This document shows positions 1 to 64,000 of a stretch of 64,000 nt of DNA, one piece after another. Position 1 is the first letter of the stretch. Each line of letters begins with the position of its first letter. Origin of the DNA: Aliarcobacter faecis (GTDB lineage Bacteria; Campylobacterota; Campylobacteria; Campylobacterales; Arcobacteraceae); assembly GCF_013201705.1 (NCBI RefSeq), contig NZ_CP053837.1, forward strand, positions 620,001 to 684,000. The letters are read 5' to 3'. Below the pieces are notes generated by a model that saw only the letters and a program-made list of their open reading frames with translations, made no database searches and was not told where the DNA came from. The position numbers and the translations under genes are program-made.

Positions 1-245
1 CAATTGCAATTAGAGATGCTTTGGCTGCAGTTAATATGCCAGTTGTTGAAGTGCATATTTCAAATATTTATAGAAGAGAAGAGTTTAGACAAAAAAGTGT
101 TACAGCAGGTGCAAGTACAGGTGTAATTACTGGATTTGGAGGATTTGGTTATCATATGGGATTAATAGCTTTAATGCAGATGATTGGTGAGTTAAGAGCT
201 CTAAATGAAGCAAGAAATGCACAATCTGCTGAACAAATAAGCTAA
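1..245 (+). CDS. aroQ: Type II 3-dehydroquinate dehydratase (AroQ), 3' part only
   Basis: The window opens inside this gene; the frame is open from base 3 and the start lies upstream of the window. About 80 C-terminal residues are visible. They carry the type II dehydroquinase core motif [16 protein letters not shown], with the catalytic-region histidine, followed by [19 protein letters not shown], the substrate-binding end of the dodecameric family. The enzyme converts 3-dehydroquinate to 3-dehydroshikimate in the cytoplasmic shikimate pathway. Its TAA stop overlaps the ATG of the next gene in a TAATG junction, so the two are probably translationally coupled. Confidence 0.93.
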
Positions 246-1468
246 TGAAAATTTTAAGTGCATCTTATGTTTTAACATTTGATGAAGATTTTAGCATCAT
301 TAAAAATGGTGCTATTGTTTTTGATGAGAAAATAATTGAAGTTGCAACTTTTGAATATATAAAAGACAAATATCCAACTCTTGAGATTATACAGTTAAAA
401 GATAATTCTATCTTAATGCCAGGTCTTATAAATCCGCATATTCACTTAGAGTTTAGTGCAAATAAAACAACTTTAAAATATGGAAATTTCTACTCTTGGT
501 TAAATTCTGTTATAAAAAGTAGAGAAAATCTTATAGAAAAAGCAAATAGCTCTTTAATTGAGCTTGAATTAAAAAAACTTTTAAAAACAGGAACTACAAC
601 TATTGGGGCAATATCTTCATACTCTTTTGATTTACAAGCAGTTTTAAATAGTCCAATAAATAAAGTCTTTTTTTGTGAAGTTATTGGTTCTAAAGCTGAT
701 ATGATAGATACTTTGTTTGCTGATTTTAAAGCAAGATTAAAAGATGCTCAAAAATATAATAGCAAAAACTTTCAAGCAGGAATTGCTATTCATTCTCCAT
801 ATTCTGTTCACCCTTTTTTAGTAAGAGAAGTTTTAAATATAGCAAAAGATGAAAATTTAGTAGTTACTTCACATTTTATGGAATCAAATGAAGAGAAAGA
901 GTGGCTGAGTAAAGATGAAGGTAGTTTCTTAGAATTTTTTAGGAATTTTTTAAATCAGACAAAGGCTACAAGTAAACCTTTAGAATTTTTAAATCTTTTT
1001 AAAGGAGTTAAAACTCTATCTTTTACACATTGTGTAGAGGCAAATGAGGAGGAATTATCAAAAATAAAAGAGTTAGATGCAATAATAAATCATTGTGCAG
1101 TTTCAAATAGGTTTTTAAATAATAGTAGATTAAACCTTGAATCTTTAGATGAGATACCTTTTAGTATAGCAACTGATGGACTTAGCTCAAATAACTCTTT
1201 AAGTATGTTTGATGAATTAAGAGCAACTTTAAATATTCATTATGAGAAAAATATTATTAAGTTCTCAAAAACCCTTTTAAATTCTGCTACTGTTATTGGG
1301 GCTAGGGCTTTGGGATTGAATAAAGGAAGATTAGAAAAAGGTTTTGATGCTGATATAATTTCTATTACTTTACCAGATGATATAGAAGATTTAGAAGATA
1401 TTTATATGCAAATTATACTACATACAAAATATGTAGATAAAACAATAATAGGAGGAGAGTTTGTTTGA
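245..1468 (+). CDS. mqnX: Aminofutalosine deaminase-type amidohydrolase
   Basis: 407-residue metal-dependent amidohydrolase of the COG0402 type. The first metal-binding motif is NPHIHLEFS (His65 and His67), followed by SHFMESNEE, FTHCVE and the aspartate motif ATDGLSSNNSLSM. In Campylobacterota this family deaminates 6-aminodeoxyfutalosine in the futalosine route to menaquinone, the only quinone route known in the group, so that role is the best inference. The sequence itself proves only the amidohydrolase fold. The gene is coupled to aroQ by TAATG, which fits because both act around chorismate-derived quinone synthesis, and its last 8 bases overlap sppA. Confidence 0.8.
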   Translation: MKILSASYVLTFDEDFSIIKNGAIVFDEKIIEVATFEYIKDKYPTLEIIQLKDNSILMPGLINPHIHLEFSANKTTLKYGNFYSWLNSVIKSRENLIEKANSSLIELELKKLLKTGTTTIGAISSYSFDLQAVLNSPINKVFFCEVIGSKADMIDTLFADFKARLKDAQKYNSKNFQAGIAIHSPYSVHPFLVREVLNIAKDENLVVTSHFMESNEEKEWLSKDEGSFLEFFRNFLNQTKATSKPLEFLNLFKGVKTLSFTHCVEANEEELSKIKELDAIINHCAVSNRFLNNSRLNLESLDEIPFSIATDGLSSNNSLSMFDELRATLNIHYEKNIIKFSKTLLNSATVIGARALGLNKGRLEKGFDADIISITLPDDIEDLEDIYMQIILHTKYVDKTIIGGEFV

Positions 1469-2345
1469 TTTTTTTAGAAAATTGTTTTCACCAATAACTG
1501 CAATATTAGATTTTATTACAAAATATTTTAAAACTATTGTTTTTTTAACAATTATTTATTTTATATTTTTTAGTAATCCTAATGAAGAAGGGATAAAAAA
1601 AGAGTTTGCAAATTTACAAAAGATTGAGTTAAATGGACCAATAGTAGATGTTTCTAAAGTTTTGGAAAATATAAATAAAGCTAAAAAAGATGAAAATATA
1701 AAAGGTGTTTTATTTGTAGTGGACAGCCCTGGTGGTTCTGTTGCACCTTCGGTTGAGATTGCTTATGCAATTAAAGAGTTAAAAGAGTTAAAACCTGTTG
1801 TTACATATGCAAGTGGAACGATTGCTAGTGGAAGTTACTATGCTTCTATTTGGTCAAATAAAATTATTGCAAATCCTGGAAGTATGGTTGGCTCTATTGG
1901 GGTTATTATGCAAGGTTTTGAGCTTAGTGAATTACTTGATAAAATTGGAATTCAAACTCAAACTGTAAAAGCTGGAAAATATAAAGAATCAGGGACTCCT
2001 ACAAGAAAATGGACTCCTTTTGAAGAAAAACAACTTCAAAGTGTGATTGATGATACTTATAATATGTTTATAACAGATGTTGCAGAGGCTAGAAAACTTG
2101 ATATTAAAAATCATACAAGTTTTGCAGATGCAAAAATTTTTACTTCAAAACAGGCAAAAGAAGTAGGGCTAATTGATGAGGTTGCTACACTTAGTTTTGC
2201 CCAAGATAGTTTAGAAAAATTGGCAAAAGTAGAAAAACCTGTTTGGAAAAAAGAGGATAGATTTGAGAAATTTATGGATAAGCTTATGAGTCAAGCTATT
2301 TCAAAAGTACTTATGAGTTTTTCAAACTCTTTAAAGGCTATTTAA
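1461..2345 (+). CDS. sppA: Signal peptide peptidase SppA (short form)
   Basis: 294-residue membrane serine protease that degrades cleaved signal peptides. A hydrophobic segment at residues 24-37 anchors the N-terminus. The short-form S49 core follows: VDSPGGSV near residue 88, the nucleophile region ASGTIASGSYY (Ser123), and the general-base lysine region KAGKYKESG (about Lys173-175). The start is TTG at 1461, chosen because GGAGGAG lies 3-9 bases upstream and no better start exists; it overlaps the previous gene by 8 bases. A perfect palindrome at the 3' end closes the operon. Confidence 0.92.
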   Translation: MFDFFRKLFSPITAILDFITKYFKTIVFLTIIYFIFFSNPNEEGIKKEFANLQKIELNGPIVDVSKVLENINKAKKDENIKGVLFVVDSPGGSVAPSVEIAYAIKELKELKPVVTYASGTIASGSYYASIWSNKIIANPGSMVGSIGVIMQGFELSELLDKIGIQTQTVKAGKYKESGTPTRKWTPFEEKQLQSVIDDTYNMFITDVAEARKLDIKNHTSFADAKIFTSKQAKEVGLIDEVATLSFAQDSLEKLAKVEKPVWKKEDRFEKFMDKLMSQAISKVLMSFSNSLKAI

Positions 2346-2354
2346 ATAGCCTTT
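2333..2354 (+). terminator. Palindromic terminator of sppA
   Basis: Perfect 22-base palindrome with arms AAAGGCTATTT and AAATAGCCTTT, overlapping the sppA stop codon. A few T residues follow the right arm. It is the natural 3' end for aroQ-mqnX-sppA. Confidence 0.7.
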
Positions 2355-2396
2355 TGAAGTGAAATTATAATCTATTTTTAAATAAAAGTTTTTTGA

Positions 2397-2552
2397 GTTT
2401 TATATAGAGAGTATGCAAGTGGAAATAATTTAAAATATCCAGAAGAGATAAGAGAAATTTTAGATTTATTATAATATTTACCAGCAAAAGCAATAAAAGA
2501 TTTAAAAAATAGATTGTTTGTGTATAAAAAGTTATATAAAAAAGGTATTTAA
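2397..2552 (+). pseudogene. Decayed reading frame (remnant of a small gene)
   Basis: In one frame, codons 2397-2471 and 2475-2549 read as two normal-looking peptide halves, about VLYREYASGNNLKYPEEIRE onward and YLPAKAIKDLKNRLFVYKKL onward. They are separated by a single in-frame TAA at 2472-2474, and a TGA lies at 2394. No start codon or ribosome-binding site is visible. Composition and codon choice look like the surrounding genes rather than random AT-rich spacer. I do not recognise the family. It could be the 3' end of a gene whose 5' part was deleted. Confidence 0.4.
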
Positions 2553-2573
2553 AAGGCAAAATGCCTTTTAAAT
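2547..2573 (-). terminator. Terminator of ackA-pta
   Basis: Eleven-base stem ATTTAAAAGGC / GCCTTTTAAAT around a 5-base loop, lying just 3' of the ackA stop. On the minus strand it is followed by ACCTTTTTTATA, a usable U-run. Confidence 0.75.
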
Positions 2574-2580
2574 TTGAAGA

Positions 2581-3789
2581 TTATTTTCTTCTAGCTCCAC
2601 CAGAAACTATATTGTAAGTATCATTTGCAATTACATACTCTTCTTGAGTAGGGATTACAAAAATTCTTGCAGGTGATGCATTTGTAGAGATATCTCTAGG
2701 TTCACTTGATCTTTTATTATTTTTTGTTGGGTCAATTACAAGTCCCATAGCATCAAGTCCAGCACAAACTTTTTCTCTAATTAATGCTGCATTTTCACCA
2801 ATTCCACCTGTAAAGCAAAGTGCATCAATACCATTTAGTGCTGCAACATAAGCTCCAACATAAGATTTGATTTTATATGCAACCATATCAACTGCTAATC
2901 TACATCTATCATCACCTTGGCTCATACCTTCTAAAACTTCTCTAAGATCTGAAGATTTTCCAGAAATACCTAAAATTCCTGATTTTTTATTCATTAAATC
3001 AAGAACTTGGTCAATATCAAGGTTTTCTTGTTTCATCATATATTGAATTGCTCCAGCTCCAATATCTCCAACTCTAGTACCCATCATAAGCCCTTGGATA
3101 GGAGTTAATCCCATAGATGTATCTATACATTTTCCATCAAAAACAGCAGATACTGAAGAACCATTTCCTAAGTGACAAACTATAATTCTAGTATTGTGTT
3201 TTTTCTCTAGCATAGCTCTTGCTTCATTTGAAACAAAATAGTGGCTAGTACCGTGGAAACCATATTTTCTAATACCGTGTTTAGTATATTGGTCATAAGG
3301 TAAGGCATACATATAAGCATAATCAGGCATTGTTTGGTGAAATGCAGTATCAAATACACCAACATTTGGTTTTCCTGGCATTAACTCTTGACAAATTTCA
3401 ATTCCCATAATATTTGCAGGGTTATGTAAAGGTGCTAATGGAGATAATCTTTTCATAGCATCAATAACTTCAGGAGTGATTAAAACTGAACTTGCAAACT
3501 CTTCTCCACCATGAACTGTTCTATGTCCAATAGCTTCAATATCATTAATAGAATCAATAACCTTTCCTTCACCACTTGTTAAAGTAGTTAAAATTGCATT
3601 TATAGCCTCTTTGTGTGTAGGCATTGATTCTTTTAGAACTAACTTTTTACCATCACCATATTCATGTTTTAAAACACCGTCAATTCCAATTCTTTCACAA
3701 ATTCCACTTGCAAAAACTTTTTTAATAACTGGATTCATTAATTGATACTTAACTGAAGAACTTCCTGCATTTAATACGAAAACTAGCAT
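2581..3789 (-). CDS. ackA: Acetate kinase (copy 1, with pta)
   Basis: 402-residue acetate kinase, converting acetyl phosphate and ADP to acetate and ATP or the reverse. The ASKHA-fold motifs are all present: NAGSSSVKYQ at the N-terminus, GHRTVHGGEEF, DTAFHQTMP, the KYGFHGTSH loop, HLGNGSSVSA, GTRVGDIGAG and FTGGIGENA. It sits 23 bases downstream of pta on the same strand, the standard pta-ackA pair, and has its own terminator. A second, divergent ackA lies about 1.3 kb upstream, so this copy is presumably the one tied to Pta flux. Confidence 0.97.
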   Translation of the reverse strand: MLVFVLNAGSSSVKYQLMNPVIKKVFASGICERIGIDGVLKHEYGDGKKLVLKESMPTHKEAINAILTTLTSGEGKVIDSINDIEAIGHRTVHGGEEFASSVLITPEVIDAMKRLSPLAPLHNPANIMGIEICQELMPGKPNVGVFDTAFHQTMPDYAYMYALPYDQYTKHGIRKYGFHGTSHYFVSNEARAMLEKKHNTRIIVCHLGNGSSVSAVFDGKCIDTSMGLTPIQGLMMGTRVGDIGAGAIQYMMKQENLDIDQVLDLMNKKSGILGISGKSSDLREVLEGMSQGDDRCRLAVDMVAYKIKSYVGAYVAALNGIDALCFTGGIGENAALIREKVCAGLDAMGLVIDPTKNNKRSSEPRDISTNASPARIFVIPTQEEYVIANDTYNIVSGGARRK

Positions 3790-3812
3790 ATTTTTCCCTT
3801 TTATATATTTAA

Positions 3813-4808
3813 TTATTTAATTTGTGTTGCTGTTATTGCAACTAAGTTTGATATATCTTCTACTGAACAACCTCTTGATAGGTCATTTACAGGTTTATTT
3901 AAACCTTGAATAATTGGTCCATGTGCTTCTGCATTTGCAAATCTTTGCACAAGTTTATAACCTATATTTCCAGCTTGTAAATCAGGGAATACTAAAACAT
4001 TTGCTTTCCCAGCTACTTTTGAATTAGGAGCTTTTTTAACTCCAATAGATTCAACTATTGCAGCATCAGCTTGAAGTTCTCCATCAAATTGGAAATTTAC
4101 ATTTCTTGAAGTTAGAATTTCACAAGCTTTTGTAACTTTATCAACTAATGGATGTGAAGCACTTCCTTTTGTAGAGAAAGATAGCATAGCAACTCTTGGT
4201 TCAAGTCCTACAACACTAGCAGCTGTTGCAGCTGTTGCACTTGCAATATCAGCTAATTGTTCAGAGTTTGGCTCAGGAATAACAGCACAATCTGCAAATA
4301 AAATAAGACCATTATCTCCAAATTTTTTATCTGCTGTTTCCATAACAAAAGTTGAAGATACAGTATTTATTCCAGGTGCTGTTTTAATTACTTGAATAGC
4401 AGCTTTTAAAACATCTGCTGTTGGTGAATTAGACCCTGCAACAAGTCCATCAGCATCTCCTAATCTAACCATCATACAACCAAAAAATCTTGGTTCATTT
4501 AACATTAAATTTGTAGCTTCATCTCTTGAAAGGTTCTTACTTTTTCTAAGTTCAACCAATTCATCAATATATTTATCTATATTTGCAAATTTCTTAGGAT
4601 CAACAATAGTTGCACCATCTATTTTTGCACCACATTTAAGAGCATCTGCTTTGATTGTCTCCTCATTACCTATTAAAACAACTTTTGCAGTTTTGTCATT
4701 TAAAACTTGTTCTGTTGCTTTAAGAACTCTCTCATCTTCAGATTCTGGAAGAACGATTGTTCGTAAATTTTCTTTAGCTTTAGCTTTTATACTATCAATT
4801 AAACTCAT
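3813..4808 (-). CDS. pta: Phosphate acetyltransferase (short form)
   Basis: 331 residues, the length of the short Pta class that lacks the N-terminal DRTGG and P-loop regions of the long E. coli enzyme. It interconverts acetyl-CoA and acetyl phosphate. Family motifs visible include LPESEDERVLKA near the start, LVAGSNSPTADVLKAA, VSSTFVMET, VFPDLQAGNIGYKLVQR and the C-terminal GPIIQGLNKPVNDLSRG. It starts the pta-ackA operon; the ATG at 4808 has an AAGGAAA element a few bases upstream. With the nearby ActP symporters it gives a complete route for acetate uptake and activation. Confidence 0.97.
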   Translation of the reverse strand: MSLIDSIKAKAKENLRTIVLPESEDERVLKATEQVLNDKTAKVVLIGNEETIKADALKCGAKIDGATIVDPKKFANIDKYIDELVELRKSKNLSRDEATNLMLNEPRFFGCMMVRLGDADGLVAGSNSPTADVLKAAIQVIKTAPGINTVSSTFVMETADKKFGDNGLILFADCAVIPEPNSEQLADIASATAATAASVVGLEPRVAMLSFSTKGSASHPLVDKVTKACEILTSRNVNFQFDGELQADAAIVESIGVKKAPNSKVAGKANVLVFPDLQAGNIGYKLVQRFANAEAHGPIIQGLNKPVNDLSRGCSVEDISNLVAITATQIK

Positions 4809-4979
4809 TTTGCTAAATTTTCCTTTCTAAAATTAAACTTTACAGGGAAGATTATAATTAAGAAGCATAGCAACAAAATAGCAAGATTTCTAATTTAATA
4901 AAGGTTTCTTTCGATGATATTTATTCTAAAATATATAATTTTAGGACTTTTAGCTATTTGATTTATAAAAATAGGAGAG

Positions 4980-5020
4980 ATTTAGCATTAAATATAACTA
5001 TATTATATGAAATGCTAAAT
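4980..5020. repeat. Inverted repeat between ackA2 and pta
   Basis: Perfect 10-base arms ATTTAGCATT (4980-4989) and AATGCTAAAT (5011-5020) around a 21-base loop. It lies 31 bases past the end of the second ackA gene and 172 bases before pta. It may be the terminator of the upstream gene, although no clear T-run follows on the minus strand, or an operator for pta. The rest of the 242-base gap shows nothing else clear. Confidence 0.5.
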
Positions 5021-5050
5021 TATTTAAAAGTTCTTTTTTGTAACAATTTA

Positions 5051-6241
5051 CTATTTTCTTATAAGCCTATCAGTATCATTTGCAATAACAAGCTCTTCAT
5101 TTGTAGGAATTACATAAATTTTTGTTTTTGAGTTTTTAGAGCTTATTTCTCTGTTTCCTTTCTCTCTTTTTGAGTTTTTATCACAATCAAGTTCTATACC
5201 CATAAATTCTAAACCTTCACAAACTTTTTCTCTAATTAAATCAGAGTTTTCTCCAATCCCAGCTGTAAAGCAAATAGCATCAACTCCATGCATAAGTCCA
5301 GCATAAGAGCATAGATATTTTTTTATTCTATCACAAAGCATTGTGATTGCTATTTTAGATCTTTTATCTCCATCATTTGCTGCTTTTATAACTTCTCTTA
5401 AATCAGAACTAACTCCTGAAATACCTAGTATCCCAGATTTTTTGTTTAAATAATCTATAATTTGGATATGAGATAAACCTTTTTTCTCCATTAAATAAGG
5501 GATAACCCCAGCATCAATATCTCCACTTCTTGTACCCATTACTAAACCTTCAAGTGGAGTTAATCCCATAGAGGTACTAATAGATTTTCCATCTTTAACT
5601 GCACAAACAGAAGATCCATTTCCTAGATGACAAACAATAATTTTTGAATCTTTTTTATTTAAAAGTTTAATAGCTTCATTTGAAACATAGTAGTGGCTAG
5701 TTCCGTGAAAACCATATTTTCTTAAATGATGTTCTGTATAATCAGCATAGGGAACAGCATATAAAAAGTTTTCAATAGGCATTGTTTGGTGAAAAGCTGT
5801 ATCAAAAGTTACAACATTTGGAACTTTTGGCATTAACTTTTTACATATTTTTATACCCATTATATTTGCAGGATTATGTAAAGGAGCTAGTGGAATTAGC
5901 TCTTCAATTTTTTTAATAACTTCATCATCAACTAATACAGACTCTTTGAAATATTCTCCTCCATGAACAACTCTGTGTCCAATAGCTTTTATTTCATCAA
6001 TCGAGTTTATAATTTTTGTTTCATCATTTGTAAGAATTCTTAAAACTAATTCAATAGCTTCTTGATGAGTAGGAATAGGAAGTTCATAAGTAAGTTTTTT
6101 ATTTTCACCTATTTCGTGTTTTAAAATTCCATCTATTCCTATTCTTTCAACTAATCCACTAGCTTTTAACTCTTTTGATTTTGTATCAATTAATTGATAT
6201 TTAAGAGAAGAAGAACCAGCATTTAAAACGAAAACTAACAT
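5051..6241 (-). CDS. ackA: Acetate kinase (copy 2, orphan)
   Basis: 396-residue acetate kinase with the same ordered motifs as copy 1: NAGSSSLKYQ, GHRVVHGGEYF, DTAFHQTMP, KYGFHGTSHYYVSNEA, HLGNGSSVCA, GTRSGDID and FTAGIGENS. The two copies are clearly paralogous but differ throughout, so this is an old duplication. One visible change near the active site is ARSG-type GTRSGDIDAG in place of GTRVGDIGAG. It has no pta partner and stands between pta and the exonuclease/CBS module. It may serve a different acyl substrate such as propionate, or run in the acetate-activating direction; this is not shown by sequence. Confidence 0.93.
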   Translation of the reverse strand: MLVFVLNAGSSSLKYQLIDTKSKELKASGLVERIGIDGILKHEIGENKKLTYELPIPTHQEAIELVLRILTNDETKIINSIDEIKAIGHRVVHGGEYFKESVLVDDEVIKKIEELIPLAPLHNPANIMGIKICKKLMPKVPNVVTFDTAFHQTMPIENFLYAVPYADYTEHHLRKYGFHGTSHYYVSNEAIKLLNKKDSKIIVCHLGNGSSVCAVKDGKSISTSMGLTPLEGLVMGTRSGDIDAGVIPYLMEKKGLSHIQIIDYLNKKSGILGISGVSSDLREVIKAANDGDKRSKIAITMLCDRIKKYLCSYAGLMHGVDAICFTAGIGENSDLIREKVCEGLEFMGIELDCDKNSKREKGNREISSKNSKTKIYVIPTNEELVIANDTDRLIRK

Positions 6242-6320
6242 ATAAATCCTTTAAATCTTAATATATTATTAAAAATTTTAATTAATTTTTTGAAATAATA
6301 TCAGATTAAAACTTAAAGAT

Positions 6321-6944
6321 TTACTTGATTTTTACATTTGGTGTATTTTTGAGTTTAAGAAAAATCATAGCAGTCATTAAGGCATCATTAAAAGAGTCGT
6401 GAACACCAAAAGATGGGATATCAAGCTCTTTCAAAATAGCATTAAATCTTAAATCTATAAAACCTTGGGGAATTAATTCTATTTTAAAATCATGATAAAT
6501 TTCAGAAACTTCAATAGTTTTATTTGGTAAATTTATTCCTATTTTTGGTTTTAAATATTTATTTACCATTTTTATATCAAAATCTAAAAAATAACCAACT
6601 AAAGTTCTATTTCCAATAAAATCTAAAAATTCCAATACAACATCTTCTATATCAAAAGCATCTTCTAAATCGCACTCTCTTATATGATGAACTTTGATTG
6701 AATTTTCACTTAAAGAACAAGATTTTGGTTTTACATACCTTACAAACCTTTTACTTGAAACTATTGTATTATCTTTTATTAATACTGCACCAATAGATAC
6801 AATATCATCAATTTGTGGATCTAATCCTGTTGTTTCACAATCAAAGCAGATATATTCATTAAGAATTGGTTCATCGAATAGAAATGAATATTTTTCAATT
6901 TTTAGATTCTTTTTATTAAAATAATTTTTTATATTTCTAAACAT
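6321..6944 (-). CDS. DnaQ-like DEDDh 3'-5' exonuclease (module copy 1)
   Basis: 207-residue RNase T/DnaQ-fold exonuclease. ExoI is FDCETTGLDP (Asp and Glu), ExoII is VGYFLDFDIKM, and ExoIII is HDSFNDALMTA, giving the DEDDh set. It is not the polymerase III epsilon subunit by context: it overlaps the CBS/DUF294 gene by 8 bases and belongs to a symporter operon. The same pairing is repeated at 13145-15573. Families of this kind are regularly found next to acetate/cation symporters, but the substrate is unknown; nucleotide second messengers or small RNAs are possibilities only. Confidence 0.85.
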   Translation of the reverse strand: MFRNIKNYFNKKNLKIEKYSFLFDEPILNEYICFDCETTGLDPQIDDIVSIGAVLIKDNTIVSSKRFVRYVKPKSCSLSENSIKVHHIRECDLEDAFDIEDVVLEFLDFIGNRTLVGYFLDFDIKMVNKYLKPKIGINLPNKTIEVSEIYHDFKIELIPQGFIDLRFNAILKELDIPSFGVHDSFNDALMTAMIFLKLKNTPNVKIK

Positions 6945-8778
6945 AGTTAAGCTTAAAGTGGAATTCTAGCTGTTTTTTTAGTCTATTTACAATTTTAAAA
7001 GAGTCTTTTAAAAGATCTTTTTCCATTGTATTTAATTTATTTGGATTTATATAGTTATCTATTTTTTCATTTCTATCAAGTTTTTCAAGGTTAGATTTTA
7101 ATTTTAGGCTTGTTAAAAAATTAAAAGCCATAATAAGTTCTTTTGATGTCTCTTTTTCAAAAAAACCTAATTCTGTTAGAGCATTTACTCTTTTAATTGT
7201 ATTTGTATTTAGAATTTTATTTTGTAAACTTAAGGCTCTAATTCCTTGAACAAGTATAAAAATCCCACCTCTTTTTATATCTATCTCATCTTTATGATTT
7301 TCATCTTTGCTATTAAATACAAATCCATCAAAGAATCCTAGAGGTACATCAAAACTATTTATTATTTTTGCAAAATTAGAGTAAAAACTTTGAGAATTTG
7401 AAGAGATTTTGAATAGATAGTTTTTTAAATCTTTTATCATTTTTATATCTCCAGATACACATAAAGCATCATAGAAAATTGCAATATTCATAAAATGATC
7501 ACCATTTGGTTCATTTACCCATTTATATATTAACTCTTTAAAATCACTTTGTCTTCTACACCAATAGGGATTTGAAACCATAATATTTCCATCACATCTA
7601 GGAAATCCAAAATCAACTAAAGTCTCTGTAAAATTGTGTGTAAATTCTCTTAATTTCTCATCAGTGATTGTACAATCATCTGAAATTATTAAAGCATTAT
7701 CTTGGTCAGTTCTTAAGATTTGTTCAGCTCTTCCTTCACTTCCCATTACTATTAAACAGGATTTATCAATTAACTCTTGAGGAGCCATCAGTTTATAGAG
7801 TTTATCAAGAAGTTTTTTATTTAATTGGTTTATTAGTTTTGAAATAAACTCTATTTTTACACCTTTTGCATTTAAGGATTTTATTATTTTTATAAAAGAT
7901 AGTGAAGCTTCTTTTAACTCTTCTAGGGTCTCTGCTTTTACTATCTGATTTGAAACAGCAAAAGTATTTGTTGCAAAAAATGATGATAAAGAGATTTGAT
8001 CAAGTATTCCTACAATAAGATTTTGATCATTTTTTACAACAACTCTTTTTAAACCATATTTTGCCATTTGAAGTTGAGCATTAAATAAAAAATCATCTTC
8101 ATTTATATAAATTAAGCCTTTTGAAGCTATTTTTATAACCTCTTCATCAAAATCCATTCTATTTAAAATTACTTTTTGTCTAAAATCAGAATCTGTAACT
8201 ATATACATCTCTCCTTGCTCATCTTTTAAAAGAAGAGTTGGAATTTTTTCTTGTTTTATAATTCTTGCTGCTTCATATATTGAAGTTTTACTATCAACAA
8301 TTACAGCTTTATGAACTTTTGCATCTTTTACTTTTGCAATCATAATATTTGCCATATCTTTGTTTTTTTCATGCAAAATATTATTATTTAATTTTTCAGA
8401 AATTGATTGAAAGAAATAGTTTTCTAGTTGTTGGTTTTGACTTAAAATTGTCATAAATAGCTCTCTTGGAAGAGTATAACAGATACTCTCTTGAGCGGTT
8501 ACAAAACTATTTTTTGAAAAGTTTTTAATTAGTGAAGCTGAATCAAAAATTTCATTTTTAGAATAAACAGCTAAAACTTCATCTTCATTCTTTTCTTGAA
8601 TTAATCCTTTTAGAATAAAATATAAAAATTGTGGTTCACTTTGCCCTAATTGAACAGTAGCACCTTCTTTAAAATATACAATATCTAAAGCCTCAGCAAT
8701 ATCATCAAGTTCATTTAAAGTAAGATTTTCAAAAGGGTGAATTGAAGAGATAAATTTCTTTTGTTCTTGTAAGCTCAT
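6937..8778 (-). CDS. cNMP-binding, CBS and DUF294 nucleotidyltransferase protein (module copy 1)
   Basis: 613 residues from the ATG at 8778, which has GGAGAAA just upstream. A longer open frame runs back into actP but only in its shadow. The order is a cyclic-nucleotide-binding-like beta-roll (about residues 10-130), a pair of CBS domains (about 150-270), a DUF294 nucleotidyltransferase-like domain with CLIVMGSEGRAEQILRTDQD (about 345-365), and a DUF294_C region. The GS-to-RTDQD motif resembles GlnD/GlnE-type uridylyl- and adenylyltransferases. It may covalently modify or gate the symporter, as proposed for related symporter operons; this is inference. Confidence 0.88.
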   Translation of the reverse strand: MSLQEQKKFISSIHPFENLTLNELDDIAEALDIVYFKEGATVQLGQSEPQFLYFILKGLIQEKNEDEVLAVYSKNEIFDSASLIKNFSKNSFVTAQESICYTLPRELFMTILSQNQQLENYFFQSISEKLNNNILHEKNKDMANIMIAKVKDAKVHKAVIVDSKTSIYEAARIIKQEKIPTLLLKDEQGEMYIVTDSDFRQKVILNRMDFDEEVIKIASKGLIYINEDDFLFNAQLQMAKYGLKRVVVKNDQNLIVGILDQISLSSFFATNTFAVSNQIVKAETLEELKEASLSFIKIIKSLNAKGVKIEFISKLINQLNKKLLDKLYKLMAPQELIDKSCLIVMGSEGRAEQILRTDQDNALIISDDCTITDEKLREFTHNFTETLVDFGFPRCDGNIMVSNPYWCRRQSDFKELIYKWVNEPNGDHFMNIAIFYDALCVSGDIKMIKDLKNYLFKISSNSQSFYSNFAKIINSFDVPLGFFDGFVFNSKDENHKDEIDIKRGGIFILVQGIRALSLQNKILNTNTIKRVNALTELGFFEKETSKELIMAFNFLTSLKLKSNLEKLDRNEKIDNYINPNKLNTMEKDLLKDSFKIVNRLKKQLEFHFKLNYV

Positions 8779-8802
8779 ATTTTCTCCTAAAAAGATTACA
8801 AA

Positions 8803-8829
8803 ATAAAGGGGGGGGTATTTCCCCTTTAT
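8803..8829 (-). promoter_or_regulatory. Intercistronic hairpin containing an 8-G/8-C tract
   Basis: On the plus strand ATAAAGGGG (8803-8811) can pair with CCCCTTTAT (8821-8829). Four further G residues extend the run to 8808-8815, eight in all. On the transcribed minus strand this is a 9-base stem ending in CCCCCCCC TTTATTTT between actP and the CBS/DUF294 gene. It looks like an internal terminator or processing hairpin. The homopolymer is the longest G/C run in the window. Confidence 0.7.
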
Positions 8830-8830
8830 C

Positions 8831-10498
8831 TTAGTGTGAAACTGCTCCTGCAGATCCAATTCCTGTATTTGCTCTAATATTTTGAGCTCTAAATTTAGCT
8901 CTATCTTCTTTTGCTCTTTGAGAGTTATCAGTAATACTAAATAACCAAATTCCAACAAATGCAACTGCTACTGAGAATAGTGCAGGGTGAGCATAAGGGA
9001 AAATTGCCTCTTTATTTCCTAAAATTTGTACCCAAACATTTGGTCCTAAAATTACAAGTGCAACAGCAGTAATTAATCCTAAAAAACCACCAATAAATGC
9101 ACCTCTTGTTGTAAGTTTTGACCAATAAATAGATAAGAATAGAATTGGAAAGTTTGCAGATGCTGCAATTCCAAATGCTAAACCAACCATATATGCAATA
9201 TTTTGTGATTCAAATGCAATTCCTAAAACAACTCCAATAATTCCTATTATAACAACAGTAATTTTAGATATTTTTACAACTTTTTCATCGCTTGCATTTG
9301 GATTTATAACATTTGCATAAATATCATGTGATATAGCTGAAGCTCCTGCTAATGTAAGACCAGAAACAACAGCTAAAATTGTAGCAAATGCAACAGCTGA
9401 AATAAATCCTAAAAAGGCATTTCCACCTAGCATGTGTGATAAGTGAACTGATGCCATATTACTTCCACCAAATAAAGCTCCACCTTGTAAATAAGCAAGA
9501 CCTTTATCAAAATATTGTGCACCTGCATCTGTATTTAAAAATGCAATTGCACCAAAACCAACGATTGTAATAATAACCCAGAAATAAGCAACAAATCCAG
9601 TTGCATAAACAACAGATTTTCTAGCTTCTTTTGCATTTCCAACTGTAAAAAATCTCATTAAAACGTGAGGTAAACCAGCAGTTCCTAGCATTAAAGCCAT
9701 ACCTAAAGATATTGCAGAAATTGGATCAGATAAGAAACCACCTGGTTTTAAAATATCTTCCCCTTTTTTGTGGTATTCTACAGCTTGGCTTGCTAATGCT
9801 TCAAAGTTAAAGTTGAAGTGCCATAAAATCATAATAGCCATAAAAGAAACTCCTGAAAGAAGTAAAACAGCTTTTATAATTTGTACCCAAGTAGTTGCAA
9901 GCATCCCTCCAAATGTTACATAAATAATCATTAATGCTCCAACTAAAAATACTGCATAGATATACTCCATTCCAAAAAGGATTTGGATTAATTTACCAGC
10001 TCCAACCATTTGTGCAATTAGGTATAAAACAACAACTGAAAGTGAACCAAATGCAGCTAAAGTTCTAATCTCTTTTTGTCCTAATCTGTATGCAGCAATA
10101 TCAGCAAAAGTAAATTTACCTAAATTTCTTAATTTCTCAGCCATAAAGAATAAAATAATAGGCCAACCAACTAAAAATGAAACAGCATAAATAACTCCAT
10201 CATATCCATTCATATAAATAAGACCAGATACTCCTAGAAATGCTGCTGCTGACATATAATCTCCAGCAATTGCTAAACCATTCTGAAATCCTGTAATTCC
10301 TCCACCAGCAGTATAAAAATCATTTGCTGATTTTGTTTTTCTAGCTGCCCAATAAGTAATTACTAAAGTTCCTGCAATGAATACAAAGAACATAATAATC
10401 GCAGGAATATTTAAATCTCTTTTCCCTTCAAAAGTTGCATCACCAGCAGCAAATGCCCATAATGCAAAAATAGATAGTAGTGCTAAAACTCTTAACAT
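8831..10498 (-). CDS. actP: Acetate/cation symporter ActP (copy 1)
   Basis: 555-residue sodium:solute symporter (SSS family) with an N-terminal signal-like segment, then about 13 membrane spans. ActP hallmarks are [50 protein letters not shown] and [10 protein letters not shown]. It imports acetate and related short carboxylates with Na+ or H+. It overlaps the DUF485 gene by one base (stop/start junction at 10498). A second copy with very similar motifs lies at 11051-12697, indicating tandem duplication of the DUF485-actP pair. Confidence 0.95.
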
Positions 10499-10815
10499 TA
10501 TAATAAATCCTTTACATCTCTTTTTATTTGGTTAGTTAAATCTTCAAACTCTGTATTTGCTCTTTTTACATAGATTAAAGTAGTAATAAAGCTAATAACC
10601 AAAATAGCTAATGCAATAGGAAATGCAATAGTTGTAACATATCCTTCAGCTATTTTTGCAGAAAACAGCTCTTTATTAAAAGCAATAATAGTTATGTATG
10701 AATAAAACATAACTAAAACAAAAATTCCAAGTTTCAATGAAAAACTATTTCTCTTTGAAACCAACTCTTGATATTTAGGATTTGATTCAATCCTATCTAC
10801 TAATTTTTCGTTCAT
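10498..10815 (-). CDS. DUF485 membrane protein (YjcH-like, copy 1)
   Basis: 105 residues, two membrane spans (about 28-48 and 61-82) with a charged N-terminus and a cytoplasmic tail. It matches the DUF485 family that is almost always encoded directly before ActP (yjcH-actP in E. coli). It is translationally coupled to actP here and is probably an accessory subunit of the symporter. The start is the ATG at 10815 with a GGTCGGAGA element upstream. Confidence 0.9.
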
Positions 10816-10840
10816 TCTCCGACCTTTTTTTGACTTTTTG

Positions 10841-10880
10841 TAACTATGAAAGAATAGTTAACAAAAGATAAATAATTATA
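10841..10880 (-). promoter_or_regulatory. Promoter and operator-like dyad upstream of DUF485-actP copy 1
   Basis: Perfect inverted repeat TAACTAT-GAAAGA-ATAGTTA at 10841-10860, only 26 bases before the DUF485 start. On the minus strand a TATAAT box lies at 10880-10875, placing the dyad at or just after the expected transcript start. This is a good position for an operator. I see no equivalent dyad in front of the second DUF485-actP pair. The remaining 10881-11019 shows no gene. Confidence 0.5.
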
Positions 10881-11019
10881 CTAATTTATTAGAGTTTTGG
10901 GAAATTTTATTTCAGAGAATTGTTTATAAATTGTGTAAGAATTGTAAAATAGTAACAGAAAAATAATATTTTAATTATTAAAATTAATTATATTTCTTAA
11001 GTTTTATTTTATAAAGATC

Positions 11020-11043
11020 ACTAAAGAGATAAATCTCTTTAGT
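11020..11043 (-). terminator. Hairpin after actP copy 2
   Basis: Arms ACTAAAGAGAT and ATCTCTTTAGT, perfectly complementary, 8 bases past the end of the second actP. The T-run on the minus strand is weak, so termination is likely but not certain. Confidence 0.6.
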
Positions 11044-11050
11044 AAAGGTT

Positions 11051-12697
11051 TTAGTGATCAACAGCTCCATCAGCTCCGATACCTGTTTCTGCTCTAATTC
11101 TTTGAGCTTCAAATCCAGATTTATCCTCTTTTGCTCTTGCAGAAGAGTCTGTAATAGAGAAGAACCAAATTCCCACAAATGCTGCAATAATAGAGAATAA
11201 TGCAGGTTGTGTATAAGGGAATATAGCTTTTTCAAAATGGAAAATATCAACCCATACAGTTTTACTTAGTACAACTAGTGCAATAGCAGTAATAAGACCT
11301 ATGAATCCACCAATAAATGCTCCTCTAGTAGTCAATTTAGACCAGTAGATTGAAAGAATTAATATTGGGAAGTTAGCTGATGCTGCAATAGCAAATGCTA
11401 GACCAACCATGAATGCAATGTTTTGATTTTCAAATGCAAATCCTAAAAGAATAGCAACAATACCAATAACTAAAACAGTTCTTTTTGAAACTTTCATCTC
11501 TTCAGCATCTGTAGCTTGACCTTTTCTTATAACGATTGCATATAAATCGTGTGCAATAGAGTTAGAAGCAGCAAGTGTAAGACCAGCAACAACCGCTAAG
11601 ATTGTAGCAAATGAAACAGCCGCAATAAATCCTAAGAAAATATCTCCACCAACAGCTTGTGATAAGTGAACAGCTGCCATATTAGCTCCACCAATGATAC
11701 CTTTAAAGTCAATTACACCATCTTTAAAGTAAACAGCACCTTCAGGGCTTAATAAGAAAACAACAGCACCTAAACCAACAACACCAATGATTAAATAGAA
11801 GTAACCAATAAATGCAGTTGCATAAACAACAGATTTTCTAGCTTCTCTTGCATTTCCAACTGTAAAGAATCTCATAAGGATATGAGGTAATCCAGCAGTT
11901 CCTAACATTAAAGCAAGTCCTAAAGAAACAGCAGAAACTGGATCAGATACGAATGGACCTGGTTTTAAAATAGCTTCAGCTTTTGGGTGCATGCTAACAG
12001 CTTGAGCTGCTAAGTTACCAAATGAAAAACCATAGTGTGAAAGAACCATAATTGCAATAAATGTTACTCCAGATAAAAGTAATACAGCTTTGATAATTTG
12101 TACCCAAGTTGTAGCTAACATTCCACCAAAAGTTACATAAACAATCATTAATGCACCAACAATAATAACTGACCAAGCATAAGGAATATGGAATAATAAT
12201 TCAATTAATTTTCCAGCTCCAACCATTTGAGCAATTAAATAGAAAGTAACAACTGTTAAAGAACCAAATGCAGCAAGAATTCTGATTTTTTGTTCATCTA
12301 ATCTATATGCAGCAATATCTGTAAAGTTAAATTTACCTAAATTTCTTAATTTTTCAGCCATTAAGAATAGAATAATTGGCCAACCAACTAGGAATCCAAT
12401 AGCATAAATCATACCATCAAAACCATGTAGAAAAATCATTCCAGAAATACCTAAGAATGAAGCAGCTGACATATAATCTCCAGCAATTGCTAGACCATTT
12501 TGGAACCCTGAAATTCCTCCACCTGCTGTATAGAAATCTGAAGCAGATTTTGTTTTACTAGCAGCCCATTTTGTAATACCCATAGTTGCAACTATAAATA
12601 CAAAGAACATAATAACAGCAGGAATATTCACTGCTCCACCATCAGATGCAAATAATGCTAATGATGATAATCCTAATAAAGATAGTATTTTTAACAT
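11051..12697 (-). CDS. actP: Acetate/cation symporter ActP (copy 2)
   Basis: 548-residue SSS-family symporter, closely related to copy 1 along its whole length: [70 protein letters not shown]. About 13 predicted membrane spans follow a short N-terminal hydrophobic stretch. It has its own DUF485 partner upstream with a one-base overlap. G- and C-containing codons are a little more frequent than in copy 1, which may reflect higher expression. Which of the two takes acetate and which takes propionate, lactate or pyruvate cannot be read from the sequence. Confidence 0.95.
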
Positions 12698-13008
12698 TAT
12701 AAAATATCCTTTACATCATTTTTTATAGAAGTTTCTAAGTCTTCAAACTCACCATTTGCTCTTACAACATAAATTACAGTTGTAATAAATGCAATTAAGA
12801 TGATTGCAACAGCAATAGGCCATGCAACAGTCATAACTTCACCAACTTTTGTAGCGAAAAACTCTTTATTAAATGCAATAGTTAATACGAAACCATAGTA
12901 AACTACCAAAACAAAGATTGCTAGTTTAATAGCAAACGAACTTCTTTTTGAAATAAGTTCATGGTATTTAGGATTAGCTTTAATCCTTTCTACTAATTCT
13001 TTATTCAT
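12697..13008 (-). CDS. DUF485 membrane protein (YjcH-like, copy 2)
   Basis: 103 residues with two membrane spans, paralogous to the protein at 10498-10815 (both begin MN-KLVERI-NPKY-EL-like). The start chosen is the ATG at 13008, which has GGAGAAA directly upstream; the longer open frame to 13065 adds 19 residues without family similarity. It is coupled to actP copy 2 by a one-base overlap and is probably its accessory subunit. Confidence 0.9.
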
Positions 13009-13107
13009 TTTTTCTCCTAAAATAAGATTCATTGAAATAGTAAAATATCTTAGTTGCAAAAACATAGCATTTTAAAAAATAATTATGAAAAAGTGAAATA
13101 ATTGTAG

Positions 13108-13131
13108 AGATAGCGATAAAATCGCTATTTT
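13108..13131. terminator. Hairpin between exonuclease copy 2 and DUF485 copy 2
   Basis: GATAGCGAT-AAA-ATCGCTA followed on the plus strand by TTTTT. It lies 14 bases past the stop of the upstream exonuclease gene and separates the regulator-proximal operon from the second DUF485-actP operon. The T-run favours plus-strand termination, but the stem is also well placed for the minus-strand operon end. Confidence 0.6.
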
Positions 13132-13144
13132 TGATTTGAGATTT

Positions 13145-13756
13145 TTATTTATTTGACAAATTTTTTAGTTTTAAAAATATCATAGCAGTCATGATTGCAT
13201 CATTTAAGGCATCATGTTTCCCTAAAAAAGGGATATTTAGATATTTCATAATAGTATCAAATTTTAAATCTAAAAAGCCATTATTTGCTATTTTTTTTCT
13301 ATGGTCATAATATATTCCAGATACTTCAATAGATTGATTTGGTAGCTTTACTCCAATGATTTTTTTTGTATATTTTGAAATCATTGCTATATCAAACTCT
13401 ATGTAGTAACCTACTATTGGTCTAGAGCCAATAAAATTTAGAAGTTGAAAAATTGCAATTTCAGGTTCAAGTGCATTTTCTAAATCAGTTTGTCTTAAAT
13501 GATGAATTTTAATAGATTCAGGGTTTATAAGTTTTGATGGTTTTACAAAAATATTAAAGGTTTGTCTCATTAAAATTTTATTATCTTTGATTAATACGGC
13601 ACCAATAGAGAGGATTTCATCTTTTTTTGGATTTAAACCAGTTGTTTCACAATCAAGACTAACATACTCATTTGGTGGAGGTGTCTCAAATAGAGATTCA
13701 AATCGTTTACTTTTTAATTTTTTTTTCTCTAAATTTCGTAAAATATTTTTAAACAT
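13145..13756 (-). CDS. DnaQ-like DEDDh 3'-5' exonuclease (module copy 2)
   Basis: 203-residue exonuclease paralogous to 6321-6944. ExoI is LDCETTGLNPKKDEI, ExoII is VGYYIEFDIAM, ExoIII is HDALNDAIMTA, so all catalytic acidic residues and the histidine are retained. It overlaps the CBS/DUF294 gene by one base. Conservation of the active sites in both copies argues that the exonuclease is functional within each symporter module, although its substrate is unknown. Confidence 0.85.
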   Translation of the reverse strand: MFKNILRNLEKKKLKSKRFESLFETPPPNEYVSLDCETTGLNPKKDEILSIGAVLIKDNKILMRQTFNIFVKPSKLINPESIKIHHLRQTDLENALEPEIAIFQLLNFIGSRPIVGYYIEFDIAMISKYTKKIIGVKLPNQSIEVSGIYYDHRKKIANNGFLDLKFDTIMKYLNIPFLGKHDALNDAIMTAMIFLKLKNLSNK

Positions 13757-15573
13757 TAGTAAATCTTATCTAATTTAAATATGTAAGAGATAAATTTTTT
13801 AAATTCACTTACAATTTTTAAGCTCTCTTTTAAAAGATCTCTCTCTATTTTTCCTAAGTTATTTGTATTAAATTCATTTGAAATAGCTTTTCCATTATTT
13901 ATTGCATCAAGATGATGTTTTAATCTTAGTGTATTTACTATTTCAAATGCTTCAATTAATTCAGCAGCCATATTTTTTTCAATAATTTTTCTGTCTTCAA
14001 GAATTTTAATTCTTTTTACAGTTGTTGTCTCTTTTATTTTTTCTTTTAAACTTAAACTTCTAATTCCTTGAACTATTGGGAAAATAGCAGCTTTCTTTAT
14101 ATTTATTAAGTTATTTTTACCAATAAAACTAGATATTGCAGTTGGAGTTTCAAAAGCCGTTGTTGATTTTGCAAAATATGCTAAGAATAGGTCATTTTGC
14201 ACTTTATTAAATAGAAACTCTTTTAGGCTAATTAGAAGTTCCTTATCTCCAGCAACAGCAAAAGAGTCTATAAATATTGCTAAATCTAAGTAACCTTTCA
14301 TATCAGGATTATTTATCCATTTAATGATTTCATTTTTAAAATCATTAAAATTTTTACACCAAGTAGGATTTGAAACCATGATATTCCCTTCACAAGGAGG
14401 ATATCCTAACTCTATTAAATCATTTGTTAGTTGTTGCATATAAGGTCTATATTGTTCTACATTAACTCCATCTCTTACAATTAAAGCATTATCTTGGTCT
14501 GTTCTAATTATTTGCTCATTTCTTCCTTCACTACCCATTACTATTAAACAAGCACTATCTTGAAGCTCTTTTGGAAGAATAAGGCTATATAATTTTTGAT
14601 AAACTTTTGTATTTAATTGTCCTATTAGGCTTGAAATATGGTGAATTTTTACACCTTTTGCTTGAAGGCTTATAATAATATCAAGGAAATCTTTACTTGC
14701 ATTTTTTAAATCTTGTACATTTTTTGCATTTTTGATTTTTGATTCAATAACATAAGTGTGGTTTGCAAAATGAGATAAAATATCTATTTGTTCTAATATT
14801 CCAACCATTTCTCCACTACTATTTACAACACCAACCCTTTTTATATTTCTTTTTACTAAAATAGTTAAAGCTTCAAATAAATAATCATCTTTTTGTATAG
14901 TTAATAGTGGAAAAATAGCAATATCTTTTACGGGAATTGTTAAATCTCTACCCTCTAAAAGGACTTTAACTTTTAAAAGAGAATCTGTAATAATCCCATA
15001 TCCTAAAGTTTCACTTTTTATAATAATTGTTGATGTTTTAAATTGCATAGATTTTTTTATTGCATCTATTAATTTTGTATCTTCTTCAACCATACAAGCT
15101 TCGTGAATTAGAGTATCTTGAACTTTTGCTATCATAAAAGATGATAATTCTGATGTATACTCTTTATCTTTTAGAGTTTTTATTTTATTTACTAAATCTT
15201 TTAAGAAGAAATCTTTGAACTCTTGATTTTTTTCTATTAAAGATAAAAAAGCTTTTTTATCTATTTCATAGCAGATTAGTTCCTCATTAACTTTAAAAGT
15301 ATGTTCACATTTTCCATATATTAGAGAATTTGAATCAAAGGAGTCTTCACTTTGGTAATCCATAATTAAATTATTATCTTTACTATATTCAAAAACAGAA
15401 CCTTTTATAATTATAAAAAATGTATTTGGAATATTATTTGGGCTAATTAAAATTGTATCTTTTGGATAGTATGCAATATCCATATGTTGTAGGCACATAG
15501 ACATTTGACTAGGAGTTAAATGTCCAAATGGATGGATATTTGATAGAAATGTCTCTTGATCTTGAATACTCAT
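13756..15573 (-). CDS. cNMP-binding, CBS and DUF294 nucleotidyltransferase protein (module copy 2)
   Basis: 605 residues in the same architecture as 6937-8778: cNMP-binding-like domain beginning MSIQDQETFLSNIHPFGHL, two CBS domains, the nucleotidyltransferase motif CLIVMGSEGRNEQIIRTDQD (about residue 340) and a DUF294_C tail. The stop overlaps the exonuclease start by one base and the start overlaps the upstream symporter by four bases, so all three are translated as a coupled unit. A role in controlling the symporter in response to a nucleotide ligand of the CBS or cNMP domains is inferred. Confidence 0.88.
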   Translation of the reverse strand: MSIQDQETFLSNIHPFGHLTPSQMSMCLQHMDIAYYPKDTILISPNNIPNTFFIIIKGSVFEYSKDNNLIMDYQSEDSFDSNSLIYGKCEHTFKVNEELICYEIDKKAFLSLIEKNQEFKDFFLKDLVNKIKTLKDKEYTSELSSFMIAKVQDTLIHEACMVEEDTKLIDAIKKSMQFKTSTIIIKSETLGYGIITDSLLKVKVLLEGRDLTIPVKDIAIFPLLTIQKDDYLFEALTILVKRNIKRVGVVNSSGEMVGILEQIDILSHFANHTYVIESKIKNAKNVQDLKNASKDFLDIIISLQAKGVKIHHISSLIGQLNTKVYQKLYSLILPKELQDSACLIVMGSEGRNEQIIRTDQDNALIVRDGVNVEQYRPYMQQLTNDLIELGYPPCEGNIMVSNPTWCKNFNDFKNEIIKWINNPDMKGYLDLAIFIDSFAVAGDKELLISLKEFLFNKVQNDLFLAYFAKSTTAFETPTAISSFIGKNNLINIKKAAIFPIVQGIRSLSLKEKIKETTTVKRIKILEDRKIIEKNMAAELIEAFEIVNTLRLKHHLDAINNGKAISNEFNTNNLGKIERDLLKESLKIVSEFKKFISYIFKLDKIY

Positions 15574-17312
15574 AAACTTTCCTTTTTATTTATTGATGGT
15601 GATCTTAAATCATCTATTAGTAAAAGAACTTCTTCTGGTACTTTTGGTGTAAATCTTGAAATAATGATAGTAATAAAAATATTTATAATAGCACCTATAA
15701 CGCCAATTGCTGTTGGCATAATACCAAATAAGTAGTCATCAAATGAACTTACTCTATTATTTATAAAACAAAAATATATTATATAAGTTAAAATAAAGAT
15801 TAAAGAAATAATTAAACCTGAAATTGCACCTTCCTTAGTAATATTCTTATTAAAAATCCCAAGAACAATTGTAGGAAAAAGTGTAGCTGCTAAAATGGTA
15901 AAAGAGATTGAAATAGTTTCTATTATTGTGTAATAAGGAATTGTAAAGAATGTTGCTAAAGATATAATTATTAGAATAAAAATTTTTGATAAAACTTTAT
16001 ATTTTATACTATTATGAGCTATTTGTTTCTCTTCAAAAAAGATTAGTATAGAGTTTGTACTTATTAAAATTAACCCAGTCATAGTTGATAAAGCTGCAGC
16101 TAAAGCCCCTGCAAGTATTAATGCTATTGTCCAGTTTGGTAAATTTGCAATTTCTGGATTTAGTAGAGTTTGAATATCTGGATTTATATAAAGTTCATTT
16201 GAAAGAGAATCGTTTATTTGTATTTTTCCATCATTGTTTTTTTCAAAATATTTTATCTCTCCAATATTTTGCCAAATTTGAAGCCATTTTCCACTATTTA
16301 CTATATGATTTTGATTTTTTACTTCATCATTGATAAAAGCTTCATACTCTACATTTTGTGTATGTTTAATATTATTTATTTTTGATAATACTCCTAAAGG
16401 AGATATAGCAGTATAAATAATGGCAATAAAAACTAATGCCCAAAAAGCAGATTTTCTAGTATCATTTATACTAGGTGTTGATATAAATTTTACTAAAATA
16501 TGAGGTAATATGGCAACTCCTAGCATTAAAGATAGAGATATTGTAAAAAGATCTAAAACTCCTAATGCTTTTGTATAAGTAAATCCAAAATCTTCTAAAC
16601 TATTATCTAAAACATGAAGTAGGAAAGTCCCTTCAGGAATTATTTTAACTCCTGTATCAAAAGCAAATGTAGTTTTTGAAAATAGGGCAAGTTGAGGAAT
16701 AAAACCATCTGTAAGTTCTAAACTAAGATATATAATAGGAGTTATAAATGCGAATAAAATTATTATGTATTGGGCTATTTGTGTATATGTAACTTGTCTA
16801 ATTCCACCAAGTAGTGAGTATAAAAATGCTACAAAAATAGCAACTACCAAAGCTATCTCTTTATCTATTTGAAAAATTCTTGAAAATACAATTCCTATTC
16901 CTTTCATTTGTGCTGAAATATAGATAAATGAGACAATTATTATTATAAATATTGTTAAATTTCTAGCAAATTTTGAATAATATCTAGCTTCTACAAATTC
17001 ACATAAATGAAATTTACCAAATTTTCTTAAATAAGGAACAATAAGTAGTGCTAAAAGTACAAAACCTCCTGTAAATCCCATAATATAAGCTGAACCATTA
17101 AAACCTAGATATGAAATAGTCCCAGCAAGAGCTACAAAAGTAACAGCACTTATAAAATCTACAGCTATAGAAATACCATTTGTAATGGGACTAAAACTAC
17201 TTTTTGCAATATAAAAATCTTTTGTTGAGCTAGATTTTGTCCATAAAGCTAGACCAAAATATATTGTAAAAGATATTCCTACGAAAAGGTAGATTAAAGA
17301 TTGAAGTTCCAT
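15570..17312 (-). CDS. Sodium:solute symporter of the DUF4212-linked type
   Basis: 580-residue SSS-family transporter with about 13 membrane spans. It has SSTKDFYIAKSSFSPITNGI, AVDFISAVTFVALAGTI and LPHILVKFISTPSINDTRKS, so it is related to ActP but distinct. A hydrophilic insertion of about 90 residues (about 310-400) is absent from the ActP copies. It lies two bases after a DUF4212 small-subunit gene, the standard partner of this subgroup, and overlaps the CBS/DUF294 gene by four bases. The substrate is probably a short-chain carboxylate, inferred from neighbours. Confidence 0.88.
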   Translation of the reverse strand: MELQSLIYLFVGISFTIYFGLALWTKSSSTKDFYIAKSSFSPITNGISIAVDFISAVTFVALAGTISYLGFNGSAYIMGFTGGFVLLALLIVPYLRKFGKFHLCEFVEARYYSKFARNLTIFIIIIVSFIYISAQMKGIGIVFSRIFQIDKEIALVVAIFVAFLYSLLGGIRQVTYTQIAQYIIILFAFITPIIYLSLELTDGFIPQLALFSKTTFAFDTGVKIIPEGTFLLHVLDNSLEDFGFTYTKALGVLDLFTISLSLMLGVAILPHILVKFISTPSINDTRKSAFWALVFIAIIYTAISPLGVLSKINNIKHTQNVEYEAFINDEVKNQNHIVNSGKWLQIWQNIGEIKYFEKNNDGKIQINDSLSNELYINPDIQTLLNPEIANLPNWTIALILAGALAAALSTMTGLILISTNSILIFFEEKQIAHNSIKYKVLSKIFILIIISLATFFTIPYYTIIETISISFTILAATLFPTIVLGIFNKNITKEGAISGLIISLIFILTYIIYFCFINNRVSSFDDYLFGIMPTAIGVIGAIINIFITIIISRFTPKVPEEVLLLIDDLRSPSINKKESL

Positions 17313-17313
17313 C

Positions 17314-17574
17314 TTATTCGCTTATAGAATATTTTTCATCAAGTTTTGAACTTTTTTTGATATATATAAATATTATAAAAATAAAAAATAGTATTGAACC
17401 TTGATTAGCTAGAAAGAAACCGAGTTTTACACCAAAAAATTCAAAGTTATTTAATAAATTCACTCCAAGAATAGCAAATCCAAATGTAAATATAGACCAA
17501 ATAAATAGTAATTTTGCAATAAGTAAAATATTCTCTTTCCAATATTGTTGTGCAAAATTTAATTTTTTATTCAC
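17314..17574 (-). CDS. DUF4212 symporter small subunit
   Basis: 86 residues, two membrane spans (about 15-39 and 51-72), ending in a charged tail. The N-terminal AQQYWKENILLIAKLLFIWS fits DUF4212, the putative sodium/solute symporter small subunit. It is directly upstream of the large symporter gene with a two-base gap. It plays the part that DUF485 plays for ActP. No ORF or hairpin is visible in the 72-base gap before the response regulator gene. Confidence 0.87.
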   Translation of the reverse strand: MNKKLNFAQQYWKENILLIAKLLFIWSIFTFGFAILGVNLLNNFEFFGVKLGFFLANQGSILFFIFIIFIYIKKSSKLDEKYSISE

Positions 17575-17646
17575 TATAACTCCTTAAAATTATATGATTA
17601 TAGTGTTTTTTAGTAGCAAAAAAATAGCAAAAGGTTAAGTTTCTTT

Positions 17647-18309
17647 TTAAGCAGAGTAGTATCTATCTATTTTATATCCAAGTCCTCTAATATTTTTTAT
17701 AAAATCCTCTTTTAGGCTCTTTTTAAGCCTTGAAATTTCAGCTCTAATTGTTGGATTATCAATATTTTCAGCATCCCAAACATCAACTCTAAATCTTTCA
17801 AAATCTACAATCATATTTATATTTAAAGCTAATATATGAATAATCTCTAGCTGTTTTTTTGTAAGATTTTGAGGTTCACCATTAAAATAAAGTGTTTGTT
17901 TATCTTTTGAGTAAGAGTAATTTTCAGAAAATCTAATATGACTTGTATTATTTTGCTCTTTTTTTAATATTTGATTTATTTTAATACCAAGTTCACCCAA
18001 ATGAAAAGGTTTTTTTAAATACTCCCTAGCACCTAAATTATAGGCTTTTGTAATATCTTCAATATCAATTTGAGCTGAGATAAATATTGTTGGAATATGA
18101 ATTTTTCTATTATTTAATTCATTTAAAATTGAAAATCCATCAATAGAAGGAACATTTACATCAAGAATAAGTAAATCATATCCTTGTTCAATGCTATTTA
18201 AAACATCAGCTCCATCCATAAAACTCTCAACCATATGTCCAATGCCTCTTAGATATTCACTAATAGCACTATTTAGCATTAATTCATCTTCAAGAAGTAG
18301 TATCTTCAT
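17647..18309 (-). CDS. OmpR-family response regulator
   Basis: 220 residues: receiver domain (about 1-115) with acidic pocket LLLEDE, phospho-acceptor LILDVNVPS (about Asp51), IFISAQ and KKPF, followed by a winged-helix DNA-binding domain (about 130-218) ending RGLGYKI. It overlaps the 3' end of the histidine kinase gene by 20 bases. Its position directly upstream of the symporter operon suggests it controls carboxylate uptake, comparable in logic to CrbSR control of acetate use in Vibrio; that link is inferred. Confidence 0.93.
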   Translation of the reverse strand: MKILLLEDELMLNSAISEYLRGIGHMVESFMDGADVLNSIEQGYDLLILDVNVPSIDGFSILNELNNRKIHIPTIFISAQIDIEDITKAYNLGAREYLKKPFHLGELGIKINQILKKEQNNTSHIRFSENYSYSKDKQTLYFNGEPQNLTKKQLEIIHILALNINMIVDFERFRVDVWDAENIDNPTIRAEISRLKKSLKEDFIKNIRGLGYKIDRYYSA

Positions 18310-19873
18310 TTATTTTAAACCTATATATAAATTTTGTCTCTTTTGTATCAGATAGAATATCTATTATAACAAAATTTTTATCACAAATCTCTTTTACTAT
18401 TTTAAGACCAAGTCCAAAACCACCTCTTGCATTATTTTCTCTATAAAAATCATCAAAAATCTTATCAATACTCTCTATCTTTTTTGAATTTGTTGTAACA
18501 CTAAACTCTATTTCATCATCATTTAAATAGATTAATTTTACAAAAATAGGGGATTTGCTAAATGAGTATTTAACAGCATTTGAAAGGTTATTATCAATAA
18601 TTCTTTGAAGTTCTGTTTGATTAAATTTTAAATATACATCATCTTCAATATTTTTTATAAAATATAAAGAGTTTGATTTTACAATCTCTTCAAAAAAATC
18701 CATTCTATCTTTTAAAACTTGTGAAAATTCAATATACTCTTTTTCATAAGTGACTCTATCTTTTTTGATTAAGTAAGATAAATCATCATAAATATATTGA
18801 ATTGTTTTTGATCCAGATTCTATATTTGTAATATAGTTGTTATTTGGAATTTTCATTTTTAGCAGATCTATATTTGTTCTTATAATTGCTAAAGGAGTAT
18901 TTATCTCGTGAACAGAATTTTTTAGAAATTGTTTTTGTGATTCTACTAAGTCAGATAACTCTTTTGTCTTTTCATTAACTTTTATCTCTAGATTTTTGTT
19001 TAACTCTTCTAACATAGAACTTTTTAGTTTCATATTTGTCATAGCATCATTTGCATAATTTGCAATAACTTTGAATTCACCAAAAATAATTCTATTTTGA
19101 TTTATTGGATTATCACTTTTTTGAGACTCTTTAAAGTAATTTCCTATCTCTTTTACATCATTTACTATTAGGATAGTTGCATTTTTATAGATAAAAATAG
19201 AGTATAAAATAAGTAAAATTGTAAGAGATGTAATTTGTAAAGTATAGTTAGAGATTTTTTTATTATACTCTTCCTCTTTTTGTTTAATTAGCCTGTCAAT
19301 TTCATCAAGATATACACCTTTACCTATTGTCCAATTCCATTCAGCATAGGAGTTTACAAAAGATAGTTTATTTGTCTCTTTTGAAGCTTCTGGTTTTGTC
19401 CAAAAGTAGTTTACATAACCACCATCTTTATTTTGTGACTCTTTAATTAACTCAATAATTGGATATTTCCCAGAAGAGTCTTTAATATTTAAAAAATTCT
19501 TTCCAATATTTAATCTTTCAGTTGAGCTTAATACTACATTTCCTTCAAAATCATAAATAAAAATATATTCATTTGGATTATTACTTAGTTTTAATTGGTT
19601 TATAGCAAGGATAACATCTCTTTTTATCTCATTAATAGGTTTTAAGTCTTTATTTTGTTTGTGATAATAGTCGATAAATTTAATAACATAATCAACGTGA
19701 GTTTTAAGTAGAGCTTTTTGGTTATTTGTATAGTCTGTTTTTAAAGTATGTATCTTTTCTTGAAGCTCTTCATGAGCATTATTTATTATTATAAATGTAA
19801 AAAATGAGATTAATATAATAATGAAAACAATACTATAAACTATTAAGTGATAAAGAGATTTTGCTTTTAACAT
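18290..19873 (-). CDS. Cache-domain sensor histidine kinase
   Basis: 527 residues. A first membrane span (about 10-30) and a second (about 207-225) bracket a periplasmic single-Cache type domain with YIFIYDFEGNVVLSS and WNWTIGKGVYLDEI. The cytoplasmic part has the phospho-acceptor HEINTPLAIIRTNIDLL (His about 323), an N-box NNLSNAVKYS and a G-box GGFGLGLKIVKEI. Cache domains of this type often bind small carboxylates or amino acids, which suits the adjacent symporters. The gene begins the HK-RR pair and has a Fur-box-like sequence upstream. Confidence 0.9.
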   Translation of the reverse strand: MLKAKSLYHLIVYSIVFIIILISFFTFIIINNAHEELQEKIHTLKTDYTNNQKALLKTHVDYVIKFIDYYHKQNKDLKPINEIKRDVILAINQLKLSNNPNEYIFIYDFEGNVVLSSTERLNIGKNFLNIKDSSGKYPIIELIKESQNKDGGYVNYFWTKPEASKETNKLSFVNSYAEWNWTIGKGVYLDEIDRLIKQKEEEYNKKISNYTLQITSLTILLILYSIFIYKNATILIVNDVKEIGNYFKESQKSDNPINQNRIIFGEFKVIANYANDAMTNMKLKSSMLEELNKNLEIKVNEKTKELSDLVESQKQFLKNSVHEINTPLAIIRTNIDLLKMKIPNNNYITNIESGSKTIQYIYDDLSYLIKKDRVTYEKEYIEFSQVLKDRMDFFEEIVKSNSLYFIKNIEDDVYLKFNQTELQRIIDNNLSNAVKYSFSKSPIFVKLIYLNDDEIEFSVTTNSKKIESIDKIFDDFYRENNARGGFGLGLKIVKEICDKNFVIIDILSDTKETKFIYRFKINEDTTS

Positions 19874-19901
19874 TTAAATTTGTGACCTTGAATAAATATA
19901 A

Positions 19902-19920
19902 GATAATGATAACTATATTT
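19902..19920. promoter_or_regulatory. Fur-box-like sequence upstream of the histidine kinase
   Basis: GATAATGATAACTATATTT matches the classical 19-base Fur box GATAATGATAATCATTATC at 14 positions by my count. It lies 29-47 bases before the kinase ATG. In AT-rich DNA such matches can arise by chance. An 11-base core TGATAACTATA recurs, in the opposite orientation, upstream of the first fecI gene. Confidence 0.35.
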
Positions 19921-19946
19921 TTATAAGAAAGAAATTATTTTAAAAG

Positions 19947-20023
19947 TGGCGCGGCCAACGAGACTCGAACTCGCGACCTCCTGCGTGACAGGCAGGCATT
20001 CTAACCAACTAAACTATGGCCGC
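19947..20023 (-). tRNA. tRNA-Asp (GTC), distal copy
   Basis: 77 nt including an encoded CCA. The acceptor stem GCGGCCA / TGGCCGC closes, the anticodon stem CCTGC / GCAGG encloses the loop with GTC, and the T-arm GGTTCGAGTC-type motif (here GAGTTCGAGTCTC) is intact. Last gene of the eight-tRNA transcript. Confidence 0.96.
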
Positions 20024-20035
20024 ACCAGATAAATA

Positions 20036-20111
20036 TGGTGGTCGATATAAGACTCGAACTTATGACATCTACCTTGTAAGGGTAGCGCTCTACCAACTGA
20101 GCTAATCGACC
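20036..20111 (-). tRNA. tRNA-Val (TAC), distal copy
   Basis: 76 nt with encoded CCA. Acceptor GGTCGAT / ATCGACC, anticodon stem CTACC / GGTAG, loop CTTACAA giving TAC, intact TTCGAGT T-loop. Confidence 0.96.
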
Positions 20112-20136
20112 TATGGGAATTTACATATATTGACCT

Positions 20137-20211
20137 TGGTGACCCCTAGGGGATTCGAACCCCTGTGGCATGGATGAAAACCATGAATCCTAACCGTTAG
20201 ATGAAGGGGCC
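20137..20211 (-). tRNA. tRNA-Glu (TTC), distal copy
   Basis: 75 nt with encoded CCA. Acceptor GGCCCCT / AGGGGTC with one G-U pair, anticodon stem CATGG / CCATG, loop TTTTCAT giving TTC, intact GGTTCGAATCC T-arm. Confidence 0.96.
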
Positions 20212-20231
20212 AAGATATGTAATAATAAAAG

Positions 20232-20307
20232 TGGTGACCTGTGATGGATTCGAACCATCGGCCTCCTCATTAAAAGTGAGATGCTCTACCGGCTGAGCTA
20301 ACAAGTC
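20232..20307 (-). tRNA. tRNA-Lys (TTT), distal copy
   Basis: 76 nt with encoded CCA. Acceptor GACTTGT / ACAGGTC, loop CTTTTAA giving TTT, intact GGTTCGAATCC T-arm. It differs from the proximal copy by one base in the D arm (CAGCCGG here, CAGCTGG there). Confidence 0.95.
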
Positions 20308-20325
20308 ATAATAAACAATAAAAAG

Positions 20326-20402
20326 TGGCGCGGCCAACGAGACTCGAACTCGCGACCTCCTGCGTGACAGGCAGGCATTCTAACCAACTAAACTATGGCC
20401 GC
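20326..20402 (-). tRNA. tRNA-Asp (GTC), proximal copy
   Basis: 77 nt, identical to the copy at 19947-20023, with encoded CCA and anticodon GTC. Confidence 0.96.
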
Positions 20403-20414
20403 ACCAGATAAATA

Positions 20415-20490
20415 TGGTGGTCGATATAAGACTCGAACTTATGACATCTACCTTGTAAGGGTAGCGCTCTACCAACTGAGCTAATCGACC
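20415..20490 (-). tRNA. tRNA-Val (TAC), proximal copy
   Basis: 76 nt, identical to the copy at 20036-20111, anticodon TAC. Confidence 0.96.
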
Positions 20491-20508
20491 TTGTTATATA
20501 TTTGACCT

Positions 20509-20583
20509 TGGTGACCCCTAGGGGATTCGAACCCCTGTGGCATGGATGAAAACCATGAATCCTAACCGTTAGATGAAGGGGCC
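20509..20583 (-). tRNA. tRNA-Glu (TTC), proximal copy
   Basis: 75 nt, identical to the copy at 20137-20211, anticodon TTC. Confidence 0.96.
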
Positions 20584-20601
20584 AAGTATATAACAAAAAA
20601 A

Positions 20602-20677
20602 TGGTGACCTGTGATGGATTCGAACCATCGGCCTCCTCATTAAAAGTGAGATGCTCTACCAGCTGAGCTAACAAGTC
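20602..20677 (-). tRNA. tRNA-Lys (TTT), proximal copy
   Basis: 76 nt, anticodon TTT, first gene of the tRNA transcript. Differs by one D-arm base from the distal copy. Confidence 0.95.
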
Positions 20678-20714
20678 GTTTTCCTTTTTAAGCTTTTACT
20701 TAAAATGGACTGGA

Positions 20715-20743
20715 ATTATAGTGCAAAATAATTTAATTGTCAA
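20715..20743 (-). promoter_or_regulatory. Consensus sigma70 promoter of the tRNA operon
   Basis: On the minus strand TTGACA (20743-20738), a 17-base spacer and TATAAT (20720-20715). Both hexamers match the sigma70 consensus exactly, and the -10 lies 38 bases before tRNA-Lys. The -35 box overlaps the 3' end of pncC. A full -35 box is unusual in Campylobacterota, where promoters usually rely on the -10 element and T-rich periodicity, and fits a stable-RNA operon. Confidence 0.85.
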
Positions 20744-21239
20744 GAGTTTTTTGTGCAAATTTTAAAATTTCTTTTAAAGATGTTTTTGCTGCTTGTTTTT
20801 GGATTTCAATTCTACTACCATTAAAGTGATAAGTTTCTACTATTTTATGGGCTTTATTATCACAAATTCCAATTACGACTGTACCAATTGGTTTATTTAT
20901 TGTTCCACCATTGGGACCAGCAATTCCTGATATTGCAATAGCAAAATTAGCATCAAATTTAATTATTACACCATCTAACATCTCATTTACAGTTTGTGTA
21001 CTAACAGCCCCATATTTTTCTAAAGTTTCATTTTTTACATTTAGCTCTAGATTTTTTATTTTATTTGAATATGTAATAATACTTCCATTAAAAATATCAC
21101 TTGAACCACTAATTTGTGTAATCATACTAGCAACTAATCCACCTGTACAAGATTCTGCTGTTGTGATTGATTTATTGTGTTTTCTCAAAAGTTCTTGAAG
21201 TTCTATCATATTATTTGTAGAAAATATATTGTTGTACAT
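20733..21239 (-). CDS. pncC: Nicotinamide-nucleotide amidohydrolase (CinA C-terminal domain protein)
   Basis: 168 residues, the stand-alone CinA_C domain that hydrolyses nicotinamide mononucleotide to nicotinate mononucleotide in NAD salvage. The catalytic motif TTAESCTGGLVASMITQISG is near residue 20, followed by YSNKIK, the GAVS-type KYGAVSTQTV, and SGIAGPNGGTINKPIGTV. Length and motifs match the short PncC class rather than full CinA. It is the only gene between the tRNA cluster and mqo; its 3' end overlaps the tRNA promoter. Confidence 0.92.
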   Translation of the reverse strand: MYNNIFSTNNMIELQELLRKHNKSITTAESCTGGLVASMITQISGSSDIFNGSIITYSNKIKNLELNVKNETLEKYGAVSTQTVNEMLDGVIIKFDANFAIAISGIAGPNGGTINKPIGTVVIGICDNKAHKIVETYHFNGSRIEIQKQAAKTSLKEILKFAQKTLDN

Positions 21240-21311
21240 AAAAATTCCTTTTATAGTTTAAAGGATTTTAGAAGAATATTTATAAAATAGAGATAAATTT
21301 AAAAAGAAAGT

Positions 21312-21340
21312 TTTTTAGAAGAGTTTAACTCTTCTAAAAA
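21312..21340 (-). terminator. Terminator of mqo
   Basis: Long perfect stem TTTTTAGAAGAGTT / AACTCTTCTAAAAA immediately after the mqo stop, followed on the minus strand by an A-rich then T-rich stretch. Confidence 0.7.
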
Positions 21341-22699
21341 TTATTTGTCATCTGTAAAGTCAGCTAAGAATTGATCTTCATTGAAATTTTTTCCAAGGTA
21401 TGAACAAACTAATTTAATATCTCTCTCTGCATTTCCAAGACAAGATGTAGCTCCTGGAGATGGAGTCATATTAAAGATAATACCTTTTTCTTCTGTAATT
21501 GAAGCTTCACCAAGCATTAGTTTTTGTTCAGTTTTATTTAAAACTTGAGGTCTTACTCCACCAAATCCTTTTGCATATTCAATATCATCAACACTTAATG
21601 ATGGTACTATTTTTTGTGCATCTTTAACAAATAGTTTTTTGTTGATTCCAGGTACTTCAAATAAGAAGTTTTTGAAGATATAGTTTCTAATATCACTATC
21701 TTTTAATAAATCCCAGAAAATTTTTATAATATTTCCATCTAAATTTAAAGTTTTTAAGCATTGGAATAAAGATTTACCACCTTTATATCTTTCTAATACT
21801 AATAGTGCAAGAGCTGTTGGTCCAAATCTTGTTTTTCCATCACATAAAATATCTGGATCCCCATGAAGTGCAGCAAATGGAAGTTTATCATTTTGTACCA
21901 TATAAACTTTTCCATTTAAGTAAGTTCCATTTGTAATATAAAATGATCCAGCCATAGAAAGTGATCCCATATGTTTTCCATATCCCATTTTATGTGCTAA
22001 ATATAGTGAGTGAGCTCCAGCATTTACAACCACAAAATCAGCAGTATAAACTGTACCATTTGTTGTAGTTAATTTAAATTTATCACCAATTTTTTGAATC
22101 TCTTCAACTTCTGAATTAAAATAAACATCTGTTATTTTTTCACTATTTGCATTTTGACCAGCTTTTACAAGCTCTTTTGTCATTGCTCCAAAATCAACAG
22201 TTGTATATTGGTCATTTGTTCCCATAGCTACAATTGGTTCTGGTCTATCTTTTGTTCTTTCTTTATCTGAATATACTAATAAAGGCTCTTTTTCTCTTAA
22301 AGCTTCTTTATCCCATAACTCTAAGTATGGGAAAATCTCTTTAAATTTGTTATATCTATCAGTGATAAATTGAACTTCTTTCTCACCCACACCTAAAGCC
22401 ATTTTTTGATGTTTAAACATAATTTTATCTTGAAGGTCATACATTAAGTTGAACTTCTCAATCATTTTTGCAGTTCTTTTTGTAATTTTTGCTTTTTCAA
22501 AAGTATAGTTTGTCTCAATATCTCCAACATGTATTGTTTGAGAGTTACTAGTACCTTTAGAGTTTAAAGTTGCTAGTTCTTCATACTTCTCAAGTAAACA
22601 AATATTATTAACATCAGAATATTTTGCTAATTCAAAGAATAAAGCAGCTCCTGAAATTCCTCCACCTACAATTACGACCTCATAGTGTTTTTCGCTCAT
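21341..22699 (-). CDS. mqo: Malate:quinone oxidoreductase
   Basis: 452-residue FAD-dependent dehydrogenase that oxidises malate to oxaloacetate and passes electrons to menaquinone at the inner membrane. The Rossmann dinucleotide motif VVIVGGGISGAALFFEL is at residues 8-24. Further family features are LLEKYEELATLNSKGTSNSQ, VVNAGAHSLYLAHKMGYG, GPTALALLVLERY and the C-terminal TPSPGATSCLGNAERDI. Campylobacterota use Mqo in place of, or besides, NAD-linked malate dehydrogenase. The gene stands alone, divergent from ileS. Confidence 0.93.
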   Translation of the reverse strand: MSEKHYEVVIVGGGISGAALFFELAKYSDVNNICLLEKYEELATLNSKGTSNSQTIHVGDIETNYTFEKAKITKRTAKMIEKFNLMYDLQDKIMFKHQKMALGVGEKEVQFITDRYNKFKEIFPYLELWDKEALREKEPLLVYSDKERTKDRPEPIVAMGTNDQYTTVDFGAMTKELVKAGQNANSEKITDVYFNSEVEEIQKIGDKFKLTTTNGTVYTADFVVVNAGAHSLYLAHKMGYGKHMGSLSMAGSFYITNGTYLNGKVYMVQNDKLPFAALHGDPDILCDGKTRFGPTALALLVLERYKGGKSLFQCLKTLNLDGNIIKIFWDLLKDSDIRNYIFKNFLFEVPGINKKLFVKDAQKIVPSLSVDDIEYAKGFGGVRPQVLNKTEQKLMLGEASITEEKGIIFNMTPSPGATSCLGNAERDIKLVCSYLGKNFNEDQFLADFTDDK

Positions 22700-22881
22700 T
22701 TTCCTATCCTATATTTTTTAATGTCAAAATTTAACAACGATTTTAGCATATAAATTTTTAAATGTTATATAAATTATTATATTTATATATTATTTTAAGC
22801 TATTAAATTAAGAATTTAAAGAAATTTAGATACAATCTTAGCTTTAAATAATGTGAGAAATAATAAAATTAAGGTGATATA

Positions 22882-25611
22882 ATGGATTATAAAGATAGTT
22901 TGCTACTTCCTAAAACAGATTTTCCTATGAGAGGGAATCTTCCACAAAATGAACCACTAAGATATAAAAAGTGGGATGAAACAAAAGTTTATGAAAAAAT
23001 GAAAGGTAATAGAATAGGAAAACCTACTTTTACACTTCACGATGGACCTCCGTATGCAAATGGTAATATTCATATTGGTCATGCTTTAAATAAAATTCTA
23101 AAAGATATTATAAATAAATTTCACTATTTTGATGGTAAAAGTATTAGATATACTCCAGGTTGGGACTGTCATGGTCTTCCTATTGAACAAAAAGTTGAAG
23201 AGAAAATTGGAAGCGAAAAGAAAAAAATATTAGCTAAATCAAAATTAAGAGAGCTTTGTCGTGAGCATGCAACAAAGTTTGTAAATATTCAAAAAGATGA
23301 GTTTAAATCTTTAGGAGTAATAGCTGATTGGGAAAATCCTTATTTAACAATGGATTTTAAATTTGAAGCAAATATTTATAGAGAACTTTGCTCTATTGCA
23401 AAACAAGGATTACTTGTTCAAAGAAGTAAACCAGTCTATTGGTCATGGGCAGCACAAACAGCTTTAGCTGAAGCAGAAGTTGAGTATGAAGATAAAACTT
23501 CTCCATCTATATTTGTAGCATTTAAACACAAAGATATTGATGCAAGTTTGATTATTTGGACTACAACACCTTGGACACTTCCAGCAAATCAAGCAATTGC
23601 TTTAAATAAAGATGAAGAGTATGTTCTTACAAGTGATAAATTTATAGTTGCAAAGAAACTTTATAACTCTTTAATAGAGCAAGAGGTTATAAAAGGAACT
23701 ATAGTTGAAACAATAGATATTTTAAAACTAGAAAATACAAATGCTATAAATCCATTAAATGGTAGAGATTCAAGAGTTATATTTGGTGAACATGTTGAAA
23801 TGAGTGCTGGAAGTGGAGCAGTTCATACAGCTCCAGGACACGGTGAAGATGACTATAAAGTATCTTTGAAATATGGTATTGAAGTAATAATGCCTGTTGA
23901 TGCTTTTGGAAAATATGATGAAACAATTGTAAGAGAAAAACTTTTTAAAGATACATCTAAATATTTAGGTTTAAATGTATTTAAAGCAAATGATTTGATT
24001 TTGGAAGAGTTGGGAAGTGCATTGCTAAAAAAAAGTGATATAAGACACTCATATCCACACTGTTGGAGAACTCACACACCAATTATATTTAGAGCTACAA
24101 AACAGTGGTTTATCTCTATTGATGATGAGTATGGAGAAAAGAATCAAACTTTAAGACAAAATGCTCTTCAAATTGTAGAAAATCTGAGATTTTATCCAGA
24201 GTGGGGAAGAAATAGATTAAAAGCAATGCTTGAGGGAAGACCAGATTGGTGTATTTCAAGACAGAGAGATTGGGGAGTTCCAATTGCATTTTTTAGAAAT
24301 AAAAAAACTGATGAGATAATCTTTGATGAAAAAGTTTTAAATTTTACAGCTATGATTTTTGAAATTCACGGGTGTGATGCTTGGTATGATATGGAGATTA
24401 AAGATTTACTAAATCCAGCAAGTGGTTTAAACCCAGATGATTTAGAGAAAACTTTAGATATTTTAGATGTTTGGTTTGATAGTGGAAGTACACAAAATGC
24501 AGTTTTAAGAAGTGGAAATTATGATGCTGGAACATTTCCTGCTGATATGTATCTTGAAGGAAGTGATCAACATAGAGGTTGGTTCCAATCTTCACTTTTA
24601 ACAACACTTGCAAGTAGCGAAGTTGCACCTTATAAATCAATTTTAACTCATGGATTCACTGTTGATGAAAAGGGTGAGAAAATGAGTAAATCTAAAGGAA
24701 ATGTTGTTGCTCCTGATAAAGTTTTAAAAGAGTATGGAAGTGAGATTTTAAGACTTTGGGTTGCTATGAGTGATTATCAAAGTGATTTAAAAATTTCAGA
24801 TAATATTTTAAAACAAAATGGGGAACTATATAGAAAAATTAGAAATACAGCAAGATTTTTACTGGCAAATATAGATGGGCTTGAGAGTTTAGTAGAGATT
24901 GAAAAGCTTGGAGAGTTAGATAAGTGGATTTTAGCAAAGGCGAAAAGAGTTTTTGATGAGATAGAAGCTTCATTTAAAGTTTATGAGTTTTCAAAAGGTT
25001 TAAATAAATTAAATAACTTTTTAGTTGTAGATTTATCAGGAATTTATCTTGATGTTTGTAAAGATAGATTATATTGTGATAAAAAAGATGATATTCATAG
25101 AACTGCTTCACAAACAGCAATGGCGATGATTACTAAAAAACTAATAGGTACATTAGCTTGCATTTTAACTTATACTATGGATGAATTACTTGATTTTGCA
25201 CCAAATATTATAAAAGGTGAAGCAAAAGATATTTTTGATTTTGCAAAATTTGAGTTGCCAGAAATTAAATCATCTATAAGTGATGAGTTTTTTGTAGAAG
25301 CAAAAGAGAAATTCTCTGAAATTAAAGATAGTTTAAGTAAAGAAAAGATAATTAAATCAACACTAGAGTTAGAAATAGTTACAAATAGTACAGAATTTTT
25401 ATCTTTAGATAATGTAGAGTCAAGTGATTGGTTTTTAGTAAGTAAGGTTTCAAATATTAATTCAAATGAGAAAGAGTTAGGAAGTTTTAAAATAGATAAT
25501 AGTGAATTTAAAGTATTTAAAGCAAGTGGACATAAATGTCCTAGATGTTGGAAATATACTTCATCAAAAGAAGATGAATTATGCTTTAGATGTAATGAAG
25601 TGGTAAATTAA
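22882..25611 (+). CDS. ileS: Isoleucyl-tRNA synthetase
   Basis: 909-residue class I synthetase. The HIGH signature is HIGHALN (from His64), the KMSKS loop is KMSKSKGN (from about Lys600), the editing domain contains [16 protein letters not shown], and a C-terminal zinc-finger [14 protein letters not shown] completes the bacterial type. It attaches isoleucine to tRNA-Ile. An ATACAATC box about 40 bases upstream is the likely -10. The stop overlaps the ATG of a 36-residue membrane peptide gene (TAATG). Confidence 0.98.
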
Positions 25612-25721
25612 TGTTTGAAAATCAGGTTACACTTACATTTATATTTCAAACAATAGGAGTGATTATATTGCTTTCTGCTATTGGAATATTTTTTGTAAAA
25701 AAGAAACAAAAAAAGAGGTAA
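25611..25721 (+). CDS. 36-residue single-span membrane peptide
   Basis: The frame starts on the ATG that overlaps the ileS stop (TAATG) and ends in AAAGAGGTAA six bases before the NFU gene. The peptide has a polar N-terminus, a hydrophobic helix (about residues 8-29: TFIFQTIGVIILLSAIGIFF core) and a lysine/arginine tail VKKKQKKR, so it should insert with the tail in the cytoplasm. Coupling to both neighbours and the clean membrane topology argue that it is translated. I do not recognise a family; it may be a general small inner-membrane protein. Confidence 0.65.
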   Translation: MFENQVTLTFIFQTIGVIILLSAIGIFFVKKKQKKR

Positions 25722-25726
25722 ATATT

Positions 25727-26002
25727 ATGTTTCCATTTAGTGATGAAGATTTACAAGAGCCTGTAAACAATATTATAGAAAAAAAGATATCTCCTATGTT
25801 AGCAAGAGATGGTGGAGCAATAGAACTACTTGAAATTAAAAATTCAAAAGTTTATATACAATTAAAAGGTGCATGTGTTGGATGTAGTGCAAGTGGAAGT
25901 ACATTAAAATATATTGTGGAAAAAGAGTTAAAAAGTGCAATACATCCAGATTTAATAATAATCAATGTTCCTATTGGAAAAATTGATTACTTAGAGGATT
26001 AA
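25727..26002 (+). CDS. NFU-domain iron-sulfur scaffold/carrier protein
   Basis: 91 residues forming a single NifU C-terminal (NFU) domain. The cluster-binding CxxC is KGACVGCSASGSTL (about residues 47-50), after LARDGGAIELLEI, which is the conserved N-terminal strand of the family. It binds and transfers [4Fe-4S] clusters to apoproteins. The start ATG at 25727 follows AGAGGTAAATATT. It lies between ileS and murE in one run of plus-strand genes, an arrangement also seen in related Campylobacterota by my recollection. Confidence 0.9.
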   Translation: MFPFSDEDLQEPVNNIIEKKISPMLARDGGAIELLEIKNSKVYIQLKGACVGCSASGSTLKYIVEKELKSAIHPDLIIINVPIGKIDYLED

Positions 26003-26003
26003 T

Positions 26004-26600
26004 TTGATAAACGAAAATAGAGTATTTGAGAGTGCAAACTCTTTATTTACCCAAAGAAAATTTGAAGAGGCTCTATTTTATTACTCTTTATTAATAGATA
26101 ATTTTCCACAAAATAAAGAGTATCCTATTTATGCCCTTTTTTGTGATATATCTCTTGAAGATGAGAGTAAAGCTATATCTTTATTTGATTATTTTTCTGT
26201 TTTAAAAAAAGATGGATTAAATGAAGCAATAGAGTATGTAGAAGATGTCATAAGTGCTTATGATGGTGATATAGAAAAAATGATGAGCTTATTGGAAGAG
26301 ATAGCAAATCAAAATATAAATAGCCTTGAAGCTATAAACTATAGTGATTTCAATAAAACAGTGGAGCAAAGAGGTTCTTTTAAACTTGCTTTTGAGGATA
26401 TTATGTTTTCAACAAAAGTAGCAATTGATAATAGAGAAGATTTTTATGATTTTGTTACAAAATTAATAGATAATGGATTTGATAATACAGCATACAACTA
26501 TCTTGATGGATTTAATGAATATTTTAATTATGATAAAGAGATAGTAAAACTATATAAAAAATTGGAAGATAAACAAAATGAAGCTAAACATAAACGGTAG
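26004..26600 (+). CDS. Conserved hypothetical protein, TPR-like
   Basis: 198 residues, all-helical by appearance, acidic, with no signal peptide or membrane span. The first 40 residues (FESANSLFTQRKFEEALFYYSLLIDNFPQN) read like one tetratricopeptide repeat; the rest lacks clear repeats. The start is TTG at 26004, preceded by AGAGGA. It overlaps murE by 23 bases, so it is translationally tied to peptidoglycan synthesis genes, but no function can be assigned from the sequence. Confidence 0.75.
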   Translation: MINENRVFESANSLFTQRKFEEALFYYSLLIDNFPQNKEYPIYALFCDISLEDESKAISLFDYFSVLKKDGLNEAIEYVEDVISAYDGDIEKMMSLLEEIANQNINSLEAINYSDFNKTVEQRGSFKLAFEDIMFSTKVAIDNREDFYDFVTKLIDNGFDNTAYNYLDGFNEYFNYDKEIVKLYKKLEDKQNEAKHKR

Positions 26601-27861
26601 AATATTTACAGATAATACAAATGAATTGGAAAAAGATTCATTTTTTGTAGTTTCAAAACAAAATGAAAAGTTTAAAGATATTGCTATAAATAGTGGTTTT
26701 GAAATAGTAAATGCAAGTGAACTAAAAAATTATTTGGATATGAGTTCTATAAAAATTATAGGAATAACTGGAACAAATGGAAAAACAACTACAGCTGCTG
26801 CTATTTATTCTCTTTTACTTGATTTAGGATATAAAGTTGCTCTTCAAGGAACAAGAGGATTTTTTATAAATGGGTCTCAAATAGAAGAGTACTCTTTAAC
26901 GACTCCTGTTCAGCTTGGAAATTTTGCAAATATTCAAAAAGCTTTAGAAAATAGTTGTCAATTTTTTGTGATGGAAGTAAGTTCTCATGCAATTGAACAA
27001 AGAAGAGTTGAGGGTTTAGAGTTTGCACTAAAAATCCATACAAATATAACTAGAGACCATTTAGATTATCATAAAACAATAGAAGAGTATATAAATGTTA
27101 AAAATTCATTCTTAAGTGATGAGAGCCTGAAACTTATTAATGTAGATGATAAAGTTGTGAAATTCAATCCTAAAAATGCTTACACTTACTCTTTAGATAA
27201 ATTTTCAAGCTTCAAAGTTGATGCTTACTCTTTTAATAAAGGTATGCATGTGATGTTCAATCACAATAAAACTCCTTATACATTTTCATCTTTAATGATG
27301 GGAATTTTTAATATTTATAATCTAATAGCTAGTGTAGCAGCGGTATCTTTAGTAACAAACAATAATTTAGAAGATATTTGTAAAGCTTTAGAAAATTTTG
27401 GAGGAGTTAGTGGGCGAATGGAAATTATAAGTGTTGAACCACTTGTAATTGTAGATTTTGCTCATACTCCTGATGGTATGGAAGAGGTTTTAAAAAGTTT
27501 TCCACAAAAAGAGATAATTTGTGTTTTTGGAGCAGGTGGAAATAGAGATAGTTTAAAGCGACCACTTATGGGAAAAGTTGCCGCAAAATACTCTAAGCAT
27601 ATTATTGTTACAAGTGATAATCCAAGATTTGAAGATCCAGATTTAATTATAAATGATATTGTTGCTGGAATTCCAAAAAATATTAGTTTTGAAGTAGAGA
27701 TAAATAGAAAAGAGGCTCTTAAAAAGGCAATATTATTGGCGAAAAATGAAAATAGTGTAGTTTTAGTTCTTGGAAAAGGTGATGAAGCAACACAAATTAT
27801 CTATGATCAGAAACTCCCTTTTAGTGATAAAGAGGAAATTCTTAAAATCTTAAATTCATAA
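26578..27861 (+). CDS. murE: UDP-MurNAc-tripeptide synthetase (MurE)
   Basis: 427-residue Mur ligase that adds meso-diaminopimelate to UDP-MurNAc-L-Ala-D-Glu. The ATP loop is GITGTNGKTTTAAA (about residues 62-75), followed by TTPVQLGNF, EVSSHAIEQRRVEG, NITRDHLDYH, and the C-terminal DFAHTPDGMEEVL, GAGGNRDSLKRPLMG and the DNPRFEDP motif that selects diaminopimelate. It is shorter than E. coli MurE at its N-terminal domain, which is usual in Campylobacterota. A long hairpin follows the stop. Confidence 0.96.
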   Translation: MKLNINGRIFTDNTNELEKDSFFVVSKQNEKFKDIAINSGFEIVNASELKNYLDMSSIKIIGITGTNGKTTTAAAIYSLLLDLGYKVALQGTRGFFINGSQIEEYSLTTPVQLGNFANIQKALENSCQFFVMEVSSHAIEQRRVEGLEFALKIHTNITRDHLDYHKTIEEYINVKNSFLSDESLKLINVDDKVVKFNPKNAYTYSLDKFSSFKVDAYSFNKGMHVMFNHNKTPYTFSSLMMGIFNIYNLIASVAAVSLVTNNNLEDICKALENFGGVSGRMEIISVEPLVIVDFAHTPDGMEEVLKSFPQKEIICVFGAGGNRDSLKRPLMGKVAAKYSKHIIVTSDNPRFEDPDLIINDIVAGIPKNISFEVEINRKEALKKAILLAKNENSVVLVLGKGDEATQIIYDQKLPFSDKEEILKILNS

Positions 27862-27867
27862 AATTTT

Positions 27868-27903
27868 TTTGTTATTTCTCTTTATATAAAGAAAGGTAAC
27901 AAA
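27868..27903. terminator. Long hairpin after murE
   Basis: Left half TTTGTTATTTCTCTTTAT (27868-27885) is almost fully complementary to ATAAAGAAAGGTAACAAA (27886-27903), with a few G-U or mismatched pairs. An A/T-rich tail follows, but no strong T-run on the plus strand. It probably ends the ileS-murE transcript and precedes the rpsB promoter. Confidence 0.6.
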
Positions 27904-27938
27904 AATATCTCATTAAACAAATCTTAATAATTTTTGGA

Positions 27939-27944
27939 TATAAT
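27939..27944 (+). promoter_or_regulatory. -10 box of the rpsB-tsf operon
   Basis: TATAAT preceded by TTTTTGGA, the pattern of Campylobacterota sigma70 promoters (-10 with an upstream T-run and no need for a -35). It would start transcription near 27951, about 140 bases before rpsB. Confidence 0.75.
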
Positions 27945-27950
27945 CGCCTT

Positions 27951-28090
27951 TCTATTTTTAATATTTTGAATTTAGAACCTCACATGTGTCAATCCTTGTA
28001 CGGGTTGTGTTATATAAGTTAGCATTAAGGGACACAGAGGCTAAACCCTGTATAAAAAAACAAAACAAATTAATTCAAGGAGAATTACTC
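27951..28090 (+). promoter_or_regulatory. Structured 5' leader of rpsB
   Basis: About 140 untranslated bases between the predicted start of transcription and the rpsB ATG. TACGGGTT (about 27999) can pair with AACCCTGTA (about 28042) with one bulge, enclosing GTGT / ACAC and an alternative GTTAGC / GGCTAA pairing. Local G/C content is higher than in surrounding spacers. The layout resembles autoregulatory S2 leaders known in other Proteobacteria; an analogous role is an inference. AAGGAG at 28077-28082 is the rpsB ribosome-binding site. Confidence 0.45.
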
Positions 28091-28888
28091 ATGGTTACTA
28101 TGAAAGACCTATTAGAGTGTGGTGTACACTTTGGACACCAAACAAGAAGATGGAATCCAAAAATGAAAAAATTCATTTTCGGTGTTAGAAAAAATATCTA
28201 TATTATAGATTTACAAAAAACATTAAGATATTTCAGATATACATATAATGTTGTAAGAGATAGAGCTGCTGAAGGTCAAACAATGATTTTTGTTGGTACT
28301 AAAAAACAAGCTAGTGAAACTATCAAAAAAGCTGCTGAATCTTGTGGAATGCCATATGTAAACCACAGATGGTTAGGTGGAATGCTTACAAATTTTGGAA
28401 CAATTAAAAAATCAATTAGAAAATTAGAAATTATTAAAAAAATGAGAGAAGAAGGGCAATTAGACCTTTTAACTAAAAAAGAAGCTTTAATGCTTACTAG
28501 AAAAGAAGAAAAATTAGAGTTATATCTTGGTGGTATTAAAGAGATGCACAAACTTCCAGATATGATGTTTGTTCTTGATGCAGTTAAAGAGAAAATTGCT
28601 ATTGCTGAAGCTAGAAGATTAGGAATTACAGTTGTTGCTCCTTTAGATACAAATTGTGATCCAGATGTTGTTGATTTACCAATTCCAGGAAATGATGATG
28701 CTATTAGATCAATTCACTTATTCTGCAACGAAATGGCTGCAGCTATGAATGAAGGAAAAGCAGCTTTAGCTGATGCAAATGGAGAAGAAGTAGTAGAAGC
28801 TATCTCTCAAGTAGAGAAAGATGAGCTTATAGCTGAAGCAGTTGCTGAAGGTGAAGAGTTTAACTTTGAAAATGGAGAGGATGCATAA
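28091..28888 (+). CDS. rpsB: 30S ribosomal protein S2
   Basis: 265 residues from ATG 28091, chosen for the AAGGAG element upstream and the family N-terminus [23 protein letters not shown]; the open frame extends 35 codons further back into the leader without similarity. S2 bridges the head and body of the small subunit. Motifs [10 protein letters not shown] and [11 protein letters not shown]-like [13 protein letters not shown] are typical. It is coupled to tsf by a TAATG junction, the standard rpsB-tsf order. Confidence 0.98.
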
Positions 28889-29931
28889 TGGCAGTAACTC
28901 CACAATTAATTAAAGAGTTAAGAGAATTAACTGGTGCAGGGATGATGGATTGCAAAAATGCATTAAACGAAACTGGTGGAGATATTGAAAAAGCTGTTCA
29001 AGCTTTAAGAGAAGCTGGTCTTGGAAAAGCTGCTAAAAAAGCTGGAAATGTTGCTGCTGAAGGTTTAGTTGCTATTGAAATAAATAGTGATAACACAAAA
29101 GCTGTAATTTTAGAGTTAAACTCTCAAACAGACTTTGTTGCTAAAAATGAGAACTTCATTAACTTAACAAAAGAGATTACTTCTCATGCTTTAACGTTAA
29201 ATATTAATGATGCTGAAACTTTAAATAGTTCAACTATTAATGGACAAGATTTCCCAACTTTCCTTGCAGAGAAAATTGCAACTATTGGTGAAAACTTAGT
29301 AGCTAGAAAATTATCTACTGTTGAAGGTCAAGTTGTAAATGGTTATGTACATGTTACTGGAAGAACTGGGGTTGTTTTAGCAGCAAAATGTGCTGAAGGT
29401 GTAAAAGATAAAGCAACTGCTTTATTAAGAAATATTGCAATGCATGCAAGTGCTATGAAACCGACAGTTATTTCATACAAAGATTTAGATTCAGCTTTTG
29501 TTGAGTCTGAAAATAGAGCTATTAGAGCTGAGATTGAAGCTGAAAATGAAGAGTTAGCAAGATTAAAAAAACCATTAAAGAAAATTCCAGAGTTTGTTTC
29601 TAAATCTCAATTGACAGATGAAGCAATTGCAGCAGCAAAAGCTAGATTCGAAGATGAGTTAAGAGCAGCTGGAAAACCTGAAAAAATTTGGGCAAATATT
29701 ATTCCTGGACAAATTGAGAGATTTATTACGGATAATACTCAATTAGATGGAAGATTTGCACTTTTATCTCAAGCTTATGTAATGAATGATAAACAAACAG
29801 TTGAGCAAGCAATTGCAGAAGTTGATGCTTCAATTGAAATTACAGGTTACATTAGATTTGAACTTGGTGAAGGAATCGAGAAAAAAGAAGAAGATTTCGC
29901 AGCTGAAGTTGCAAAACAAATGGGTAAATAA
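28888..29931 (+). CDS. tsf: Elongation factor Ts
   Basis: 347 residues, in the long class typical of Campylobacterota. EF-Ts exchanges GDP for GTP on EF-Tu. The N-terminal UBA-like domain LIKELRELTGAGMMDCKNAL is followed by the TDFVAKNENF motif that contacts EF-Tu, then the dimerisation and C-terminal helices ending in EEDFAAEVAKQMGK. The ATG overlaps the rpsB stop. A symmetrical hairpin follows the stop. Confidence 0.98.
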   Translation: MAVTPQLIKELRELTGAGMMDCKNALNETGGDIEKAVQALREAGLGKAAKKAGNVAAEGLVAIEINSDNTKAVILELNSQTDFVAKNENFINLTKEITSHALTLNINDAETLNSSTINGQDFPTFLAEKIATIGENLVARKLSTVEGQVVNGYVHVTGRTGVVLAAKCAEGVKDKATALLRNIAMHASAMKPTVISYKDLDSAFVESENRAIRAEIEAENEELARLKKPLKKIPEFVSKSQLTDEAIAAAKARFEDELRAAGKPEKIWANIIPGQIERFITDNTQLDGRFALLSQAYVMNDKQTVEQAIAEVDASIEITGYIRFELGEGIEKKEEDFAAEVAKQMGK

Positions 29932-29955
29932 TATATAGTTTTTAAAACTATATAT
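29931..29955. terminator. Symmetrical A/T hairpin after tsf
   Basis: Arms ATATATAGTTTT (29931-29942) and AAAACTATATAT (29944-29955) with an A-run after the right arm. It sits between tsf and the ABC ATPase gene and is weak thermodynamically because it is almost all A/T. Confidence 0.5.
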
Positions 29956-29971
29956 AAAAAAAGGATATGCA

Positions 29972-30655
29972 ATGAGTGAAAAATTAGATAATAAGCCACT
30001 CCTTGCATCCATTCTATTAGAAGCAAAAAATCTATCACATAACTTTGATTATGAACTTTTCAATAATATCAATTTAAGCTTACATAAAAAAGAGTCAATA
30101 GCAATTATTGGTACAAGTGGAAGTGGAAAATCAACATTACTTAATATTTTATCTTCACTTTTAAAGCCAACAACAGGAAATGTTGTTTTTCAAAGTAAAG
30201 ATTTATACTCTTTAAAGCAGAATGAACTTTTAAAAATAAGAAGAGATGATTTTGGGATTATTTTTCAAGCACACTATTTATTTAGAGGATTTACAGCAAT
30301 AGAAAATTTAAATATAGCAACTCTTCTAAGTCATACAGATTTAGACTTAAAACTTTTAAAAGAGTTAGATATTGAGCGTGTAATAAATCAAGGTGTGGGA
30401 GAGCTTAGTGGTGGTCAGCAACAAAGACTTTCAATAGCAAGAATTCTTATGAAGAAACCAAAAATTATTTTTGCAGATGAACCAACAGGAAACTTAGATA
30501 AAGATACTGCAAATGTAGTTATGAATACTCTTTTTAAATATATAAAAGAGAGTGATGCAGGGCTTATTTTAGTAACTCATGAGGAGGATTTAGCTTTTAA
30601 GTGTGATAAAGTTTATAAATTAGTTGATTTAAAACTTGTGGAGCTAAAATGCTAA
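29972..30655 (+). CDS. LolD-like ABC transporter ATP-binding protein
   Basis: 227-residue ABC ATPase. Walker A is IGTSGSGKSTLLNIL (about residue 47), signature LSGGQQQRLSIARIL, Walker B IIFADEPTGNLDKDT, H-loop VTHEEDLA. The GNLD and FQAHYLFRGFTAIEN features place it in the LolD/MacB/FtsE group. No LolC/E permease gene is next to it in this window, so its partner must be encoded elsewhere. It overlaps the following hypothetical gene by 7 bases. Confidence 0.85.
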   Translation: MSEKLDNKPLLASILLEAKNLSHNFDYELFNNINLSLHKKESIAIIGTSGSGKSTLLNILSSLLKPTTGNVVFQSKDLYSLKQNELLKIRRDDFGIIFQAHYLFRGFTAIENLNIATLLSHTDLDLKLLKELDIERVINQGVGELSGGQQQRLSIARILMKKPKIIFADEPTGNLDKDTANVVMNTLFKYIKESDAGLILVTHEEDLAFKCDKVYKLVDLKLVELKC

Positions 30656-31482
30656 AAAAAGTTCTTTTAATTTGTGATACAACAATAATTGAACATATTT
30701 TTGCATTAGTTTGCAAAAAAATGAGTATAGATTTGACTATTCAGAAATCTACTATTGTAAATGAAGAGTATGACTTTATAATAGTTGATCAGCCTTTTAT
30801 TGATGATAATTTCAATAACTATAAACAATATACAAAAAGATTAGGAGCTATATCCTCAGAAGAGCTATCTTTTAGTAAAGCTAGAGATTTTATTATTCCA
30901 AGACCATTTTTACCTACTAAGTTGGAAACTATTTTAAAAGAGCAAATAGAGACTTTATATGATGATGAGTTGAATTATAGTAGAAGAGAGGCTAAATATA
31001 ATAGTTTTGATGACGAGGATAAAAGTTTTATTGTTCAAAAAAATACAGTTTTAGGGAATAACTCAATTTTTAGTAACCAAAAGATAATTGAAGATCAAAG
31101 TGATGATGAATTTGATTTTATTGATGAGAGTTTAGTAAATATAACTTCACTAAATAATGGTGGAATTCTAGATAATAATGAATTAAATAAAATAAATAAT
31201 ATTCTAAAAGAAGAGAAAATTCAAAATGAGATAGAACTTGAAAAGAGTGATTGGAAAGATATCTCTTCAATTATTGATGATGCTTTAGATGAAGTAAGAG
31301 AATATGAGTTTGATTTGGCTCAAAACGAGTTAAAAACATATAATTTAATATTAAGTAAATTTAATATTGAAGAGTTAAGACCATTTTTAGAAAAGTTTGA
31401 TCAAACTGTTATAAATAGGCTTGTTAATGGGGAAACTGTGGATGTAAAGATTAGTTTAAAGGAGAGTGGAAATGCAAAATAA
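30649..31482 (+). CDS. Hypothetical protein between a LolD-like gene and gmk
   Basis: 277 residues, soluble and strongly acidic, not recognised. The first 100 residues alternate strands and helices (VLLICDTTIIEHIFALVC, YDFIIVDQPFI, KARDFIIPRPFLPTKLETIL) in a way that resembles a degenerate receiver fold: an acidic residue ends the putative third strand and PRPFLP takes the place of the usual KPF. The middle is low in complexity and rich in Asp, Asn and Glu; the C-terminus is helical. It overlaps both neighbours (7 and 17 bases), so it is co-translated with gmk. Confidence 0.7.
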   Translation: MLKKVLLICDTTIIEHIFALVCKKMSIDLTIQKSTIVNEEYDFIIVDQPFIDDNFNNYKQYTKRLGAISSEELSFSKARDFIIPRPFLPTKLETILKEQIETLYDDELNYSRREAKYNSFDDEDKSFIVQKNTVLGNNSIFSNQKIIEDQSDDEFDFIDESLVNITSLNNGGILDNNELNKINNILKEEKIQNEIELEKSDWKDISSIIDDALDEVREYEFDLAQNELKTYNLILSKFNIEELRPFLEKFDQTVINRLVNGETVDVKISLKESGNAK

Positions 31483-32086
31483 GGGTGCCATTTTAATTCT
31501 CTCAGGACCTAGTGGTTGTGGGAAATCTACCCTTTTAAAAGAGATTTATAAAAATATATCTAACTACTATTTTTCTATCTCTACAACAACAAGAAGTCCT
31601 AGAGTTGGTGAAAAAGATGGAGTTGATTACTATTTTGTGAGTAAAGATGAATTTGAAAAAGATATAGAAGCTGGGAATTTTCTTGAGTGGGCGAAAGTTC
31701 ATGATAACTATTATGGAACATCTTTAAAACCAATTGTAGAAGCCTTAAATGATGGAAAACTTGTAATTTTTGATATAGATGTGCAAGGACACAAGATTGT
31801 ACGAAAGAAATTAAATTCTCAAGTAACATCAGTATTTATTACAACACCAACTTTAACTATTTTAAAAGATAGATTATATAGTAGAAATAGCGATAGTAGT
31901 GATATTATAGAAAAAAGATTAAGCAATGCTAAAGAGGAGATAAACTCTTTTTTAGAGTATGATTATTTAATTATAAATGATGATTTAGAAAAATCAACAA
32001 AAGAGATTTTAGCAATTGCAAATATTGCAAGAGCTAAAACAAAGCTTTTTGATAAAGAGAGTTTAGTGGGTTATTGGTCTAAATAA
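31466..32086 (+). CDS. gmk: Guanylate kinase
   Basis: 206 residues. The P-loop ILSGPSGCGKSTLL (about residues 10-23), the GMP-binding STTTRSPRVGEKDGVDYYFV and the lid-region YSRNSDSSDIIEKRL match bacterial GMP kinases, which make GDP from GMP and ATP. It overlaps the upstream hypothetical gene by 17 bases. Its 3' end overlaps the convergent GGDEF-EAL gene by 8 bases. Confidence 0.97.
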   Translation: MEMQNKGAILILSGPSGCGKSTLLKEIYKNISNYYFSISTTTRSPRVGEKDGVDYYFVSKDEFEKDIEAGNFLEWAKVHDNYYGTSLKPIVEALNDGKLVIFDIDVQGHKIVRKKLNSQVTSVFITTPTLTILKDRLYSRNSDSSDIIEKRLSNAKEEINSFLEYDYLIINDDLEKSTKEILAIANIARAKTKLFDKESLVGYWSK

Positions 32087-33698
32087 TCTCTTTGTAGCTT
32101 AGAGGTTTTGAAAAATAAAAACCTTGAGCTAAATCTATATTTAATCCTTTTATTTTATTATAAATCTCTTCATTTGATACAAATTCAGCAACAGTTTTAA
32201 TATTAAACTCTTTTGCAATATTTGATATTGTTTTTACAATTATCTCTAAATCTTTTGAGTTATGAATATCTTTAATTAAAGAGCCATCAATTTTTATGAA
32301 ATCAACATTGAGTCTTGAAAGAAGATGAAAATTTGAGTAACCAGCACCAAAATCATCAATTCCTACTAAGCAACCATAGTTTGATACAGTTTTAATAAAT
32401 TTCTCAACTAAATCAAAATCAGAAATCTCTTCAGATTCTAAAATTTCAAACTCTAAAGAAGAGGTAAACTCTTTATGCTTTTCTAAATAGTTATAGATGT
32501 AATTTGTTGTTTTTTCATTTGATAAGTCATCATAAGATATATTTATAGAGACTCTTTTTTGTTTATTCTTAATCAATTTTAAAGCATCATCTAAAATAAC
32601 TTGTACAATATTTGGATACATTTTTGTTTTTTTGGCGATTTGTAAAAAGTTATATGGTCCAAATTCTACACCTTCAGGAGATATATATCTAATTAAAGCC
32701 TCATATTTTACAATTTCTTGGCTTTTTGTATCTAAAATTGGTTGGAAGAATGCTTGAAGAAGGTTCTCTTTAAATCCTTGTTTTAACTGTTTTATCCATT
32801 TTATATTCTCTTCAAAAGATTGTTGGATTTTATAAGATTCGTCATAAATCATAATTTTTTGGAATCTTTTTCTAGCATAACTAATAATTCTTTGAGAATA
32901 TTTATAAGCTAGTAATCCTTTACTTTTTGCAATACCAATAGTGATATTTATATCAATCTCATTTTCATCAACATAAAAAGACTCAAGTTCAACTTTGTCA
33001 ATAAATGCTCTACAAAAATTATAAAAATCATCTGTTGATGAGCCATCTTTTGATAAAATTGCAAATTTATCAGATTCAATTCTATAAATAGAGTACTCAT
33101 TTGTAAGAAAATAATCTTTTAATTTAAGAGTAAATTCATACAAAATTTTATCACCAATAGCCTCTCCAAAAAAGTCATTTATTGTTGAAAATTCATCAAT
33201 ATCAACTAAAGCAACTAAATCAAAATCATTTTTTGCTAAATCTTTTTTTAGTTTATTTCTATTAGGAAGAGTTGTTAATTTATCTGTATATAAATCTTTT
33301 AATTCATGATAAATTAAAGATTGACTCATAGCCTGAAGTAGTTTTGTAATATCTATTGGTTTTAAAACATATTTATCAACACCAATATCAATAGCTTTCA
33401 ATAGATACTCTTTGTTTGAAAATGCTGTTGTTACAATAACTGGAATATTTAAATTTATCTGTTTTACTTTTTTTATAAAATCTAAACCATTTAAAATAGG
33501 CATATTTATATCAGTTATAATTAAATCAATATCATCTTCATGATTTAAAAAAAGTTCATAGGCCTCTTTACCATTTGTAGCAATATACTGATTTTTTGTG
33601 AAAGATTTTAAAATAGATGAAGTTACATCTCTTAAATCGGCTTCATCTTCTGCATATAAAATAGTTACATTTTTTAGTATATCAATATTATCTATCAT
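32079..33698 (-). CDS. Receiver-GGDEF-EAL protein, probable c-di-GMP phosphodiesterase
   Basis: 539 residues from ATG 33698; the longer frame to 33737 crosses a TATAAT-like promoter box, so the shorter start is preferred. The receiver domain (about 8-125) has LYAEDEADLRD, phospho-acceptor ITDINMPI and KPID. The GGDEF domain (about 145-290) has VDIDEFSTINDFFG, but the active-site loop reads ESDKF, so cyclase activity is unlikely. The EAL domain (about 310-535) retains YEALIRYISPEG, SINISYDDL and DDFGAGYSN, consistent with active phosphodiesterase. No partner kinase is adjacent. Confidence 0.9.
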   Translation of the reverse strand: MIDNIDILKNVTILYAEDEADLRDVTSSILKSFTKNQYIATNGKEAYELFLNHEDDIDLIITDINMPILNGLDFIKKVKQINLNIPVIVTTAFSNKEYLLKAIDIGVDKYVLKPIDITKLLQAMSQSLIYHELKDLYTDKLTTLPNRNKLKKDLAKNDFDLVALVDIDEFSTINDFFGEAIGDKILYEFTLKLKDYFLTNEYSIYRIESDKFAILSKDGSSTDDFYNFCRAFIDKVELESFYVDENEIDINITIGIAKSKGLLAYKYSQRIISYARKRFQKIMIYDESYKIQQSFEENIKWIKQLKQGFKENLLQAFFQPILDTKSQEIVKYEALIRYISPEGVEFGPYNFLQIAKKTKMYPNIVQVILDDALKLIKNKQKRVSINISYDDLSNEKTTNYIYNYLEKHKEFTSSLEFEILESEEISDFDLVEKFIKTVSNYGCLVGIDDFGAGYSNFHLLSRLNVDFIKIDGSLIKDIHNSKDLEIIVKTISNIAKEFNIKTVAEFVSNEEIYNKIKGLNIDLAQGFYFSKPLSYKEII

Positions 33699-33803
33699 TA
33701 AAACACTCTTTGAATTATAATAGGATATAATACACAAAAAAACTTAAAAAATAAGTAATTTTATAAATAAATAATTTTTTAAGCCACTGTTTAAGGAGAT
33801 TTT

Positions 33804-36227
33804 TTGTCAGTAATAGAGTGTAATCATTGTCATTTATCATTTGATGAAAAAATAATGATAAAAGAGAATGATTTAAATTTTTGTTGTGGTGGCTGTCAAA
33901 ATGTATATCATATTTTGAAAAGTGAAAATCTCGACTCTTTTTATGAAAAGCTTGGAAACAAAACTATAAGTGCTCCTTTACAAGTTTCAAATGATGATTT
34001 AGCAAAGTTTGATTCAGAAAATTTTTTAAATAATTATACAACACTCACTAAAGATGGATTTACACAAATAGATTTAATCTTAGAAGGGATACATTGTGCA
34101 GCTTGTGTTTGGTTAAATGAGAAAATTTTATATGATACAAAAGGTGTAGTTGAAGCAAATATAAATTTTACAACAAATAAAGCAAGAGTTATTTTTAATA
34201 GTGATATTTTAAAGCTTAGTCAGATTATACAAAAAATTAGAAGTATAGGTTACAATGCTTATGCTTATGATTCTAGTATAGCTGATAAAGAGGCAACTAA
34301 AGCAAAACAAGACTATTTTGTACGAATGATGGTTGCTGTTGTTTGTACTATGAATATTATGATGCTAAGTGTTGCAAAATATACAGGCTTTTTTACTGGA
34401 ATGAGTAATGAAGTAAAGCATATGATCCATTTAGCAGAGTTTTTACTTACAACACCAGTTCTTTTTTTTAGTGGATTTGTATTTTATAAGGGTGCATTTT
34501 ATGGAATAAAGAATCGTATGGTTAATATGGATTTACTTGTATGCACAGGTGCTACAATGACCTATATCTACTCTTTAACAGTTCTTTTTGGAGCAAAAGG
34601 AGAGAGCTATTTTGATTCGGTTTCTATGATTATAACTTTTGTTTTAGTCGGAAAATATCTTGAAGTAATTGGAAAAAAATCAGCTGTTGATACATTAGAT
34701 AAGATAAAATCTACTCTTCCCCTTGAAGCAGTAATAATAAAAGATGGAAAAAAAGAGACAAAAGCACTAAATTTAGTAAAAGTAGGGGATATAGTTGAGC
34801 TTAAAATTGGTGAAAAAGTTCCAGTAGATGGTAAAATAACTTTTGGAAGTGCCACTTTTGATGAATCTAGCTTAACGGGAGAATCAATACCAATTTATAA
34901 GAAAGAGGGTGATACTCTTTACAGTGGAACGATTATTTTGGATTCTACTATTTTATTTGAAGTTACAAAAGATTTTAAAAACTCAACTTTTTCATCTATT
35001 GTTACACTTTTAGAGGATTCTTTAAATTCAAAACCAAAGATTCAAACTTTAGCAAATAAGCTTTCACGAGGATTTAGTTTAACTATTTTAACTATTGCTT
35101 TTGTTACATTTCTGGTTTGGTACTATTTGGGAGTTGATTTAGGTTTCTATTTTGAGGGAACAAATCAGTTTGAAAGATCATTTATAACTGCTGTTTCTGT
35201 TGTTGTTATTGCTTGTCCTTGTGCTTTAGCTCTTGCAACACCAATGGCTAGTTTAGTAGGAATTAGTGAATTAGCAAAAAAATCTTTACTATTTAAAGAG
35301 GCAAAATTTATAGAGACTTTAGCAAATGCAGATGTTGTAGTTTTTGATAAAACAGGAACACTTACAAAAGGTGAATTAGAAGTTAGTAGTGCAAAATTTT
35401 TTAAAGAAAGTAAAGATAGTTTAAATCTTCTTTACTCTTTACTTGATAGTTCAACTCATCCTGTAAGTAAGGCTGTTAAAAAGTATATTATAGAAAACTA
35501 TAAAGTAGAACATTTAATCTTGGAAGATATAAAAAATATAGAAGCTAAAGGATTAAGTGCTAGATATGAAAATAGTGAGCTTTTAGGTGGAAATGAAGTA
35601 TTATTAAAAGATTTTGGAATAAATTTTGAATTTAACTCAAAAACTACACAATATATTTTTGCACAAGATAAAAAAATAGTTGCTAGTTTTGAGTTAAAAG
35701 ATGAGATAAAAGATGATGCAAAAGAGCTTATAGATTATCTAAAAGAGCAAAATATTCAAACAGTAATGCTTACTGGTGATAATAATTTTGTAGCTTCAAA
35801 TGTTGCCAAAGAGCTGGGAATTACAAATTATAGAGCCTCTTTTAGTCCACAAGATAAAGCAGATTTTATAAAAGAGTTAAAAAATAGTGGTAAAACAGTA
35901 GTTATGGTTGGAGATGGAGTAAATGATAGTGTTGCATTAAGTTTTAGTGATGTTGCAATTGCTATGGGAAATTCTGCTGATATATCTATGATGGTTTCAG
36001 ATATTGTACTTTTAAGCTCAAAATTAAAATCACTAAAAGATGCTTTTATAATCTCTAAAAAAACATATAAGCATATAAAGCAAAATCTTAGTTTCTCTTT
36101 GTTTTATAATGCTATTACTATTCCAATTGCTATGGCTGGTTTTATAATTCCATTATTTGCAGCACTCTCAATGAGTTTAAGTTCTTTAGTGGTAGTATTT
36201 AACTCTTTAAGAATAAAATTAAAATAA
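33804..36227 (+). CDS. ccoI: Copper-transporting P-type ATPase CcoI/FixI
   Basis: 807 residues. The N-terminus carries the cysteine-rich CNHCHLSF...CCGGCQNVY domain typical of CcoI/FixI, then a heavy-metal-associated domain with GIHCAACVW (about residue 97). Eight membrane spans hold the ion-binding CPC in VVVIACPCALALATP. Phosphorylation site DKTGTLTKG, TGDN and the hinge GDGVNDSVAL are intact. It delivers copper for cbb3 oxidase assembly. The start is TTG at 33804 with AAGGAG upstream. Adjacent ccoS supports this over a detoxifying CopA. Confidence 0.93.
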   Translation: MSVIECNHCHLSFDEKIMIKENDLNFCCGGCQNVYHILKSENLDSFYEKLGNKTISAPLQVSNDDLAKFDSENFLNNYTTLTKDGFTQIDLILEGIHCAACVWLNEKILYDTKGVVEANINFTTNKARVIFNSDILKLSQIIQKIRSIGYNAYAYDSSIADKEATKAKQDYFVRMMVAVVCTMNIMMLSVAKYTGFFTGMSNEVKHMIHLAEFLLTTPVLFFSGFVFYKGAFYGIKNRMVNMDLLVCTGATMTYIYSLTVLFGAKGESYFDSVSMIITFVLVGKYLEVIGKKSAVDTLDKIKSTLPLEAVIIKDGKKETKALNLVKVGDIVELKIGEKVPVDGKITFGSATFDESSLTGESIPIYKKEGDTLYSGTIILDSTILFEVTKDFKNSTFSSIVTLLEDSLNSKPKIQTLANKLSRGFSLTILTIAFVTFLVWYYLGVDLGFYFEGTNQFERSFITAVSVVVIACPCALALATPMASLVGISELAKKSLLFKEAKFIETLANADVVVFDKTGTLTKGELEVSSAKFFKESKDSLNLLYSLLDSSTHPVSKAVKKYIIENYKVEHLILEDIKNIEAKGLSARYENSELLGGNEVLLKDFGINFEFNSKTTQYIFAQDKKIVASFELKDEIKDDAKELIDYLKEQNIQTVMLTGDNNFVASNVAKELGITNYRASFSPQDKADFIKELKNSGKTVVMVGDGVNDSVALSFSDVAIAMGNSADISMMVSDIVLLSSKLKSLKDAFIISKKTYKHIKQNLSFSLFYNAITIPIAMAGFIIPLFAALSMSLSSLVVVFNSLRIKLK

Positions 36228-36242
36228 GGGAATAACTATTTT

Positions 36243-36464
36243 ATGATAGATGATACACTATTTTTTATGTTGATTGTTGGATTAATAATATCAGCTGGAA
36301 TGTTAATGCTCTTTATTTGGGCTGCAAAATCGGGACAGTTTGATGACTCTTCTAAGGTTACAAATGGTCTACTTTTTGATAGTGTTGAAGATTTAAATGA
36401 TGCAATAAAAAAAGAGACCTCTATAAAAGAAGCGAAAAAAGAGATAAAAAAAGAGGAAAAGTAA
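36243..36464 (+). CDS. ccoS: cbb3-type oxidase assembly protein CcoS
   Basis: 73 residues: one membrane span (about 6-28) followed by the CcoS signature WAAKSGQFDDSSKVTNGLLFD and a lysine/glutamate-rich tail. The family is required for heme and copper insertion into cbb3 oxidase. It lies 15 bases after ccoI in the usual ccoI-ccoS pair. The 3' end of the gene forms part of the terminator stem. Confidence 0.93.
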   Translation: MIDDTLFFMLIVGLIISAGMLMLFIWAAKSGQFDDSSKVTNGLLFDSVEDLNDAIKKETSIKEAKKEIKKEEK

Positions 36465-36480
36465 AAACTCCTCCTCTTTT
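36449..36480. terminator. Terminator between ccoS and cytochrome c
   Basis: Stem AAAAGAGGA / TCCTCTTTT at the convergent junction, followed on the plus strand by ATTTAG and on the minus strand by T-rich sequence. Probably serves both genes. Confidence 0.6.
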
Positions 36481-36500
36481 ATTTAGAAAAATAATTTTAA

Positions 36501-36791
36501 TTATTTACCCATATAATCAGCTAATGCTTTAATATCAGCATCAGTTAATTTAGCTACTTGACCTTTCATAAGAGCTTTCATTGGTCCACCATAAGAACCA
36601 TCTTTATACCCATGTAAAGCTTTTTCAATATCAGCTTTTGCTAAATTTGCTGGAACATGTGATTTACTTTGAGTCGTAACATTTACTTCACCTTTTACCC
36701 CATGACATGCTTTACATGTAGCGTAAGCCGCTGGTGCATCTGCAAATGCGAAAGCTGTTAATGCTACTGTTGCTAAAACTATTTTTTTCAT
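36501..36791 (-). CDS. Periplasmic monoheme cytochrome c (c553-like)
   Basis: 96 residues from ATG 36791, preferred over the ATG four codons earlier because GGAGAA sits just before it. A signal peptide MKKIVLATVALTAFAFA precedes a mature protein of about 79 residues. The heme-attachment motif is CKACH, and a methionine in the KALMKGQ segment can supply the sixth ligand. It is a class I cytochrome, probably an electron carrier to the cbb3 oxidase whose assembly genes are next door. Confidence 0.92.
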   Translation of the reverse strand: MKKIVLATVALTAFAFADAPAAYATCKACHGVKGEVNVTTQSKSHVPANLAKADIEKALHGYKDGSYGGPMKALMKGQVAKLTDADIKALADYMGK

Positions 36792-36823
36792 TGTATTCTC
36801 CATTAAAAATTAAGAAAAGTATT

Positions 36824-36988
36824 TTAGCTTTTTTTTCTTTTTTTATGCTTAATATTTTTCTTTAAATGTGCTATTGCAATTAGAAGTTTTACTTCTATTA
36901 TTCCAACACAAAAACTCCCTTTTATCGTACTTTTTACCTTTGGTAAATAAGTTTTTGTATCATACTTTTTTAAAATTGTATCATACAA
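36824..36988 (-). CDS. Candidate 54-residue basic small protein
   Basis: Open frame ending 32 bases upstream of the cytochrome c start. TTG at 36988 is the only plausible start; a GAGAG element lies about 15 bases upstream, which is weak. The frame stays open another 11 codons upstream without a start. The peptide begins MYDTILKKYDTKTYLPKVKS, has a hydrophobic centre (GSFCVGIIEVKLLIAIA) and a basic tail rich in Lys. Two YDT codon sets create a direct repeat in the DNA. Unrecognised; it could also be a chance frame or the remnant of a gene. Confidence 0.35.
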   Translation of the reverse strand: MYDTILKKYDTKTYLPKVKSTIKGSFCVGIIEVKLLIAIAHLKKNIKHKKRKKS

Positions 36989-36992
36989 TTTT
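36972..36992. repeat. Perfect 10-base inverted repeat with GTATCATAC half-sites
   Basis: AAAATTGTAT and ATACAATTTT flank a single C. GTATCATAC occurs at 36957-36965 and 36978-36986, spaced 21 bases, about two helical turns. Either a regulator binding site or a by-product of the overlapping small coding frame with its repeated YDT codons. Confidence 0.5.
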
Positions 36993-37070
36993 GTAATATT
37001 ACTCTCAAATCGTATAAAAAAAGTTTAAAGAAAATTTTTATTAAAAATTAACATTTTTCAAAATACTTTT

Positions 37071-37076
37071 TATAAT
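37071..37076 (+). promoter_or_regulatory. -10 box upstream of a 29-codon ORF
   Basis: TATAAT preceded by a T-run, 28 bases before the ATG at 37105. Confidence 0.5.
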
Positions 37077-37104
37077 TAAATATTAGAGTAAGGGAGTTGG
37101 AAAA

Positions 37105-37194
37105 ATGAAATATTACATTAGACATTACAATACGGAAAACTTGAAAAATGATAGTTTTGGAATGTACAAAAAAAGAAACAAATCCAAAAAATAA
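37105..37194 (+). CDS. Candidate 29-residue peptide
   Basis: ATG with AGGGAG nine bases upstream and a TATAAT box in front, so promoter, ribosome-binding site and start are all in place. The peptide begins MKYYIRHYNTENLKNDSFGM and ends in a basic stretch KKRNKSKK. A weak hairpin (ATCAAA / TTTGAT, then TTTTTT) lies about 15-45 bases after the stop. No family is recognised. The region 37195-37326 that follows also has a second TATAAT box (37272-37277) for the ABC ATPase gene. Confidence 0.45.
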   Translation: MKYYIRHYNTENLKNDSFGMYKKRNKSKK

Positions 37195-37326
37195 CGATTT
37201 TGAAAGATAATCAAAAAAAATTAATAAACTTTGATAATTTTTTAATAATTCTAAAATTTAACTTATCATTGTATAATATTTGTAAAGGATAAATATTAGA
37301 TGAAATAATTTTTAAAAAGGATAAAT

Positions 37327-37920
37327 TTGAGTGAAAATATATTAAAAATAGAGAATCTAAATTTTTTTTATAAAAAGAGTAAACCAATATTTAATAACTT
37401 TAATTTGGAGCTTAAAAAAGGTGAGTTAAAAACAATCTTTGGAAAAAGTGGAAGTGGAAAAACTACACTTTTTGAGTTGATTTTAGAAAATCTAAAACCA
37501 CAAACTGGAGAGATAAAGAGAGAGAAAACTGCTATTATATTTCAAGACCCTTTCTCTTCTTTTCATCCAACATATACTATTTATGAGCAGATAAAAGATA
37601 TTCTAAAAAGAGATTTTAAAGGTGAACTTGATACCATTTTGTCAAAATTAAGCCTTGAAATGGAACTTTTGTATAAAAAACCATATGAATTAAGTGGTGG
37701 ACAACTTCAAAGATGTTCTATTTTAAGAGCAATATTACTAAAACCAGATTTGCTTTTAGTAGATGAACCAACATCAGCTCTTGATAATATAATAGCTTAT
37801 GAAACAATGAAACTTCTTATCTCTTTGCTTGATAGTTGTGGAATTTTACTAGTAACTCACGATATGGATATGGCTTTATGGTGTAGTAATGAAATAATAA
37901 GGTTAGAAGATGCAAGATAG
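37327..37920 (+). CDS. Orphan ABC transporter ATP-binding protein (Opp/Nik type)
   Basis: 197 residues, a minimal ATPase domain. Walker A FGKSGSGKTTLFELI (about residue 38), Q-loop IIFQDPFSSFHPTYTIYEQI, signature LSGGQLQRCSILRAIL, Walker B LLLVDEPTSALD, H-loop VTHDMDMA. The FQDPFSS-P and YEQI features resemble peptide/nickel family ATPases. No permease or binding protein lies next to it. The start is TTG at 37327 with AAAAGGAT upstream. It overlaps hemH by 11 bases, suggesting a link with heme or metal supply, unproven. Confidence 0.83.
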   Translation: MSENILKIENLNFFYKKSKPIFNNFNLELKKGELKTIFGKSGSGKTTLFELILENLKPQTGEIKREKTAIIFQDPFSSFHPTYTIYEQIKDILKRDFKGELDTILSKLSLEMELLYKKPYELSGGQLQRCSILRAILLKPDLLLVDEPTSALDNIIAYETMKLLISLLDSCGILLVTHDMDMALWCSNEIIRLEDAR

Positions 37921-38851
37921 AAAAAAAGCTTTAGTTCTACTAAATATGGGTGGAGCTAGGAATAAAGATGAATTAAAAATGTTTTTAACAAATATGTTTA
38001 ATGATAAAAATATTTTAACAATAAATAGCAATATTTTAAGAAAATTTATAGCTTTTATAATTACAACAAAACGATTAAATGATGCTTGGAGTAATTATGA
38101 ATTAATAGGAAATAGTTCTCCTATAAATCCTTTAACTGTTAATTTAGTTGAAAAATGTAATGAAAAATTAACAGAGTATAAAACATATCAAGTTATGAGA
38201 TATACTCCACCTTTTGCAAAAGATGTAATAGAAGAGATTTTAAATGATAAAATGGAAGAGATAGTTCTTCTTCCTTTATATCCACAATACTCTACAACTA
38301 CTACAAAATCATCAGTTGAAGATTTCATAGATTTTTTACCATATAGTTTTGGTAAAAATATAAGATATATTGAAACTTTTTATAAAAATAGTATCTTTAA
38401 CTCTTGTATAGTTAATGAAATAGAGAAAAATATAAAAGAAAATAGTGATTTTAATTTAATCTTTTCAGCTCATGGACTTCCTCAAAAAATAGTTAATAAT
38501 GGTGACCCATATGAAAAACAGATGAAAGAGCATGTTGGAATTTTGAGTGAAATGCTTGAAAATAAAGGATTGAAATTTAAATCTATAAACTTAGCATATC
38601 AATCAAAAGTTGGACCATTAAAGTGGTTAGAGCCTTCACTTGAGGATATGTTGAAAAATTTTAAAGATGAAAAAGTGTTGATTTATCCACTCTCATTTAT
38701 TATTGATAACTCAGAAACAGATTTTGAACTTGATATAGAGTATAGACATATTTCAGAAGAGTTTGGAATAAAAGAGTATAAAGTTTGTAAATGTGTAAAT
38801 GATAGTGATAATTTTGTAGAAGCTATAAGAGATATTATAAAAAATAGCTGA
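37910..38851 (+). CDS. hemH: Ferrochelatase
   Basis: 313 residues. Inserts Fe2+ into protoporphyrin IX as the last step of protoheme synthesis at the membrane. Family motifs are LLNMGGARNKDELKMFL at the N-terminus, LPLYPQYSTTTTKSS, the catalytic-histidine FSAHGLPQKIVNNGDPYEKQ and YPLSFIIDNSETDFELDIEY. Translation is likely coupled to the preceding ABC ATPase. It serves the cytochrome-rich respiratory chain encoded around it. Confidence 0.95.
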   Translation: MQDRKKALVLLNMGGARNKDELKMFLTNMFNDKNILTINSNILRKFIAFIITTKRLNDAWSNYELIGNSSPINPLTVNLVEKCNEKLTEYKTYQVMRYTPPFAKDVIEEILNDKMEEIVLLPLYPQYSTTTTKSSVEDFIDFLPYSFGKNIRYIETFYKNSIFNSCIVNEIEKNIKENSDFNLIFSAHGLPQKIVNNGDPYEKQMKEHVGILSEMLENKGLKFKSINLAYQSKVGPLKWLEPSLEDMLKNFKDEKVLIYPLSFIIDNSETDFELDIEYRHISEEFGIKEYKVCKCVNDSDNFVEAIRDIIKNS

Positions 38852-38914
38852 TATTTTAATTTAAAAGAAAAATTACCTACTTTTAGCTAAAATCCACAAA
38901 AATTTATAAAGAAT

Positions 38915-38936
38915 GGTTTCCCTTTCTCGGGGAATC
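38915..38936 (+). promoter_or_regulatory. Leader hairpin upstream of ppaC
   Basis: GGTTTCCC and GGGGAATC pair through 8 base pairs (two G-U) around a TTTCTC loop, ending 16 bases before the ppaC ATG and next to its AAAGGAT ribosome-binding site. It is one of the few GC-rich stems in a spacer here. A translational control element is possible. Confidence 0.4.
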
Positions 38937-38952
38937 AAAAAAGGATACATTT

Positions 38953-39873
38953 ATGGCATTATATACATGTGGGCATATTATCCCAGATTCAGATTCAGTT
39001 TGTTCAGCTATTTCATTAGCATATTTATTAAATAAAATTGGTCGTCCAGCAACACCTGCAAGACAAGGAGAATTAAATCCAGAGACAAAATTTATTTTAG
39101 ATAAATTTGGTTTTGAAGCACCAGTTTTAAAAACTTCTTTTGCAGGGGATGAGCTTTTTATTACAGATTATTCAGATATTGCACAAGCTCCACAAGAGTT
39201 AGATAAAACAACAGTTGTTGGAATAGTTGATCATCATAAATTAGGTGATATTACAACTTCAGCACCACTTGAATGTTGGATTAGACCTGTTGGCTGTACA
39301 AATACAATTGTAAAAGAGATGTATGATTATCATAAAGTTGAAATTCCACAAAATATTGCTGCAATAATGATGTGTGCAATTTTATCTGATACAGTTATTT
39401 TTAAATCTCCAACATGTACACCTCTTGATATTCAAGTTGTACGTGAGTTATCAAAAATTTGTGGAATTGAAGATTTTGGTGCTTTAGGTATGGAGATGTT
39501 TAAAGTAAAATCAGAAGTTATTGGAACTCCAATTAGAGATTTAGTAATGAGAGATTACAAAAACTTTGATATGCATGGAAGTAAAGTTGGAGTTGGACAA
39601 TTAGAAGTTGTAGATGGAAGTGTATTTGACTCTATTAAAGATGAGTTAATGGCAGATATAAAAAGGGTAAAAGATGAGAGTAATCTTCATACAGTAGCAC
39701 TTTTATTAACTGATATTATGAAAGAGGGAAGTGAAGTTTTAGTGACTAGTGATGATACTTCAATCTTTGAAAAGGCATTTAACTGTAAACTTGAAGATGG
39801 AAAAGTTTGGTTAGATGGTTGTTTATCAAGAAAAAAACAGATTATTCCTTTCTTAGAACCTGCATTTGCTTAA
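38953..39873 (+). CDS. ppaC: Manganese-dependent (family II) inorganic pyrophosphatase
   Basis: 306 residues of the DHH superfamily. Metal-binding motifs are GHIIPDSDSVCSAI (His8, Asp12, Asp14), ITDYSD, the namesake VDHHKLGD, and a C-terminal DHHA2 domain with LSRKKQIIPFLEPAF at the end. It hydrolyses pyrophosphate in the cytoplasm. It is monocistronic: a leader hairpin precedes it and a strong terminator follows. Confidence 0.96.
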   Translation: MALYTCGHIIPDSDSVCSAISLAYLLNKIGRPATPARQGELNPETKFILDKFGFEAPVLKTSFAGDELFITDYSDIAQAPQELDKTTVVGIVDHHKLGDITTSAPLECWIRPVGCTNTIVKEMYDYHKVEIPQNIAAIMMCAILSDTVIFKSPTCTPLDIQVVRELSKICGIEDFGALGMEMFKVKSEVIGTPIRDLVMRDYKNFDMHGSKVGVGQLEVVDGSVFDSIKDELMADIKRVKDESNLHTVALLLTDIMKEGSEVLVTSDDTSIFEKAFNCKLEDGKVWLDGCLSRKKQIIPFLEPAFA

Positions 39874-39901
39874 AATATAAAGCCTTTTGGGCTTTATATT
39901 T
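39873..39901 (+). terminator. Terminator of ppaC
   Basis: Twelve-base arms AAATATAAAGCC and GGCTTTATATTT with a short loop, followed by TTT. Strong factor-independent terminator. Confidence 0.85.
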
Positions 39902-39982
39902 TTTAAACTACCTTTAGCTTCATTCTTGAAGCTCTTTAGGTTTTTGCTACTTTTTAAGGAATCTTTAAAAAAAGGATAAAAA

Positions 39983-41188
39983 ATGAAAAAACATTTAATA
40001 CAATTTTTAAAAGATATTGGAATTGAACCAACCTTTTTAACAATGAGTATTTCAATTCTACTAATTATTACTATAACAGCAATAGCTATTCATATCATAT
40101 TACATAAAATTATTTTAAAAAGTATAAAAAAAATTGATAAAAAAAATAGAAACTTTATAACTTCAAGTTTATTAGAATCAAACTTATTCCAAAGATTGGC
40201 TTTAGTTTTTCAAGGTTTAGTTGTATATTGGCAAACAACTATTTGGGTAGAAGATGGATATATGTATGAAACACTACTTACTATATCTCTTGTTTGGATA
40301 AGTATTTTTGGATTATTAGCTACATATTCGTTAATTGATAAGATTTTTAAAACACTTTATATTAAAACACAAACACCATTTTTTGCTATGCAAACTGTAA
40401 TTCAAAGTATTAAATTAGTTTTTGGGATTATATGTTTTATATATGTTATTTCTATTTTAATGGATAAATCACCAGTTGCTATTTTAAGTGGACTTGGAGC
40501 TATGTCAGCTGTTTTAATGTTGGTATTTAAGGATACAATTTTAGGATTTACTGCTGGATTACAATTATCTACAAATAAAATGGTTGAAATTGGGGATTGG
40601 ATAGAAATGCCAAAATATGGTGCAGATGGAGATATTATTGATATTGGATTAAATGTTGTAAAAGTAAGAAATTTTGATAAAACTATTACAACAATTCCTA
40701 CTTATGCACTTGTTTCAGACTCTTTTAAAAACTGGAGAGGAATGAGAGAATCAGGTGGTAGAAGAATAAAAAGAGCTATAAAAATTGATATAAATAGTAT
40801 AAAGTTTTTAGATGATAATGATATAAAAAGGCTTGAGAGGGCAAATCTTTTAGCACCATATTTGAAGAAAAAACAAGATGAAATTCAAGAGTATAATGAA
40901 AAAAATAATTTTGATTTAAGTGTTAGGGTAAATGGAAGAAGACTTACAAATATTGGAACTTTAAGAGCATATCTTGAAACATATTTAAAAAATCACCCAA
41001 ATATAAATAAAAACATGACAATTATGGTTAGACAATTAGCTCCAAATGAGTATGGAATACCACTTGAAATTTACTGTTTTACAGCAACAACAGTTTGGAT
41101 AGATTATGAGAATATCCAATCAGATATTTTTGACCATATTTACTCTGTTTTAGGTGATTTTGACATAAAGTCTTATCAATATAACTAA
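39983..41188 (+). CDS. MscS-family mechanosensitive channel
   Basis: 401 residues. Four to five membrane spans fill the first 190 residues; the pore-lining helix and beta domain include GLGAMSAVLMLVFKDTILGF, TNKMVEIGDWIEMP and DGDIIDIGLNVVKVRNFDKT. The length, long N-terminal membrane part and the TIPTYALVSDSFKNWRGM segment fit the YbdG/YnaI-like medium-sized group rather than minimal MscS. It releases solutes on hypo-osmotic shock. It stands alone. Confidence 0.9.
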   Translation: MKKHLIQFLKDIGIEPTFLTMSISILLIITITAIAIHIILHKIILKSIKKIDKKNRNFITSSLLESNLFQRLALVFQGLVVYWQTTIWVEDGYMYETLLTISLVWISIFGLLATYSLIDKIFKTLYIKTQTPFFAMQTVIQSIKLVFGIICFIYVISILMDKSPVAILSGLGAMSAVLMLVFKDTILGFTAGLQLSTNKMVEIGDWIEMPKYGADGDIIDIGLNVVKVRNFDKTITTIPTYALVSDSFKNWRGMRESGGRRIKRAIKIDINSIKFLDDNDIKRLERANLLAPYLKKKQDEIQEYNEKNNFDLSVRVNGRRLTNIGTLRAYLETYLKNHPNINKNMTIMVRQLAPNEYGIPLEIYCFTATTVWIDYENIQSDIFDHIYSVLGDFDIKSYQYN

Positions 41189-41262
41189 CTATATTTAAGT
41201 CAAAGCAAATTAAAAAAATTGTATTCTATATAGTTTTTAAAATTTATAAAAAAGGATATTAT

Positions 41263-41832
41263 ATGAAACACGAATTAATGAAATTACCATATGCTAGTTT
41301 AGCCCCACTAATGTCTGATGAGACTTTAGAGTATCACCACGGAAAACACCATAATACTTATGTTACAAACTTAAATAATCTTATTCCTGGAACAAAATAT
41401 GAAAATATGAGTTTAGAAGATATTATTAAAAGTTCTGAAGGTGGAGTATTTAATAATGCAGCACAAGTATTTAATCATGATTTCTTTTTCAATGGTTTAA
41501 CTCCAAATCAAGGTGCAATTCCATCATCAGTTGATGCAGCTTTAACAAAAACTTTTGGTTCAGTTGATAAATTTAAAGAGGAGTTTACAGCTAAAGCTAT
41601 TGGACAATTTGGTTCAGGTTGGGCTTGGTTAGTAAAAGATAGTGCTGGTGAGTTAAAAATTGTTACAACTTCAAATGCTGGCTGTCCAATAACTGATGGT
41701 TTAACACCAGTTTTAACATGTGATGTATGGGAACATGCATACTATATTGATACAAGAAATGCAAGACCAAAATTCTTAGAAAACTTCTGGCAACTTGTAA
41801 ACTGGGATGTTGTAGCTAGTAAATTAGCTTAA
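41263..41832 (+). CDS. sodB: Iron superoxide dismutase
   Basis: 189 residues. Metal ligands lie in EYHHGKHHNTYV (His26/27 region), VFNHDFFF, DVWEHAYY (Asp and His). The active-site glutamine is in NNAAQVFNHD, the Fe-type position. The usual AAQVWNHTFYW is altered to AAQVFNHDFFF, replacing two aromatic/Thr positions around the ligand histidine, so metal preference or redox tuning may be unusual. No signal peptide, so cytoplasmic. A -10-like TATTCTATATAG lies upstream. Confidence 0.94.
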   Translation: MKHELMKLPYASLAPLMSDETLEYHHGKHHNTYVTNLNNLIPGTKYENMSLEDIIKSSEGGVFNNAAQVFNHDFFFNGLTPNQGAIPSSVDAALTKTFGSVDKFKEEFTAKAIGQFGSGWAWLVKDSAGELKIVTTSNAGCPITDGLTPVLTCDVWEHAYYIDTRNARPKFLENFWQLVNWDVVASKLA

Positions 41833-41842
41833 TTTTCTTATT

Positions 41843-41870
41843 ATAAAAGTATGGTTTCTCATACTTTTAT
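41843..41870. terminator. Terminator between sodB and doxX
   Basis: ATAAAAGTATG / CATACTTTTAT, perfect 11-base stem with a GTTTCT loop at a convergent junction; works for either direction. Confidence 0.75.
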
Positions 41871-41890
41871 AAAACTATCTTCATAAAATT

Positions 41891-42307
41891 TTATTTTTTA
41901 TCAAAACTAAATTTTCCAGCTCCAATAAACATAATAGAAATAGAAGTTAATAGATATATTAATGCAAGTTCAATAACAGGGGCTCCTGTTTTCCCTAATG
42001 AAAATAGATCATTTCCATGAGCTAAAAAGATAGCAAAAACCATTGTTAAAGCAAAAAAGAGTGATGAAATTCTAGTATATAATCCAATAATTATTAAAAT
42101 AGGAAAAATAATCTCTCCAAAATATACACCATAGGCTAAAAACTCTGGTAGTCCAGCATTTGTAACTAAACCTTTAATTCCATCTATTCCATTAAAAAGT
42201 TTAAAAAAACCATGAAATAACATAAGACCTGCTATACTTACTCTTAAAATTAATTTACCAATATCTTCATTTAATACACAAGATAATTTATTTTCACAAC
42301 TTCTCAT
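41891..42307 (-). CDS. DoxX family membrane protein
   Basis: 138 residues, four membrane spans. The N-terminal stretch LILRVSIAGLMLFHGFFKLFNG and EIIFPILIIIGLYTRISSLF are typical of DoxX. Members are linked to thiosulfate oxidation or membrane redox stress systems in some bacteria, but the activity here is unknown. The gene is divergent from an AraC-type regulator with a perfect palindrome between them, so it may be the regulator's target. Confidence 0.88.
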   Translation of the reverse strand: MRSCENKLSCVLNEDIGKLILRVSIAGLMLFHGFFKLFNGIDGIKGLVTNAGLPEFLAYGVYFGEIIFPILIIIGLYTRISSLFFALTMVFAIFLAHGNDLFSLGKTGAPVIELALIYLLTSISIMFIGAGKFSFDKK

Positions 42308-42362
42308 AATAATCCTTTTATATAAATTTTGTGAATTCTAACTTTTTTATGATTAAACTAAC

Positions 42363-42374
42363 TACTAATTAGTA
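42363..42374. promoter_or_regulatory. Palindrome between doxX and the AraC regulator
   Basis: TACTAATTAGTA, a perfect 12-base palindrome 56 bases from doxX and 83 bases from the regulator start. Well placed as an operator, although short A/T palindromes are common by chance. Confidence 0.4.
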
Positions 42375-42456
42375 ATAATGTTTGAAAGATAGTTTAGAGT
42401 ATTTATTATTTCTTGGATACAATTTAATATTATTTAGGTCTATTGGAGTATAAAAG

Positions 42457-43236
42457 ATGAAAAATGGGATATTTAAAAACCCAAAATTAGATTTTATAGA
42501 GTTACGATATGTAAAAGATATTGAAAACTGTATAAAAATGCATCTACACGAAGAACTTACAATAACAGCAATAAAAAAAGGTTCATTAAATCTTATTTTT
42601 AATGATTCTTCAATGGAATTAAAACCAAATGAGATAGCTATTATAAATAGTCAAATTCCTCATTGTGCTACACTAAATAAAGAGTCAAAAGATGGTTATG
42701 TTTTATATTTAAAAAAAGAGTATTTAAGAAAAATAGATTTTGATTTTTTCTCATCTTATGAAATAATAAAACAAAAAAATATCTATAAAAGTTTTATAAA
42801 ACTATGTGATTGTTTACTAGATATTAAACTATCTTTAATAGAAAAAGAGGAGAGTTTTTATCTATTTTGTCTATCTTTTTTCTCTTTCGAACAAAAAGAA
42901 AAAGATTTTAAAGAAGAATCAACTTTGGCTTTAGATATTAAAAAATATTTAGATAAAAGTTATCTAGAAGAGATTATTTTAGAAGAGTTAGCTTTGAAGT
43001 TTGATTTAAGTATTGTTCATCTAATAAGAGTATTTAAAAAAGAGTTTGGACTTCCAATACACTCTTATATTTTAAATAAAAAAGTTCATCTAGCAAAAGA
43101 GTTAATAGCTTCAAATATACCAATAATTGAAGTTGCACAAAATAGTGGTTTTTTTGACCAAAGCCACTTAAATAGAAGTTTTAAAAGAATCTTTCAAATC
43201 ACACCCAAAGAGTACCAAAACAATATTTTTAAATAA
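42457..43236 (+). CDS. AraC family transcriptional regulator
   Basis: 259 residues. An N-terminal cupin-like sensor domain (about 1-150, with HLHEELTITAIKKGSLNL) is followed by two helix-turn-helix motifs of the AraC/XylS type (about 165-255), including LALKFDLSIVHLIRVFKKEFG and VAQNSGFFDQSHLNRSFKRIF. The ligand cannot be deduced. It is divergent from doxX and upstream of leuA, and could regulate either. Confidence 0.92.
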   Translation: MKNGIFKNPKLDFIELRYVKDIENCIKMHLHEELTITAIKKGSLNLIFNDSSMELKPNEIAIINSQIPHCATLNKESKDGYVLYLKKEYLRKIDFDFFSSYEIIKQKNIYKSFIKLCDCLLDIKLSLIEKEESFYLFCLSFFSFEQKEKDFKEESTLALDIKKYLDKSYLEEIILEELALKFDLSIVHLIRVFKKEFGLPIHSYILNKKVHLAKELIASNIPIIEVAQNSGFFDQSHLNRSFKRIFQITPKEYQNNIFK

Positions 43237-43273
43237 TGTTAATTTTGTACAAGATTTAATATTTTATAAAAGT

Positions 43274-43279
43274 TATAAT
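43274..43279 (+). promoter_or_regulatory. -10 box of the leader/leuA transcript
   Basis: TATAAT, 27 bases before the leader ATG at 43307. Confidence 0.55.
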
Positions 43280-43306
43280 ATGCAAAATTAAAAATAGGAG
43301 TTTATT

Positions 43307-43363
43307 ATGAGTGTAAATATTGTAAGAATTTTCATCTCTTTTTCTATCCTCTTCCTCTTCTAA
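43307..43363 (+). CDS. Candidate leuA leader peptide, 18 residues
   Basis: The peptide MSVNIVRIFISFSILFLF has ATG preceded by AGGAG at a good distance and a TATAAT box further up. It ends 57 bases before leuA. Its last six codons are TCT ATC CTC TTC CTC TTC. CTC is very rarely used for leucine in this window, where TTA and CTT dominate, so the two CTC codons could make translation sensitive to leucyl-tRNA supply. The NIVRIF start resembles the HIVRFI start of E. coli LeuL. No classic terminator/antiterminator pair is visible, so the control mechanism is uncertain. Confidence 0.5.
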   Translation: MSVNIVRIFISFSILFLF

Positions 43364-43420
43364 ATCTTTAATCAACCAAAATAAATTTACAAAAATCAAA
43401 ATATAAAAAAAGGAAAACCT

Positions 43421-44722
43421 ATGAGTTTTACAAAATATCAACAGTACCCAAGAATTGAGAATTTTAAAAGAGAGTGGGCAGATAAAACAATAACTGAAGC
43501 ACCAATTTATTGTAGTGTGGATTTAAGAGATGGAAATCAAGCTTTGATAAATCCTTTAACAGTTGAGCAAAAATTAGAGTATTTTGCTTATTTAGTAAGA
43601 ATGGGATTTAAACAAATAGAGGTTAGCTTTCCAAGTGCTAGTGAGACGGATTTTAATTTTACAAGAAAATTAATAGAAGAAAATTTAATCCCTTCTGATG
43701 TAGCTATTCAAATTTTAGTTCCAGCAAAGAAAGAGCTTATAAAAAAGAGTGTGGAAGCTATGGAAGGTGTAAATAATGGTATTTTTCACTTATATAATCC
43801 AACAAATGAGTTTCAAAGAAGAGTAGTGTTTCAAAAGAGTGATGAAGAGATAATTTCTATGGCAGTTGAATCTATGAAATATTTAGTTGAACTTACAAAA
43901 GATTTTAAAGGGAATGTAACTTATCAATATTCACCTGAAAGTTTTTCTCAAACTAATTTAGATTTTGCTATAAAAATATGCAATGAAGTGATAAATGTAG
44001 TAAAACCAACAGTAAATAATAAGATGATTATAAACTTACCAAATACTTTAGAAGCTTGTACTGCAAATGTATATGCAGATAGAATAGAGTATATGTGTAA
44101 GAATTTACAAAATAGAGATGCTTTAATTGTAAGTGTTCATCCTCACAATGATAGAGGAACTTCTGTTGCAAGTGCAGAATTAGCCATACTTGCAGGTGCA
44201 CAAAAAGTTGAAGGCACTTTATTTGGGAATGGGGAACGAGCAGGGAACTTAGATATAGTAAATTTTGCTTTTAATATCTATTCCCAAGGAATTGATCCAA
44301 AATTAGATTTATCAATTATTGATGAAGTGAAAGCTATGTATGAAGAGAAAACAAATTTAAAAGTACATCAAAGACATCCTTATGTTGGTGATATGATATT
44401 TACAGCTTTTAGTGGTGGGCATCAAGATGCTATAAAAAAAGGGATTGATTTTTATAGACAAAACAAAAGTCAAATCTGGAATGTACCATATTTATTGATT
44501 GACCCAAAAGATATTAAAAGAGGATATGAGAATATTATTAGAATTAATTCACAATCAGGAAAAGGTGGAGTAAGTTTTATAATAAGTGAATTCTTTGGAG
44601 TTGATATGAGTAAAGATGAGACTATAAAATTTGGACAAATTATAAAAGAGGAATCAGATAGGTTAAAAAGGGAGTTAAATAAAGATGAGATAATCGAGCT
44701 TTATAAAAATTCTTTATTTTAG
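43421..44722 (+). CDS. leuA: 2-isopropylmalate synthase (type 2), lacking the regulatory domain
   Basis: 433 residues. The catalytic TIM-barrel is complete: APIYCSVDLRDGNQAL (metal Asp and Arg), SFPSASETDF, VSVHPHNDRG (His240, His242), EGTLFGNGERAGNLD. Downstream DMIFTAFSGGHQDAIKKG and INSQSGKGGVSF match the type 2 subgroup, which is normally about 550 residues because of a C-terminal leucine-binding domain. Here the protein ends about 45 residues after that linker, and no frameshifted remainder exists before the next gene. It condenses acetyl-CoA with 2-ketoisovalerate in leucine synthesis and should be insensitive to leucine feedback. Confidence 0.9.
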   Translation: MSFTKYQQYPRIENFKREWADKTITEAPIYCSVDLRDGNQALINPLTVEQKLEYFAYLVRMGFKQIEVSFPSASETDFNFTRKLIEENLIPSDVAIQILVPAKKELIKKSVEAMEGVNNGIFHLYNPTNEFQRRVVFQKSDEEIISMAVESMKYLVELTKDFKGNVTYQYSPESFSQTNLDFAIKICNEVINVVKPTVNNKMIINLPNTLEACTANVYADRIEYMCKNLQNRDALIVSVHPHNDRGTSVASAELAILAGAQKVEGTLFGNGERAGNLDIVNFAFNIYSQGIDPKLDLSIIDEVKAMYEEKTNLKVHQRHPYVGDMIFTAFSGGHQDAIKKGIDFYRQNKSQIWNVPYLLIDPKDIKRGYENIIRINSQSGKGGVSFIISEFFGVDMSKDETIKFGQIIKEESDRLKRELNKDEIIELYKNSLF

Positions 44723-44747
44723 TAAGATTACTTAAGCAAAGATAGAT

Positions 44748-44758
44748 TATAGTTATCA
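44748..44758. promoter_or_regulatory. Fur-box-like core upstream of fecI copy 1
   Basis: TATAGTTATCA, reverse complement of the TGATAACTATA core found in the Fur-box-like site before the histidine kinase. It is 31-41 bases before the fecI ATG. Fur control of iron-starvation sigma genes is common; the match here is only partial. Confidence 0.35.
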
Positions 44759-44788
44759 AAATTAAATATTATGGTGAAATTATCTTAA

Positions 44789-45256
44789 ATGATTGAATAT
44801 TACAAAGAGATAAATCTATATTTGCAAAGACTTACAGGTGACAAAATTTTAGCTAAAGATTTAACTCAAGAGACTTATACAAAGTTTCTGGAGTTAAGTA
44901 AAACAGTAAATAATATCAAAAAAGCTTACCTTTATCAAATAGCTAAGAATTTAGTTATAGATAAGGTAAGAAAAGATAACTTAATTATACAAACTTCTTA
45001 CAATGAAGATGAACATTCTATTCGAATTGAAGAACAGACAGAAGAGATACTACTTGAAGAGTTAAGAAAAAAAGAGTTAAAAGAGTCTATAAAAAATCTT
45101 CCGCCACAACAGAAAAAGGCTTTTATAATGTTTTATTATAAAGGCTTAACTAGAAAAGAGATATCTTCTATTTTAAATATAAGTACAAATGCAGTTGAAA
45201 AAAATATTAGTAGAGCTATATCAAAAATCAAAGAAGATATGAAGAAAGATGATTAA
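44789..45256 (+). CDS. FecI-type ECF sigma factor (copy 1)
   Basis: 155 residues. Sigma region 2 includes TGDKILAKDLTQETYTKFLE and AYLYQIAKNLVIDKVRKD; region 4 includes LPPQQKKAFIMFYYKGLTRKEISSIL and STNAVEKNISRAI, the usual helix-turn-helix. It is followed, with a one-base overlap, by a FecR-like regulator, so this is a cell-surface-signalling sigma that directs RNA polymerase to iron-uptake promoters. The likely target is the shared motif before the receptor genes. Confidence 0.93.
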   Translation: MIEYYKEINLYLQRLTGDKILAKDLTQETYTKFLELSKTVNNIKKAYLYQIAKNLVIDKVRKDNLIIQTSYNEDEHSIRIEEQTEEILLEELRKKELKESIKNLPPQQKKAFIMFYYKGLTRKEISSILNISTNAVEKNISRAISKIKEDMKKDD

Positions 45257-46221
45257 TGAAATTAAATAATATAGAACAACAAGCGAACTCTTATCTTATA
45301 AGGCAAAAAGAGAAATTATCACCAGATGAACAAAAAGAGTTTGAAACTTGGATAAAAGATGAGAATCATAAAAAAGTTTATGATGAAAATAGAAAATTAA
45401 TAGATGATTTCTTAGATTTAGATGAAGATTTTATAAAAGAGCTAGAAGATGAAATATCAGTAAATACTAAAAAGAGATTAACTTTTAGTTTTAAATATCT
45501 TGCAGCTTCAGTTGTTTTTCTCTGTTTTATCGCCTTTGGTGGATATGAAGTAAATCGAAATTTTATCCCAAATTTTACTCAAAATTTTGTAAGTGTAGAT
45601 GAGAAAGTTCTAAATATAAAACTACCTGATAGCTCTACAATAGATTTGGATAAAAATTCACAAATAAAAATAAGTTATTATGATACAAAAAGAGTTATAG
45701 ATTTAGAAGATGGAAATGCTATGTTTTCTGTAACAAAAGATGAAAATAGACCATTTTTGATAAAAACAAAAGATACTTTAATAGAAGTTTTAGGAACAAA
45801 ATTTGAAGTGATAAATTATGATAATAAAACAAAAATAAATGTTTTAGAAGGGCTTGTACAAGTAAGTTATATATCAAACTTTTTTAAAACTCAAACTTTG
45901 GCTAAACTAGAGAAATCTCAATCTTTTACTTTAGATAATGAAGAAAAAAATTTTACTCAAACTCAAATAAATATAAATGAGATAGCTTCTTGGAAAGATG
46001 ATGAAATATATTTTAATAAAACAAGTTTAAAAGATGCAAGTTTGATATTTGAAAGGTATTCAAATATAAAAATGGAGTTTGAAAATGATAAGTTTTCGCA
46101 GTTAAAAATATCTGGGAAATTCTCAACTTTGCACTATGATAGCTTTTTAAAATCAATAGAGATGATTTATCCTATAAAAGTGGAAAAAAGTGGAAATGTT
46201 GTAAGGGTTGGAAAGAAGTAA
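45256..46221 (+). CDS. FecR-type sigma regulator (copy 1)
   Basis: 321 residues. A cytoplasmic N-terminus (about 1-75) with the DUF4880-like QKEFETWIKDENHKKVYDE motif, one membrane span (about 83-101, YLAASVVFLCFIAFGGY), then a periplasmic FecR domain with ITLPDSSTIDLDKNSQIKI-type KLPDSSTIDLDKNSQI, GNAMFSVTKDENRPFLIKT and EVLGTKFEV, and a C-terminal DUF4974-like region. It senses the loaded outer-membrane receptor through its STN domain and controls the sigma factor. Confidence 0.93.
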   Translation: MKLNNIEQQANSYLIRQKEKLSPDEQKEFETWIKDENHKKVYDENRKLIDDFLDLDEDFIKELEDEISVNTKKRLTFSFKYLAASVVFLCFIAFGGYEVNRNFIPNFTQNFVSVDEKVLNIKLPDSSTIDLDKNSQIKISYYDTKRVIDLEDGNAMFSVTKDENRPFLIKTKDTLIEVLGTKFEVINYDNKTKINVLEGLVQVSYISNFFKTQTLAKLEKSQSFTLDNEEKNFTQTQININEIASWKDDEIYFNKTSLKDASLIFERYSNIKMEFENDKFSQLKISGKFSTLHYDSFLKSIEMIYPIKVEKSGNVVRVGKK

Positions 46222-46235
46222 TCAAAAAGCTTCTT

Positions 46236-46520
46236 TTATATTTCTGGTTTATTTCTATTAAATATTTTTAGTATCTCTATAGAGTTTTTGTCTAAATTAA
46301 TAATATAAGTTATAGTATATTTTTTATATGTCATATCTCTAATATTTTTATTATTAAAATATATAGATTTTTTATACTTATATGGAAAATTTAGTATCTC
46401 TAAAATTAGTTTTTCTAATTCTAAAGCAAAATTTATACTTGCACTTGGTTTATCAATAGCTATATAGTCTATAATATTTATCAATTCTATTTCAAAATTA
46501 GAATTATAAATAATTCTCAT
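46236..46520 (-). CDS. RelE/ParE-type toxin
   Basis: 94 residues with the RelE/ParE fold order: FEIELINIIDYIAIDKPSASI, LEILNFPYKYKKS, the MTYKKYTITYIIN strand and IEILKIFNRNKPE ending. The motif YTITYIINLDKNSIEILKI is the usual core of plasmid-stabilisation toxins. It overlaps its antitoxin gene by 4 bases and lies convergent with fecR. Predicted to act on ribosomes or gyrase; the target is not visible. Confidence 0.8.
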   Translation of the reverse strand: MRIIYNSNFEIELINIIDYIAIDKPSASINFALELEKLILEILNFPYKYKKSIYFNNKNIRDMTYKKYTITYIINLDKNSIEILKIFNRNKPEI

Positions 46521-46765
46521 ATATTTTCAATAGAATTTAAATGATTTTTTATATTAGACCATATATCTTTATGTTCTATCATTTTAATACTACCATTTTC
46601 TATATCTTCTTTTATTTTGTGTAAGCTTTTTTGTCTTTCATAAAAGTATGGATCAAGTTCCAAATTTTTATCTTTTTGAATTTGAATTTTATCTTGATAT
46701 TTTTCAATAATATTCAGAAAATCATCTATAAAACCATCTTGAACTTTTAAAGTTAAAGTTTTCAT
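46517..46765 (-). CDS. Antitoxin partner of the RelE/ParE toxin
   Basis: 82 residues, short, charged and helical, beginning MKTLTLKVQDGFIDDFLNII, a beginning common in ribbon-type antitoxins, and with a basic/acidic C-terminal half. It precedes the toxin gene in the transcribed direction with a 4-base overlap, the classical order. The assignment rests on context more than on sequence. Confidence 0.7.
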   Translation of the reverse strand: MKTLTLKVQDGFIDDFLNIIEKYQDKIQIQKDKNLELDPYFYERQKSLHKIKEDIENGSIKMIEHKDIWSNIKNHLNSIENI

Positions 46766-46842
46766 AATAAATCCTACTATATTTTTATAATTCTAACAAA
46801 AAACTATAAAAATCACAAATTCTGAAATTCTTTAAAAACTGA

Positions 46843-46869
46843 TGTCCGTTTTTTAATTTTTATTCGTTT
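46843..46869 (+). promoter_or_regulatory. Shared ECF-type promoter motif, copy 1 (receptor 1)
   Basis: TGTCC (46843-46847), a 17-base T-rich spacer beginning GTTTTTTAAT, then CGTTT (46865-46869), 50 bases before the ATG of receptor 1. The same motif precedes receptor 2 and macA. A CGT core at -10 and a conserved -35 are typical of FecI-type sigma promoters. Confidence 0.65.
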
Positions 46870-46918
46870 AATATAAAGAGATACCAATTCTCAAAATAGA
46901 AATTGAAAAAGGAAAGAG

Positions 46919-49294
46919 ATGAAGAGAACAAAATATTCATTAGTTACCTCAAGTTTATTGTTATTTTTGGGTATGAATTCATTTGCCGATGAAGTATATA
47001 CTATCCAAAATAAAACTTTAAAAGAGGCATTGGAGATTATATCAAAAAAAGCAAATTTATCTTATATTGCAAATGATGAGGTATTGGAGAAAAAACATAC
47101 GAATAGTATCCAAAATGTTGAAGGAACTCAACAAGCTTTAGACAAGCTTTTGGAAGGTTCGGGCTTAAAAGCTATAATTGATGATAAATCAATAGTAATA
47201 GTAAAAGTGCAAGGAGCTACAAAAGTAATAAATGGAACTTATGTTTTAGATGATGTATCTGTAAAAGGTGGATATTTAGGAAGTTCAACAGAAAATACAA
47301 ATTCATATACTACGGGAAGTATGAGAACAGCTACAAAACTTGATTTGTCAATTAGAGAAACTCCACAATCTGTATCTGTTATAACTCAACAAATGTTAGA
47401 AGATAGAAAAACTGATGAATTTTATACTTTAATAAAAAAAGTAACAGGTGTATCTGTAAGTGAAGGTTTTGATGGTAGAGCAACTTATTATTCAAGAGGA
47501 TTTGACCTTGATTACTACCTATTAGATGGACTTCCTGTAACACAAAATTGGTATACAATAAACAATTATAATATGGATTCATTTGATAGAGTTGAAATTG
47601 TAAAAGGTGCAAATGGACTTATGGTAGGAGCAGGAAATCCAGCAGTTTCTATAAATATGATACGAAAACATGCAAATAGTAAAGTATTTAAAGCAGATAT
47701 AGAAGCAAGTACTGGTTCTTGGGATATGTATAAAATTAAAACAGATATTCAAACTCCTTTAAATAAAGATGGAAGTGTTAGGGCAAGATTAGTAGCAAGT
47801 TATAAAGATAAAGACTCTTTTGTTGATAAAACAAGTCAAGAAAATAGCTTAGTTTATGGTGTGGTTGACGCAGATATAGTAGATAATACTACAATATCAG
47901 CAGGTATTAGCTATGAAGAGAATAATAGAGATGGTATTATGGGAGGGGGAGCTTCTTTACCTGCATTTTATAGTGATGGAACTAGAACAAATTTTGATCG
48001 TTCAAAAAGTTATATGTTTGATTGGAGTAAGTGGAATACAAGTATAACTTCATATTTTACAGATGTAAAACACTACTTTGATAATGATATTTCACTAAAT
48101 GCTTCATATTCACACAATGAAATTCATACAAAAGATAGAAATTTCACAAATATTCAAGGTAGTTTAAATAAAGATGGTTCAGGTTTGACTGCTGGTTATG
48201 GGAAATATCCAGAAAAAATAAAAAAAGATAGTATAGATATTTATTCTTCTATTCCTTTTGCCTTGGCAAAAAAAGAACATGAAATTATTGTTGGAGTTCA
48301 ATATAATAAAGAAAATGATAAAAAATATAAACCAGAATTTTCAAACAAATATAATATCAGTAATTACTTTACTCAAAATGGTAGTGAATTTACCTCTGAA
48401 CCAAATATGGGAAAATCTATTTTGAGACAAGATGCAGATACAGAACAGAAATCAGCTTATCTTACAGGAAAGTTTGAATTAATTGATGATTTAAAACTAA
48501 TCCTTGGTTCAAGACTTACAACTTGGGAATACGATAGTTATAGCTATGATTCAAATAAAAGAACTAAATATGACCATAATAATATATTTACACCTTTTGT
48601 TGGTTTAGTTTATGATATAAATGAAAATCACTCTATTTATACAAGTTATACAGATATATTTTTACCACAAGGAAATGTTAAAGATAAAAGTGGAACTATC
48701 CTAGATCCAAAAGAAGGGAATAATTATGAAGTTGGTATCAAAGGTGAATATTTTGATAAAAAATTAAATGCAGGATTGACTTTATTTAGATTAGACCAAG
48801 ATAATGTTGCTGAAGCAATAAATGGTGTTTTTGTTGATGGTTCAAATGGAACTGAACAAGCTTATAAAAGTATGAAAGGTGTTACTTCAAAAGGAATAGA
48901 ACTTGAAATTGGTGGAGAAATTACTGATAATTGGGATTTAAGTGCAGGATTTACTCACTTTGAAGCAAAAGATGCAAATAAGAATAAAGTAAATACTACA
49001 ACTCCTAGAAATAATATAAATATCTTTACAAAATATAGAATAAATGATTTTAGTATAGGTGCAGGAGTAAATTGGAAAAGTAAGGGTTATAGTAAATCTG
49101 CTACAAGAGAAATTACACAAGATGCTTATGCGGTTGTTGATTTAATGGCTTCATATAAATTTAGTAAAAATTTATCTACACAATTAAATATTAATAACTT
49201 ATTTGATAAAACATATTATATTGGATATGGTACTTCTAGTTATAATTATGGTGATCCAGTTAATGCTATGGTTAGTATGAAATATAGTTTTTAG
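46919..49294 (+). CDS. TonB-dependent siderophore receptor with STN signalling domain (1)
   Basis: 791 residues. A signal peptide (about 1-23, ending SFADE) is followed by an STN domain (about 28-100, IQNKTLKEALEIISKKANLS) that talks to FecR, a TonB-box region LDDVSVKG, a plug domain (TKLDLSIRETPQSVSVITQQ, about 140-250) and a 22-strand barrel ending in aromatic F (VSMKYSF). The plug motif SIRETPQSVSVI is typical of siderophore receptors. Substrate unknown. It is downstream of the fecI1-fecR1 pair, with the toxin-antitoxin pair lying between. Confidence 0.93.
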   Translation: MKRTKYSLVTSSLLLFLGMNSFADEVYTIQNKTLKEALEIISKKANLSYIANDEVLEKKHTNSIQNVEGTQQALDKLLEGSGLKAIIDDKSIVIVKVQGATKVINGTYVLDDVSVKGGYLGSSTENTNSYTTGSMRTATKLDLSIRETPQSVSVITQQMLEDRKTDEFYTLIKKVTGVSVSEGFDGRATYYSRGFDLDYYLLDGLPVTQNWYTINNYNMDSFDRVEIVKGANGLMVGAGNPAVSINMIRKHANSKVFKADIEASTGSWDMYKIKTDIQTPLNKDGSVRARLVASYKDKDSFVDKTSQENSLVYGVVDADIVDNTTISAGISYEENNRDGIMGGGASLPAFYSDGTRTNFDRSKSYMFDWSKWNTSITSYFTDVKHYFDNDISLNASYSHNEIHTKDRNFTNIQGSLNKDGSGLTAGYGKYPEKIKKDSIDIYSSIPFALAKKEHEIIVGVQYNKENDKKYKPEFSNKYNISNYFTQNGSEFTSEPNMGKSILRQDADTEQKSAYLTGKFELIDDLKLILGSRLTTWEYDSYSYDSNKRTKYDHNNIFTPFVGLVYDINENHSIYTSYTDIFLPQGNVKDKSGTILDPKEGNNYEVGIKGEYFDKKLNAGLTLFRLDQDNVAEAINGVFVDGSNGTEQAYKSMKGVTSKGIELEIGGEITDNWDLSAGFTHFEAKDANKNKVNTTTPRNNINIFTKYRINDFSIGAGVNWKSKGYSKSATREITQDAYAVVDLMASYKFSKNLSTQLNINNLFDKTYYIGYGTSSYNYGDPVNAMVSMKYSF

Positions 49295-49295
49295 A

Positions 49296-49323
49296 ATATA
49301 AAGAGAATTTTCTCTCTTTATAT
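49296..49323 (+). terminator. Terminator of receptor 1
   Basis: ATATAAAGAGA / TCTCTTTATAT, perfect 11-base stem one base after the stop, followed by CTTT. Confidence 0.8.
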
Positions 49324-49332
49324 CTTTAGGTG

Positions 49333-49440
49333 TGAGTTCCAAAGTAGTTTTATTTTCTCAAAATTTCGATAAATTGATTTTATACTTTCCCTTTTTCTTT
49401 GGAACTCATACTTAAGGTTATAATAAATCAATAATCATTT
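49333..49440. repeat. Hairpin element, copy A
   Basis: Perfect 12-base inverted repeat TGAGTTCCAAAG (49333-49344) and CTTTGGAACTCA (49397-49408). The loop has AAAATTTCGA and ACTTTCC, and the tail ACTTAAGGTTATA with CAATAATC. All these blocks recur in copy B at 58851-58965. It lies ten bases after the receptor 1 terminator. No ORF of convincing quality is inside. Confidence 0.7.
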
Positions 49441-49524
49441 AATAATCTTTCATTCTGTAATACTTTTAATCTATATTTTTATCTTATGATATAATTTTTT
49501 AAATTATAAAAGTAAGGATTTGAT

Positions 49525-50388
49525 ATGGATAATCTTTCAAATATGGTTATGTATAGTGATGGAGAGTTGGAACTTAAAGTTTCGGTAGATGGTGAAACTA
49601 TTTGGCTGACACAAAAGCAAATAGCAGAGCTTTTTAGTGTAACTATACCAAATATAAATATGCATATAAAAGCTATTTATAAAGATAATGAGTTAATAAA
49701 AAACCGAACTATTCAGAATTTCTTAATAGTTCAAAAAGAGGGTAATAGAGCTGTTGAACGAAATGTTGAACACTATAATCTTGATATGATTATATCTATT
49801 GGATATAGAGTAAATTCTATTACAGCTACAAAATTCCGACAATGGGCAACTACTGTCTTAAGAAACTATATTCAAAATGGTTATGTGATAAATGGAGAAA
49901 AAATCACAAATGAAAGATTTGTAAATCTTGAAAATGATGTAAATGTCTTAAAATCTGAAATGTTTGAAATGAAATCTTTAGTAAAAAATAATAAATTAGA
50001 AACTAATCAAGGAATATTTTATGATGGACAGATATTTGATTCTTACTCTTTTATAAATGATTTATTAAAATTAGCACAAGAAGAAGTTATCTTAATAGAT
50101 AATTATATAGATGATACAGTTTTTACTCTATTTTCAAAATATCAAGATATAAATTTTATTATCTATACAAACAATATTTCAAAACAACTTCAATTAGATT
50201 TTGAAAAGTATCAAAAACAGTATAAAAATCTCTCTCTAAAAACCTTTAAAAATTCTCATGATAGATTTTTAATTTTAGATAAAAAAGAGATATATCATAT
50301 AGGAGCAAGTTTAAAGGATTTGGGTAAGAAATGGTTTGCCTTTTCTAAAATTGGTTTGGATATAGATGAAATTTTGAGAAAACTTTAG
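49525..50388 (+). CDS. RhuM-family protein with C-terminal PLD-like domain
   Basis: 287 residues in two parts. The N-terminal half (about 1-125) matches RhuM/Bro-like proteins: ELKVSVDGETIWLTQKQIAE, YNLDMIISIGYRVNS, KFRQWATTVLRNYIQNGY. The C-terminal half (about 165-280) has DGQIFDSYSFINDLL, ILIDNYIDD and KNSHDRFLILDKKEIYHIGA, a phospholipase-D-like half motif (His, Asp) often seen with this N-terminus. Usually found in accessory regions and linked with virulence or phage defence, function unproven. The start ATG has AAGGAT upstream. Confidence 0.85.
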   Translation: MDNLSNMVMYSDGELELKVSVDGETIWLTQKQIAELFSVTIPNINMHIKAIYKDNELIKNRTIQNFLIVQKEGNRAVERNVEHYNLDMIISIGYRVNSITATKFRQWATTVLRNYIQNGYVINGEKITNERFVNLENDVNVLKSEMFEMKSLVKNNKLETNQGIFYDGQIFDSYSFINDLLKLAQEEVILIDNYIDDTVFTLFSKYQDINFIIYTNNISKQLQLDFEKYQKQYKNLSLKTFKNSHDRFLILDKKEIYHIGASLKDLGKKWFAFSKIGLDIDEILRKL

Positions 50389-50400
50389 TTTATAGAAACT

Positions 50401-50421
50401 GGACTCTCTTTAAGAAAGTCC
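50401..50421. terminator. Hairpin between the RhuM-family gene and the ureohydrolase gene
   Basis: GGACTCTCTT / AAGAAAGTCC with one mismatch, at the convergent junction. Probably a bidirectional terminator. Confidence 0.6.
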
Positions 50422-50448
50422 AATTTCCAAAATATTGATATAAAAAAT

Positions 50449-51510
50449 TTATATAAACTCAATTTTCCCTTGACTAGCCAATAATGCTCCACAAAGTTGA
50501 TATAAAACTCTTGAACCAACATTTGCATCCCAACCATTTTCACTATCTCCAACTTCACATAAATCAAAACCAATTATATTTTTTCCACTTTTTACTATCA
50601 TAAATATTAAGTGTTCAAGTTCTCCAAATCTTAAGCCTCCTGGAACAGGAGTTCCTGTATTTGGACAATTTAATGGCTCTAAACCATCAATATCAATAGA
50701 TAGATATACATTTTGTGGTAATTTTTCAATATATGGAGTAAAAACATCTTCTAATGATTTTCCACTAGCAAGGCTACTTTGCATAGCTGTATCATACAAA
50801 CATGCTCCTTTTTCACCTAAATCAACCATTCTTTGAGATTCTTCTTTACTATAATCTCTAATCCCTATTTGTACAAGTTTTGAAACTTTTTTACACTCTT
50901 GTAAAACATTGTAAAAAATAGATGCGTGAGAGTAAGTAAAGCCTTCATAAGCTTCTCTTAAATCGTGATGAGCATCTACATGAAGTATTCCAAACTCCTC
51001 TTTTGAGATTTTACTTAAAGCCTTTATAAGTCCTAGTGGGCAAGAGTGATCTCCTCCAACAACAGCTACAAATTTACCTTTTTTTAGTAGTTTTAAAGAC
51101 TCTTCATATACAAAAGAGTTTAAAACATTTGAAGCTTCATTTACAAATTTTAAAGATTTCTTATCACTTTTTGCATTTTCTAAAGCATCTATTACTTTTA
51201 TAGCTTTTTTTCTTGCTTTATGGCTTAATTTTGCTATCTCTTTATTTGTTTCCAGCATAGCAATTCCTGCACTATAAGGCTTTTTATAGTGGTAGTTTTC
51301 AACATCTAATTGATGACTTGAAACTCTAATTTTATCTGGTGCATTTGCAGTTCCCTCTCCAAATGAAACAGTTGCTTCCCAAGGAACAGGAAGTAAAACT
51401 AAACTTGCATCTTTGGGGTCTAATCTTCCACCTAAAAATCCATCACTTTTTTGTGGTGGAAGACCAAGCTCTAAAACTTTTATCTCTTCTTCTAAACTTC
51501 TATATGACAT
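50449..51510 (-). CDS. Arginase/agmatinase family ureohydrolase
   Basis: 353 residues from ATG 51510, which has GGGAAAATT upstream; the 12-codon extension is unlikely. Mn-binding motifs are VVGGDHSCPLG, HVDAHHDLREAYEG and LSIDIDGLEPLNCP, all complete. The family splits urea from arginine or agmatine, or formiminoglutamate-type amidines. The N-terminal region is longer than in SpeB of E. coli. Agmatinase (putrescine synthesis) is the usual annotation in this group, but substrate residues were not checked. It is divergent from fecI copy 2 with 57 bases between. Confidence 0.83.
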   Translation of the reverse strand: MSYRSLEEEIKVLELGLPPQKSDGFLGGRLDPKDASLVLLPVPWEATVSFGEGTANAPDKIRVSSHQLDVENYHYKKPYSAGIAMLETNKEIAKLSHKARKKAIKVIDALENAKSDKKSLKFVNEASNVLNSFVYEESLKLLKKGKFVAVVGGDHSCPLGLIKALSKISKEEFGILHVDAHHDLREAYEGFTYSHASIFYNVLQECKKVSKLVQIGIRDYSKEESQRMVDLGEKGACLYDTAMQSSLASGKSLEDVFTPYIEKLPQNVYLSIDIDGLEPLNCPNTGTPVPGGLRFGELEHLIFMIVKSGKNIIGFDLCEVGDSENGWDANVGSRVLYQLCGALLASQGKIEFI

Positions 51511-51567
51511 AATTTTCCCTAAATATAATTTTTTGAAAGTTAGCAATTATAGACTAAATAAGGCAAT

Positions 51568-52107
51568 ATGTCAATATCTTTTTTAATGAAGAAATATTAT
51601 GATAATATTTCTCAAAAAAAATCAGGCAAATTGATGTTGAAATATTATGATGAACTTTTATATTTCTCTTTTAAATTAGTTGGCGATAAAGAAAAAGCCA
51701 AAGATGTGATACAAGAAGCTTACAGTAGATTTCTTGAGATTAAAGGTAAATATGAAATAAATAATGAAAGAGCATATTTATATAAAATAGCAAAAAATAT
51801 TGTTGTACAAGAGGCTTTAGAAAATCAGAAACTTCAAAGCACAATTTATGAAGAAAATCTAAGTTTTGCTCCAGAATATGAGCAACCAGAGGAGATTTTG
51901 ATTCAAGAGGATCAAGAAAAAATTTTTATGCAAATAATAGATGAGTTACCACCAAGAACCAAAGAAGCCTACATTTTATATACTATTGATGGATATAGTA
52001 GAAAAGAGATAGCACAAAAGTTAGATATTACATCAAATGCAGTGGAAAAACTTATCAAAAGAGCAAGTATAAAAGTAGAAGAAGAATTACAAAAGAGGGG
52101 ATTTTAA
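51568..52107 (+). CDS. FecI-type ECF sigma factor (copy 2)
   Basis: 179 residues from the ATG at 51568; by comparison with copy 1 the start could be the ATG at 51634 (MLKYYDELLYF), neither having a strong ribosome-binding site. Region 2 has VGDKEKAKDVIQEAYSRFLE and AYLYKIAKNIVVQE; region 4 has LPPRTKEAYILYTIDGYSRK and SNAVEKLIKRA. It ends directly next to the GTG start of fecR copy 2. Paralogue of 44789-45256. Confidence 0.92.
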   Translation: MSISFLMKKYYDNISQKKSGKLMLKYYDELLYFSFKLVGDKEKAKDVIQEAYSRFLEIKGKYEINNERAYLYKIAKNIVVQEALENQKLQSTIYEENLSFAPEYEQPEEILIQEDQEKIFMQIIDELPPRTKEAYILYTIDGYSRKEIAQKLDITSNAVEKLIKRASIKVEEELQKRGF

Positions 52108-53085
52108 GTGAATAATGAAGCTAAAATCAAAGAAGATGCCATTTATTGGGTAATGTGTGAAAAAGAGGGCTTAGATGAAAATCAAAAAAAGGAGTTCCAC
52201 AATTGGCTTTTAGAAGATGAAAACCATCAAAAAGTTTTTAATAGAATGAAATTTGTACATAATATGTCAAAATCTTTATCAAAACAAAATGCTCAAACTT
52301 TAAGCCAAGAAGCTCATAAACAAATAAGTAAAGATAGATTTTTTAAAAAAATAAAATCATTTTCTACTCTAGCTGCTAGTTTATTAATACTCTGTTTTTT
52401 CGCCTTTAAAGTTTATGAAAATAGCTTTAAAGTGCAGTTTTCAAAAAGCCTTTTAACAGATACAAAAACTATAAAAGAGCAACTTCCTGATGGCTCAAAT
52501 ATTTTAATTGATGCTAAGACAAATCTAAATATAGAATTTTTTAATGACAAAAGAGTGGTATATTTAGTAGATGGACGGGCTATGTTTGAAGTAGAAAAAG
52601 ATGAAAATAGACCTTTTATTATAAAAAGTGATGATGTAAATATTGAGGTAGTTGGGACAAAATTTGAAGTAATCCACAAAAAAGATACTACAACTATAAA
52701 TGTGCAAGAAGGTAGAGTAAAAACATACCATTTGGGACATTTTTTTGATAAGAAAAATGAAATATTTCTTACAAAAGAGAATAGTTTAACTTATTCAAAT
52801 GATAATGGCTCAACAAACCAAATATCAATAATAAAAGCTGATACAATAGCTCCTTGGACGGAAAATAGAGTTCTTTTGGATAAAACAAAGTTAAAAGAGG
52901 CTTTGGAAGAGTTTTCAAAATATAGCGATGTTTCAGTTGTTTTTTCATCAAAAGAAATTGAAGATTATCTTATAACTGGTGAGTTTAATTCAACTCAACT
53001 TGATATATTTTTAAAGACAGTTACAAAAATATATCCGATAAAAATAGATAAAAAAGAGAAAGAGTTAAGAATTTCTAAGAGATAA
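52108..53085 (+). CDS. FecR-type sigma regulator (copy 2)
   Basis: 325 residues, GTG start abutting the fecI stop. N-terminal QKKEFHNWLLEDENHQKVFN motif, one membrane span (about 86-104), then the periplasmic FecR domain (QLPDGSNILIDAKTNLNI, GRAMFEVEKDENRPFIIKS, EVVGTKFEV) and the DUF4974-like tail. Strong resemblance to copy 1 shows that the two loci arose by duplication. It regulates the sigma factor encoded just before it. Confidence 0.93.
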   Translation: MNNEAKIKEDAIYWVMCEKEGLDENQKKEFHNWLLEDENHQKVFNRMKFVHNMSKSLSKQNAQTLSQEAHKQISKDRFFKKIKSFSTLAASLLILCFFAFKVYENSFKVQFSKSLLTDTKTIKEQLPDGSNILIDAKTNLNIEFFNDKRVVYLVDGRAMFEVEKDENRPFIIKSDDVNIEVVGTKFEVIHKKDTTTINVQEGRVKTYHLGHFFDKKNEIFLTKENSLTYSNDNGSTNQISIIKADTIAPWTENRVLLDKTKLKEALEEFSKYSDVSVVFSSKEIEDYLITGEFNSTQLDIFLKTVTKIYPIKIDKKEKELRISKR

Positions 53086-53118
53086 TAAATTAATTCAAAG
53101 AGAATTTATTATCTTTTT
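53081..53118 (+). terminator. Terminator of fecI2-fecR2
   Basis: GATAATAAATT / AATTTATTATC with perfect 11-base arms, followed by TTTTT. It overlaps the last codons of fecR and separates it from the convergent toxin gene. Its presence means receptor 2 needs its own promoter. Confidence 0.85.
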
Positions 53119-53122
53119 CTAT

Positions 53123-53542
53123 TTAATTTTCCATTATAAATTTATCATAAAACTCTTTTGGAGATAAGATTTTTATACTAGAAGATTTAAAATCTTTAGT
53201 ATTTGAAGTTATAATAATATCTGTTTCAACTTTTTTTGCACAAAAGTATTGAATTCCATCTTCAAAATCTTTAAAATTGCTATTTAGTGCATCTTCTATA
53301 ATATTTTTATCAATAGAGATTAAATTATAGCTATTTATTATAGTTTTTAAAGTTTTGTTTAATTCAGATTTTTCAGTTGATTTCCTTCCAATATAGTGGA
53401 TATTAATAATAGATAAATCATTTAAATAAATATTTATATCTTTAATGTTCTCCAAAAATATCAATACTTTTTTAGAAATATTATTATCTCTATTTTCAAT
53501 AGCATTGATAAAAACATTTGTATCAATATAAATTTTTATCAT
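53123..53542 (-). CDS. PIN-domain (VapC-like) toxin
   Basis: 139 residues. PIN signature acidic residues appear in IYIDTNVFINAI (Asp7), KDFEDGIQYFCAKKV and IITSNTKDFKSSSI, followed by ILSPKEFYDKF, a common C-terminus in this family. It is expected to be an RNase acting on tRNA or rRNA. It overlaps the antitoxin gene by 4 bases and is convergent with fecR copy 2. Confidence 0.85.
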   Translation of the reverse strand: MIKIYIDTNVFINAIENRDNNISKKVLIFLENIKDINIYLNDLSIINIHYIGRKSTEKSELNKTLKTIINSYNLISIDKNIIEDALNSNFKDFEDGIQYFCAKKVETDIIITSNTKDFKSSSIKILSPKEFYDKFIMEN

Positions 53543-53838
53543 CTTTGAAGCTTTTTAGATAAATAGTTATCTTTTAGTTCTTCATAAGGAACTTTTCCAT
53601 TATTCACAAACTCTTTATTTAAAAAATCAAAAGCTTCTTCCAAATTTTTGGAACTATCTTTTTTTAAAGTTTTTAATTTTTTTATCTCATTTTCTATCTC
53701 TTCCCAAGATTTTTTATTAGTTTTTGTAGAAGAGAAATTATTTAAGAAATTTATTAATAACTCTTTTATTTCAATTTTTGATTTTTTCTCTATTTCAGGA
53801 TTATTTATCTGAATAGTGCCTAAATCTAAATTAATCAT
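53539..53838 (-). CDS. Antitoxin partner of the PIN toxin
   Basis: 99 residues from ATG 53838 with GGAGTTTA upstream; a 16-codon extension is not supported. Helical, highly charged, with an internal SSTKTNKKSWEEIENEIKK segment. No DNA-binding motif could be assigned with confidence. Called by order, size and the 4-base overlap with the toxin gene. Confidence 0.7.
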   Translation of the reverse strand: MINLDLGTIQINNPEIEKKSKIEIKELLINFLNNFSSTKTNKKSWEEIENEIKKLKTLKKDSSKNLEEAFDFLNKEFVNNGKVPYEELKDNYLSKKLQR

Positions 53839-53928
53839 AATAAACTCCAAATATTTATAAAATTTAAGTGGTATAAAGTATAACAAATTTTATAAAAAAA
53901 TCAAAATTCCAAAATTTCTAAAAATTTA

Positions 53929-53960
53929 TGTCCGTTTTTTAATAATTATTTACTCTTATA
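53929..53960 (+). promoter_or_regulatory. Shared ECF-type promoter motif, copy 2 (receptor 2)
   Basis: TGTCCGTTTTTTAAT is identical over 15 bases to copy 1. The downstream block TTATTTACTCTTATAGAG aligns with TTATTCGTCTTACTATATAGAG of the macA copy, but CG is replaced by TA, so the -10 core is weaker. It ends 53 bases before the receptor ATG at 54013. Confidence 0.6.
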
Positions 53961-54012
53961 GAGTACTAAAAACAATTATCAAAATTGTTTTATGCTAAAA
54001 AAGGAGAAAATA

Positions 54013-56346
54013 ATGAATCAATTTAGAAAAATGATATTAAGCCCAGTTGTTGCTTTGCTTATATCTTCAAGTGCTTTTGCTGATAATATTACATACTCTT
54101 TAGAGAAACAATCTTTAAAAGATGCTATTGAAAAAATCTCAAAAAAAGCAAATAAACCTTATATCACAAATGGTGCAATACTAGATGGTAAAACTGCAAA
54201 TGCCATAAAAGATTTGAATGGTACACAAAATGCTTTAGATGAAGTGCTAAAAAATAGTGGTTTAGAAGCCATAATAGAAGATGGAGCAATAATCATCAAA
54301 CCAGTTTCTTCTGTAAAAGTTTTAAGCAATGGAACTTATGTTTTAGATGATGTATCTGTAAGTGGTAAAAGCAGTAAAAATGGAAGTGCACAGAGTGGCT
54401 ATTTAGTAGAAGATGTAAAAACTCTTGGTGTTTGGGGAAATTTATCTCTTCAGGATACACCATACTCTATGAGTATAGTATCAAGTGATTTTATAGAAAA
54501 TACAATTACAACAAATATGGCACAAGTTGCAAAACAAACTCCAGTTATACAAAGTAATGGAAATGCTTCTTATAATGGTGAGTTAGGAAATAGTATCAGA
54601 GGATTTGCTATTAGTACAGCTTTAGTAGATGGTATTCCTATTCCTTCATCAAATTTTGGAGTTGGTTTAAAAGAAGTTGATAGAGTAGAAGTTATCTCTG
54701 GACTTAGTGGGTTTTTATATGGAAGTGGAAATGTAGGTGGAACTATAAACTATGCTTTAAAATATCCTAAAAAAGAGTCAATTACAGAAATATCTATTGG
54801 AAATAATGGTGGAGAAAACTACTATACTTCAGTTGATACTTCACAAAATATAACTGATAAATTAAGTGTGCGAGTATTTGGAAGCTATCAAGATGGCGAT
54901 ACTGCAAAAGATAATAACTCAAATGAAGAAAAACTCCTTGGTGTATCATTTGCCTATAAACCTACTGATAATCTTGATTTAGGACTATATTACTCACATA
55001 GAGAATCTCATATAAATGGAGTAACTCCTTTATGGGTGGTTACAGGAAAAATGCCAAAAGCTTTTGATACAAGTAAATCTTATACTCCTACTTGGAGTAA
55101 AAACAATATAGATTCTGATAAACTGGAGTTAAAAGCAAACTATAATTTTACTGAAAATATAAGATTAAGAACAGCATATCTTTATAAAAATGCAGATAGA
55201 TTGGCACATTGGTTTATAAATAGATATGATGCAAATAATGGGACTTTTAATAGAGAATTTGGAGATATGGGGAAAGAAGTAACTACAAATCATGGTGCTT
55301 ATGCTTATTTAGATGGAGAGTTTGATACAGGTTCTATTCATCATACTTTGACTTTTGGTGGTTCTTTAGGAAAAGCAAAAGTTAAAAGTGATGATTTTAT
55401 TGATACTTTGGATAACAATACTTATACAAATATTAATGATTTAATGACTTGGAATGTAGCTAATTCATTAACTACAGGTAATTATTTAAATTTAAAATAT
55501 AATAATAAGAATGTTGTTTTAGGTGATAATATTACTTTTAATGAAAATTGGAGTGCATTAGTTGGGGTTAATTATGCCACAGTAGACCAATGGATAACTG
55601 GGAGTGGAAGTTATGATGAGTCTAAACTTACTCCTACTTTATCGCTTATATATAAACCAATAGAAGATTTAACAACTTATGTTACTTATATGGAATCACT
55701 TGAAAAGGGTACAGTTGTTAAGAACTCAAATGATGTAAATAATGGAAAAGTATTTAAACCAAGAGTAAGTACACAATATGAAATGGGAGCTAAATACTCT
55801 ATAAACCAAGATTTACTTTTAAGTACAGCACTTTTTAGAATTGAAAAAGCAAATAGTATGACTGAAAATCTTCCAAATGGTATGACAAAAACCTCAGAAG
55901 ATGGTGAACAGATAAATGAGGGAGTTGAAGTTTTACTAACTGGAAAAGCAACAGATAGTTTAACTTTAATGGGTGGAGTTACATATATAAGTCCAAAAGT
56001 AGAAAAAGCTACAAATAAAGCAATAGAAGGTAAAAAAACAGCAAATAGAGCAAGAGTTCAAGCAAAAATGTATGCAGAATATAAATTGCCAGTTTCTCCA
56101 AAAATCTTTTTAAATGGTGGAGTTTATCATACTGGAACTCAATGGAGAGATGCTATAAATAGTGAAAAGCTAGATGCTTATACAACTCTTGATTTGGGTG
56201 CTAGATATGAAACAAAACTAGATGGTTTGGATACTACATTTAGAATTTATGCAACAAATATAACAGGAGAAGATTATTGGGCAGCTAGTAATATGTTATC
56301 AGAAACTCCAAGAAGTGTTGCTTTTAATGTAAGTGTTAAGTTTTAA
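54013..56346 (+). CDS. TonB-dependent siderophore receptor with STN signalling domain (2)
   Basis: 777 residues from ATG 54013, supported by AAGGAGAAA upstream. A signal peptide (about 1-25, ending SSAFAD) precedes an STN domain (about 26-100, LEKQSLKDAIEKISKKANKP), a TonB box region LDDVSVSG, a plug (LSLQDTPYSMSIVSSDF) and the barrel ending in F (VAFNVSVKF). Paralogous to receptor 1 but far diverged in the barrel, so the substrates probably differ. It opens an operon with the three following genes, after a terminator hairpin. Confidence 0.93.
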   Translation: MNQFRKMILSPVVALLISSSAFADNITYSLEKQSLKDAIEKISKKANKPYITNGAILDGKTANAIKDLNGTQNALDEVLKNSGLEAIIEDGAIIIKPVSSVKVLSNGTYVLDDVSVSGKSSKNGSAQSGYLVEDVKTLGVWGNLSLQDTPYSMSIVSSDFIENTITTNMAQVAKQTPVIQSNGNASYNGELGNSIRGFAISTALVDGIPIPSSNFGVGLKEVDRVEVISGLSGFLYGSGNVGGTINYALKYPKKESITEISIGNNGGENYYTSVDTSQNITDKLSVRVFGSYQDGDTAKDNNSNEEKLLGVSFAYKPTDNLDLGLYYSHRESHINGVTPLWVVTGKMPKAFDTSKSYTPTWSKNNIDSDKLELKANYNFTENIRLRTAYLYKNADRLAHWFINRYDANNGTFNREFGDMGKEVTTNHGAYAYLDGEFDTGSIHHTLTFGGSLGKAKVKSDDFIDTLDNNTYTNINDLMTWNVANSLTTGNYLNLKYNNKNVVLGDNITFNENWSALVGVNYATVDQWITGSGSYDESKLTPTLSLIYKPIEDLTTYVTYMESLEKGTVVKNSNDVNNGKVFKPRVSTQYEMGAKYSINQDLLLSTALFRIEKANSMTENLPNGMTKTSEDGEQINEGVEVLLTGKATDSLTLMGGVTYISPKVEKATNKAIEGKKTANRARVQAKMYAEYKLPVSPKIFLNGGVYHTGTQWRDAINSEKLDAYTTLDLGARYETKLDGLDTTFRIYATNITGEDYWAASNMLSETPRSVAFNVSVKF

Positions 56347-56368
56347 AGAGAGTTTTTAACTCTCTTTA
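56344..56368 (+). terminator. Hairpin after receptor 2
   Basis: TAAAGAGAGTT / AACTCTCTTTA, perfect 11-base arms around TTT, then AATTAGG. It probably attenuates the operon downstream rather than ending it, since only 36 bases separate it from the next gene. Confidence 0.7.
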
Positions 56369-56382
56369 ATTAGGAAATTTTT

Positions 56383-56688
56383 ATGAAAGAATTAATCAAA
56401 ATTTTATCAACTCCCGAAATCAGTGGGAAAAAAATAGGGCTATTTAGAATACTCTGTTCTATCTTTGGTGGGCTTAGTGTTGCATACTTTGGTATGACTT
56501 TACTTGTACTTATACTTCCTGGAATTCCAGTAGAAAATGCCATCTTACCACTTGTGCTTAATACCCTAACTTGGGCTAGCTGTGCTTTATGGATAAGTTT
56601 AGCATATACAAAACTAAGTGCTATTTTAAGAAGTGTTGTGCCAACTATCTTATTTTTAGTTCCAGTTTTAGTTTATTATAATAGTTAA
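56383..56688 (+). CDS. DUF3649-like iron-uptake membrane protein
   Basis: 101 residues, three membrane spans (about 20-45, 54-73, 82-98). The shape, size and position between a receptor gene and a PepSY gene match the DUF3649 iron-uptake group. Sequence matches were judged by eye only. AGGAAATTTTT precedes the ATG. Confidence 0.6.
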   Translation: MKELIKILSTPEISGKKIGLFRILCSIFGGLSVAYFGMTLLVLILPGIPVENAILPLVLNTLTWASCALWISLAYTKLSAILRSVVPTILFLVPVLVYYNS

Positions 56689-56696
56689 GGATAGAT

Positions 56697-58313
56697 ATGA
56701 CAAATGAATTAATAAAAGATTTAGAACAAGAAAAAAGTAAACTATTTAAACAAAGGCTCCAAAGAGTACACCAATCTGTGGGGATAATCTTTGCTTTATT
56801 TATGTATATTGCAGTATTTTTTGGAATATTTGCAATCTTACTTGACTATATTACTCCTTGGGAGAAACCATCTCAACATATAAAGATGATTGACCCTATG
56901 AAAATAGACTATGGAGCTATTGTAGAGCCTGTTTTAGCAGACTCAAATTTTCCAAAAGAGAATCTTATTCGTATTAGACTTCCTGGAACTCATGGAAATA
57001 CTACAGGAGTATTTTGGACAAGATATATAGATGAAGCTTACTACTTCAATCCTCATACAAAAAAGATGATTCAAGATGAGGATGAACAATCAGAGATGGG
57101 TGAGTTTTTAAATAGTATGCACTTTGGAGCAGAACTAGGAGAAATTGGATTTTATGGTTTTGGATTTATGGCTACTGCTGTTTTGTTTTTGGGAATTAGT
57201 GGGATATTATTGGTTTTAAAAATAAAATATAAAAACAGTTCAAATACTACTACAAGTAAATTTTCAAAATACCATAGAAAGATTTTTGTTTGGACATTTG
57301 CCCCTTTTATACTTATTACTTTAACAGGAGCTTTGATAAATATTGGATTTTCTGGTTCAACTGTTATGGCAAAACTTGTATCAAAAGGAGAAGCTTATAA
57401 AGTAAGTCAATTAATTGATCAAGTTGAAAAAAAATCTGAGATGCCAGAATTTGAAAGAAAAAATATCCCTGCACAAATGTTGAGTATAAATGAACTATTT
57501 GAGAAAGCAAAAGAGATAGCACCAGATACAACTTATGCCATGATAGCTTTAAATAATTGGGGAGATATAACTGCTACTGCATATTTTTATGGTTATAACC
57601 AGCCTTTGATACTTTTTAATGGGATATATAATTTTCCAGGTGTTATGTTAAGTGCAGTTGATGGAAGTTTGATAAAAGAGCATAAAGTTATGGATGCACA
57701 TTGGAGTAGATTGTTTCAAAATGCTATCTTCTTTTTTCACTTTTTATGGGGTGTTAATGTATGGATAAAACTATTGATTGCAACTTTGATGAGTTTATCT
57801 TTAGTTGCTATTGGTTTTGGAGTTTTACTTTACTTAGAGAAGAAAAATAGAAAAATTCCTTTGCATATTCCTACTTTTGACTGGATGGGAAGATTGTCTT
57901 TAAGTGTTATGTTAGGAGTTCTTCCTGCAACTGGATTTTTATTTGTAAGTCAATGGTTATTTCCTATTGATATGGAAAATAGAGTTACCCTTCAAAAAGG
58001 GATTTTTATTCTAATTTGGCTTGGAACTTTAACTTGGTCTTTTTATAGACTAAATACTTATCAAGTAGCAAAAGAGTTTTTAACTCTTGGTGGAATTTTG
58101 TTTTTACTTAGTCCAATAGTTCATAGTATAAATAGTGGTTTTTCTCCAATAGAACTTTTAAGTGGAGAGATGTATGCTATTTTGGGAGTAGATATTGGGT
58201 TATTTATTTTGGGAGTAGTTTTACTTTATGTGGCTAAAAAATTGCCAGTAAATAGAGAAAAAGTTCAAGAATTTTGGACTAAAAGATTAAATAAAGGAGA
58301 AGAAAATAGATGA
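56697..58313 (+). CDS. PepSY-associated TM domain protein (PiuB-like)
   Basis: 538 residues. About six to eight membrane spans and PepSY-type segments: VHQSVGIIFALFMYIAVFFG near the N-terminus, KYHRKIFVWTFAPFILITLT, GSLIKEHKVMDAHWSRLF and FFHFLWGVNVWIKLL. The histidine pattern (His in VHQSVG, HRK, FFHFLWG) resembles PiuB-type proteins proposed to reduce ferric siderophores at the inner membrane. It follows the DUF3649-like gene by 8 bases and overlaps the next gene by 4. Confidence 0.85.
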   Translation: MTNELIKDLEQEKSKLFKQRLQRVHQSVGIIFALFMYIAVFFGIFAILLDYITPWEKPSQHIKMIDPMKIDYGAIVEPVLADSNFPKENLIRIRLPGTHGNTTGVFWTRYIDEAYYFNPHTKKMIQDEDEQSEMGEFLNSMHFGAELGEIGFYGFGFMATAVLFLGISGILLVLKIKYKNSSNTTTSKFSKYHRKIFVWTFAPFILITLTGALINIGFSGSTVMAKLVSKGEAYKVSQLIDQVEKKSEMPEFERKNIPAQMLSINELFEKAKEIAPDTTYAMIALNNWGDITATAYFYGYNQPLILFNGIYNFPGVMLSAVDGSLIKEHKVMDAHWSRLFQNAIFFFHFLWGVNVWIKLLIATLMSLSLVAIGFGVLLYLEKKNRKIPLHIPTFDWMGRLSLSVMLGVLPATGFLFVSQWLFPIDMENRVTLQKGIFILIWLGTLTWSFYRLNTYQVAKEFLTLGGILFLLSPIVHSINSGFSPIELLSGEMYAILGVDIGLFILGVVLLYVAKKLPVNREKVQEFWTKRLNKGEENR

Positions 58314-58807
58314 AAAAATTTATATATATGTTGGTTTTTATAGTTTCATCACTTTTTGCAAATGAGACAAGATTTATTTTAGATGTAAAAGCAAATGCAG
58401 ATAATAGTGTAACTATAACTGGTGGGCAAAAAATACCAGGGGCTATGATAAGATTTGAGTCTTTGAAAACTGGTGAGATTTTATTTAAACAAAGATTTTC
58501 TCAAAGTAGCCAGATGAATGTAGCTATTCCAAATGAACCATATCAAGTGGTTTTAGTAACTGGTCCAGATGAAAAATTGGTAAAAAATGGAGTTTTACTA
58601 AGTGATAAATCAGATATTCAAACAGTAGAGATAAAAGCTGATATTATGGATAAAATTAGTAAAACACAAACAGAAAAGAGTGAATGGAATAATTTAAATA
58701 TAACTTTGTATTCTTTAGCTTTTTTACTTATATTTTTAACTATGTATTTTAGTAGTAGAAGTAGTAAAAAGATTTTAGAGATGGTAAAACAAAATAGTGG
58801 AGAGTAA
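58310..58807 (+). CDS. Small periplasmic protein with C-terminal membrane anchor
   Basis: 165 residues. Signal peptide MKKFIYMLVFIVSSLFA, then a beta-rich domain (TRFILDVKANADNSVTITGG, GAMIRFESLKTG) and a membrane span near residues 132-148 with a short basic tail. Not recognised; its placement suggests a part in the receptor 2 uptake system. It overlaps the PepSY gene by 4 bases. Confidence 0.7.
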   Translation: MKKFIYMLVFIVSSLFANETRFILDVKANADNSVTITGGQKIPGAMIRFESLKTGEILFKQRFSQSSQMNVAIPNEPYQVVLVTGPDEKLVKNGVLLSDKSDIQTVEIKADIMDKISKTQTEKSEWNNLNITLYSLAFLLIFLTMYFSSRSSKKILEMVKQNSGE

Positions 58808-58808
58808 T

Positions 58809-58842
58809 CTATAAATAGGGAGTTTTACTCTCTATTTTATAG
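58809..58842 (+). terminator. Terminator of the receptor 2 operon
   Basis: CTATAAATAGGGAGT pairs with ACTCTCTATTTTATAG, one bulge and one G-U, around TTT. It lies just after the last gene of the operon. Confidence 0.75.
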
Positions 58843-58850
58843 ATTTAGAT

Positions 58851-58965
58851 ATGAGTTTCAAGATATTTTTCTTATGATTAAAATTTCGAATAAAATAATA
58901 ATTAGAAAAACTTTCCTTTTTAATATTTTGGAACTCATACTTAAGTTTATAGAGAAACCAATAAT
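58851..58965. repeat. Hairpin element, copy B
   Basis: ATGAGTTTCAA (58851-58861) pairs with TTGGAACTCAT (58928-58938), one G-U. Internal AAAATTTCGA and ACTTTCC blocks and the tail ACTTAAGTTTATA with CAATAATC match copy A at 49333-49440. It starts nine bases after the receptor 2 operon terminator. Confidence 0.7.
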
Positions 58966-59083
58966 CTTTTATAGTTTAGATATTGTTTTAACCAGTTTGT
59001 TATAGAACAAATTCTTTAATTATGTTACAAATATCTACTTTTAAATATAAAATTCTATAAATTTAAAAGTTTTTCTTATTTTA

Positions 59084-59108
59084 TGTCCTTTTTTTTTAAT
59101 TTATTCGT
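59084..59108 (+). promoter_or_regulatory. Shared ECF-type promoter motif, copy 3 (macA)
   Basis: TGTCC (59084-59088), a 17-base spacer made of nine T, AATTTATT, then CGT (59106-59108), 55 bases before macA. The spacer length is exactly the same as in copy 1. Confidence 0.65.
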
Positions 59109-59162
59109 CTTACTATATAGAGAATAACTCTCATAATTATAATAAAGGAAATTATAAATAAA

Positions 59163-60344
59163 ATGCCTAAAAAATCTTTTAAAAAGTTAAAGCTATTATT
59201 AGTTCTTTCAACAATTTTACTTTTATTATCTTTTTTTGTTTGGTATAGCTTTTTCCGTTTGGTAGAAGTAGTAAAAAGTGAAGAGATAGTAAAAGGAAAT
59301 ATTAGAAATGTTGTATCTGCTTTAGGTGTTTTACAGCCACATAAATATGTTGATATTGGAGCTCAAGTTTCAGGGCAAATTGAAAAAATTCATGTAAAAG
59401 CTGGAGATATAGTAAAAAAAGGTGATTTATTAGTTGAAATTGACCCTAGTTTGCAAAGTGCAACAGTTCAAACAAATCAAGCAACTTTATCAAATTTAAA
59501 AGCCCAATTAATAGAGCAAGAAGCTATCCTTGAATTAGCAAATTTTCAATCAAAAAGACAAGAACAACTTTTAAAAAATGATGCTACAAAACTTGAAAAT
59601 GTACAAACAGCTCAAGCAAATTTAAAAGTTGCAAAAGCAAGAATAAAAAGTTTGGAAGCACAAATTAAAGGGGCATTATCAACTTTACAAGGAAATGAAG
59701 CACTTCTTGGATATACAAAAATTTATGCTTCGATGGATGGAACAGTTGTATCTTTAATTGCAAAAGAGGGACAAACTTTAAATGCTACATATCAAACACC
59801 AAAATTATTGAGAGTTGCAGATTTATCTAAAATGACTGTTTGGACTGAGGTTTCTGAAGCTGATATTGGAAAACTTAAAATTGGTATGGATATATATTTT
59901 ACAACTTTAGGATTAAAAGATAAAAGAGGTGAACTTCGTACTTGGAAAGGGAAATTACAACAGATACTTCCTGCACCTGCTCCTGTATCTACTAATGAAA
60001 ATAGTGAACAAAAAGAGTCTTCAACAACAAAAGTTGTAGTATATACAGCACTTTTTGATATAGAAAATGAAGATAATAGTTTGATGAGTCAAATGTCTGC
60101 TCAAGTATTTTTTGTTGAATCTTTTGCAAATGATGTTTTATTAGTTCCATTGTATGCCTTAAAAGAGCAAAAAGATGGTACTTATCTAGCAAAAGTTTTG
60201 GTAAATAATAAAATAGAGAATAGAGTTGTAAAAATTGGAATAAAAGATAGACTTTATGGTGAAGTTTTAGATGGTATAAAAGAGAATGAAAAAATTATTA
60301 CAAAAATTGAAGAACAAAAAGCCTCTACGAGATTGCAATGGTAG
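59163..60344 (+). CDS. macA: MacA-like periplasmic adaptor
   Basis: 393 residues. An N-terminal membrane anchor (about 12-34), then the first half of a biotinyl-lipoyl domain (VDIGAQVSGQIEKIHVKAGD), a coiled-coil hairpin (about 100-175, rich in Gln/Leu/Ala) and the second lipoyl half (YTKIYASMDGTVVSLIAKEG), then beta-barrel and membrane-proximal domains. It links an inner-membrane MacB to an outer-membrane factor. It overlaps macB by 7 bases and is led by the shared ECF-type promoter. Confidence 0.93.
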   Translation: MPKKSFKKLKLLLVLSTILLLLSFFVWYSFFRLVEVVKSEEIVKGNIRNVVSALGVLQPHKYVDIGAQVSGQIEKIHVKAGDIVKKGDLLVEIDPSLQSATVQTNQATLSNLKAQLIEQEAILELANFQSKRQEQLLKNDATKLENVQTAQANLKVAKARIKSLEAQIKGALSTLQGNEALLGYTKIYASMDGTVVSLIAKEGQTLNATYQTPKLLRVADLSKMTVWTEVSEADIGKLKIGMDIYFTTLGLKDKRGELRTWKGKLQQILPAPAPVSTNENSEQKESSTTKVVVYTALFDIENEDNSLMSQMSAQVFFVESFANDVLLVPLYALKEQKDGTYLAKVLVNNKIENRVVKIGIKDRLYGEVLDGIKENEKIITKIEEQKASTRLQW

Positions 60345-62308
60345 AAACTCCCTTAATAGAACTTAAAAATATTTGTAAATTTTATGGTGGAAAAGATGGA
60401 ACACCAATACATAAAGTTTTACATGGGATAGATTTATCTATATATACAGGAGAGTTTGTAGCTATAGTAGGAACTTCAGGTTCTGGGAAATCTACTTTGA
60501 TGAACATTTTAGGGTGTTTGGATAAAGCAAGTAGTGGAGAGTATTTATTTGCTGGAAAAAATATATCTAATTTTGAAGCTGATGAGTTGGCATATCTGAG
60601 AAGAGAAGCTTTTGGCTTTGTATTTCAAGGTTATCATCTAATACCTACACTAGATACAAATCATAATATTCAAGTTCCAGCAATATATAAAGGAACAGAT
60701 TTTGAAGATAGAGAGAAAAAAACAGATGAACTTTTAAATAGGCTTGGTTTAGAGCAAAGAAAAAATCACTATCCAAACCAACTTTCAGGTGGTCAGCAAC
60801 AAAGAGTTTCTATTGCAAGAGCTTTGGTAAATGGAGGATATATAATCTTAGCAGATGAACCAACAGGAGCTTTAGATAGCAAAAGTGGTATTGAAGTTAT
60901 GGAACTTTTAAAAGAGTTAGCAGGTGCTGGACATACGATAATTTTAATTACGCATGATTCTCAAGTAGCTTCTCAAGCTCAAAGAGTAGTTCGTATTAGT
61001 GATGGGCTAATTATTGATGATAGTAAAAATAGCTCTTATGAGATAGTAAATTCTAAAAATTCTTTTGAAAAAAGGGATTTTATTGAGCATATGAAAGAGG
61101 GAGTAAAAAAAGATAGTTCAGTTATAGCAGATATTAATGAAGCGATTATTAGTGCTTGGAAGACACTTTGGGTAAATCGTTTTAGAACTTTACTCACACT
61201 TTTGGGAATTATTATTGGAGTTTGTTCTGTAATTGTACTTATGGGAGTTGGAAAGGCTACAAGTCAAAAAGCTTTAAAACAGATGGAAACTTTTGGTGAT
61301 GTTAATCGAATATCTATTTTTCCAGATATAGATAAAGTTACTGGAATAGTAGGAACTATTACTCTAAATGATGTTAAAGCAATAGAAAAATTAGATAATG
61401 TTGAGTTTGTGAGTCCTGCACGAGGTACTTCAGTATCTATAAAATTTGGAAATGTAAATTTAGGTGCTTTTGCCTTAATGACAAATGAAAATGGTTTAAA
61501 AATCTTTAATTGGGAAATAGAAAATGGTGAATTTTTTACTAAAGAAGATGAAAATAATTTAGCAAAAGTTGTTGTTATAGGAAAAATTATAAAAGAAAAA
61601 CTTTTTGCAAATGATTCTGCTATAGGTAAATATATTCTTATAAACAATATCCCTTTTAGAGTCGTTGGAGAATTGTCTGAGATGGCAGTTTATAGTGGAG
61701 ATGCAGAAGATGATGATATGGTGGTTTTACCTTTTACTCTTGGAAATAGACAACTAGCAAATAAGATAGACCCTAAATCTATTCAGTTATATATTAAAGA
61801 TTATAATCTTGCAAATGAAACGGTAGAAGATATGACAAGAACACTAAAAGATATAAAAGGTACAGATAATTTTCGTATAAATAATAATCCTTCAAAAATT
61901 CAAGCTCAACAAGAGGCAAATAAACAACAAAATCTTTTAATAACTTTAATAGGAAGTATCTCTTTAATAGTTGGTGGAATAGGAATTATGAATATTATGT
62001 TGATGGCTGTAAAAGAGAGAACAAAAGAGATAGGTATTCGTATGGCAACTGGTGCAAGGCAAAGTGATATAAAAAGACAGTTTTTAACAGAAGCTGTTTT
62101 GGTATCTTTTATTGGTGGGATTGCTGGTGTTGTTGTAGCAATTTTTATAGGAGCAGTTTTAATCTCTTTTAATATAGAACTTATTTTTTCAATAAAAGCT
62201 ATATTAATAGCATTTTTTAGTGCTTTGATTACTGGATTATTTTTTGGATATATTCCTGCAAGTAAGGCTTCAAAATTAGACCCAGTTGTTGCACTAAATG
62301 GAGAGTAA
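60338..62308 (+). CDS. macB: MacB-type ABC efflux protein
   Basis: 656 residues. The ATPase half (about 1-240) has Walker A VGTSGSGKSTLMNIL, signature LSGGQQQRVSIARAL and Walker B IILADEPTGALDSKS. The membrane half begins with a span at about 288-305, then a large periplasmic MacB_PCD domain, and three C-terminal spans including FtsX-like GGIGIMNIMLMAVKERTKEIGI. MacB-type pumps expel macrolides, toxins or siderophores from the periplasm. Its promoter and neighbours suggest a siderophore or related iron-linked cargo. Confidence 0.94.
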   Translation: MVETPLIELKNICKFYGGKDGTPIHKVLHGIDLSIYTGEFVAIVGTSGSGKSTLMNILGCLDKASSGEYLFAGKNISNFEADELAYLRREAFGFVFQGYHLIPTLDTNHNIQVPAIYKGTDFEDREKKTDELLNRLGLEQRKNHYPNQLSGGQQQRVSIARALVNGGYIILADEPTGALDSKSGIEVMELLKELAGAGHTIILITHDSQVASQAQRVVRISDGLIIDDSKNSSYEIVNSKNSFEKRDFIEHMKEGVKKDSSVIADINEAIISAWKTLWVNRFRTLLTLLGIIIGVCSVIVLMGVGKATSQKALKQMETFGDVNRISIFPDIDKVTGIVGTITLNDVKAIEKLDNVEFVSPARGTSVSIKFGNVNLGAFALMTNENGLKIFNWEIENGEFFTKEDENNLAKVVVIGKIIKEKLFANDSAIGKYILINNIPFRVVGELSEMAVYSGDAEDDDMVVLPFTLGNRQLANKIDPKSIQLYIKDYNLANETVEDMTRTLKDIKGTDNFRINNNPSKIQAQQEANKQQNLLITLIGSISLIVGGIGIMNIMLMAVKERTKEIGIRMATGARQSDIKRQFLTEAVLVSFIGGIAGVVVAIFIGAVLISFNIELIFSIKAILIAFFSALITGLFFGYIPASKASKLDPVVALNGE

Positions 62309-62309
62309 G

Positions 62310-63668
62310 ATGGCTAGATATTTTTATATGATTATTTTATCTTTATTTTTTATTGGATGTAGTTCTAAAAATGAGATAAAAGATACAAAAATTTTGGATT
62401 TACCAAAAGAGTGGAATAGAGATTTTGAGAATAGTAAAGAGGAGATTAGCCAAAATTGGTGGCAAAGTTTTGGAAGTGTTGAACTAAATAGTTTAATAAC
62501 TCAAGCAAAAGAAGATAGCTTAGATTTACAAGTATCAATAAATAGAGTAAAACAGGCAAAAGCAAGTGCAAAAATAGCTGGAGCAGATTTGTATCCTCAA
62601 ATTGGTGCAGGAATTAGTGCTTCAAAAAAAGGGGAAATAAATCATAGTGGAAATACAAATAGTTTTAATTCAGGTTTAAATATAGCTTATGAAGTAGATT
62701 TTTGGGGTAAGAATAGAGCTTTTTATGAGAGTGCTGCTGAAGATTTGAAAGCTACAATGTTTCAAAAAGATGAAGTGGAACTAACTATTGTTTCAAATGT
62801 AGCTATGGTTTATTTAAATATCTTAGCCTTAAATGATAAGATTGATATAGCAAAGCTAAATTTACAAACCGCACAGAAGTTATTTGAGCTTGTAAAATCA
62901 AAATATACTCTAGGAGCAGCAACTCAACTAGAATTAACTTCTCAAGAGATAATATTTTTACAACAAAAAAGAGTTTTAGTGATTTTAGAAAAAGAGCTAG
63001 AAGAGGCAAATAAAACTTTAGGGATACTTTTAGCAAAAACTTCTAATACTCAATTTGAAAAAATATCTTTAGATAAGATACAAATACCTACAATAGCTTT
63101 AGGACTTCCTTCTGAACTTTTAGTTAGACGACCAGATATTGCTAGAATGGAAGCTTTAATGAAGAGTGCAAATGCAAATATTGAAGTAGCAAGAGCAAAT
63201 TTATTACCTAGTTTAAATTTAGAAACTAATTTAGCAACGGGTGGAAAAAACTTTTCAAATATTTTTGATAAACCAATTTATACTTTAGTATCAGCTTTAA
63301 GTATCCCTATTTTTTATGGTGGAAGACTTGATGCAAATTATGATTTAACAAAATCTAAATATGAAGAGATGTTGATAAATTATAGGCAAACAATTATAAA
63401 TGCTTTTTGGGAAGTACAAATAGCTTTAAATAATATAGAAAATATAAATAGGCAAATAGAGTTACAAAATCAAGAGTTAAAACAGACTCAATTAGCACTA
63501 AATCTTGCAGTTACACAATATGAAGTAGGAGCAGAAACTTTGTTAAATTTACTTGATGCTCAAAGAAATTTATATAGTGCAAAAGATATAGCTATTGAAC
63601 TTAAATTAAAAAGACTATTTTTGAGTGTTGAACTTTATAAGGCTTTAGGTGGAGGTTGGAAAATATAA
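62310..63668 (+). CDS. Outer-membrane efflux lipoprotein (OprM/NodT type)
   Basis: 452 residues from ATG 62310, chosen because GGAGAG lies just upstream; an ATG four codons earlier lacks a ribosome-binding site. The lipobox is LFFIGC near residue 16. Two TolC/OEP repeats follow, with QNWWQSFGSVELNSLITQA, the LPSELLVRRPDIARMEA motif (L-RRPDI is diagnostic for RND/ABC outer-membrane factors) and QYEVGAETLLNLLDAQRNLY near the end. It completes the MacAB tripartite pump. Confidence 0.93.
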   Translation: MARYFYMIILSLFFIGCSSKNEIKDTKILDLPKEWNRDFENSKEEISQNWWQSFGSVELNSLITQAKEDSLDLQVSINRVKQAKASAKIAGADLYPQIGAGISASKKGEINHSGNTNSFNSGLNIAYEVDFWGKNRAFYESAAEDLKATMFQKDEVELTIVSNVAMVYLNILALNDKIDIAKLNLQTAQKLFELVKSKYTLGAATQLELTSQEIIFLQQKRVLVILEKELEEANKTLGILLAKTSNTQFEKISLDKIQIPTIALGLPSELLVRRPDIARMEALMKSANANIEVARANLLPSLNLETNLATGGKNFSNIFDKPIYTLVSALSIPIFYGGRLDANYDLTKSKYEEMLINYRQTIINAFWEVQIALNNIENINRQIELQNQELKQTQLALNLAVTQYEVGAETLLNLLDAQRNLYSAKDIAIELKLKRLFLSVELYKALGGGWKI

Positions 63669-63691
63669 AGAGATTATCTCACTTTATATTT
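63661..63691. terminator. Terminator of the macA operon
   Basis: AAATATAAAG / CTTTATATTT around an 11-base loop, overlapping the last codons of the efflux gene and the end of the small convergent ORF; followed by AAATAGTTTTTT on the plus strand. Confidence 0.65.
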
Positions 63692-63819
63692 AAATAGTTT
63701 TTTGAAAGTCTAATAGATAAACCAGCTTTTGAAGAGGCATCTATTAAAGACTCTCCACTATTTATAAGTCTTAATAAAACTAGCTGTTTTATACTTATGC
63801 TTATATTTTTTATTGACAT
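63679..63819 (-). CDS. Candidate 46-residue HTH-like small protein
   Basis: ATG at 63819 with AAGGAAA upstream. The peptide begins MSIKNISISIKQLVLLRLIN and continues GESLIDASSKAGLSIRLSKN, which reads like a single helix-turn-helix (helix, ASSKAGLS turn, recognition helix). A TATAAT box (minus strand, 63861-63856) and a perfect palindrome at 63839-63856 lie just upstream, suggesting an autoregulated mini-regulator. It is convergent with the efflux operon. No family is recognised. Confidence 0.55.
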   Translation of the reverse strand: MSIKNISISIKQLVLLRLINSGESLIDASSKAGLSIRLSKNYLNIK

Positions 63820-63838
63820 TTTTTTCCTTTATATATTT

Positions 63839-63861
63839 TTTGTTTAAATAAACAAATTATA
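63839..63861 (-). promoter_or_regulatory. Promoter with overlapping operator-like palindrome
   Basis: TTTGTTTA-AA-TAAACAAA (63839-63856) is a perfect inverted repeat. A minus-strand TATAAT at 63861-63856 touches its edge, so a protein bound there would block transcription of the small HTH-like gene. Confidence 0.5.
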
Positions 63862-63961
63862 TTTTGATATTAAATTTTTATAATAGTTTATTTGAAAAAT
63901 GATGATTATATTAAATAAATTGAGATGATTAAAATCAGAATAGATATATAATTAATAATAA

Positions 63962-63983
63962 CAAACTAGAAAAAGCTAGTTTG
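63962..63983. terminator. Hairpin near the window end
   Basis: CAAACTAG / CTAGTTTG, perfect 8-base arms around AAAAAG. No gene on this side of the window needs it, so it may end a minus-strand gene outside the window. Bases 63862-63961 show no gene. Confidence 0.55.
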
Positions 63984-64000
63984 CTATTTTATAGAATGAA

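Follow-up and report, generated by a model that had tools for sequence, protein, structure and literature searches.

Do two TonB receptors and an efflux pump of Aliarcobacter faecis answer to the same sigma factor? The question is raised by a stretch of 64,000 nucleotides (contig NZ_CP053837.1, positions 620,001 to 684,000; the window), in which a first-pass annotation had read one FecI-type promoter motif ahead of receptor 1, receptor 2 and macA and had joined the three operons in one regulon. The reading as a FecI-type promoter has good support: the position of the motif fits, it co-occurs with fecI genes, and its variation tracks fecI. The three copies, however, belong to three promoter variants, each tied to another sigma factor (for macA only most likely so), and a single regulon of receptor 1, receptor 2 and macA is not supported.

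A motif shared by two receptors and an efflux operon

The motif in front of the three operons is confirmed as genuine (Table 1). TGTCC begins at 46843, 53929 and 59084, that is 76, 63 and 79 bases 5' of the listed ATGs (46919, 53992 and 59163). The 15 bases identical in copies 1 and 2 read TGTCCGTTTTTTAAT, with no other match in the window and two matches in 0 of 100 shuffles. Copies 1 and 3 do have 17 bases between TGTCC and CGT, and they are the only two places in the whole window with TGTCC-N17-CGT (expected 0.05; 0 of 100 shuffles gave two). Copy 2 has no CGT, and its -10 is better taken as ACTCTTA behind an 18-base spacer (53952-53958), a variant retained in relatives. We rejected the view that copy 2 is degenerate, because relatives too have an 18-base spacer with ACTCTTA (or TGTCTTA) next to fecI_671.

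Five promoters, all outside the window, served to train a matrix, which ranked the macA site first and the receptor-1 site second of 127,944 window positions; the exporter, as had been claimed, also bears a FecI-type promoter, its site being the window's best. The statement that nothing similar lies elsewhere in the window stands for copies 1 and 3 (25.0 and 22.9 bits; next position 13.8); copy 2 is only eighth of 127,944 by the same held-out matrix. Scored on -35 and -10 only with a 17-base spacer, copy 1 came narrowly first (12.7 vs 12.1) and copy 2 ranked 2606.

Table 1. Features of the two receptor trios and the macA-macB operon (window coordinates)
Feature	Position	Strand	Support
fecI_665, FecI-type ECF sigma factor, 155 aa	44789..45256	+	Pfam Sigma70_r2, Sigma70_r4_2 above cut-off
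fecR_665, FecR-type sigma regulator	45256..46221	+	Pfam FecR, FecR_C above cut-off
ParE-type gene, between fecR_665 and receptor-1 promoter	46236..46520	-	Pfam ParE_toxin 37.8 bits
Partner ORF of ParE-type gene	46517-46765		
Promoter 1, TGTCC - N17 - CGTTTAA, fecI_665 variant	46843..46871	+	motif scoring
Promoter 1 downstream element ACCAATTCTCAAAATAGAA, conserved	46883..46901	+	
Receptor 1, STN + plug + barrel TonB transducer, siderophore-receptor subfamily	46919..49294	+	Pfam
Receptor 1 signal peptide + STN, residues 1-104	46919..47230	+	
Receptor 1 TonB box VLDDVSV, end point of class signal	47243..47263	+	
fecI_671, FecI-type ECF sigma factor	51568..52107	+	Pfam
fecR_671, FecR-type sigma regulator	52108..53085	+	Pfam
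PIN-domain (VapC-like) gene, between fecR_671 and receptor-2 promoter	53123..53542	-	Pfam PIN_3 48.3 bits
Partner ORF of PIN-domain gene	53539-53886		
Promoter 2, TGTCC - N18 - ACTCTTA, fecI_671 variant	53929..53958	+	
Promoter 2 downstream element AACAATTATCAAAATTGTT	53971..53989	+	
Receptor 2, TonB transducer	53992..56346	+	Pfam
Receptor 2 TonB box	54340-54360		
PepSY-TM protein	56697..58313	+	Pfam PepSY_TM
Small ORFs beside PepSY-TM gene	56383-56688, 58310-58807		
Promoter 3, ahead of macA, TGTCC - N17 - CGTCTTA, nearest to fecI_1142 variant	59084..59112	+	
Promoter 3 downstream element AATAACTCTCATAATTATA	59123..59141	+	
macA, periplasmic adaptor	59163..60344	+	NCBIfam MacA 248.9 bits, under its 342 cut-off
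macB, ABC transporter	60338..62308	+	Pfam MacB_PCD, ABC_tran, FtsX
Outer-membrane efflux protein, NodT family	62298..63668	+	TIGR01845 320.6 bits (cut-off 210); Pfam OEP

Two fecI genes had been placed in this region, and both window sigma factors exceed the Pfam cut-offs for regions 2 and 4, with FecR and FecR_C domains over cut-off in both trios. Receptor 1 scores 313 bits against TIGR01783 (cut-off 223.5). Downstream, the window holds an operon of MacA, MacB and outer-membrane factor; MacA and MacB both score under the NCBIfam equivalog cut-offs, and the macB product matches MacB of PDB 5nik at E 8.8e-153.

The AGAG and TCTCA/ATCA blocks described after the -10 are present in all three copies. 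A 19-base element similar to AATAATTCTCATAATTAAT overlaps these blocks, and its core starts mostly 13-16 bases past the -10. This Fur-box-like element is common to all promoter classes; at promoter 1 (ACCAATTCTCAAAATAGAA) it is possibly a Fur-type operator or a FecI downstream element. A strong inverted repeat in every promoter was ruled out, the palindrome reaching p<0.05 in just 6/42, and our claim is therefore confined to the shared consensus.

Promoter variants and their fecI genes

The motif search of the whole genome that had been suggested as a check returned at least eight strong sites, which precede seven STN-bearing TonB receptors and macA; STN exceeds the Pfam cut-off in six of the seven, the exception being receptor 2 (20.0 vs 28.4). 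The search model was built from these same eight sites and scored the best 150 of 3257 first-look candidates, among which every strong site had E<=3.3e-7 (next 0.02) and the macA copy, itself included in the model, came top. A search of this kind overlooked the macA site of relative G030, so further sites may exist. The genome's other 13 TonB receptors lack a strong site among those 150 of 3257 candidates, and no STN was found in the three of the 13 that were scanned. One promoter for all TonB receptors is ruled out (13/20 without a strong site). Neither was a strong site found 5' of any fecI of the genome, at the sequence level and among the same 150 of 3257. Eight genes carry Sigma70_r2; seven are short, and the remaining one, with 629 aa, was taken to be RpoD.

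Across the genus, sites at E<=1e-3 occur in 10/31 genomes, exactly the ten with FecI at E<=1e-15; the site threshold was our choice, and at E<=0.1 some match is found in 23/31. Named relatives that have FecR were also sought, and only two loci came back.

Seven promoter variants were distinguished, each matched to its neighbouring fecI. Leave-one-out assignment on -35 and -10 returned the neighbouring fecI for 35/35 genus sites, which are not 35 independent cases because orthologous promoters share descent; label shuffling on the same elements gave a mean of 4.7 correct and a maximum of 16. Assignment drops as downstream bases are included, to 33/35 with six added and 30/35 with twelve. Four relatives likewise have the promoter 1 variant beside their fecI_665 orthologue, in one case as CGTTTAG. 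Three sites that adjoin fecI were left out of the 35: by eye, L130 (17-base spacer) and L131 have the fecI_671 -10 ACTCTTA, and L139 departs from its own class. Off-genus, 39 of 41 listed sites were examined, four of the 39 having no FecI found upstream by our script. Where FecI is at least 58% identical, 20/21 sites agree, a threshold set after the table had been inspected, with three of the 20 agreements decided by <1 bit and some near-duplicates among them; below 58%, 3/14 agree. In an alignment of 59 FecI sequences, three columns separate TGTCA from TGTCC classes, one of them close to where the region-4 helix-turn-helix begins (E/Q/D vs K, one T). A claim that such residues set the -35 base was dropped as confounded with descent.

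The macA promoter, we conclude with moderate confidence from its sequence, best matches a third gene, fecI_1142 at C1:1142308, ~463 kb from macA, which has Pfam sigma regions above cut-off and an adjacent FecR and FecR_C over cut-off. With 12 downstream bases included, the macA promoter was assigned to fecI_1142 in G000 (33.5 vs 19.1) and G013 (30.5 vs 21.3); on -35 and -10 alone the lead is small (18.3 vs 15.6), and classification of the G030 macA promoter does not give fecI_1142. As the site is nearest to the fecI_1142 variant, the two local fecI genes are not likely drivers of macA.

Exchangeable receptors and the proposed circuit

Promoter, FecI, FecR and the receptor STN domain travel together (35/35), while plug and barrel have for the most part been swapped among loci, with the break at the TonB box; in receptor 1, it is the signal peptide and STN part that keeps company with its fecI class. 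The nearest neighbour is of the same fecI class for STN in 35/35 and for plug and for barrel in 13/35 each. On trees, fecI labels change six times for STN, the minimum possible, and 19 times for plug and barrel, the latter on a quick tree with long-branch warnings; shuffled labels gave a mean of 23.4 and a count as low in 0/200, so barrels are partly class-bound. In both analyses receptor R_756 carried the fecI_1142 label by inference because its fecI is not adjacent, and the STN tree groups it with two adjacent fecI_1142 cases (99*). At one locus DNA identity falls at the TonB box from 1.0 to 0.4 inside ~40 bases; it returns ~80 bases past the stop codon of the receptor, and the flanks on either side are colinear. 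In relative G030 one promoter-STN module, which has a poly-G tract, is present 21 times; 18 of the plug/barrel parts were compared and all proved distinct (10 looser groups), and the tracts differ from copy to copy, in one assembly per species.

It is highly probable, in our judgement, that the motif is the promoter for FecI-type ECF sigma factors in the Arcobacter/Aliarcobacter group, with its own variant for each of the seven FecI of this genome and with modular receptors. This takes in the observed motif, its variants, their co-variation with fecI and the chimaeric receptors; from these we infer transcription, an iron or siderophore signal, the cargo of the pump and the sigma factor driving macA. 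The promoter would have the general form TGTC(C/A/T)-N17 or N18-nGTCTTA followed by a AATTCTCATAATT-like element. Ligand bound by the barrel would free the STN domain to signal FecR, FecR would release FecI, and FecI would transcribe its own receptor: fecI at 44789 would read receptor 1 and fecI at 51568 receptor 2. The distant fecI_1142 would most likely read macAB along with an unlinked receptor at C1:755968; transcribing the MacAB pump as well as the receptor, it would raise uptake and export upon one extracellular signal. The signalling module (promoter, FecI, FecR, STN) would stay fixed in evolution while recombination at the TonB box replaces plug and barrel, allowing species to change ligand with the circuit unchanged. 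We consider it probable that the module is such a conserved socket and that plug-barrel cassettes are swapped at the TonB box from socket to socket and from species to species, with a G030 repertoire behind poly-G and the same sigma class as the best candidate for driving MacAB in the genome of the window.

An unlikely alternative is a single regulon with cross-recognition, in which the variants are neutral and one or several FecI read all eight promoters. All variants do share a TGTC-like -35 and most GTCTTA, copies 1 and 2 have 15 identical bases, and sigma regulons overlap in A. butzleri, as the available part of the study reports (PMC3445524). Against this, the variants track fecI at 35/35 genus sites and at 20/21 off-genus sites with close FecI, and A. 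butzleri sigma1 reportedly activates only its own receptor, AB0988 (same part of PMC3445524). That the class structure reflects nothing beyond shared descent of whole loci seems very improbable to us: adjacency of promoter, STN and fecI would bring co-inheritance anyway, yet receptor bodies differ at 21/28 loci with promoter class unchanged, within-class identity is 0.96 at -35/-10 and 0.77 in the spacers, the unlinked receptors L121, L128 and G003_1378 still fall in clear classes, and FecI of other genera at 58-75% identity mostly keep the variant.

For macA, the promoter might be a functionless relic of a receptor promoter moved by rearrangement, since the gene sits downstream of receptor and PepSY genes and its homologue in off-genus G085 and G358 directly follows PepSY without this promoter. 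We regard this as improbable, however: macA orthologues are found in three of the 31 genus genomes, -35, spacer length and -10 are kept in 3/3 in differing neighbourhoods, and the macA copy tops the genome with a model that includes it and the window with a matrix that does not. Least credible of all is that the promoters are ordinary sigma-70 ones and that what they share is mainly a Fur-type operator, with nothing sigma-specific. All classes do have the element after the -10, and 4/13 non-FecI receptors outscore all 26 control regions for it, a weak link (Mann-Whitney p 0.036; the start is uncertain for two of the 13); TGTC and -10 are nonetheless conserved at near-fixed spacing and vary with fecI, and genus genomes without FecI have no strong sites. 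A Fur-type operator may accompany the FecI promoter.

Relation to known systems

One close parallel is A. butzleri, likewise with sigma factors paired with adjacent TonB receptor genes. The available part of the study describes seven sigma/anti-sigma pairs, of which sigma1, sigma4 and sigma5 activate the adjacent receptor genes AB0988, AB1462 and AB1573 (PMC3445524). The five sigma loci mutated there have matches in genus genome G003, by position as well as by order, and G003 sites precede the three matching receptors. By the same account, sigma7 left its linked receptor AB2299 unchanged and raised AB0705 and AB1870 (PMC3445524); contrary to this, the G003 receptor matching AB2299 has a site, and no G003 site is listed near the AB0705 and AB1870 counterparts (gene number read as kb). 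The authors concluded against any role of these sigma factors in iron starvation, and the words 'promoter' and 'motif' are absent from the paper's main text (PMC3445524). Differing from A. butzleri, macA orthologues in the genus are confined to G000, G013 and G030.

As in E. coli FecI-FecR-FecA and Pseudomonas FpvI/FoxI/FiuI, an ECF sigma factor, a FecR-type regulator and an STN-bearing receptor occur together and, as with FecI-FecR-FecA, a predicted sigma-specific promoter lies at the receptor, none being found ahead of fecI among the best 150 of 3257 candidates. Unlike that system, there are seven parallel ones here, which have distinguishable promoters with a TGTC(C/A/T) -35 and exchange plug and barrel among themselves, and an efflux operon has a receptor-type promoter. 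The PvdS box is TAAAT-N16/17-CGT, whereas the -35 here is TGTC-type. Comparison with pyoverdine and PvdRT-OpmQ is reasonable as an analogy: a MacAB-type ABC pump, adaptor and outer-membrane channel with a (here predicted) promoter for a siderophore-uptake sigma factor, as pvdRT-opmQ has a predicted PvdS site upstream in the part of the source available (PMC10715066). At E. coli fecA, sequence 3' of the start matters too, according to the available part of one report (PMC9249621).

Neisseria HmbR and HpuAB are poly-G phase-variable haemoglobin receptors (PMC3786947, available part), and G030 similarly has a homopolymeric G tract inside a TonB receptor reading frame; unlike theirs, the G030 tract is part of one STN module that recurs ahead of many different barrels. 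In G030 one sigma factor might control a whole set of receptors, selectable through a poly-G switch in front of each, in contrast to A. butzleri RM4018, for which the available part of its report gives 0 poly-GC tracts (PMC2147049). If our reading is correct, cassette exchange would rewire the ligand that triggers each circuit while retaining its output, offering natural experiments on ligand signalling through an STN of foreign origin. Sigma factor and promoter variants would be legible from sequence in the Arcobacteraceae, and unlinked receptors and pumps assignable before experiments.

Distribution of the motif and its receptors

The window (C1:620001-684000) comes from a two-contig genome of 2.45 Mb, which encodes seven short ECF-type sigma factors, one 629-aa sigma factor taken as RpoD, and 20 TonB receptors; an in-frame TAA interrupts a TonB receptor gene of this genome. 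An N-terminal signalling (STN) domain is carried by seven receptors, that of receptor 2 falling below the cut-off, and the motif precedes each of the seven at a distance of 40-90 bases. The motif was not found upstream of the remaining 13, and the three of these that were scanned lack the STN domain. A genome-wide search with a model of eight sites, those of the seven STN receptors and macA, returned exactly those eight at E<=3.3e-7 (following match, E 0.02); since it scored the best 150 of 3257 first-look candidates, it is no proof of completeness. A fecI-fecR pair adjoins six of the seven STN receptors. The seventh (C1:755968) is unlinked, and the fecI-fecR pair at C1:1142308 (fecI_1142) is an orphan with no receptor alongside. 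In the relative G013, the orthologue of this orphan pair adjoins a homologue with 77% identity to the unlinked receptor, and the two receptors group at 99% on the STN tree. Some 3.4 kb away from one FecI-type receptor gene lies the gene for a 1033-aa protein that combines an AMP-binding domain with an ATP-grasp-like region. On contig 2, a 4.3 kb stretch matches plasmids of Arcobacter sp. DSM 115972 and AZ-2023 (chicken meat) at 100% identity and an Aliarcobacter cryaerophilus plasmid at 97.6%, which places the genome close to that group.

Within the window, the three TGTCC copies described in the first-pass annotation (before receptor 1, receptor 2 and macA) lie where it placed them; TGTCC-N17-CGT occurs twice against 0.05 expected, and the 15 bases shared by copies 1 and 2 are found nowhere else. 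Its statement that nothing similar occurs elsewhere in the window was assessed with a matrix of five receptor promoters from outside it, one with its spacer cut by one base, thereby avoiding circularity. The claim held for the macA and receptor 1 sites (ranks 1 and 2; 25.0 and 22.9 bits, against 13.8 for the following position) but not for the receptor 2 site, at rank 8. With the -35/-10 elements only and a 17-base spacer, the macA site was the clear leader (18.3) and the receptor 1 site narrowly ahead (12.7 versus 12.1), whereas the receptor 2 site fell to rank 2606 because it has a different -10 at a different spacing.

Ten of the 31 genus genomes have sites at E<=1e-3, and the identical ten hold a FecI relative at E<=1e-15; at the looser E<=0.1, 23 have some site match. 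At family level, sites at E<=1e-3 occur in 27/104 genomes and 6/20 genera.

A proposed promoter code matched to fecI

Sorted by adjoining fecI, the sites form seven variants with a few single-base departures. Leave-one-out assignment of promoters to the neighbouring fecI was correct for 35/35 using -35/-10 plus the first two spacer bases, and for 33/35 and 30/35 when six and twelve downstream bases were included; shuffled labels gave a mean of 4.7 and a maximum of 16 of 35 for the -35/-10 version. Inside a class, identity is 0.96 for -35/-10 and 0.77 for the spacer. Beyond the genus, 39 of 41 sites were examined and FecI was found upstream in 35: where it is at least 58% identical to an own-genome FecI, a threshold set afterwards, the variant agrees in 20/21 (three by less than 1 bit, and some near-duplicates), and for more distant FecI in 3/14.

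All promoter classes also contain, at a near-fixed distance, a 19-base element like AATAATTCTCATAATTAAT. Two readings of this element are possible, a Fur operator or a counterpart of the downstream region that E. coli fecA requires (PMC9249621). Some 2-12 bases 5' of TGTC lies an A/T-rich TTTCAAAATTT-like stretch, possibly an UP element, exact in 4/8 own-genome sites, and similar stretches precede TGTC in many relatives' sites.

Promoter variants and locations of associated features
Feature	Location	Sequence or remark
fecI_665 variant		TGTCC-N17-CGTTTAA
fecI_671 variant		TGTCC-N18-ACTCTTA or TGTCTTA
fecI_894 variant		TGTCA-N17-CGTCTTC
fecI_2272 variant		TGTCA-N17-AGACTTC
fecI_1360 variant		TGTCC-N18-CGTTTTA
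fecI_1057 variant		TGTCT-N17-CGTCTTA
fecI_1142 variant		(T/C)(G/A)TCC-N17/18-CGTCTTA
Gap inserts	window 46236-46765, 53123-53886; L042, L123, L147, L214	
G030 repertoire	L132-L136, L178, L183, L185, L187, L189, L191-L206	
RhuM-family gene	window 49525-50388	Pfam PF13310
RhuM-family genes	L042, L121, L124, L135, L139, L144, L145, L214	by eye
DUF3450 genes with preceding site	G086 (L262); G087 (L220:1707-3058)	
Receptor gene with TAA	G000:C1:1726677-1728011	
1033-aa protein gene	L038:739-3840 (C1:884739-887840)	

Probable exchange of plug and barrel behind a conserved 5' module

At 21/28 loci in relatives, the own-genome homologue closest to the receptor is of another class than the fecI and promoter of that locus. 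Thirty-five receptors were compared part by part, taking the nearest relative from another genome. For signal plus STN it was of the same class in 35/35 (mean identity 0.758 within and 0.427 between classes), but for plug and for barrel in 13/35 each (barrel identity 0.353 versus 0.346), with shuffled labels giving a mean of 4.8 and a maximum of 13. Class labels change six times, the minimum, on the STN tree and 19 times on the plug+barrel tree, against a shuffled mean of 23.4; as neither value was reached in 200 shuffles, barrels retain some class signal, mainly fecI_1360. In sliding windows the class signal drops at the TonB box, from 33/35 for residues 71-95 to 11/35 for residues 101-125. 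Between G012 and G003 the fecI_894 locus has 0.92-1.0 DNA identity per 100 bases across fecI, fecR, promoter and STN, falls to about 0.5-0.66 in plug and barrel, and returns to 0.8-1.0 some 80 bases past the stop, across the downstream genes. The same left-hand break is seen against G013 at the window's receptor 1 locus and at the fecI_1360 locus.

In 28 of 34 fecI-fecR loci, fecR and the receptor promoter are 6-125 bases apart; in the other six the distance is 621-1305 bases and small genes lie in between. Pfam recognises toxin-antitoxin types in four inserts (ParE, PIN, HepT with nucleotidyltransferase, HicB); two further inserts look similar by eye. RhuM-family genes often lie a short way 3' of these receptors.

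A candidate phase-variable receptor repertoire is suggested by the sequence of G030, which has at least 33 sites at E<=0.1 among the matches listed. A search with the 5' module gave at least 21 copies, all the candidates scored, sharing one promoter and STN (mean 0.91) and each with a tract of 9-10 G 183-184 bases past the start codon. The frame stops after 67-68 codons in 20, the other being ended by the contig end. In the 18 copies with enough sequence, plug/barrel parts are all distinct at 0.8 and form 10 groups at 0.6. The copy adjoining fecI_1142 shares that promoter. Three related copies occur in G013, one reading through; the relative in G003 lacks the tract and its frame is open, in agreement with the zero poly-GC tracts reported for A. 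butzleri RM4018 (PMC2147049).

The MacAB pump and the A. butzleri sigma factors

Orthologues of macA (E<=1e-30) occur in 3/31 genus genomes, all three behind a FecI-type promoter; the G030 promoter was overlooked by the model search, recognised by reading the sequence, and does not classify with fecI_1142. The G000 (own genome) and G013 promoters classify with fecI_1142 (18.3 versus 15.6 each for -35/-10; with 12 downstream bases, 33.5 versus 19.1 and 30.5 versus 21.3, respectively). By eye, the promoter is absent from the roughly 160 bases upstream of eight more distant macA homologues among 298 genomes of the order. Among these homologues, G085 and G358 have the order TonB receptor (weak similarity), PepSY, macA, macB, with one DUF4198-like gene, just under cut-off, interposed in G085 and an outer-membrane factor present in G358; hence the pump is tied to receptor and PepSY genes beyond the genus also. 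The PepSY operon of G013 carries a separate, weak site (E 0.003). Judging from a strong FecI-type site before it in G086 and G087, a DUF3450 gene, not a receptor, is a candidate second non-receptor target.

Searched by title and abstract start, with most subscription journals outside the search, the literature yielded, among the papers listed, nothing on this promoter, barrel exchange behind STN or Arcobacter poly-G TonB receptors. Against the code, sigma7 of A. butzleri (PMC3445524) leaves its linked AB2299 unchanged and raises AB0705 and AB1870, whose counterparts have no site among those listed for G003; the authors also deny an iron-starvation role for the sigma factors. With gene number read as kb, the five loci mutated in that study (AB0986, AB1044, AB1460, AB1577 and AB2301) would correspond in position and gene order to the fecI genes of G003. 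Sigma1, sigma4 and sigma5 are there reported to activate AB0988, AB1462 and AB1573, and in G003 it is sites of classes 665, 894 and 671 that precede the matching receptors.
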